Positions 1-25,500 of a stretch of DNA of 25,500 nt are shown here, piece by piece. Source of the stretch: a virus; the IMG/VR virus record IMGVR_UViG_3300025413_000115, positions 1 to 25,500 of that record; one strand, 5' to 3'. A program made the translations under genes and the position numbers. The notes under the pieces are model-generated. The model was not told the origin of the DNA and did no database searches. It was given only the letters and a program-made list of their open reading frames with translations. How positions within the stretch are numbered: position 1 is the first letter of the stretch; every line of letters begins with the position of its first letter.

Positions 1-14
1 GTCAAGGAGCCAAA

Positions 15-239
15 ATGAAAAAGCCCCCATTTAAAATTACATTTGAAGAAGGTTGCTTTGATGACCTTGAAGATGAGTTGACCCAACAAGAACTAGATGC
101 GTTGATTGATGGCATTTTTCAATTGGCGGAAAGCGGTGAAATATTTGAAAACTCCACGCCAGTAACAGAGTTGCCAGAATATGAACAAGCAGAAATTATT
201 GATATGTTAGAGCGTAAGAAAAAACGGATAAGACATTGA
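15..239 (+). CDS. Small acidic protein of unknown function
   Basis: A 74-residue acidic protein that I do not recognise. The middle is rich in Asp and Glu, and the C-terminus is a basic tail (ERKKKRIRH). A clear ribosome binding site, AAGGAG at 4-9, sits 5 bases before the ATG, so the start is well supported. The stop overlaps the TTG start of the next gene (TTGA at 236-239), which suggests translational coupling in the early operon. No membrane segment or cysteine motif is present. An early phage protein is the only inference that position and size allow. Confidence 0.7.
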   Translation: MKKPPFKITFEEGCFDDLEDELTQQELDALIDGIFQLAESGEIFENSTPVTELPEYEQAEIIDMLERKKKRIRH

Positions 240-814
240 AAAAGAAAAATTACAACTATTACAAACTAGACGTTGGGTTTTATCCTGATGTTGTTAAGCT
301 TTGCTTTGATGATAAGGTGTTTCAGCAAATTCTTAAAGACCATAACGTTACGCTAAAAACCAGTGCGCTTGATTATGGCATAGCTGAAACCCATCTGATT
401 GGGGATGGCAAAGACGCTATAATTGTTCTTGTGTTTGATATGTCTTTGGTCAATGATGACATCAGCGAGTTGGTAGATACAATTGCGCATGAGATATGCC
501 ATGCTGTCGACCACCTTGCCGAACACATTGGCGAAGACGAAGGATTTAAAGGCGAGACCAGAGCCTACCTTACTGGCCATCTTGCACAGCAAATATTTAA
601 AATCTGTATGCATGAAAAGGACAAGTATGCTAGAAAAACAAATCGAAGCAAGATTAAACAAAATGGTAAAAGCACAGGGCGGAATGAGCTTGAAGTTTAT
701 ATCAACCGTAACGGGGGTACCGGATCGCATAGTCCTGCTGAAATCCAAGCTATCATTCGTGGAGCTGAAGACAGCGACGGGAAAATTGAGCAAGCGCCAA
801 GAAGTAGTATTTAA
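236..814 (+). CDS. Putative zinc metallopeptidase-like (zincin) phage protein
   Basis: A 192-residue protein with an HExxH zinc signature at residues 85-89 (HEICH) in a predicted helix. A possible third ligand is Glu107 in GETRAY, as in gluzincin-like folds. Phages often carry such small zincin-like proteins near early genes, but their substrate is unknown. The start is TTG at 236, overlapping the preceding stop, because no in-frame ATG lies before the motif. The last 60 or so residues (from base 627) overlap the VRR-NUC gene in another frame. They are low in hydrophobics and look like read-through sequence, so the functional domain probably ends near residue 130. The zincin motif is seen directly; peptidase activity is inferred. 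Confidence 0.7.
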   Translation: MKKKNYNYYKLDVGFYPDVVKLCFDDKVFQQILKDHNVTLKTSALDYGIAETHLIGDGKDAIIVLVFDMSLVNDDISELVDTIAHEICHAVDHLAEHIGEDEGFKGETRAYLTGHLAQQIFKICMHEKDKYARKTNRSKIKQNGKSTGRNELEVYINRNGGTGSHSPAEIQAIIRGAEDSDGKIEQAPRSSI

Positions 815-1019
815 AGAATTAGCCGACCAAGGCTTTCCCGTAACTGTAATTAAATCAATTGATGATGTAGAGGAATTTATTTGTGAATCGCTCAGACCTG
901 CACCCATATCAGACGATGATAATTGGGAAGGCGAAATCCATCCCCAACTTGGGACTATTTCTACCCCCGGGTTTGGGCAAGACGACGACATCATTGACGA
1001 TACTGGCGGAGCAGTTTGA
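627..1019 (+). CDS. VRR-NUC domain nuclease
   Basis: A 130-residue protein whose first 90 residues match the VRR-NUC branch of the PD-(D/E)XK nucleases. Visible residues are Glu7, GVPDR with Asp33, VELK with Glu46 and Lys48, and Gln58 in LSKRQ. Phage VRR-NUC proteins are stand-alone structure-specific nucleases and are often encoded beside SNF2 helicases, as here. I chose ATG 627 because AAAAGGA lies 6-12 bases upstream and VRR-NUC domains begin about there; a longer frame reaches back to 483 without matching the family. The 5' part overlaps the peptidase gene (627-814) and the 3' part overlaps the helicase start (883-1019). The C-terminal 45 residues show no family resemblance. A role in replication or recombination intermediates is inferred. 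Confidence 0.85.
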   Translation: MLEKQIEARLNKMVKAQGGMSLKFISTVTGVPDRIVLLKSKLSFVELKTATGKLSKRQEVVFKELADQGFPVTVIKSIDDVEEFICESLRPAPISDDDNWEGEIHPQLGTISTPGFGQDDDIIDDTGGAV

Positions 1020-2217
1020 TGGTCCTACACTTATTATTGCCCCCAAACGTGTTGCTGAAACTGTATGGTCTCAAGAGGCATTAAAATGGGATCATCTAAA
1101 ACATCTAAGCGTCGCAAAAATTCTGGGCAATCCCTCACAGAGATTACAAGCGTTGAGGAGTTCTTCGAGTATGTACGTGGTAAATCTAGAGAATTTGACT
1201 TGGCTATGCGAGCAGTCGGAGATGAGCAAGTTCAAGAACCTAATCATCGACGAGAGCAGCCGGTTCAAAGACCCGAGTACAAAACGTTTCAAAGCTTTGA
1301 AGAAGTGGTTAAAGAACTTCAATCGACGTATTATCCTTACTGGTACGCCGACCCCACAGGGGATGGCAGACCTATGGTCACAGGTTGGCATCTTGGATTT
1401 AGGGGAAAGACTGGAGACGAGCCTGACGAAGTTTAGAGACAAGTATTTACAGCCAGATCAAATGAATCGGCAAACAAAAGTAATCTATTCTTGGAAGTTA
1501 AAAAATGGTTCTGCTGAGGAAATTCAAAGTAAAATTTCAGATATATGTTTTAGTCTTAAGGCTGAAGACTATTTACAACTACCGCCGCTTACAGCGCTTT
1601 ATCACAAAATTGAAATAGAAAAACCCATACGAGATAAATATGATCAACTTAGAAAAGACATGGTCGCTTACATCGGTAAAGAACAAATCACAGCTCCAAC
1701 AGCGGCAACATTGGCGGGCAAGTTACTCCAATTCACCGCAGGCGCGATTTATGGAGCGGATGGAGAAACGCAGGAAATACACCGCGCTAAATTGGAATAC
1801 CTTGAGTCGATCATGGAAGAGTCTTCCTCGCCAACGCTGGTCTTCTACCACTTCAAACATTCGCTTAACCGATTACGTCTTCAATTCCCGCAAGCTGTGG
1901 TGTTGGACGATGACAACATTGAAGCGTGGCGTCGCGGCAAGATTCGTATGCTCCTTGCCCATCCCCAATCTGGGGGAATCGGCCTTAATCTACAGTGCAA
2001 CGTTGGTGACACTGCACAAACGGTGTGGTTCGACCTCCCGTGGTCTTCGGAAAACTACATCCAAGCCAACGCACGTATTTACCGCCAAGGGCAAGAAAAG
2101 CCGGTTATTATACACCATCTAGTTTTGTCTAATAGCATAGATGAGCATGTAGTAAAAGTATTAGAAGGAAAGATAACAACTCAAGAAGCATTACTAGATT
2201 CGTTAAACATCAAATGA
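883..2217 (+). CDS. SNF2-family DEAD/DEAH-like helicase/ATPase
   Basis: A 444-residue superfamily 2 ATPase of the compact phage SNF2 type. Motifs in order: a Q-like LHPYQ at 6-10, Walker A GLGKT at 30-34, motif Ia IIAPKRV near 51-57, Walker B variant DESS at 123-126, motif III LTGTP at 152-156, and motif VI ARIYRQGQ near 397-404. The start is GTG 883, preceded by GAGGAA at 870-875; later starts would cut into the helicase core. These enzymes translocate on DNA and probably remodel or unwind replication or recombination intermediates, and the overlap with VRR-NUC suggests joint action. The stop overlaps the next ATG (2214-2217). Codon use shifts to C-ending codons at about 1790-2100, unlike the flanks. 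Confidence 0.93.
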   Translation: MNRSDLHPYQTMIIGKAKSIPNLGLFLPPGLGKTTTSLTILAEQFDGPTLIIAPKRVAETVWSQEALKWDHLKHLSVAKILGNPSQRLQALRSSSSMYVVNLENLTWLCEQSEMSKFKNLIIDESSRFKDPSTKRFKALKKWLKNFNRRIILTGTPTPQGMADLWSQVGILDLGERLETSLTKFRDKYLQPDQMNRQTKVIYSWKLKNGSAEEIQSKISDICFSLKAEDYLQLPPLTALYHKIEIEKPIRDKYDQLRKDMVAYIGKEQITAPTAATLAGKLLQFTAGAIYGADGETQEIHRAKLEYLESIMEESSSPTLVFYHFKHSLNRLRLQFPQAVVLDDDNIEAWRRGKIRMLLAHPQSGGIGLNLQCNVGDTAQTVWFDLPWSSENYIQANARIYRQGQEKPVIIHHLVLSNSIDEHVVKVLEGKITTQEALLDSLNIK

Positions 2218-2531
2218 AAATAATAACAAAAACAAAACACAAAGTTAATTTAGCTGTTGTCAGACTTTCTGACGAAGAACCGGAGATGCTTGAAAAAGAT
2301 GACGCACCAGATAGTCAGCATATTTTGCAAGAAGGTTGGTTGCCTTGGACGTTTGAAGATATGATTGATATTAAGCGTTTAGTAGAGCAACATATGGAAG
2401 AAAAACAGCGCGAAGTAATGACTGCTTTTCTTGATGGTTTAACGTATTCTGATATAATGGTTACAGAAAAATATTGGCGCTATCATTTTGCTAAGGGCGT
2501 AGAATACATTAAAAAGGAGCTAGGCTTGTGA
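2214..2531 (+). CDS. Sigma-region-4-like helix-turn-helix protein (putative)
   Basis: A 105-residue protein with no firm family assignment. Residues 64-102 (KQREVMTAFLDGLTYSDI, then WRYHFAKGVEYIKKEL) follow the spacing of sigma region 4 / LuxR-type helix-turn-helix domains: an REVM helix, a G-x-T/S-Y turn and a basic recognition helix ending in KKEL. The first 60 residues are acidic and have no recognised domain. Its ATG overlaps the helicase stop (ATGA). The likeness is by eye and partial, with the usual Ala and Gly turn residues missing. If it is real, this is a candidate regulator for the repeated promoter-like element elsewhere in the window. A plain hypothetical protein is the alternative. 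Confidence 0.65.
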   Translation: MKIITKTKHKVNLAVVRLSDEEPEMLEKDDAPDSQHILQEGWLPWTFEDMIDIKRLVEQHMEEKQREVMTAFLDGLTYSDIMVTEKYWRYHFAKGVEYIKKELGL

Positions 2532-2716
2532 GTCATTTTATTGTGGAGCATCGTGTTGGGGGAAACTATGTTTTGGAGACGCTTACTGGTGTTGAGGATA
2601 TCGATACAAGCCGCTACGAAAGTATATTGGGAATCTGGGTTTGTGACAGCTTCGAGGAGTTACAGATTATGCAAAAAGAATTAAAGGAGATGCGCAATGT
2701 ACGACCAAGTCAATAA
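2528..2716 (+). CDS. Small hypothetical protein
   Basis: A 62-residue protein of unknown function starting with GTG at 2528, overlapping the preceding TGA. A strong AAGGAG at 2514-2519 lies 8 bases upstream. The first 45 residues look like a small beta-rich fold (FIVEHRVGGNYVLETLTGV) and the remainder is a charged helix. Its last 20 bases overlap the DUF3310 gene. It has no catalytic motif I can name. It sits in an unbroken chain of overlapping small genes, so it is probably co-translated with them. Confidence 0.65.
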   Translation: MSHFIVEHRVGGNYVLETLTGVEDIDTSRYESILGIWVCDSFEELQIMQKELKEMRNVRPSQ

Positions 2717-2930
2717 TCCTAAACATTACACCAGCCACCCCAGCGGTGTTGAGTGTTTAGAAATTACGCGCCATATGGGCTTTAACCTTGGCAATGTTAT
2801 GAAATACATTTGGCGAGCAGACCTTAAAGGTAAAGATATCCAAGACTTAGAAAAAGCTGCTTTTTATTTGCGTGATGAAATTGAGTTGCGCAAAAAATCT
2901 GCAACTGTTGATCAGGAGTGCGGCAAATGA
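2697..2930 (+). CDS. DUF3310 family protein (nucleotide kinase-like)
   Basis: A 77-residue protein matching the DUF3310 family: NNPKHYTSHPSGVECLEI near the N-terminus, then GNVMKYIWRADLKGK and DLEKAAFYLRDEIE. The domain also occurs in T7 gp1.7, which has been described as a nucleotide kinase, so many phage homologues are annotated that way. Whether this short single-domain form has the activity is unknown. The start at ATG 2697 has AAAGGAGA 7 bases upstream. The stop overlaps the next ATG (ATGA 2927-2930). With the ribonucleotide reductase in the same module, a role in deoxynucleotide supply is plausible but inferred. Confidence 0.88.
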   Translation: MYDQVNNPKHYTSHPSGVECLEITRHMGFNLGNVMKYIWRADLKGKDIQDLEKAAFYLRDEIELRKKSATVDQECGK

Positions 2931-3118
2931 ACGCATTTATGTTTGTAGCAATTATGTGTATGGGTCAACAGTGCGATTTTGTAGTTAGCCATGAGCCGCT
3001 TTCAGAAGCAAGATGCGAACAGTTAAAGAAAGAATTTTTATCTTTGCCGTTTAAGCCTGAGATGACTTTTGCTGCAACCCAATGTGTAAGAGTAGATGAA
3101 CAAAAGGTGAGACTATGA
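2927..3118 (+). CDS. Small hypothetical protein with hydrophobic, cysteine-bearing N-terminus
   Basis: A 63-residue protein of unknown function. The N-terminus (MNAFMFVAIMCMGQQC) is hydrophobic and could be a weak signal or membrane anchor. Cysteines at residues 11 and 16 and two more downstream (ARCEQL and TQCVRV) might pair if the protein is exported. I prefer ATG 2927, which overlaps the preceding TGA and has CAGGAG 8 bases upstream, over the GTG three codons earlier, which lies inside that ribosome binding site. No family is recognised. Confidence 0.6.
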   Translation: MNAFMFVAIMCMGQQCDFVVSHEPLSEARCEQLKKEFLSLPFKPEMTFAATQCVRVDEQKVRL

Positions 3119-3351
3119 TTGTAGAAATTGACGATGATTGCGTAGATAAAATTGTCAGCCAAGAAATAATGAAAAGTTATATCTGGCTAACAGAAGATTT
3201 AAAACACGCTAAGAAAAATCCCAACGCATACCATGAAGATGATGTGGCTAGTTGGGAAACATTGATTCCAGCATTAGAAGAAGTGGGTCGCTACTTCACA
3301 TATGATTGGGACGGAAAACTAAAGAAGATGAAAAAGGCTATGAAGAAATGA
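3115..3351 (+). CDS. Small hypothetical protein
   Basis: A 78-residue protein that begins with an acidic beta-like strand (MIVEIDDDCVDKIV), continues as amphipathic helices and ends in a lysine-rich tail (KLKKMKKAMKK). ATG 3115 overlaps the previous stop (ATGA), and GGTGAG lies just upstream. The pattern resembles many unnamed phage early proteins, but I know no function. The stop overlaps the next ATG at 3348. Confidence 0.62.
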   Translation: MIVEIDDDCVDKIVSQEIMKSYIWLTEDLKHAKKNPNAYHEDDVASWETLIPALEEVGRYFTYDWDGKLKKMKKAMKK

Positions 3352-3665
3352 AACTCTTTTGTGAATATGATCGTTTTGAATTAGAACAGGACATCATCAA
3401 AGCATGGAACGTTGTAGATATGATTGATGAATTGATTCGCCAACACTTAGACAGACCAGAAGGCGCTTTTAGTGAAGATGAATTAGCTAATCGATTAGAA
3501 GGCATTAAGTATGTTACTGAAATGCAATTCCAGCGTTTGTGGGATGGCTTTGAAGTAATGATTAAAAAAGGCCACTTCACCAAAACTCGATTTGGTGATT
3601 CTCCAGAAATAGCAATACCCGATAATGATGTAGAAATTGATGTTAAAAAGAAAGGTAAGAAATGA
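3348..3665 (+). CDS. Hypothetical protein
   Basis: A 105-residue, mainly alpha-helical acidic protein (FELEQDIIKAWNVVDMID, then a coiled-coil-prone stretch to about residue 75) with a lysine-rich C-terminal tail (VKKKGKK). I chose ATG 3348 because it overlaps the preceding TGA like its neighbours; an in-frame ATG at 3306 would add 14 charged residues and overlap the upstream gene by 46 bases. The function is not recognised. The stop overlaps the next start (ATGA 3662-3665). Confidence 0.6.
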   Translation: MKLFCEYDRFELEQDIIKAWNVVDMIDELIRQHLDRPEGAFSEDELANRLEGIKYVTEMQFQRLWDGFEVMIKKGHFTKTRFGDSPEIAIPDNDVEIDVKKKGKK

Positions 3666-3904
3666 ACGACACAGTAGATGTACAAGCAACTCCGGTAGAT
3701 CCATTAGATGACAAGATCATGACATTGCAGTTTAGTGTTCGTGATATCAATGGCATTATTAACGCGTTAAACCAGCCATCACAAACTCCAGTAGTTTTAT
3801 TGGCAAACATTATTGCAGCCATTCAAGCACAGTGCGCACCACAGATTGACGCATTAAACGCAGCAACGGAGAAGCCAGCAGATGAACCTCAAGCAATTGC
3901 TTAA
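3662..3904 (+). CDS. Small conserved-type phage protein, function unknown
   Basis: An 80-residue protein. After a short linker it shows the pattern LQFSVRDINGIINALN, then PVVLLANIIAAIQAQCAPQID. I recognise this as a common arrangement in small phage proteins (a beta strand, a 'V-x-x-I-I-x-A-L' helix and a second helix ending near AQPQI), but no biochemical role is known to me. The tail is Ala/Pro/Glu-rich. The start overlaps the previous stop, and the 3' end overlaps the next gene by 23 bases. Confidence 0.65.
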   Translation: MNDTVDVQATPVDPLDDKIMTLQFSVRDINGIINALNQPSQTPVVLLANIIAAIQAQCAPQIDALNAATEKPADEPQAIA

Positions 3905-4112
3905 ACGCGCAGGTGTCAGTAATGACATCATTGCAGAAGTAGAACGCAAGTCTGCAAGAACCAGCGCAGAACAAGAAATCGAGCATCAAGAAAAAGCAGC
4001 AGCTATGGCTAAGATGATGCTAAATGATGTCATGCCTCATTTGCGTAAAGCTATAGAAGTGCAAGACAAAGTCCCATCCAAACCGAAGAAGACAATTATC
4101 ATTCCAGACTAG
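3882..4112 (+). CDS. Small helical hypothetical protein
   Basis: A 76-residue, strongly helical, charged protein (MNLKQLLKRAGVSNDIIAEVERK, then a Glu/Ala/Lys coiled-coil-like stretch) with a KPKKTIIIPD tail. GGAG at 3868-3871 sits about 10 bases before the ATG. It is the last gene of the first overlapping cluster. Its TAG stop (4110-4112) abuts the first copy of the repeated promoter-like element. The function is unknown. Confidence 0.6.
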   Translation: MNLKQLLKRAGVSNDIIAEVERKSARTSAEQEIEHQEKAAAMAKMMLNDVMPHLRKAIEVQDKVPSKPKKTIIIPD

Positions 4113-4154
4113 GGCGGTTTTGGTCGTATTTTTGCATTAGTATAGTTAGGACAC
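4110..4154 (+). promoter_or_regulatory. Repeated promoter-like element, copy 1
   Basis: First of three copies of a conserved element. A TAGGGCGG box (GGCGG at 4113-4117) is followed exactly 18 bases after its GGCGG start by the core TTTGCATTAGTAT at 4131-4143, then by TAGTTAGGACAC. It begins at the stop codon of the preceding gene and precedes a new block of genes. A TATAGT hexamer at 4141-4146 and TTTTGG at 4118-4123 are 17 bases apart, so a sigma70-like reading is possible here. Copy 3 lacks that -35, so a phage-specific site is as likely. Confidence 0.6.
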
Positions 4155-4157
4155 GCT

Positions 4158-4250
4158 GTGAAGCGCTCCTGCGAGCGTAAAGAAGCTCTGCATTTGGACT
4201 GGGGACGCTCGGTCGTGACAGCCCGGAAAGACGGGCACCAAATACTATAA
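4158..4250 (+). CDS. Candidate 30-residue small ORF / leader peptide
   Basis: A short open frame begins with GTG at 4158, six bases after a Shine-Dalgarno-like TAGGA (4147-4151), and ends with TAA at 4248-4250. It encodes 30 residues beginning KRSCERKEALHLDWGR after the initiator and ending in KDGHQIL, basic and without a membrane segment. The stop lies just before the ribosome binding site (GAGGA 4251-4255) of the next gene, as expected for a coupled leader peptide. The same DNA can form hairpins at 4164-4177 and 4221-4236, so it may instead be a structured leader RNA. No homologue is known to me. Confidence 0.35.
   Translation: MKRSCERKEALHLDWGRSVVTARKDGHQIL
4164..4236 (+). other. Structured leader: hairpins with competing CGCTC segments
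   Basis: Two GC-rich hairpins lie in the leader between the first promoter-like element and the gene at 4260. One pairs CGCTC (4164-4168) with GAGCG (4173-4177) over a CTGC loop; the other pairs GCCCG (4221-4225) with CGGGC (4232-4236) over GAAAGA. A second CGCTC at 4206-4210 could compete for the same GAGCG, which would allow two alternative folds. Neither is followed by a T-run, so they are not simple terminators. A regulatory role is inferred. Confidence 0.35.
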
Positions 4251-4259
4251 GAGGACGAA

Positions 4260-4724
4260 ATGGACGACTTTAAAAAATTGCCTAAAATGAAAACTGGCGG
4301 CTCGGCCAAACCCGGCCTTTATGCCAATATCCACGCTAAACAGGAACGTATCGCACACGGCTCAGGAGAGCGTATGCGCAAGCCCGGCTCAGCTGGCGCC
4401 CCTACCAAGGAAGCATTCGTAGAGTCTGCCAAAACGGCTAAAAAGGCCACTGGCGGGTCTATTAAACATGATGAGCCAATCTCTAAGACAACCACTGGTA
4501 AAAGCCGCCACTATTTAAGTACTAAAGAAGGTGCAGGCATGACAGAGGCAGGTCGTAAAGCTTACAACGCCAAAAATGGTAGTCATCTTAAAGCACCGCA
4601 GCCCGAAGGTGGATCTCGTAAAAAATCTTTTTGCGCTCGTATGTCTGGTGTTCCCGGTCCCATGAAAGATGAAAATGGTAAACCAACACGCAAAGCTGCG
4701 GCGTTAAAAAGATGGAAATGCTAA
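4260..4724 (+). CDS. DUF6321-like conserved phage protein
   Basis: A 154-residue basic protein. The C-terminal half has a block I recognise from many small phage proteins annotated DUF6321: GKSRHYLSTKEGAGMTEAGR, YNAKNGSHLKAPQPEGG, SFCARMSGV and a final ALKRWKC. The N-terminal half is Gly/Lys-rich and looks disordered. The family's function is unknown to me; its basic character and paired cysteines (SFCARM and the terminal C) hint at nucleic-acid contact. The start is ATG 4260 with GAGGA at 4251-4255. The stop overlaps the start of the terminase small subunit candidate (TAATG). It is the first sizeable gene behind promoter-like copy 1. Confidence 0.8.
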   Translation: MDDFKKLPKMKTGGSAKPGLYANIHAKQERIAHGSGERMRKPGSAGAPTKEAFVESAKTAKKATGGSIKHDEPISKTTTGKSRHYLSTKEGAGMTEAGRKAYNAKNGSHLKAPQPEGGSRKKSFCARMSGVPGPMKDENGKPTRKAAALKRWKC

Positions 4725-5116
4725 TGGCAACCAAAAAACCATCACCAAAGAAAAAAGAGTTTACAGAAGAAATGGCGCAGACCGTTTTAGAACTCGGTAA
4801 GCAAGGTGCGTCTCAAAAAAGTATGTATGCCGCTATTGGCATCAGCAAAACCACTGCAGCTCGATTAAAGAAAGAAGATCCATTTTTTGCAGAAACAATG
4901 GACATGGCAACAACTTACGGCCAATCTTATTGGGAAATGATGATGCTTGCCAATATTGACAACAAAGCATTTAACAGCCGTATTGCTGAGATTGCATTAC
5001 GCGGGCAATATCCCGACGATTATAAGGACAGCCGCGAAATCAAAGCAGAAGTAAAACAAGAAGTAACCATAGATTTCAATAAAGAAATTTCTGATTTAAT
5101 TAAAGCATTAAAGTAA
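4724..5116 (+). CDS. Putative terminase small subunit
   Basis: A 130-residue protein with the layout of phage terminase small subunits. A basic N-terminus precedes a helix-turn-helix at about residues 22-55 (TVLELGKQGASQKSMYAAIG, then ISKTTAARLKKEDP). A helical oligomerisation segment follows, then the GQYPDDYKDSREIKAEV pattern before a C-terminal helix. Small subunits recognise the packaging site and load the large ATPase subunit. I prefer ATG 4724, overlapping the preceding TAA, to an in-frame ATG at 4712. The large subunit does not follow: an HNH gene takes its place, and no terminase ATPase lies in the window. Another DNA-binding regulator remains possible. Confidence 0.65.
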   Translation: MATKKPSPKKKEFTEEMAQTVLELGKQGASQKSMYAAIGISKTTAARLKKEDPFFAETMDMATTYGQSYWEMMMLANIDNKAFNSRIAEIALRGQYPDDYKDSREIKAEVKQEVTIDFNKEISDLIKALK

Positions 5117-5149
5117 TAAACAACAAAGGGGAATAAGCTTAGCGGCTGT

Positions 5150-5169
5150 GCCTGTGCTTACTCACAGGC
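5150..5169 (+). other. Hairpin upstream of the HNH endonuclease
   Basis: A perfect 7-bp stem, GCCTGTG (5150-5156) with CACAGGC (5163-5169), encloses a CTTACT loop in the 81-base gap before the HNH gene. No T-run follows, so termination is unlikely. A translational or RNA-stability role for the HNH transcript is possible but not shown. Confidence 0.45.
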
Positions 5170-5197
5170 TACCCACCAAATAACCAGTAAGGGTTTC

Positions 5198-5614
5198 ATG
5201 AAAACTTGTAAAAAGTGCAACGTTGAAAAAGCGTTATCTGAGTATTACAAATCAAAAAAGAATTTAGACGGATTAGACGGTACTTGTAAAGCTTGCCGAA
5301 TTATTTATTCCACTCAATGGCAAAAAGACAACCCAGAAAAGAAAAGAGCAACTTGGCGAAAAGCCAATTACAACCGCTATGGCATAACACATCAGGATAA
5401 ACTTGATATGGTAAAAGCACAGAACAGTAAATGCGCTATCTGTGAAAGGGAATTAGATACCGAATTTCAAGCTTGTGTGGATCACTGCCATACAACTAAA
5501 GTTATCCGTGGAATTTTATGCAGAAATTGCAACGTTGGAATAGGCCTTTTTAAAGATTCTTTGGATATTCTTAAATCCGCCCAAAATTACTTAAAAAGAT
5601 ATTCCAAAAAATAG
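5198..5614 (+). CDS. HNH endonuclease, endonuclease VII-like
   Basis: A 138-residue protein of the recombination endonuclease VII type. An N-terminal zinc ribbon uses C4/C7 and C30/C33. The nuclease core has zinc cysteines C79/C82 and C108/C111 around the catalytic DHCH (residues 95-98), followed by CRNCNVGIGLFKDS with Asn112. In T4 this family (gp49) resolves Holliday junctions and branched DNA before packaging; many stand-alone relatives with the extra N-terminal ribbon behave as homing-type mobile endonucleases. It sits directly behind the terminase small subunit candidate, where a large subunit often lies, and is AT-rich compared with the next gene, which favours a mobile origin. The start is ATG 5198 after GTAAGGG. 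Confidence 0.9.
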   Translation: MKTCKKCNVEKALSEYYKSKKNLDGLDGTCKACRIIYSTQWQKDNPEKKRATWRKANYNRYGITHQDKLDMVKAQNSKCAICERELDTEFQACVDHCHTTKVIRGILCRNCNVGIGLFKDSLDILKSAQNYLKRYSKK

Positions 5615-5656
5615 AGGCAGTTTTGTAGTATAATTTGCATTAGTATGTATAGACAC
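5612..5656 (+). promoter_or_regulatory. Repeated promoter-like element, copy 2
   Basis: Second copy of the element. TAGAGGCAG (GGCAG at 5616-5620) is followed 18 bases from its GGCAG start by TTTGCATTAGTAT (5634-5646), then GTATAGACAC. It starts on the stop codon of the HNH gene and lies 24 bases before the DUF2800 gene. TATAAT at 5630-5635 overlaps the core, so a host sigma70 contribution cannot be excluded. Confidence 0.62.
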
Positions 5657-5669
5657 TAAAAAGGTAAAA

Positions 5670-6824
5670 ATGACAGCGCATGCCCTACTCTCAGCTTCGG
5701 GCTCAAAACGATGGCTTTCTTGTACGCCATCAGCCAGATTAGAAGCAACCCTTCCAGACCCAAAACGCAGTACCAAGGGGATAGATTTCAGCGCCGAAGG
5801 CACACTAGCCCACTCGCTTGCAGAAATCCGTTTAAGACAATACTTTAACCAAATAGGGCATGAAGAATATGAAAGCGAATATGCGGCCATCAAAAGCAGT
5901 GATATCTACCAAACGTACGCACCCGACGAGCGCGACGATTTTGAAGCTAACGTGGACAATTATGTACTGTACGTTCGTTCTCAAATTGGTGAGGGGGACA
6001 CGCCTCTTTTTGAACAACGTGTCGACTTTTCTGATTGGGTGCCGGACGGCTTTGGTACGGCCGATGTGGTTATACTTTCTAAGCACTCCATTCGAGTCAT
6101 CGACCTCAAGTTCGGCAAAGGCGTGGCCGTTTCCGCAATCGACAACACCCAGCTCAGACTCTACGCGCTCGGTGCGTGGAGCAAGTTCAAAGAAGAATAC
6201 CCAGACATCAAAGAAGTTGTCTACACGATCCACCAGCCAAGACTTGACTCTATTAGCAGCGATGGGACGACAGTCACCAAGCTCATCGATTGGGCAAACT
6301 ACTTCGTCAAGCCAAAAGCCAAGAAAGCGTGGTCTGGCAGCGGCGAGTTCCTCCCGGGCGAATGGTGCCAGTTCTGCAAAGCCAAAGCGCAATGCCGCGC
6401 CCGCTCAGACTTCAACTCGGACCTCGCAAAGCTCGAGTTCCAAACCCCGGCCCTCCTCAGCGAAGAAGAGTTCAGCGAAGTCCTCACCAAAGCGCAAGAC
6501 CTCCGCACGTGGGTAAATGATGTTGAAGAGTATGCGCTAACTCGCGCAGTTGAAGAAGAAGTTATTCCGCCCGGCTTTAAGTTATCTACCACATCAACTC
6601 ATCGTAAGATTAGTGATCAAGCTCTAGCAGCGGTAGTGCTAAAAGAAAAAGGTATGCCAGAAGAACAAATCTGGGAACCAAAGAAATTAAAGTCCATTGC
6701 GGCATTAGAAAAGATGGGACCCAAAGGACAAGTTGCCGCATGGTTAGGCGACTTAGTATTACGTCCAGAAGGTTCACCAAAGTTAGTACGAATCAAAGAA
6801 AATGCGAAGGAGGATTTTGCATGA
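5670..6824 (+). CDS. DUF2800 PD-(D/E)XK nuclease (RecB/Cas4-like)
   Basis: A 384-residue DUF2800 protein, the phage branch of RecB/Cas4-like exonucleases. Visible nuclease residues are the AEGTLAH motif (Glu43, His48), GTAD with Asp132, IDLK with Asp145 and Lys147, and Gln161 in NTQLRLYALGA. Four cysteines (C18, C233, C236 and C242 in EWCQFCKAKAQC) match the arrangement that holds a 4Fe-4S cluster in Cas4 and AddB. It probably resects DNA ends during replication or recombination, next to the SSB gene downstream. The start is ATG 5670 with AAAAAGG just upstream, directly after promoter-like copy 2. Codon use at about 6090-6510 switches to C-ending codons, unlike both ends of the gene. Confidence 0.92.
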   Translation: MTAHALLSASGSKRWLSCTPSARLEATLPDPKRSTKGIDFSAEGTLAHSLAEIRLRQYFNQIGHEEYESEYAAIKSSDIYQTYAPDERDDFEANVDNYVLYVRSQIGEGDTPLFEQRVDFSDWVPDGFGTADVVILSKHSIRVIDLKFGKGVAVSAIDNTQLRLYALGAWSKFKEEYPDIKEVVYTIHQPRLDSISSDGTTVTKLIDWANYFVKPKAKKAWSGSGEFLPGEWCQFCKAKAQCRARSDFNSDLAKLEFQTPALLSEEEFSEVLTKAQDLRTWVNDVEEYALTRAVEEEVIPPGFKLSTTSTHRKISDQALAAVVLKEKGMPEEQIWEPKKLKSIAALEKMGPKGQVAAWLGDLVLRPEGSPKLVRIKENAKEDFA

Positions 6825-6964
6825 GTACTTGGCTAATTGCAGCAATGGGCGTTGTGTATTTTATTGTAGCTATGGATCAATTTAGAAAAGGCGGAATTGG
6901 TACTGGCATTATGTTCCTAGGTTACGCCATGGGGAACGTGGGGCTGGTGATGGTAGCAAAATAA
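6821..6964 (+). CDS. Small two-helix membrane protein
   Basis: A 47-residue hydrophobic protein with two predicted membrane helices (WLIAAMGVVYFIVAMDQF and GIMFLGYAMGNVGLVMV) joined by a short basic loop (RKGGIG). The start is certain: ATG 6821 overlaps the DUF2800 stop and has a full GAAGGAGG 7 bases upstream, the strongest ribosome binding site in the area. No function can be assigned. Holin-like, anti-holin or superinfection roles are possible from the topology alone, but the gene sits in the replication block, not beside lysis genes. Confidence 0.72.
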   Translation: MSTWLIAAMGVVYFIVAMDQFRKGGIGTGIMFLGYAMGNVGLVMVAK

Positions 6965-6981
6965 TAATAAGAAAGGCAACC

Positions 6982-7239
6982 ATGTTGGTACAATGTTATG
7001 ACACAAAGTTTGAAGTACCAGAATATGTGATTGATAAATTCATAAAAGATTTTGATGGATTGCCCGGCAGCGGAAATAGAGAATGTGTTTTGCAATTAAG
7101 AGATGCAATAGAAAACATTGTTGATGTGATTGCAGAAGATCCAGAAATCCTGTATGATAAAACTTATCAAGCAGAATTCATAGAAGCAATGGCAATGAAG
7201 TACGCCCTTGAACATCATGGTATACTGTATGATGCGTAG
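6982..7239 (+). CDS. Acidic hypothetical protein
   Basis: An 85-residue acidic protein (MLVQCYDTKFEVPEYVIDKF, then helical IENIVDVIAEDPEI and a C-terminal EAMAMKYALEHHGILYDA). AGAAAGG at 6969-6975 precedes the ATG. It lies between the membrane protein and the DUF2815 gene and ends before a possible operator or attenuator hairpin. No family is recognised. Its acidic, helical character would fit a DNA-mimic or a partner of the DNA-handling proteins around it, but that is only a guess. Confidence 0.6.
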   Translation: MLVQCYDTKFEVPEYVIDKFIKDFDGLPGSGNRECVLQLRDAIENIVDVIAEDPEILYDKTYQAEFIEAMAMKYALEHHGILYDA

Positions 7240-7250
7240 TAAGGGTAACG

Positions 7251-7272
7251 ACTAGAACCCTTTAATTCTAGT
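7251..7272 (+). other. Inverted repeat in the leader of the DUF2815 gene
   Basis: A perfect 7-bp inverted repeat, ACTAGAA (7251-7257) and TTCTAGT (7266-7272), is separated by CCCTTTAA. It lies 30 bases before the DUF2815 ATG. No T-run follows, so it is more likely an operator or leader hairpin than a terminator. The leader then carries two AAAAAGGTAAAA ribosome binding site-like units in tandem (7279-7298). Confidence 0.45.
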
Positions 7273-7301
7273 TAGTCTAAAAAGGTAAAAAGGTAAAAAT
7301 T

Positions 7302-7820
7302 ATGCCAGCAAAATCCACAAAAACTAAATTCGTTACTGATCAAGTACGTTTTTCTTTTGTACACGTTTTTGAGCCAGCAGAAACACTTAACGGCTCTATG
7401 AAGTACTCAGCTTCTATTTTGATTCCTAAGTCTGACAAGAAAGGTGTAGATGCCTTTAACAAAGCTTTGGAACAAACTAAGCAAGCCAATGTCAATTACT
7501 TTGGTGGCAACATTCCAAAGAATCTTAAAGGCGGTTTGCGTGATGGCGACGCAGAGAAAGACGATCCAATCTATGCGGGTCACTATTTCTTTAACGCCAA
7601 CTCCAACGAAAAGCCCGGCATCTTTGATGCTGACAAAAACGAAATCTTTGACAAGGGTGAGTTTTACAGTGGTTGCTATGGCCGCGCTTCAATCACAATG
7701 TACCCATATGATGTAAGCGGCACCAAGGGTATTGCATTTGGTTTGAACGCTGTTATGAAGACAGAAGATGGTGAGCGCTTAGGTGGCGCAACAGCATCAG
7801 CAGCAGATTTCGCAGTATAA
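7302..7820 (+). CDS. DUF2815 single-stranded DNA-binding protein
   Basis: A 172-residue protein of the DUF2815 family, treated as phage ssDNA-binding proteins. Characteristic segments are VRFSFVHVFEPAE near the start, KYSASILIPKSDK, GLRDGDAEKDDPIYAGHYFF, NEKPGIFDADKNEI, EFYSGCYGRASITMYPYDV and GIAFGLNAVMKTEDGERLGG, with an acidic-to-small C-terminal tail typical of SSBs that recruit partners. DUF2815 and DUF2800 genes are often neighbours in phage replication cassettes, as here. It probably coats ssDNA for the polymerase and nuclease. A two-unit AAAAAGG leader precedes the ATG, and an intrinsic terminator follows at 7848-7882, which suggests high expression as a short unit. Confidence 0.9.
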   Translation: MPAKSTKTKFVTDQVRFSFVHVFEPAETLNGSMKYSASILIPKSDKKGVDAFNKALEQTKQANVNYFGGNIPKNLKGGLRDGDAEKDDPIYAGHYFFNANSNEKPGIFDADKNEIFDKGEFYSGCYGRASITMYPYDVSGTKGIAFGLNAVMKTEDGERLGGATASAADFAV

Positions 7821-7847
7821 GTAGTTCCTTTCAGTAGTAGGTAGTAC

Positions 7848-7882
7848 AGGGAGTGTCCGTAGAAACTGCGGCCTCCCTTTTT
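7848..7882 (+). terminator. Intrinsic terminator after the DUF2815 gene
   Basis: AGGGAG (7848-7853) pairs with CTCCCT (7873-7878), and an inner CCGTAG/CTGCGG stem (7857-7862 and 7866-7871, one G-T pair) closes an AAA loop. A TTTTT run (7878-7882) follows at once. This is a typical rho-independent terminator, 27 bases after the stop codon. Confidence 0.88.
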
Positions 7883-7908
7883 CGTCAACTCAATAACAAT
7901 AAGAACCC

Positions 7909-9783
7909 ATGGATCAATATCAAGAATATATAGCCGCCAGCCGTTATGCCCGTTTTATCGATGACAAACAACGAAGAGAAACATGGCCAGAAACAGTAAA
8001 CCGATTTGTAGAATACATTTTTAGTCGTACCCCAGCAATCACCGCAAATAACGCGTTAAAAGAAGAAATATTTACCGCAATTCATAACCTAGATTTAATG
8101 CCGTCCATGCGAGCCATGATGACGGCAGGAAAGAGTGCCGATCGTGACAATACTTGCATCTATAACTGCAGTTATCTCCCGGTGGATGACCCCAAGTCGT
8201 TCGACGAAGCGATGTTCATTTTGCTTTGCGGAACTGGCGTGGGGTTCTCTGTCGAAGCAAAATATATTAACAAACTGCCCGAAGTGCCAGAAAACCTGTT
8301 TGATTCCGAACACACCATCGTCGTACACGATAGCAAGGAAGGATGGGCAAAGTCTCTCCGCCTCCTACTCGCTCACCTCTGGGCAGGAGAAATCCCTAAA
8401 TGGAATGTTGAGTCCGTCCGCCCAGCCGGAGCACGACTCAAAACATTTGGTGGAAGAGCTTCCGGGCCAGAACCACTAGTTGACTTATTCAACTTTGCGG
8501 TAGCTATATTTAAAGGCGCAAAAGGTCGCAAGCTGCATTCCCTAGAGTGCCACGACTTGATGTGTAAGATTGGTGAGGTAGTTGTAGTGGGTGGCGTTCG
8601 TCGCTCAGCTATGATATCCTTGTCAGACTTAGATGATGAAAGGATTCGACATGCTAAAGCTGGACCATGGTGGGAAACAGCGCCGCACAGAGCTCTTGCT
8701 AACAACAGTGCAGTGTATAACGAAACACCTACTGTCGGAAAATTCATGGAAGAGTGGCTGTCACTTTACAACTCCCATTCCGGTGAACGAGGCATATTTA
8801 ATCGGGAAGCTGCTAAAAAGACAGTTGCGAAATACGGACATCGCGATCCAAACCATGAGTTCGGAACTAATCCATGCTCGGAAATTATCCTCCGACCATA
8901 CCAATTCTGTAATCTTACTGAGGCTGTAGTACGACATGACGACACAAGAGAAACTCTCATGCGCAAAGTGCGCATCGCCACTATCCTTGGTACCATCCAG
9001 TCTACCTTTACAAAGTTCCCCTATCTGCGCAAAGTGTGGCAGAGAAATACTGAAGAGGAACGGCTTTTGGGTGTCTCCCTCACCGGAATCTATGATAATC
9101 CCCTTCTCACAACCCAAGGAGATAAACTAAATGAGCTCTTACAAGATTTACGAATCTGCGCCAGAGAGACTAATAAAGAATGGGCAGCACTACTTGGAGT
9201 ACCTGAAAGCACTGCAATCACAGCAGTCAAGCCTTCCGGAACAGTTTCACAGTTGGTGGATAGCGCATCAGGAATTCATCCAAGACATTCCAAATATTAC
9301 ATTAGACGAGTTCGCGGAGATAAAAAGGACCCTCTTACACAATTCTTGGTCGCCCAAGGAGTACCTGCGGAGGACTGCGTATACAAACCCACTCAAACGA
9401 CAGTATTTAGCTTTGCTAAAAAAGCTCCAGACGGACTTACAAGAGCTGATGTTACCCCCATTTCCCATCTGGCACTTTGGCTCACTTACCAAAGACACTG
9501 GTGCGAGCACAAGCCCTCAGTCACCATCTCAGTTGAAGAAAAAGACTGGCCTTCAGTTGGTGCGTGGACGTGGGATAACTTCAGTGAAATCTCAGGGGTT
9601 AGTTACCTCCCCTACGATGGAGGAACTTATCGACAAGCGCCTTATGAAGAATGCACAGAAGAGCAGTATGAGGAGCTTAAAGCTAAGATGCCAACGATTG
9701 ATTGGACTCTTCTCCAAGAAGAAACTGACAACGTAGAAGGCGCTCAGCTCTTGGCTTGCAGTTCAGGTTCTTGCGAAATATGA
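7909..9783 (+). CDS. nrdJ: Adenosylcobalamin-dependent (class II) ribonucleotide reductase
   Basis: A 624-residue class II reductase of the monomeric ribonucleoside-triphosphate type. The thiyl cysteine is C323 in NPCSEI (321-326), with Glu325 next to it. C334 in FCNLTE lies 11 residues on, the spacing of the active-site pair C408/C419 in the Lactobacillus enzyme, and the partner redox cysteine is probably C87 in YNCSY. PSGTVSQL is the phosphate-binding loop. The C-terminal shuttle pair C617/C622 (CSSGSC) is intact. It converts ribonucleotides to deoxynucleotides using B12, so it needs cobalamin from the host. It is shorter than the 739-residue reference. The stop overlaps an HNH gene by ATGA. 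Codon use turns C-rich at about 8160-8470. Confidence 0.96.
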   Translation: MDQYQEYIAASRYARFIDDKQRRETWPETVNRFVEYIFSRTPAITANNALKEEIFTAIHNLDLMPSMRAMMTAGKSADRDNTCIYNCSYLPVDDPKSFDEAMFILLCGTGVGFSVEAKYINKLPEVPENLFDSEHTIVVHDSKEGWAKSLRLLLAHLWAGEIPKWNVESVRPAGARLKTFGGRASGPEPLVDLFNFAVAIFKGAKGRKLHSLECHDLMCKIGEVVVVGGVRRSAMISLSDLDDERIRHAKAGPWWETAPHRALANNSAVYNETPTVGKFMEEWLSLYNSHSGERGIFNREAAKKTVAKYGHRDPNHEFGTNPCSEIILRPYQFCNLTEAVVRHDDTRETLMRKVRIATILGTIQSTFTKFPYLRKVWQRNTEEERLLGVSLTGIYDNPLLTTQGDKLNELLQDLRICARETNKEWAALLGVPESTAITAVKPSGTVSQLVDSASGIHPRHSKYYIRRVRGDKKDPLTQFLVAQGVPAEDCVYKPTQTTVFSFAKKAPDGLTRADVTPISHLALWLTYQRHWCEHKPSVTISVEEKDWPSVGAWTWDNFSEISGVSYLPYDGGTYRQAPYEECTEEQYEELKAKMPTIDWTLLQEETDNVEGAQLLACSSGSCEI

Positions 9784-10148
9784 AAATTTGCAATACTTGC
9801 AAACAACAAAAGTCCTTGGAGGAGTTTCATAAAACTCCAAGGGCTAGTTGTAAATCCTGTATAAACAAGTCTGCTAAAAAATGGCGAGATAATAATCTTG
9901 AACAGGCTCGTGGCTATTTCACTAATGAGCGCAAAAAGATTTCCGATTGGAAGGCCAAAAAAGGGTGTTTAAATTGTGGAGAAGATGATCCAGTTTGTTT
10001 AGATATGCACCATCCTGATCCGACAATAAAAGAAAAAGATCCTAGCAGAATCGGTAAATTTGAAACTTTTTTAAAGGAAGCTAAAAAATGTATTGTGTTA
10101 TGTCGAAACTGTCATGCAAAAGTGCATGCAGGAAATCTTGAGATCTGA
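9780..10148 (+). CDS. HNH endonuclease, free-standing homing type
   Basis: A 122-residue HNH protein. An N-terminal zinc ribbon (C4/C7 and C24/C27) is followed by a basic helix and an HNH core: C63/C66, the catalytic LDMHH (74-78), then C108/C111 in CRNCHAKVH ending with His116. The architecture (ribbon, linker, HNH) resembles the HNH gene at 5198, although the core sequences differ. ATG 9780 overlaps the reductase stop exactly, so the reductase is complete. It is AT-rich relative to the reductase. Homing endonucleases often sit beside reductase genes in phages; a selfish element inserted at the 3' end is the likely reading. Confidence 0.87.
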   Translation: MKICNTCKQQKSLEEFHKTPRASCKSCINKSAKKWRDNNLEQARGYFTNERKKISDWKAKKGCLNCGEDDPVCLDMHHPDPTIKEKDPSRIGKFETFLKEAKKCIVLCRNCHAKVHAGNLEI

Positions 10149-10191
10149 TCCTTGGGCTTGTCCTCCACTCAATCTATTCAATTGGAATATG

Positions 10192-10214
10192 GCATGGACG
10201 TGGCGAGTCCATGC
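10192..10214 (+). other. Hairpin sequestering the DUF1289 start codon
   Basis: A perfect 8-bp stem, GCATGGAC (10192-10199) with GTCCATGC (10207-10214), and a 7-base GTGGCGA loop include the ATG at 10194-10196. The start codon would be buried, which could limit translation. Part of the repeat is coding sequence, so chance is possible. Confidence 0.5.
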
Positions 10215-10343
10215 ACTGGAATCTGCACCCTCGACTTCATGGATGTCTGTCGTGGGTGCCAGAGGACAAGAGATGAGATTGCTAGTTGGGCAGGTCTATC
10301 AAATGGCGAGAAGCAACAAATAATAGATAGGCTTTTTAATTAA
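10194..10343 (+). CDS. DUF1289 family small cysteine protein
   Basis: A 49-residue protein that fits DUF1289 closely: SPCTGICTLDFMDVCRGCQRTRDEIASW, followed by LSNGEKQQIIDRL, with cysteines at 7, 11, 19 and 22 that could bind zinc or an Fe-S cluster. The family is widespread in Proteobacteria as tiny proteins, often predicted Fe-S proteins; the role is unproven. I chose ATG 10194, since family members start shortly before SPC; a TTG at 10152 would add 14 residues of no known pattern. It follows the HNH insertion and may once have been directly behind the reductase, where a redox or cluster function would make sense. A strong terminator lies 23 bases downstream. Confidence 0.85.
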   Translation: MDVASPCTGICTLDFMDVCRGCQRTRDEIASWAGLSNGEKQQIIDRLFN

Positions 10344-10366
10344 CAGTTTCACATGGTGGTGAGGTT

Positions 10367-10397
10367 GGGAGAGCGCAGTATGGCTCTCCCTTTTTTT
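10367..10397 (+). terminator. Intrinsic terminator before the DNA polymerase gene
   Basis: A perfect 8-bp stem, GGGAGAGC (10367-10374) and GCTCTCCC (10383-10390), with an 8-base loop, is followed by seven T (10391-10397). It is a textbook rho-independent terminator and closes the reductase-HNH-DUF1289 unit. Confidence 0.92.
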
Positions 10398-10431
10398 ATG
10401 TTATACTGCCAGAAATAAAAAGGAAGCCACC
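10398..10431 (+). promoter_or_regulatory. Possible sigma70-like -10 and RBS before the DNA polymerase
   Basis: Directly after the terminator the sequence has TTATACT (10401-10407), close to a sigma70 -10 box, and AAAAGGAAG about 7 bases before the polymerase ATG. No good -35 is visible because that position falls in the terminator T-run. A promoter is needed after a terminator, but the exact site is uncertain. Confidence 0.35.
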
Positions 10432-12366
10432 ATGATTTACAGCATTGACTTCGAGACCCGTAGTAAAGCCAACTTGCCCGATGTGGGGCTAGACAAATAT
10501 GCAAACTGTCTAACAACAGAAGTGCTGTGTATTGCGTTCGGCACCCAACCTGATAATGTAGTAGTTAGTCAACCAAACCCACCTATAAATATTGGACACA
10601 GCTTAGATTTCCATGAGCTCATTGAACACGTCCGACAAGGTGGCAAAATCCAAGCATGGAACGCCATGTTTGAGTACGCCATCTGGAACTGCGTCTGTGT
10701 GCCCAAGTACGGCTGGCCACCACTAAAGCTCGAGCAGTGTATTGACTCTATGGCTATCGCAGCAGCCAACAATGTACCGCAGTCTCTTGATGAGGCTGGT
10801 ACCTTTATGAATGCCACACATAAAAAAGACGCCATCGGCGCCCGTTTAATTCAGAAGTTATGTAAACCCAATAGGAAGGGAGAATTTGAAAATGACCCAA
10901 AACTACTTGCCCAGCTATTTGAGTACTGTGCCCAAGACGTTAGAACAGAAATGGCAATTGTCAAACTACTACGCCCCCTCAGTGCTGAGGAACAGTCTAT
11001 CTGGGAACTTACGCAGCGTGTTAACTTGCGTGGAGTGCCGGTGGATCAAAACGAGCTCCATAACGCCGTAAACGCGGTTCAGAGCGCTCAAAAGGCAATC
11101 GATGAGGAGACCTTAGCCCTAACCGGCTGTAAGCCCTCAGAACGCGCTAAATTGCTTGCATGGATCAATCAACGCATACCTCAAGCACCAATGCCCGATT
11201 TGACCGCTGAGACCGTTGAGAAAATGCTGCAGTGCAACATATTTCCTATACTCAAGAAGGTTTTAAAACTACGCCAAGAAGGCAGCCAAACTAGCGTGGC
11301 TAAGTACGCTAAGATGTTGGAGATACAACGAAATGGTCGTATTAGAAATACTTTGGTTTATCATGGTGCGAGTACTGGTCGCTGGGCTTCTCGCGGTGGA
11401 CTTAATCTTCAGAACATTGCACGACCTACTCTGGAAGATGAACAGATTGCACTTGCGATACTTAAAGTTTTTGGGCAAGGTGTTGGTACGATGGACGAGC
11501 TATCCAGCTTGGTACGTTCCGCTATTAGTGCGCCAGATGGACAAACCTTCGTGGACGTCGATTTTTCATCCATCGAAAATAGAGTCGGCGTTTGGCTTGC
11601 GGGACAGAACGACAAAGTCAATCTCTTCCGAGAAGGATTGGACGAATACAAAACCTTTGCCTCGCAAAGCCTCTACAACATCCCGTACGAAGAAGTCACC
11701 AAAGACCAAAGGCAAGTAGCCAAGTCAGCTGTGCTTGGCGCGATGTTCGGTCAGGGTGCTAAGGGATTGGTGAAGTATGCAGAAGGCATGGGAGTAAAGC
11801 TAACTGAAGCCCAAGCTAAGAACGCAGTAGATAATTACCGAGAGTCGTATGCAAAGGTGAAGTCTCTTTGGGCAGACTGCGAGTCTGCCGCTAAAGAAGC
11901 AATTGAGAATCCCGGCACTGCGTATCGTGCTGGTAGTAAGTTGATGTTAAAACGTGTGAAAGATACTCTGTGGATGCAGCTACCCAGCGGACGACTTATC
12001 TGTTGGCAAAGGCCAAAGTTCGAGCTGTGTGAAACTATTTGGGGTAATAGGATGGGCGTGACTGTCCACAGCCAAAGTACTTACACTAGGCAGTGGAGTC
12101 GAAACCAACTGATTGGTAGTAGTATCTTTCAATCCGCGGTACAGGGTACCGCTAGGGACTGTCTTGCCGTGGCTATGCTTAATCTTGAGCAAGCTGGTTA
12201 TTCTGTGATCAACTGCGTCCATGACGAAGTACTCCTCTTAGTGGAAGAACAAAACGGGGAACCCTCATTGGCTGATGTAATCAATATTATGACTACACCA
12301 CCATCATGGGCTCCCGATTTTCCTCTTGCTGCCGAGGGTTGGCACGGAAAACGTTACCGTAAGTAA
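10432..12366 (+). CDS. polA: Family A DNA polymerase with 3'-5' exonuclease domain
   Basis: A 644-residue replicative polymerase. The exonuclease domain comes first: DFE (Asp6, Glu8), WNAMFEYAIW (Asn77, Glu81) and YCAQD (Tyr165, Asp169). Polymerase motif A is VDVDFSSIENR with catalytic Asp377. Motif B has Arg427, Lys431, Leu435, Phe439 and Gly440. Motif C is VHDE with Asp598. The Taq-like 5'-3' exonuclease domain is absent, as usual for phage enzymes. Leu435 aligns with E. coli Pol I Phe762 and Phe439 with Tyr766, both of which affect nucleotide selection and speed. The gene follows a terminator and converges with the minus-strand virion genes, overlapping the facing gene by 13 bp. Confidence 0.96.
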   Translation: MIYSIDFETRSKANLPDVGLDKYANCLTTEVLCIAFGTQPDNVVVSQPNPPINIGHSLDFHELIEHVRQGGKIQAWNAMFEYAIWNCVCVPKYGWPPLKLEQCIDSMAIAAANNVPQSLDEAGTFMNATHKKDAIGARLIQKLCKPNRKGEFENDPKLLAQLFEYCAQDVRTEMAIVKLLRPLSAEEQSIWELTQRVNLRGVPVDQNELHNAVNAVQSAQKAIDEETLALTGCKPSERAKLLAWINQRIPQAPMPDLTAETVEKMLQCNIFPILKKVLKLRQEGSQTSVAKYAKMLEIQRNGRIRNTLVYHGASTGRWASRGGLNLQNIARPTLEDEQIALAILKVFGQGVGTMDELSSLVRSAISAPDGQTFVDVDFSSIENRVGVWLAGQNDKVNLFREGLDEYKTFASQSLYNIPYEEVTKDQRQVAKSAVLGAMFGQGAKGLVKYAEGMGVKLTEAQAKNAVDNYRESYAKVKSLWADCESAAKEAIENPGTAYRAGSKLMLKRVKDTLWMQLPSGRLICWQRPKFELCETIWGNRMGVTVHSQSTYTRQWSRNQLIGSSIFQSAVQGTARDCLAVAMLNLEQAGYSVINCVHDEVLLLVEEQNGEPSLADVINIMTTPPSWAPDFPLAAEGWHGKRYRK

Positions 12367-13256
12367 ACTAGTCCGCCGTCGGCCATAGCAATCTGACCGC
12401 CTGCGGCGTGATGTTGTTTTCTTAAACTATCTAAATATGAATTAAGTGCTTCCGCGCCCATACCAATTGCTGATCCACCAATGCGGGTCATCGGAGTTGG
12501 TACAAAGGAAGCAACGGAGCCAAGAGTTCCAAGACCACCAATAGCGGCACCAAGGTAATCACCTTGTTTAAAACGGTTGTATGCATCAAAGCCTTGTAAG
12601 CCCGCTAAACCGCCCATAAGGCCACGACCGAGTACAGCAGGCACTGCCCTACCCACACCTTTATAAACGCCTCCTAGCGCGTTTTGGACAGCCGGAGACA
12701 TACCTAAACTCTCAGCCAGCTTGGTCTCTAATGGACGACCTGCTTTTAGGGCTGCAGCCTCTTTAGCTCTTTGCTCAGTAAAACGAGCTTGGCGAGCGGC
12801 TTCTTGTGCTTCTAGCTGTGCAGCAGCTTCTGGATTCATAGGACCAGTGATGCGTGATACAACCTTACCTTGACCTAGTGGTTTGTTACGAGCCGCTTGC
12901 ATATCTTTGTAAGCCTGATTTACTTCTTCTACAGTCTTACCTTCACCAGCACCAAAGCCAGTCTTTCTAGCCCAACGCTGACCGGCGGAATCCCATTCTA
13001 AGTCGGCGGGAGTTACGCCTAATTGTTTTGCGGCATTAACTTTAGTAGCTTCTTGAAAGCCAGTTGAAATCGCCGGAGCTACATATTGACCAGCAATAGC
13101 ACCACCTAACAAACCGAAACCCGGATTAACTAATTCATCCGCGGTAACGGTTTTTGATTTAGGTGCTTCTTGCTGTGGTTGTTGATTAGCTTGTTCTTGC
13201 TCAAGGCGTAAACGAAATTCAAACTCTTGTTGCTGTTCTGGAGTTAAATCTGCCAT
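12354..13256 (-). CDS. Virion structural protein, probable ejection-type protein
   Basis: A 300-residue Ala/Gly/Gln-rich protein. The N-terminal 40 residues are polar and Gln-rich (TPEQQQEFEFRLRLEQEQ). Several Gly-rich hydrophobic stretches follow (FGLLGGAIAGQYV near 47-60 and GLMGGLAGLQGF, YLGAAIGGLGTLGSVASF in the C-terminal third), with a long Ala/Glu helix between. This composition and its place behind the transglycosylase gene are typical of podovirus internal or ejection proteins that enter the host envelope, but no family is certain. TAGGACAA lies about 8 bases before the ATG. It is the last gene of the minus-strand module; its 3' end overlaps the polymerase gene by 13 bp and no terminator is visible. 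Confidence 0.72.
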   Translation of the reverse strand: MADLTPEQQQEFEFRLRLEQEQANQQPQQEAPKSKTVTADELVNPGFGLLGGAIAGQYVAPAISTGFQEATKVNAAKQLGVTPADLEWDSAGQRWARKTGFGAGEGKTVEEVNQAYKDMQAARNKPLGQGKVVSRITGPMNPEAAAQLEAQEAARQARFTEQRAKEAAALKAGRPLETKLAESLGMSPAVQNALGGVYKGVGRAVPAVLGRGLMGGLAGLQGFDAYNRFKQGDYLGAAIGGLGTLGSVASFVPTPMTRIGGSAIGMGAEALNSYLDSLRKQHHAAGGQIAMADGGLVYLR

Positions 13257-13257
13257 A

Positions 13258-15312
13258 TTATTGTCCTAAACGTTGTTTCTTCCAAGCCTGATATGCTGCT
13301 TCTTTGTTTGTATCTTCATAGGCTTTTGGTGCAGAAGTCACACCTTGATCTCGCTTGATAAGTCCTTTATCTGGACCTTCACCCAATTTTTGCAATTTAT
13401 TAAAGTATGCATCAGAGGCATCGCGGAATTCTTTACTTGCCTTAAATTGACCGAAGTTAATGTTTTCGCCTCTAGCAATTCTGTCATCATACATATTACG
13501 AACTTGGTTCTTGTATTCGTTTCTGGCTGCTAAATATTGCTGAGTTTTTCTGAGCATCTCTGGAGTGTTAGATGCAGAACCAATCATGTCTTGAAACATC
13601 TTACGCTCGTTATCAGAAATAGAACCTTGGCCAGTTGCAGACTGCGCAACTTCAAACGAGAAGTTTTGCAAAATCTGTTTGATCATTTGTCTATCTTGCA
13701 TGTCTTGCTTTGTAACACCGGGTCCAAGAGCTTGCATGGCGTCTTCAATATCTGCGCTAATGCCGCCCACTGGAGTTTGGATACCTTTAGAAAGAGCCTG
13801 TCCAATAGCTGATGTAACACCGGGCTTCATATACAAACCAACAACTTGCTGGTCTGGATTATTTTCAATCCGCTTAAGGGTTGTATCAAATTGCTTAATT
13901 AGTCGGCCTTGCTCAGCCATCTTCTCTCTATTAGTAGAATCTTCAAAAGATGTTTGAGACTTTTTGTTAGCCTCCATGTTAGCAATAATGTTTTGCTTTT
14001 GTTGCTCTTGTCCAACTTGTTGGTTTAACTGAGCTTGTTGGGCACTAACACTAGGTGCGGCACCAACTGGAGCAGCGGGCGCGGTTGGAGTTGTTTGAGC
14101 AGCTTGTGTTGGAGCAGCCTTTTGCAATTGCTGATTAAGCATATCGCGAACTTGTCCAACCGTCTTGCCTTGAATCTGAGGATTAGCTTCAATTTCTTTC
14201 TGTGACATAACAGAAGTAATTGGTGCATCAGCAGGAGCTGTAGCCAGTTTTGTATTGCCAGTAAACCAAACGATACGATGATTTAATTCACTTGGAGTTA
14301 AACCGGCGTCTTGTAGTTTCTTGCCGTTGATATCAAGCAAAGTCTTAGCTGCTGCAGTTTGCAATTCAGGATTAGATTTAAACTGTTCCCAAGAAACATC
14401 TTTCAATGCTGGGTTTTGTGCTTTGACTGTTTCAAACGTTGGTTGAGTCATGCCGTATAAACCAGCGGCGCTTGAAGTTGCAGATTGAGCCGCAGGGTTA
14501 TTGCCGCTTTCAATCTTAGCCGTTTTGCTTAATATTGTGCCTGCATCAGCTGGCGCTGTTGGAGGTTTAATCCCGGGCTGTTGACCGTAGCCACCAACAA
14601 TCGTACCACCACCAATATCGCGATAGTAACCAGAAGCCAAACCTTGCTTGTATTGCAATGGTGAAATGGTATCTGCAACAAAGCTGTTAGAGCTTGGGTC
14701 GTATTTTTGTACGTTGATAGTAGGTTTGTACATATCAGCGCCCATATTGATCTTAGACGCTTCTTTTAGGTTATCCTGATAGTACTTCATCGCGGCTTGA
14801 GGATCGCTTTGGCTCATGCGAATAACTTCGCGCCATACTTCTGGGTTAACCAATGATGGGCTCATGCCACCATAACCCATACCACCAGCGCCACCTACTC
14901 CGCCAGTCATACCAGCACCACCACCCATACCAGCCATAGCTTGGATCTGTGCACGAATGTTAGCGTTCTGTTGAGCGTTAGATTGCAACGTTGCCATTTG
15001 GGAACGCATATTCATGGTCTGCTCATCTTGCTTATCTTTTTGAGCTTCACGCAAAGCAAGCGCTTCAGATGGACCATTTACGCCACCAGCTGTCCAAGCC
15101 GTAGCGTCTTTTAAACCGCCCAAAAATTGACTCATTGGGCTAGTACGTTGACTAATTAAATTTTGCATATTCTCCAAAATAGACTTAGTCGATTCTGGAG
15201 TTAGGTTTGTTGCGCCCTTAGCTGCTACAGTACCTTTTGGTGACACTGCAACTTGAGCCCCGCCCAAACCACCAATTGGGGATTCTTGTTGATCTAGATC
15301 TTGATCAGCCAT
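13258..15312 (-). CDS. Virion-associated protein with lytic transglycosylase-like domain
   Basis: A 684-residue protein. A Gln/Ala-rich helical N-terminus is followed by a Gly-Met-rich linker (GMGGGAGMTGGVGGAGGMG near 127-145). At about 260-350 comes a lysozyme-like transglycosylase domain: KIESGNNP with the presumed catalytic Glu268, SAAGLYGMTQPTFE and HRIVWFTGNTKLA. Next is a Pro/Ala/Gln linker, then a long helical C-terminus. Such proteins ride in the virion and cut peptidoglycan locally when DNA is ejected. The start has GGAGGCGG upstream, placed within the end of the preceding gene. The usual Ser after the catalytic Glu is present (ES), supporting activity. Whether it is an internal ejection protein or a tail-tip protein cannot be decided. 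Confidence 0.85.
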   Translation of the reverse strand: MADQDLDQQESPIGGLGGAQVAVSPKGTVAAKGATNLTPESTKSILENMQNLISQRTSPMSQFLGGLKDATAWTAGGVNGPSEALALREAQKDKQDEQTMNMRSQMATLQSNAQQNANIRAQIQAMAGMGGGAGMTGGVGGAGGMGYGGMSPSLVNPEVWREVIRMSQSDPQAAMKYYQDNLKEASKINMGADMYKPTINVQKYDPSSNSFVADTISPLQYKQGLASGYYRDIGGGTIVGGYGQQPGIKPPTAPADAGTILSKTAKIESGNNPAAQSATSSAAGLYGMTQPTFETVKAQNPALKDVSWEQFKSNPELQTAAAKTLLDINGKKLQDAGLTPSELNHRIVWFTGNTKLATAPADAPITSVMSQKEIEANPQIQGKTVGQVRDMLNQQLQKAAPTQAAQTTPTAPAAPVGAAPSVSAQQAQLNQQVGQEQQKQNIIANMEANKKSQTSFEDSTNREKMAEQGRLIKQFDTTLKRIENNPDQQVVGLYMKPGVTSAIGQALSKGIQTPVGGISADIEDAMQALGPGVTKQDMQDRQMIKQILQNFSFEVAQSATGQGSISDNERKMFQDMIGSASNTPEMLRKTQQYLAARNEYKNQVRNMYDDRIARGENINFGQFKASKEFRDASDAYFNKLQKLGEGPDKGLIKRDQGVTSAPKAYEDTNKEAAYQAWKKQRLGQ

Positions 15313-15315
15313 TTA

Positions 15316-16290
15316 TTAACCGCCTCCGTAATTTAAGCAACCCGCTGGTAATCCTATGCAACCAGATGGTGTAGGAGTATTTACACAGCCGCTATAACAA
15401 CCGCTTTGGTCATTCTTACAAATAATTAAGTTACCACAAGGGGATTTGCAATATCCAGTGGTACTGCAACGGCTAAGAGCGCAACATAATAAATTGCCAC
15501 CGCTCTTAAATATACAAGACAAACCGCCTTTATAACCTAATTGCTTTAACAGTGAACAGGCGCCAGCAACACCACCTTGCAACGCACTTCCAACAGAACC
15601 TAGTTGGTTTAATGGGGATAACTGAGTTTGTGCGGTAGTTTTTCCGGGAACGCTCAATGCGTTAATTAAGTTTGCGTAGTTTCCAATTGGTTGGAATGGA
15701 GCGTTCATCTGTGCTGCGCCAGTTGTTAAACTAGATTGAACGCACTGAGCACCAAGATTACCTAATGCTTGTCCAGCGGACACGCCAGTCTGTTGGTTTT
15801 GTAATGCAGATTGCATTTGCTGAGCAGCTAATGTATCAAACGCATTTGCTCTAGCTTCGTCCATAGCTGTTTGGCCACGCAAGCTGCCAAAGTTACCAGA
15901 ACCAATTCCAGCAGCCATAGTAGGCGCTGTCATTTGTGGCAACAGTTGGCACAGCTGTTGACGCTGAGCAGCAAACAAACCGCCCATAGCAGTATTAGTA
16001 TTTGGGCTTACTTGTCCGGTTTGAGCACAAGTCATCCAAGGATTAGCCGCGCCAGAAGCAATTTGACCTACTGAAGATCTAGCTTGTGCAAAAGGATTAT
16101 TTGCGCCAGATAAAGTGTTTACAGCGTTTTGAGCTACAGTGCCACCAAACTGTGGTGCAGCAGCTTGTGCCGCGCCCGCTTGGTTAGCAATGTTTTGTTG
16201 AGCACCAGAATACCAACTTGGTAAAGTGGTTTCGGTAACCGCTGAGTTGGCTAAAAGATTATTTAAACCAGAAGAGCAAGATGTTGCCAT
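15316..16290 (-). CDS. Virion protein (ejection-type) with cysteine-rich C-terminus
   Basis: A 324-residue protein in two parts. Residues 1 to about 235 are Ala/Gln/Asn/Ser-rich and helical (TLPSWYSGAQQNIANQAG, NAVNTLSGANNPFAQARSS, ASGAANPW), a pattern seen in podovirus DNA-ejection proteins. The last 85 or so residues carry 12 cysteines, including LLCCALSRC, GYCKSPCGN, SGCYSGC and PSGCIGLPAGC, spaced like a disulfide-rich or metal-binding module. Four more cysteines are scattered before that. I know no phage family with this tail; the gene directly upstream also has a cysteine-rich segment. In the reducing cytoplasm the cysteines would be free or metal-bound; oxidation could occur after release. 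Function is inferred from composition and position. Confidence 0.75.
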   Translation of the reverse strand: MATSCSSGLNNLLANSAVTETTLPSWYSGAQQNIANQAGAAQAAAPQFGGTVAQNAVNTLSGANNPFAQARSSVGQIASGAANPWMTCAQTGQVSPNTNTAMGGLFAAQRQQLCQLLPQMTAPTMAAGIGSGNFGSLRGQTAMDEARANAFDTLAAQQMQSALQNQQTGVSAGQALGNLGAQCVQSSLTTGAAQMNAPFQPIGNYANLINALSVPGKTTAQTQLSPLNQLGSVGSALQGGVAGACSLLKQLGYKGGLSCIFKSGGNLLCCALSRCSTTGYCKSPCGNLIICKNDQSGCYSGCVNTPTPSGCIGLPAGCLNYGGG

Positions 16291-16291
16291 A

Positions 16292-17410
16292 TTATTTTAC
16301 TTTCTTTTTAGCTTCTAACAAATACCCAAGTGGGCCTTTGCTATCGGGGGGCAGTTGTTTTGCATCGTGACTATGTTTGTGTGCGCGAACTGTCTTTAAA
16401 AACTCATCTAAAATCTTAGCACCACTATCGTTGCTTCCATCACCAAGTCCAGATACTACATCTGCTGGAATAACAAACTCGCCGTTTGCTAACATGGCTG
16501 GAATAGAATCTGATGTGCCAGTACCACCACCTTTAACAAAGTGATGTAAACCGCCTTCACTAATAAACTCAGGTTTATGCTCAACAATCTTACCGCCGCA
16601 TTTTGCATGAGTCATAATAGATGGAGAGCCCTTTAAGGGATCCAACCCCATAGCGGGAGTATAAAAACCAAACGCGTGACCTTGATGAATATCTGGTTTG
16701 CTACCTTCAGCCATATGCTGAATCAATCCACCGTCCTTGGCATTTTCAATTTCTTGTTCGGCCATTGGTGTAATTGGAGCTTGGGAAATATTGTCTTGCC
16801 CAATGTTGTAGTTTTCACTAGGCAAAGCAACTTGATTGCCATGAACCATTACTGCAGCTGGTGTTGTAATAGCTGGGCCTTGAGCCATTCTATTAATACC
16901 TGCAGCAAGAGCACCCAAACCGCCAGCTAAACCAATGCAAGTTGCACCGCCAGAAGATGTGCCGCCAGTTGTTCCACCACCCATACCGGGAAGACCGCCT
17001 ACGCCGCCTTTACCGCCGGTAGGACCACCACCAATTACTTTACCAATTGTACAAGTAATACCGCCCGGAATTTTGGGAATCTTAGGAATCTTGGTTTTGC
17101 AAGAGCAGAGAGGTGGTTTTGTAGTAGGAGGTGTACAAGCAGGAGGTGTTTCGCAAGCAGGAGGCTGGCAAGCAGGAGGCTCGCAAGCAGGTGGTTGGCA
17201 AACAGGTGGTTCGCAAACAGGAGGCTGGCAAATAGATGGTTCGCAAATAGGGCTGCAAATAGGACCGCAACCTGTTGGACCGCAACTTAATGGGTTGCAA
17301 GGAATAAGGCAACTAACACCGGGGACGCAGTTAAAGGTGCATCCTAAGACGCAACTAACTCCCGGTATACATCCTATTACACATGTTGCTACGCAAACAG
17401 CACCGCCCAT
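16292..17410 (-). CDS. Virion-type protein with Cys-Pro repeat N-terminus
   Basis: A 372-residue protein. The first 104 residues contain 21 cysteines at 4-6 residue spacing. They open with twin CIPGVSC/CVPGVSC units and run into a Cys-Pro repeat of CQPPVCEPP type (about 56-92). A Gly-rich linker (GGGPTGGKGGVGGLPGMGGG) follows. The C-terminal third holds GGGTGTSDSIPAMLANGEFV and IPADVVSGLG, a motif I know from phage tape-measure and internal virion proteins, and a Lys-rich end. So the C-terminus is virion-like while the N-terminus is unlike any phage domain I recognise. The repeat is encoded by six 15-bp DNA units. Disulfide bonding, metal binding or proline modification are all open possibilities. 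Confidence 0.78.
   Translation of the reverse strand: MGGAVCVATCVIGCIPGVSCVLGCTFNCVPGVSCLIPCNPLSCGPTGCGPICSPICEPSICQPPVCEPPVCQPPACEPPACQPPACETPPACTPPTTKPPLCSCKTKIPKIPKIPGGITCTIGKVIGGGPTGGKGGVGGLPGMGGGTTGGTSSGGATCIGLAGGLGALAAGINRMAQGPAITTPAAVMVHGNQVALPSENYNIGQDNISQAPITPMAEQEIENAKDGGLIQHMAEGSKPDIHQGHAFGFYTPAMGLDPLKGSPSIMTHAKCGGKIVEHKPEFISEGGLHHFVKGGGTGTSDSIPAMLANGEFVIPADVVSGLGDGSNDSGAKILDEFLKTVRAHKHSHDAKQLPPDSKGPLGYLLEAKKKVK
17157..17246. repeat. Six tandem 15-bp units encoding the Cys-Pro repeat
   Basis: Six imperfect 15-bp units (first unit gcaggaggctggcaa on the plus strand) run without gaps, each encoding C-Q/E-P-P-V/A on the minus strand. Units alternate between ggcaa and cgcaa endings, so a 30-bp higher-order period is visible (Gln then Glu). 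Expansion by unequal recombination or slippage is the likely origin. Confidence 0.85.
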
Positions 17411-17413
17411 AAA

Positions 17414-17866
17414 TTACTCCATCACCATTGAATAGATATTTTCAAAATAATTAGCACCTAGCCGTTTTAAAATTGGGCTGTAGTCCATAAAAGGTTTAAC
17501 ATGAAACATGATTCGTTGTGGTTGTCTTTTTTTAATTTCCTCAACAGACCACTTAATAAACTTTACACCTAGCATGCCTTTACGATAATTTGGACTAATA
17601 TACAAAACATCCGAATTAGCGGTAAGACTGCTTTTATAGTGTATATGATTTACAACAAACCATAAACTATATCCAATTAATTTACCGTCATCACGAATAG
17701 TGTGAATCTCTAACGAATTTTGGTTGTACAAATTGTTATATCGTTTAAGGTCTGGATCCAAAGCAATAACGTCTGTACGTTCTGCTATCTCTTCATAATG
17801 CTTTTGAAACAAATCCATCGCTTCTTGTGTAAAAGGCTCTGGCGCCTCTTTTTGAAAAGTAATCAT
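17414..17866 (-). CDS. GNAT-like acetyltransferase
   Basis: A 150-residue protein with the order of strands and helices of a GNAT acetyltransferase: an N-terminal helix, the strand-turn HTIRDDGKLIGYSLWFVV (55-72), then DVLYISPNYRKGMLGVKFIK (86-105), corresponding to motif A with a degenerate acetyl-CoA loop (YRKGMLG), a helix and KRLGANYFENIYSMVM at the end. Similar short GNATs are frequent near phage virion genes; the substrate is unknown. Its start overlaps the stop of the upstream cupin gene (ATGA), so it belongs to the accessory cassette. The non-canonical loop leaves some doubt about catalysis. Confidence 0.78.
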   Translation of the reverse strand: MITFQKEAPEPFTQEAMDLFQKHYEEIAERTDVIALDPDLKRYNNLYNQNSLEIHTIRDDGKLIGYSLWFVVNHIHYKSSLTANSDVLYISPNYRKGMLGVKFIKWSVEEIKKRQPQRIMFHVKPFMDYSPILKRLGANYFENIYSMVME

Positions 17867-18342
17867 TTGTTTAATATCTCTGCGTGTACTTCACCAACAG
17901 GTTCACCTTCCCAATTGGTTGTTACGGATATTGGAAACTTATCTTTCCAATGTTCAAAACTTAAAAACGCACCGCCTTCTTTACCAATTAAAAGCCAGTG
18001 AGGTATTCCATCTGGCGAACTAACTGTTTTTCCAAACAGTGCATGCGCTCCGTTATCTTTGGCATACTGCCATTGAGACGCATCGGGGTTGTCTCTTCCC
18101 TCTAGATTAAACTGAATATTACCAGTTAAATATACAAAGGCAGAATCAACACCGGGGTGTGTATGTTTTGGGGAAGTGCTGTGTGGTTCTGTAATGTACA
18201 GCTCCACTTGAAACTGACCTTCTCTAAACAAACACAAAGACATTGCGTTATCGGTATAGAAAACCGGATTTTCAAAAGGTGGTCGTAACGGAAAACCTTT
18301 TTTGCAATACCAGTCTCTAAACTCTTCAACCGTTTGCCACAT
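17863..18342 (-). CDS. Cupin-fold protein, paralogue B
   Basis: A 159-residue single-domain cupin. Motif 1 is SPKHTHPGV with His60 and His62, then VYLTGNIQF; motif 2 is around PHWLLIGKEGGAFLSFEHWK. It is a clear paralogue of the gene just upstream: both share FRDWY/FKDWW, LRPPF, LCLFREGQFQVELY/LCLYREGQYQVELY and HWKDK. I chose ATG 18342 because the two proteins then align without gaps from residue 1 to the HxH, and GAGGC lies just upstream; an ATG at 18366 would add 8 residues. Cupins bind metals or small ligands and include isomerases and dioxygenases; the substrate is unknown. Confidence 0.8.
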   Translation of the reverse strand: MWQTVEEFRDWYCKKGFPLRPPFENPVFYTDNAMSLCLFREGQFQVELYITEPHSTSPKHTHPGVDSAFVYLTGNIQFNLEGRDNPDASQWQYAKDNGAHALFGKTVSSPDGIPHWLLIGKEGGAFLSFEHWKDKFPISVTTNWEGEPVGEVHAEILNK

Positions 18343-18826
18343 GACTTGCCTCGATGGTTTTGGCATGTTGGCTGCCTACTAATTCACCTTCCCAGTGCGT
18401 TGTTACTGACACAGGGTCTTTGTCTTTCCAATGTTCAAATATCAAAAACGCACCGCCAGTATTACCTATGCGTAATGCGTGTTCTTTATTGCCATCATTA
18501 ACTTCTATGCCTTTACCTAAAAGCATATGTGCGCCATTTTCTTTAGGTTTTTGATACTGGGACAAATCAACAAATTCGCCGTTATCTTTTGTAAACTCTA
18601 AATTACCGGTCAAGTACATTGATACTGACTCAACGCCCGGATGCTTATGCATTGGTGATTGCGTGTTTGGCTTACAAACATACAACTCCACTTGATACTG
18701 GCCTTCACGATAAAGGCATAATGCGTATGCTATATCGGTAGTGTGGATTGGGTTTTTAAAAGGTGGCCGTAATGGTCGACCTGCTTTTAGCCACCAATCT
18801 TTAAATTGTTCAACATTATTATACAT
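18326..18826 (-). CDS. Cupin-fold protein, paralogue A
   Basis: A 166-residue cupin with SPMHKHPGV (His60, His62) and MYLTGNLEF as motif 1 and a second half ending in GGAFLIFEHWKDKDPVSVTT. It pairs with the paralogue downstream, overlapping it by 17 bases. The HxH and a following Glu66 (VESVSMYLTG) fit a metal site; paralogue B has Asp at that place, so the two may differ in metal or substrate. Both lie in the operon headed by a 2OG-Fe(II) oxygenase. Role unknown; a sugar- or amino-acid-modifying enzyme pair is possible. Confidence 0.8.
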   Translation of the reverse strand: MYNNVEQFKDWWLKAGRPLRPPFKNPIHTTDIAYALCLYREGQYQVELYVCKPNTQSPMHKHPGVESVSMYLTGNLEFTKDNGEFVDLSQYQKPKENGAHMLLGKGIEVNDGNKEHALRIGNTGGAFLIFEHWKDKDPVSVTTHWEGELVGSQHAKTIEASHVANG

Positions 18827-19181
18827 AGGCCATTAATTTATGATTTGGCATATCGGAATGTCTGAATCTAATTCCAAGTGAATCCAAAGCATGCATTATA
18901 CGCTGGCTCTCGTTATTTGTGTAAATTGTGTGTACACCTTCTTGCTTTAATTCATCTAACAAAGCGCTGATAGAATGTAGCGTAACCAATGGTGAATCTT
19001 GTGTGACAAAATGTACTTGTGCTGCATGACCGCCCAACGGCCTAACAAACATCAACGTATCACCCATTTGTTTAGTTTTAGTTCCGGGTGCGTCTAAATG
19101 TTGGCTCAATCGATGCGCTATATGATGCGGGTTTAAACCAGCTTCATTCGTAGTCTTTTGAATTATTTCATGTGGGGTCAT
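18819..19181 (-). CDS. Conserved-type hypothetical protein
   Basis: A 120-residue protein with a helical N-terminus (MTPHEIIQKTTNEAGLNPHH), a beta segment (DTLMFVRPLGGHAAQVHFVT) and a Rossmann-like or GNAT-like alternation afterwards (VHTIYTNNESQRIMHALDSL, then IRFRHSDMPNHKLMAYV). The end, with a strand, a helix and an 'I-R-F ... H-K-L-M' pair, resembles the C-terminal half of a GNAT fold, but I cannot find an acetyl-CoA loop. Treat as unknown. It overlaps the cupin start by 8 bases and the next gene by ATGA, so it is part of the cassette. Confidence 0.65.
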   Translation of the reverse strand: MTPHEIIQKTTNEAGLNPHHIAHRLSQHLDAPGTKTKQMGDTLMFVRPLGGHAAQVHFVTQDSPLVTLHSISALLDELKQEGVHTIYTNNESQRIMHALDSLGIRFRHSDMPNHKLMAYV

Positions 19182-19456
19182 GGTTTACACACCTGTGTAG
19201 CATCATAAGTTGTTAATGTTTCTTGCACCGGTTTAATAATGGCAGTAGATGTTTCTTTATCAATTTCTAAGCTACCAAAACAGCACAAGTTCCAATCTTC
19301 ACCATTAGCAGCTTGTTCACTATACGATGGAACATGAAGCTGAAAGTGTTTAAATAAATATTCTTGGTCACCTTCAAACACGCGCCAAGCGTGATCTTTG
19401 GTTCCGCGTCCCGGCGTACCGCGACTTTTGTTAAAGCGAATCAAATACTTTTTCAT
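19178..19456 (-). CDS. Conserved-type small phage protein, function unknown
   Basis: A 92-residue protein beginning MKKYLIRFNKSRG, then HAWRVFEGDQEYLFKHFQLH, DWNLCCFGSLEIDKETSTAI. I recognise this pattern from small uncharacterised proteins of aquatic phages, in particular cyanophages, but no function is known to me. It is probably beta-rich. The start overlaps the oxygenase stop and the stop overlaps the next start (ATGA both times), so all three are coupled. Confidence 0.7.
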   Translation of the reverse strand: MKKYLIRFNKSRGTPGRGTKDHAWRVFEGDQEYLFKHFQLHVPSYSEQAANGEDWNLCCFGSLEIDKETSTAIIKPVQETLTTYDATQVCKP

Positions 19457-20112
19457 ACAACAATTGGCGCTTTAATTTTTTTCTTATTAGCTATCTCAGC
19501 AGGTTTTACACTAATATTAAAATGAATAAACTTAAACGGATCGTTAGACGCATTTCTTGTTAAAGAATGTGGCAACCAAGAATTTGTAATAAACAAACCA
19601 CCGCGCTTTGGTGCAAATACAATTCCTGATGTTGCGTCTGTTACTTTAGTTGTATCTTCTTCTTGCAAACTGATTTGGCGTTTGCCTAATCTTGGATCAT
19701 GAATAATCAACTTAGGGCAATTTTCTGGACATTCTAAAAAGAAAAATCCAACTAACTGCGCATTGTCATTATGAATATGCTCTTCCATAGAACCATATTT
19801 ATAATGCTGCTGTCCCCACATTGAATGAAAAAAAGTAACTTTATTGTCCATATCGTAGCCTTGGGTTTTTAAAATGTTCCAAGCAGTACTGACAATGTAT
19901 TTACCAACTTCTTGCATCCGTGGATCAAAAACCATATTCTTGGTCATGATAGATGGATACAAATCATTCATCTTGCAATGTTCTTTAATGTACTCATCAA
20001 ACACTATTAAAGCCTCTTCGACAAATTCTGGCTTTTCTATATAGTAAACAGGGCTTGCAAAATAGCCGTCGGTTTGCAGAACGTCTTGCACGTTCTTTGT
20101 GGATTCGTCCAT
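19453..20112 (-). CDS. 2OG-Fe(II) oxygenase
   Basis: A 219-residue non-haem iron oxygenase of the type often annotated 'putative 2OG-Fe(II) oxygenase' in phages. The iron triad is H114-x-D116 in EEHIHNDNAQ and His182 in WLPHSLTRN, with the double-stranded beta-helix strands around LVGFFFLECPE, IVFAPKRGGLFITNS and KFIHFNI. Such enzymes hydroxylate proteins (including prolines), nucleobases or small molecules; the target here is unknown. It is the first gene after promoter-like copy 3, so the six-gene cassette can be expressed apart from the tail genes. The Cys-Pro repeat protein encoded downstream would be an attractive prolyl substrate, but that is speculation. Confidence 0.88.
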   Translation of the reverse strand: MDESTKNVQDVLQTDGYFASPVYYIEKPEFVEEALIVFDEYIKEHCKMNDLYPSIMTKNMVFDPRMQEVGKYIVSTAWNILKTQGYDMDNKVTFFHSMWGQQHYKYGSMEEHIHNDNAQLVGFFFLECPENCPKLIIHDPRLGKRQISLQEEDTTKVTDATSGIVFAPKRGGLFITNSWLPHSLTRNASNDPFKFIHFNISVKPAEIANKKKIKAPIVV

Positions 20113-20134
20113 ATTGACCTAAAGTGGAGTTAAT

Positions 20135-20179
20135 GATACCTACATATACTAATGCAAATATAACACGTTTTCCGCCCTA
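20135..20179 (-). promoter_or_regulatory. Repeated promoter-like element, copy 3
   Basis: Third copy, on the minus strand. TAGGGCGG (its GGCGG at 20176-20172) is followed 18 bases on by TTTGCATTAGTAT (20158-20146) and ATGTAGGTATC. It sits just after the stop codon of the gene ending at 20182 and 23 bases before the oxygenase ATG. The A-run after GGCGG replaces the T-run of copies 1 and 2, so only the box and core are shared. Confidence 0.62.
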
Positions 20180-20181
20180 AA

Positions 20182-20451
20182 TCAATAACTTGGACCATTA
20201 ATAATTAACGTAAATTCGTTAGCCCAATCCTGCCAATTTTCAAAACCTTCCGGACTTGGAACTGGAAAAGTCTCAAAAGCGGCCATGCTGGACATTTGCT
20301 GTGCGGCTTTTTTCCATTCTAGTTCTGGTGAAAACATGACGTTTTGACTACCGAAGTAAATAGCCATATTGCCATTCCAATCTTCCCAAGACATGTGGTC
20401 TGGTACACATGGAAAAAACTGGCTGACCGAAATTCGTTTAGGGGCGCTCAT
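20182..20451 (-). CDS. Small conserved-type phage protein
   Basis: An 89-residue protein with ISVSQFFPCVPDHMSWEDWN, GNMAIYFGSQNV, and a C-terminal GFENWQDWANEFTLIINGPS. I recognise this Trp-rich arrangement from small proteins encoded right behind gp10-like hub genes in aquatic podoviruses; a virion-associated role is likely but unproven. I prefer ATG 20451 (GAG 7 bases upstream) over the GTG one codon before. It overlaps the end of the hub gene by 14 bases and is followed by promoter-like copy 3. Confidence 0.72.
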   Translation of the reverse strand: MSAPKRISVSQFFPCVPDHMSWEDWNGNMAIYFGSQNVMFSPELEWKKAAQQMSSMAAFETFPVPSPEGFENWQDWANEFTLIINGPSY

Positions 20452-22615
20452 CACCGTACTCTGCGGTAATAATTAATTTACCCATTTCGTAATTGCCATC
20501 TAAAGTATTAGATTCAAACTTTAACTGAATTAAACGGTGCTCAACTCGCAAGTCAATTTTTCCAGTGTTTTTATCAAAATAATATGGTCCAGAATCTTGT
20601 TCGTCTAAAGCCATTGTGCCACTAGCAAACTTACGACCTAAAATGGTCATAGACATTTGGCCAGATTGCAAGAAGTTTGGCTCAACACGGCGAATATGCA
20701 TGCGGCGGTTAATACCTACCAAAGAATCACTACCGGGCGTTCCTGAAATCCAACTAATATCACTAGTAGTAATACTAGAGTAAACCGCAACTTCGCCGTT
20801 TAGACCAATTTGGTTTTGACCATATTCGTGTTGCCAAAGGTTAAAACCACCAGTAATATAATACGCGTTGGTATTAGCCACAGGGGTTGGAATAATTGCA
20901 TTTGCAACGGTAACTAATGTAACTCCGGGCGGTTTTACCGTAGTGTTGTAAATGTTTTGACAAGCTGTAATTGTATAAGTATTGCCATAGCTATTTGCCG
21001 GTACAAAAGTTACGCTGTCGCCGGGACTAAATGTGGCGGTTTGATCGCCACTCAAATAAAACTGGTTATTTGCAGGGGCCGCCAAACTAGCTGGATGATT
21101 AATTACTTTAGTAGGTTGTCCTAAAATTGGACTATAGTTCCAATCAATCCAAATAGGTAGCGGAAATAGCTCTGTGGTATATCCGCAAGAACGTTGAGCA
21201 CCTACTGCTTGACCAGCGTCATACCAAATTTTATCTTTAACATTATAGATAATTGCATCGGTACACTCTGTAGCGGTGCCACGGGGATAAAAGAACCAAA
21301 TTTCATTATAGCGAGGCACTTTGGTTGCCCACACTTTTTGACGTTGTTCGTAGTTGATGTTGTCGAAAAGGTAATTTACATTTTTATCATTAGGGACTAC
21401 CGAGACTTGGCCATTATATAGATAAAATCTATCAATGCCCATCCACCAATAAACACCGTCCATCTCAACCACAGCGTTGGATGACATGATTGAAATTTGG
21501 CTGGAAATAATATCGTAATTCCAGTAAGTAGAAGGAACTGCTGTAGAGCCTGTACCCGCCGGATTAAACGTAACACGAATTAGACTATCAGTTGCCCAAA
21601 ACAAACCGGATGGCGCATTAGTACCACCACGCATTGGTAGTCCCTTGACAATCTTAGAACTACTTACGTTAACTTGGTTAGCTAGTGGTCCATTCCAATC
21701 ATAAAAACTTTGTAAGCCATAAGTACCATTAACATTATTGTTAGCGATAAACCCATGAGAGCCATACACGAAAATAAAAGGATATAGAACACAAACACCT
21801 CCATCAACACTAATGGGTTTGTAAGTTGGATTTTGCCCTTGACTATCAGATAGTCCACTAAACGTCCATGCTGAATTGTTTGCTGGCGTAATATTGCCAA
21901 CTAAAACTTGCGATACCACACCGCTATCAATGTTAGTTAAATTTTTAGCTGGGTGAGCAAACACAGCTAATTGATTTCCTAATGGACTAAATTGTGAATC
22001 AAATTGCCAATTGTTTAAATACGGGCCAGCAGCAGCATCTGCGGTAAATACTGCATTACTAGCAAAGTAAACCGTGTTAGGCGATCCAGAAATAGTATTG
22101 CCAGATACCGTAACGGTAGTTGTATTAGATGAGTAAACCGCATTAGATACTGTAAAATAAATTGCATTACTTTGGTTAAAGATTACTTTGCTAGTGTTTG
22201 GAAATGACGATACCGCGTTGCCACTAACAACAAAAGTTGACGATATCGTGTTGACATTAGAAATGTTTGCAAACGCCGTACCGGGCAAAATAGTAACTAC
22301 AAAAGGACCGCTACCAGTTGCAAATGTAGTGCCGGTTGTAAATGCGTCAAGTTCTTTATAATTACCAGCAAAGATATAGTTTACGCCGTTATATGGCTGT
22401 GCAACCATGCCACGGTAAATGCCGACAAGGCTATTAAAAATAGAACGAAAGCCGCCCATTTTCTTTGGTACACCACGTTGAAAACGACACCATACACCAT
22501 CGGTATACTCGTCGGTTTCAAAATAAGTTCCGTCTCGCTTGATACCCGCTGGAATTCTAAGAGTGTAAATCTTAGTGAACTGCGAGTTATCTTGCTGAAT
22601 ATTATCAGCTGCCAT
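20438..22615 (-). CDS. P22 gp10-like tail hub / packaged DNA stabilisation protein
   Basis: A 725-residue protein. The N-terminus (IPAGIKRDGTYFETDEYTDG, CRFQRGVPKKMGGFRS) and the central block (SSNAVVEMDGVYWWMGIDRF, then YEQRQKVWATKVPRYNEIWF at about 422-441, CTDAIIYNVKDKIWYDAG) match the phage stabilisation protein family of P22 gp10, a beta-propeller-like plug that closes the portal channel after packaging and carries the tail needle. An Asn/Thr/Ser-rich insertion at about 100-200 (SGNTISGSPNTVYFASNAV repeats) is not in P22 gp10 and may decorate the tail. The adaptor gene lies two genes upstream, the expected order for tail assembly. Confidence 0.88.
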   Translation of the reverse strand: MAADNIQQDNSQFTKIYTLRIPAGIKRDGTYFETDEYTDGVWCRFQRGVPKKMGGFRSIFNSLVGIYRGMVAQPYNGVNYIFAGNYKELDAFTTGTTFATGSGPFVVTILPGTAFANISNVNTISSTFVVSGNAVSSFPNTSKVIFNQSNAIYFTVSNAVYSSNTTTVTVSGNTISGSPNTVYFASNAVFTADAAAGPYLNNWQFDSQFSPLGNQLAVFAHPAKNLTNIDSGVVSQVLVGNITPANNSAWTFSGLSDSQGQNPTYKPISVDGGVCVLYPFIFVYGSHGFIANNNVNGTYGLQSFYDWNGPLANQVNVSSSKIVKGLPMRGGTNAPSGLFWATDSLIRVTFNPAGTGSTAVPSTYWNYDIISSQISIMSSNAVVEMDGVYWWMGIDRFYLYNGQVSVVPNDKNVNYLFDNINYEQRQKVWATKVPRYNEIWFFYPRGTATECTDAIIYNVKDKIWYDAGQAVGAQRSCGYTTELFPLPIWIDWNYSPILGQPTKVINHPASLAAPANNQFYLSGDQTATFSPGDSVTFVPANSYGNTYTITACQNIYNTTVKPPGVTLVTVANAIIPTPVANTNAYYITGGFNLWQHEYGQNQIGLNGEVAVYSSITTSDISWISGTPGSDSLVGINRRMHIRRVEPNFLQSGQMSMTILGRKFASGTMALDEQDSGPYYFDKNTGKIDLRVEHRLIQLKFESNTLDGNYEMGKLIITAEYGDERP

Positions 22616-23899
22616 TTAGAACGTCCCGCCGCTGATTGACTTAGCGTTAAGAGAAGCCAGTACGTTGACCGCTGGTACGGAGGGGTTAGATCCGTCCATA
22701 TTAATAATTTCGTTTCCGTTAGCAGTCAATCCCAATACGCCTGTACCATTCAGATACATACCGGTGGTAGTATCGTTTGTAAATGAAAACGCCGGTAAAG
22801 ACTGTGAGCCATTAGCTGCGTAGAACAAGTTTGTTGATGATGCTGTTAAAGTATAAAGATTTAAACCATCACTTAATACTGTAAAAATATTACCTGCGGG
22901 CAAAACCAAAGGGGGCTGTGAGCTACCTGTATTTTGGAACGTAATATTATAATTAGTTTGGTTAGTGTTATTAACCAAAATATAAATCTGTGTAATAGCT
23001 GGCAAAGTAACAGCCAGTGTTTGAGTTCGTGTACCTGACTGCGCAATATACGTTTGAATAATTGGCGCGTATGATGTTAAATTTAATGTATTGCCAACAA
23101 TAGTATCTACGTCGTATGTGGCAGAGTTAAATGTAACAGCGGATGGCGCGACCCAACCAACGGTAACAAAGCCACCAACAGTTGAGTCATAGAAAATAAA
23201 TCCAGAGTCACCCGGATTGGTAACAATTGTAGTATTTCCGTTAATGGTACTTGGGGATATTGGGTTGATTGTTAATGAACCCGTACCGTTGTTTCTAAAA
23301 CCAATGTACCAACCATAAGTTAACGAGGTAACTGAAGGTAGGGTAAACGTACCGGCTCCGCCGTTCCACACAAAGGTAGCAGCGCGGCTGGCGTTGTTAA
23401 TGGTAGGAGAAGAAGTAACGTCAATAGTGTTTTGGCTAGTTACTAACTGGCCGTTTGATGTAGATAGCCCCGCGCCAGCCAAAGTGGCTGCATCAGCAAA
23501 TGATGTACCGGCACCAAAAGTTACGTTGCCCCAAATGCCGCCAGCAGAATTATTATTAGTAAGATAGAAATACTTAGCACTATTAACGGGTACGCTAACA
23601 GAATTTGCGCCCGTGTAATCTGTAATTGTGAACGCATTTGATCCCAAATTGCGGAACAAAATGTCCGCGCCCAATGTTCCTTGATCAGCTTCCGGTAAAG
23701 AAATAATAGCAGCATTAGCGTTAGCAGTAGTGCAAACACAGTCAATAATACGGGCTGCAGGGATTTGGCCAACCCCTTGATTAACAATAGCGGGCCAATA
23801 GAGAGGTGTAGATGATCCAAATGATAGGGCATAGTATGATACCTGTGTTGGGGTAACAACAGTACCTGTAAAGGGCGATGTATAAACTGGGGTAGTCAT
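22616..23899 (-). CDS. Fibre-like virion protein
   Basis: A 427-residue protein rich in Thr, Ser, Asn and Gly with short beta strands throughout (ARIIDCVCTTANANAAIISL, GADILFRNLGSNAFTITDY, GGAGTFTLPSVTSLTYGWYI, GTGSLTINPISPSTING) and almost no Lys. The C-terminal end (TNDTTTGMYLNGTGVLGLT, MDGSNPSVPAVNVLASL) resembles the 'T-G-M-Y' repeats of trimeric phage tail fibres that hold fibre and chaperone-type knobs. It lies between adaptor and hub genes, so a tail fibre or collar decoration is the best reading. The receptor-binding part, if this is it, cannot be judged. AGGAA precedes the ATG. Confidence 0.75.
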   Translation of the reverse strand: MTTPVYTSPFTGTVVTPTQVSYYALSFGSSTPLYWPAIVNQGVGQIPAARIIDCVCTTANANAAIISLPEADQGTLGADILFRNLGSNAFTITDYTGANSVSVPVNSAKYFYLTNNNSAGGIWGNVTFGAGTSFADAATLAGAGLSTSNGQLVTSQNTIDVTSSPTINNASRAATFVWNGGAGTFTLPSVTSLTYGWYIGFRNNGTGSLTINPISPSTINGNTTIVTNPGDSGFIFYDSTVGGFVTVGWVAPSAVTFNSATYDVDTIVGNTLNLTSYAPIIQTYIAQSGTRTQTLAVTLPAITQIYILVNNTNQTNYNITFQNTGSSQPPLVLPAGNIFTVLSDGLNLYTLTASSTNLFYAANGSQSLPAFSFTNDTTTGMYLNGTGVLGLTANGNEIINMDGSNPSVPAVNVLASLNAKSISGGTF

Positions 23900-23902
23900 T
23901 TA

Positions 23903-24517
23903 TTAGGGTTCCTGTACATTCGTGTTGCGATCCACACGACGGGTGTTGTCTTCTTTTTTAAGGGCTTCAATGGCGTCGTTGTAGTATGATTTCCAAACAG
24001 GCAATTTGTCCAACGCTTTTAAATAGCCTTGAGCTTGTACTAAAGCGCCGTATAACATAGCTTGCGGTGCAATTTGCGTCCATAAGTTTTGCTGGTTAGA
24101 CGCATCTAAAGGCTGAATTTCAGCAAAGTAAATAATCTCTACTGGGTAAGGTGTATTTGGTGCTGGAGCAAAGTTCCAATTGCTATAATCATAATCAGCA
24201 TAATAAAGCGGCTGACCAGTAGATGATTCTGATAGATACTGCGACACATAATCTTGACTGCGCAATAAAATAGGCTGACCGTTAACTTTCATAGAAACGG
24301 TTTTGCGCCAACGAGACGGTTTGTTTAAAATAGTCTGGTTAGTTGCTAAACTGGTCTCTACAACAATTAACTGTAAGTAAGTTTTTAACTCAGCAGCGAT
24401 TGATGATTCTGCCAAAGCAATTAAATTAGGAATCTGTGCGATAAAGTCAGCGTCATCACGCTCCATGTACTGCTGAATGTTCAGTACCAAACTGTCGTAG
24501 GTCATAATAACTGACAT
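23903..24517 (-). CDS. Head-tail adaptor, SU10/P22 gp4-like
   Basis: A 204-residue mainly helical protein: YDSLVLNIQQYMERDDADFI, IPNLIALAESSIAAEL, LNKPSRWRKTVSMKV, then VEIIYFAEIQPLDASNQQN and a C-terminal helix pair (AMLYGALVQAQGYLKAL, VWKSYYNDAIEALKKED). This order matches phage adaptor proteins of the SU10 type (P22 gp4 relatives), which bind beneath the portal ring and join it to the tail hub. The gene overlaps nothing; CAAGG lies about 6 bases upstream of the ATG. Position before fibre and hub genes agrees with the assembly order. Confidence 0.85.
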   Translation of the reverse strand: MSVIMTYDSLVLNIQQYMERDDADFIAQIPNLIALAESSIAAELKTYLQLIVVETSLATNQTILNKPSRWRKTVSMKVNGQPILLRSQDYVSQYLSESSTGQPLYYADYDYSNWNFAPAPNTPYPVEIIYFAEIQPLDASNQQNLWTQIAPQAMLYGALVQAQGYLKALDKLPVWKSYYNDAIEALKKEDNTRRVDRNTNVQEP

Positions 24518-24520
24518 GGC

Positions 24521-25500
24521 TTACCTTGTGTAGTAACTGATGTTAGGTTGGAAGTAGATTGGTGACTTATCACGCTCTTCGTTATTAGCAGCCATAAACG
24601 CTTTTTCAGCTTGACCTTCTAAATATTGAATGCGAGCCAACTCTACACCGGGCAACTGTAATGCCATGCTGTGGGACAACTGTTTTTGTACACAGTTGAT
24701 CCAGCGGTCTGGCACATAGATTTCGTTAGTCAACGAACCAACGTCTTGCATTTGCTTTTCAATTACCAACTCAAATACTTGGTAGTTATTGTTTGGTACA
24801 GGCCACAAATACATTGATGGATCAATAGTGCGGTCATACCAATATTGCAAGGAGCGTTGGCTTGGGAACTGTTTGTTTGGCAAGTTCCAATAGTCATCGC
24901 GGTTTAGACGAGCTAATGGAATAACTTGCTGAGATTGTGCAAATTGAATTGCGCGTAGTGAGAACGTGCTAGTTGTACTACGGTTTTTTAAACGATAGTA
25001 GTAAAACTGCTGAGTTGCTTGAACTTGGAAATATGCCCAACCAAAATCATTTAAGGTTGTAGATGGGAATGATTGCCAAGTAGTCCAATTAACACCATCA
25101 TTACTAACTTGCAAATCCAAGTTGTATGTTGTTGAAGTGTTTGGGGAGTAAGCGTTAAAGCCCACATAAAAGATGCGGGTTTGTTGTCCGTAAGCCGCAC
25201 CAAAATAGTTTTCAGCTAAGGTTGATGTGGCATATAGGTTTAAGTTAGCGTTGTTTGTTTGATCAAACAAAGCGGGCGAGTTGACGTTGTCAGTTGGCAA
25301 TGCAGCGGAAATAGATGGGTTGACAATGTAAACCCAGTTAGCCTCACGCACATCAATCGTGGTTGGGGGTAATGTAATCCACTGCGCATTGGTTTGCGCA
25401 CCAACTACATACTCTTCCAACAACCAAAGATTAACGCCCAAGTTTGATAAGTTTTGCAAGTTGTAAAACAACGCTTGCTTGGCTGTATCAATATACTCGG
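24521..25500 (-). CDS. Virion protein with beta-sandwich domain, 5' end beyond the window
   Basis: The frame stays open past the window edge (the codons before the TTG at 25471 read EYIDTAKQA), so the true start lies outside and at least 326 residues are visible. The middle has a beta-sandwich resembling discoidin-type carbohydrate modules (YNLDLQVSNDGVNWTTWQSF, FQVQATQQFYYYRLKNRS). The C-terminal third is adaptor- or collar-like (PVPNNNYQVFELVIEKQMQD, DRWINCVQKQLSHSMALQ, LEGQAEKAFMAANNEERDKS), a pattern seen next to SU10-type adaptors. I take it as a head-tail connector or collar protein. Only the 3' end is complete; the stop is 3 bases before the adaptor start. Confidence 0.72.
   Translation of the reverse strand, partial: EYIDTAKQALFYNLQNLSNLGVNLWLLEEYVVGAQTNAQWITLPPTTIDVREANWVYIVNPSISAALPTDNVNSPALFDQTNNANLNLYATSTLAENYFGAAYGQQTRIFYVGFNAYSPNTSTTYNLDLQVSNDGVNWTTWQSFPSTTLNDFGWAYFQVQATQQFYYYRLKNRSTTSTFSLRAIQFAQSQQVIPLARLNRDDYWNLPNKQFPSQRSLQYWYDRTIDPSMYLWPVPNNNYQVFELVIEKQMQDVGSLTNEIYVPDRWINCVQKQLSHSMALQLPGVELARIQYLEGQAEKAFMAANNEERDKSPIYFQPNISYYTR

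Follow-up and report, generated by a model that had tools for sequence, protein, structure and literature searches.

A gene pair encoding a 2OG-Fe(II) oxygenase and the small protein S92 accompanies cysteine-rich virion-type proteins in unrelated phages

Results

Cysteine-rich proteins in a short-tail gene context

The window analysed here is a stretch of 25,500 nucleotides of viral DNA (positions 1 to 25,500 of IMG/VR record IMGVR_UViG_3300025413_000115), in which two adjacent genes, both intact open reading frames of one operon, encode the cysteine-rich proteins A and B (Table 1). Genes on the minus strand follow the order SU10-type adaptor (PF24175), fibre-like protein, nozzle-like protein (phrog_3287), A, B and transglycosylase-like protein, so that the short-tail genes PF24175 and phrog_3287 and the adjoining phrog_4067 gene frame A and B as they would ejection proteins. 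As a place after the adaptor and nozzle-like genes and before the transglycosylase-like protein is the usual one for short-tail ejection proteins, A and B are most likely putative virion proteins of the ejected short-tail type. The preliminary description of this DNA had read them as virion proteins of ejection type; the gene order fits, and it is from this order that we infer the role itself.

Table 1. Features of the window and of related records
Feature	Record	Coordinates	Strand	Length (aa)	Description
Two small early-gene proteins	Window	5198-5614; 9756-10148	+		10 Cys each; HNH-endonuclease look; unrelated to A and B
DNA polymerase-like protein	Window	10432-12366	+	644	Named from sequence; marker of phage background
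Protein D	Window	12354-13256			No Cys; next in operon after C
Protein C	Window	13258-15312	-	684	No Cys; transglycosylase-like segment (phrog_4067); next in operon after B
Protein B	Window	15316-16290	-	324	16 Cys; conserved helical body and variable Cys-rich tail (residues 245-318)
Protein A	Window	16292-17410	-	372	24 Cys; N-terminal Cys-rich segment (residues 1-104), then a Gly-rich linker and a conserved domain at the C-terminus
Two tandem cupin-like genes	Window	17863-18826	-		Between S92 and A; window lineage only; weak relatives in L027/L067
S92	Window	19178-19456	-	92	No family; highly conserved; at this locus only with Cys-rich A/B
2OG-Fe(II) oxygenase (PF13759)	Window	19453-20112	-	219	At this locus only with Cys-rich A/B
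Gene just upstream of the oxygenase	Window	20182-20454			In 135 loci
Nozzle-like virion protein	Window	20438-22615	-	725	phrog_3287; marker of phage background
A-type protein	L260 (IMGVR_UViG_3300032240_000846)	6754-8703	+	649	100 Cys; long CCTDCC / CDCTTCC repeats
Fibre-type ORF	L343	4365-5888	+		27 Cys in Gly-rich part
94-aa cupin with CC, followed directly by S92	L351	800-1084	-		Cupin replaces the 2OG oxygenase
94-aa cupin with CC, followed directly by S92	L349	1495-2012	-		Cupin replaces the 2OG oxygenase
Glycosyltransferase-like genes adjoining S92	L188; L213; L347	2729-3835; 1948-3003; 1724-2950			Fibre loci

The cysteines of A are concentrated at the N-terminus, where 21 of the 24 fall within residues 1-104 (positions 6-104), mostly spaced 4-6 residues apart. 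Against a background of 1.18% cysteine, taken from the other genes of the window, at least 21 in 104 residues has P ~7e-20 in a simple binomial model. In B, cysteines stand at positions 5, 88, 114 and 183 of the body and twelve more between 245 and 318; at least 12 in 80 residues has P ~2e-10 under the same simple binomial and background. The counts given in the preliminary description (21 in the first 104 residues of A, 12 in the last 85 or so of B) are thus borne out, and the CQPPVCEPP-type repeat and the tape-measure-like C-terminal motif SDSIPAMLANGEFV that it reported for A are present.

That motif (SDSIPAMLANGEFVIPADVV in the C-terminal domain) is shared with tape measure profiles, as evidenced by a PHROG profile search in which A matched phrog_6090 with E 3.2e-6 over residues 283-342 only. 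Since the match is local, covering ~60 of 372 residues against profiles of 800-3100 positions, we rejected A as a tape measure protein. An extensin assignment was likewise rejected, the match to Extensin_1 (PF02095; 21.2 bits, cut-off 105) being compositional and arising from the proline repeat. Neither A nor B of the window matched a Pfam metallothionein family at E 0.1, B matched no Pfam or PHROG family, and a scan of a bacterial genome collection returned only three A-like matches, all of them weak. The AlphaFold model of B (mean pLDDT 65, pTM 0.32) has a helical body of moderate confidence and a cysteine tail of low confidence; fold searches with it gave weak matches only, and a reading of disulfide or metal geometry was dropped because the model is too weak.

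Relatives of A and B are either nearly cysteine-free or cysteine-rich in both proteins

Relatives were gathered by scanning IMG/VR with A, B, alignments of B and the C-terminal domain of A, which yielded about 100 contigs with A adjoining B. In the 86 distinct A/B pairs outside the cysteine-rich lineages there are 7 cysteines in ~69.7k residues of A and none in ~28k residues of B, where ~820 and ~330, respectively, would be expected at the window background. Compared with these relatives, the more relevant yardstick, the cysteine content of A and B is even more extreme than by the binomial. Cysteine is nearly absent throughout proteins A, B and C of L007-L168, which looks like selected avoidance and may hold for ejection proteins generally; protein C is cysteine-free whether A and B are cysteine-rich or not.

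Only four lineages (7 contigs) are cysteine-rich, each in A and B together, with A/B counts of 24/16 in the window type (which includes L003), 21/9 in L037 (= L076), 8/10 in L061 (= L079), and 12/11 in L077 (= L078). No intermediates between the two states were seen among the relatives. The link between the two proteins proposed in the preliminary description is therefore upheld in an all-or-none form. It had also been argued there that free loss of the cysteines from otherwise conserved relatives would count against the idea; relatives without cysteines do exist, but A and B lose them jointly, in step with whether the oxygenase/S92 gene pair described below, which the preliminary description did not mention, is present just upstream.

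A sequence artefact or misread frame was rejected, as the reading frames are intact and 84-87% conserved in contig 3300025789_000270 (L003/L006), where A is 84% and B 87% identical to the window proteins with the same 24 and 16 cysteines. Reassignment of TGY codons was judged unlikely because ordinary enzymes of the same genome keep TGY-coded cysteines and the replaced residues vary. More specifically, the four body cysteines of B (positions 5, 88, 114 and 183), which are common to all four cysteine-rich lineages, stand for T/G/S, D/N, N and G of the cysteine-free relatives, and such residues (D, N, G, S, T) are typical of surfaces and turns.

An oxygenase/S92 gene pair tracks the cysteine-rich state

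Comparing each late gene of the window across the A/B loci identified two overlapping genes upstream of A, encoding a 2OG-Fe(II) oxygenase and a small protein that we term S92, which occur in exactly the 17 loci (7 contigs) with cysteine-rich A/B and in no cysteine-free locus, although the next gene upstream (20182-20454) was found in 135 loci. Counted by record, the pair is present at this locus in all 7 cysteine-rich contigs (4 lineages) and in 0 of 96 cysteine-free records. Whole-record searches found S92 elsewhere in 3 of these 96 (G052, G046 and G041): in G052, where A and B are cysteine-free, the gene pair comes instead after a 12-cysteine Gly-rich fibre; in G046, S92 adjoins a small cupin in place of the oxygenase and no low-complexity cysteine-rich ORF was seen; and in G041 the contig ends at S92. 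The association of the pair with cysteine-rich A/B is well supported.

The oxygenase matches PF13759 with 40.9 bits (cut-off 27; E 2.8e-10), which places it in that family; its score against TIGR02466 (52.5 bits) lies below the cut-off of 62.5. Its profile also matches the solved chains 3bvc and 2rg4, and H112, H114, H182 and H197, candidate metal-binding residues, are invariant among 39 relatives. Close relatives among isolate phages are few (4 records). S92 has 18 invariant residues among 53 relatives, with an invariant cysteine (C59) and the C-terminal tail YDATQVCKP, and is predicted with confidence to be a small beta protein (pLDDT 88). The predicted fold had no useful match in the PDB (best Z 2.6); in BFVD it matched some phage proteins that have no assigned function. 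This conservation, the confidently predicted beta fold and the gene overlap with the oxygenase are what one would expect of a putative partner subunit.

Cupin and acetyltransferase neighbours were rejected as essential partners, being absent from the other cysteine-rich lineages. Two tandem cupin-like genes lie between S92 and A in the window, one of which (18326-18826) scored 16 bits against the thiol dioxygenase family PCO_ADO, below the cut-off of 27. Elsewhere, in L351 and L349, a short cupin takes the place of the oxygenase directly upstream of S92 (Table 1), and S92 may have exchangeable iron-enzyme partners.

Descent of the segment

With cysteines masked, B of the cysteine-rich phages forms one clade (SH-aLRT 98). 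Strongly supported branches force at least four changes of cysteine state on the polymerase tree and at least two on the nozzle tree; the polymerase of L077 is 87% identical to that of the cysteine-free L020, and the nozzle protein of L076 is 83% identical to that of the cysteine-free L011. Cysteine-rich phages are thus scattered in these two trees while their B proteins form a single clade, which shows that the pair, A and B have been exchanged together, as one segment, among phage backgrounds. At its N-terminus, A of cysteine-rich phages has one of three architectures, each closest to a different cysteine-free A: A of L037 is nearest that of L011 (44% over 277 aa), A of L061 is nearest that of L070 (46% over 288 aa), and window A weakly matches the PPVEQ repeats of L008 A, a low-complexity match. 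Cysteines thus seem to have been gained in A more than once.

A second phage family

Among 50,697 phage records, S92 was carried solely by MW202545.1, a circular metagenome-derived phage record with 36 cysteines in A, 33 in B, including CCSCCC runs, and none in the two proteins downstream of B. Here ~13 kb separate the pair from B, and ~14 kb separate it from A. In its relatives B is cysteine-rich in 7 of 7, and A has 22-100 cysteines in all six records covering it (two near-identical); complete proteins of this second family have 22-100 cysteines in A and 19-33 in B. A whole-record search found S92 in MW202545.1 and five longer relatives; the two relatives that lack it are fragmentary records (4.6 and 19 kb). 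The A-type protein of L260, which has the 100 cysteines, is a striking candidate for metal studies.

Cysteine-studded fibres beside S92 in other phages

IMG/VR holds at least 569 relatives of S92, and among the best 80 of these the gene is mostly directly downstream of an oxygenase. Near many of them, cysteine-studded proteins of fibre type are encoded, including YadA-like repeats in L183 (25 Cys), L224 (20) and L182 (22, with collagen-like repeats), INACGALVGS repeats in L231 (18 Cys), and Gly-rich fibres in L178, L212, L192 and L219. Of 42 distinct S92 loci whose upstream sequence was long enough, however, only 23 have a low-complexity ORF with at least 2% cysteine within 5 kb upstream, which counts against a general link. 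In several fibre loci, glycosyltransferase-like genes adjoin S92, and sugars might be attached there to fibres or to cysteines.

As a first low-complexity comparison was unmatched by protein type, we rely on a matched control in which Gly-rich fibres were scanned whatever their neighbours, with a query alignment from S92 loci, and cysteines were counted in the Gly-rich part. At least 2% cysteine was reached by 14 of 17 fibres with an oxygenase or S92 in the locus and by 6 of 55 without (mean 3.1% vs 1.1%; Fisher P 6.5e-8, with rows that are not independent by descent). No local motif was found around the cysteines; those of Gly-rich and YadA-like fibres stand alone as often as in clusters.

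Exceptions so far are L343 (45 kb) and L269 (30 kb), which have cysteine-rich fibres and no match to the oxygenase in the record. The best counter-example to the link between the pair and cysteines is L177, a member of the first family, in which the oxygenase and S92 lie upstream of an A with 0 cysteines in 741 sequenced residues; the remainder of the 37-kb contig, from which the final part of A and the whole of B are missing, yielded no cysteine-rich virion-type protein. What the genome comparisons show is an association, with counts uncorrected for kinship: it is all-or-none in A/B, survives recombination, recurs in a second family and with other types of target, and holds in the matched fibre set. 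The suggestion in the preliminary description that the cysteines form an A-B partner interface fares less well: A and B are linked, but the same gene pair accompanies cysteine-rich fibres in other phages, which an interface would leave unexplained.

Discussion

A possible role for the pair

Tentatively, we posit that cysteines on the surface of exposed, low-complexity virion proteins are what the pair works on or is there to serve, a reading in which we infer the action of the pair, its chemistry and its benefit alike. Exposed or flexible parts of the putative virion proteins A and B would have been loaded with cysteines along with a linked oxygenase/S92 module, whose two products would work as a unit on the thiols of cysteine-bearing low-complexity virion proteins, with S92 perhaps a partner or substrate binder of the oxygenase. 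Thiols would be modified or cross-linked during assembly, and the benefit might be that proteins which otherwise avoid cysteine could bear it both outside the cell and on their way across the host periplasm. The lack of a motif around the cysteines implies that any modification would need relaxed specificity. Alternatively, the pair could supply iron or redox needs.

The periplasm is oxidising, and ejection proteins exit partly unfolded through a narrow portal channel (review, PMC8954989). These conditions would fit the scarcity of cysteine in A and B of most relatives, and unprotected cysteine clusters there come as a surprise. In a broader form, which is possible and at the same time doubtful, oxygenase and S92 would be a self-contained thiol-modification module of several phage families that converts virion-protein cysteines chemically, turning cysteine-free ejection proteins or fibres into cysteine-decorated ones, with a target that varies by phage.

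Alternative explanations

Cysteine arrays might instead be metallothionein-like ligands, either structural or exploiting host metal uptake, with the Fe(II)-dependent pair linked to them through iron or regulation. The extreme density and short spacing of cysteines in L260 A (CCTDCC), MW202545.1 B (CCSCCC) and window A (every 4-6 residues) are in keeping with such metal loading, as are the iron dependence of the partner enzyme family and the proposal by others of iron-carrying phage tail fibres (e.g. PMC11705849). We nonetheless consider it unlikely, as fibre cysteines are scattered singly as often as they are clustered and metal loading does not by itself account for the need for oxygenase and S92. 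About equally unlikely is disulfide locking, in which thiols that stay reduced in the cell would join A, B or fibre subunits by disulfides in the periplasm or outside the cell, with the pair protecting or preparing these thiols and leaving no lasting modification. Ejection proteins refold in the oxidising periplasm (PMC8954989), cysteines were added to A and B simultaneously, and those of B occupy polar, probably exposed positions suited to intermolecular links; against this, 2OG oxygenases are not known to catalyse disulfide formation, cysteine avoidance in A and B of the relatives suggests that disulfides harm portal passage, and cysteine numbers are odd and variable (21/9, 12/11).

It is also conceivable, if rather improbable, that the pair has another role (e.g. 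on nucleic acid or a host protein) and merely shares an often-exchanged late-gene segment. Phage 2OG-Fe(II) oxygenases are common, with nine copies in one cyanophage, and a part in DNA repair has been proposed for them (PMC9146016). Such hitchhiking would suit the single origin of cysteine-rich B and the adjacency of the pair to the cysteine-rich gene in the window family and the fibre loci, but the link persists at ~13 kb distance in the second family, stays in place as the target type varies between phages, and accompanies cysteine gain on three architectures of A. Finally, the cysteine-rich versions might reflect one host or chemistry (e.g. anoxic, metal-rich bog water) with the pair as a niche marker. 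Several contigs are indeed numbered in the same metagenome series, yet cysteine-rich and cysteine-free members occur in the same metagenome, both in 3300025429 (L061, L011) and in 3300025789 (L003, L149), and the polymerases of cysteine-rich phages are closest to cysteine-free ones (as in L077 and L020), which makes this explanation very improbable.

Significance

We know of no named counterpart of the coupled trait of cysteines, oxygenase and S92, and found no literature tying phage oxygenases to cysteine-rich virion proteins in an open-access search, for which subscription journals and bioRxiv were mostly out of range. On the strength of the association, we rate the coupled trait as new as a system built from parts of known kinds. 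Its recurrence in unrelated phages suggests an undescribed way of handling cysteine in virus particles. Should the pair act on the cysteines, virions would mature in a way not described so far, and new cysteine chemistry might come of it. If no enzyme is involved, the all-or-none change between cysteine-free and cysteine-rich forms of the same proteins still makes the role of cysteine in a phage particle directly testable.

Comparison with known systems

The window shares with podovirus ejection proteins (T7 gp14/gp15/gp16 type) the place after adaptor and nozzle-like genes and a run of neighbouring low-complexity proteins, of which one contains a transglycosylase-like segment, and the model of B suggests long helices as in that type. 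Neither sequence nor fold searches matched the window proteins to a solved ejection protein, and the extreme cysteine content of A and B sets them apart from the cysteine-free relatives found here. Tape measure proteins have the C-terminal SDSIPAMLANGEFV-type motif in common with A, which in contrast is a protein of 372 residues without a long helical rod in a phage with short-tail genes. Metallothioneins resemble A, and most of all A of L260, in cysteine density and CC/CxxC-like spacing; unlike them, the proteins described here are large and virion-type, and in other phages the cysteines are spread over fibres.

Maturation of collagen or minicollagen combines a 2OG prolyl hydroxylase with cysteine cross-links, and has in common with the window a 2OG oxygenase alongside the Cys- and Pro-rich repeats of A. 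Most other cysteine-rich partners are not proline-rich, so that proline hydroxylation, unlike in collagen, is not the common denominator. Among phage 2OG-Fe(II) oxygenases (PF13759, phrog_81), which have no established role, the window gene passes the Pfam cut-off, with Fe(II)/2OG catalysis predicted. Unlike the others, it is of a type paired with S92 and associated with cysteine-rich virion-type proteins, and the S92-paired subgroup thereby gains a concrete and testable partner in such cysteine-studded proteins.
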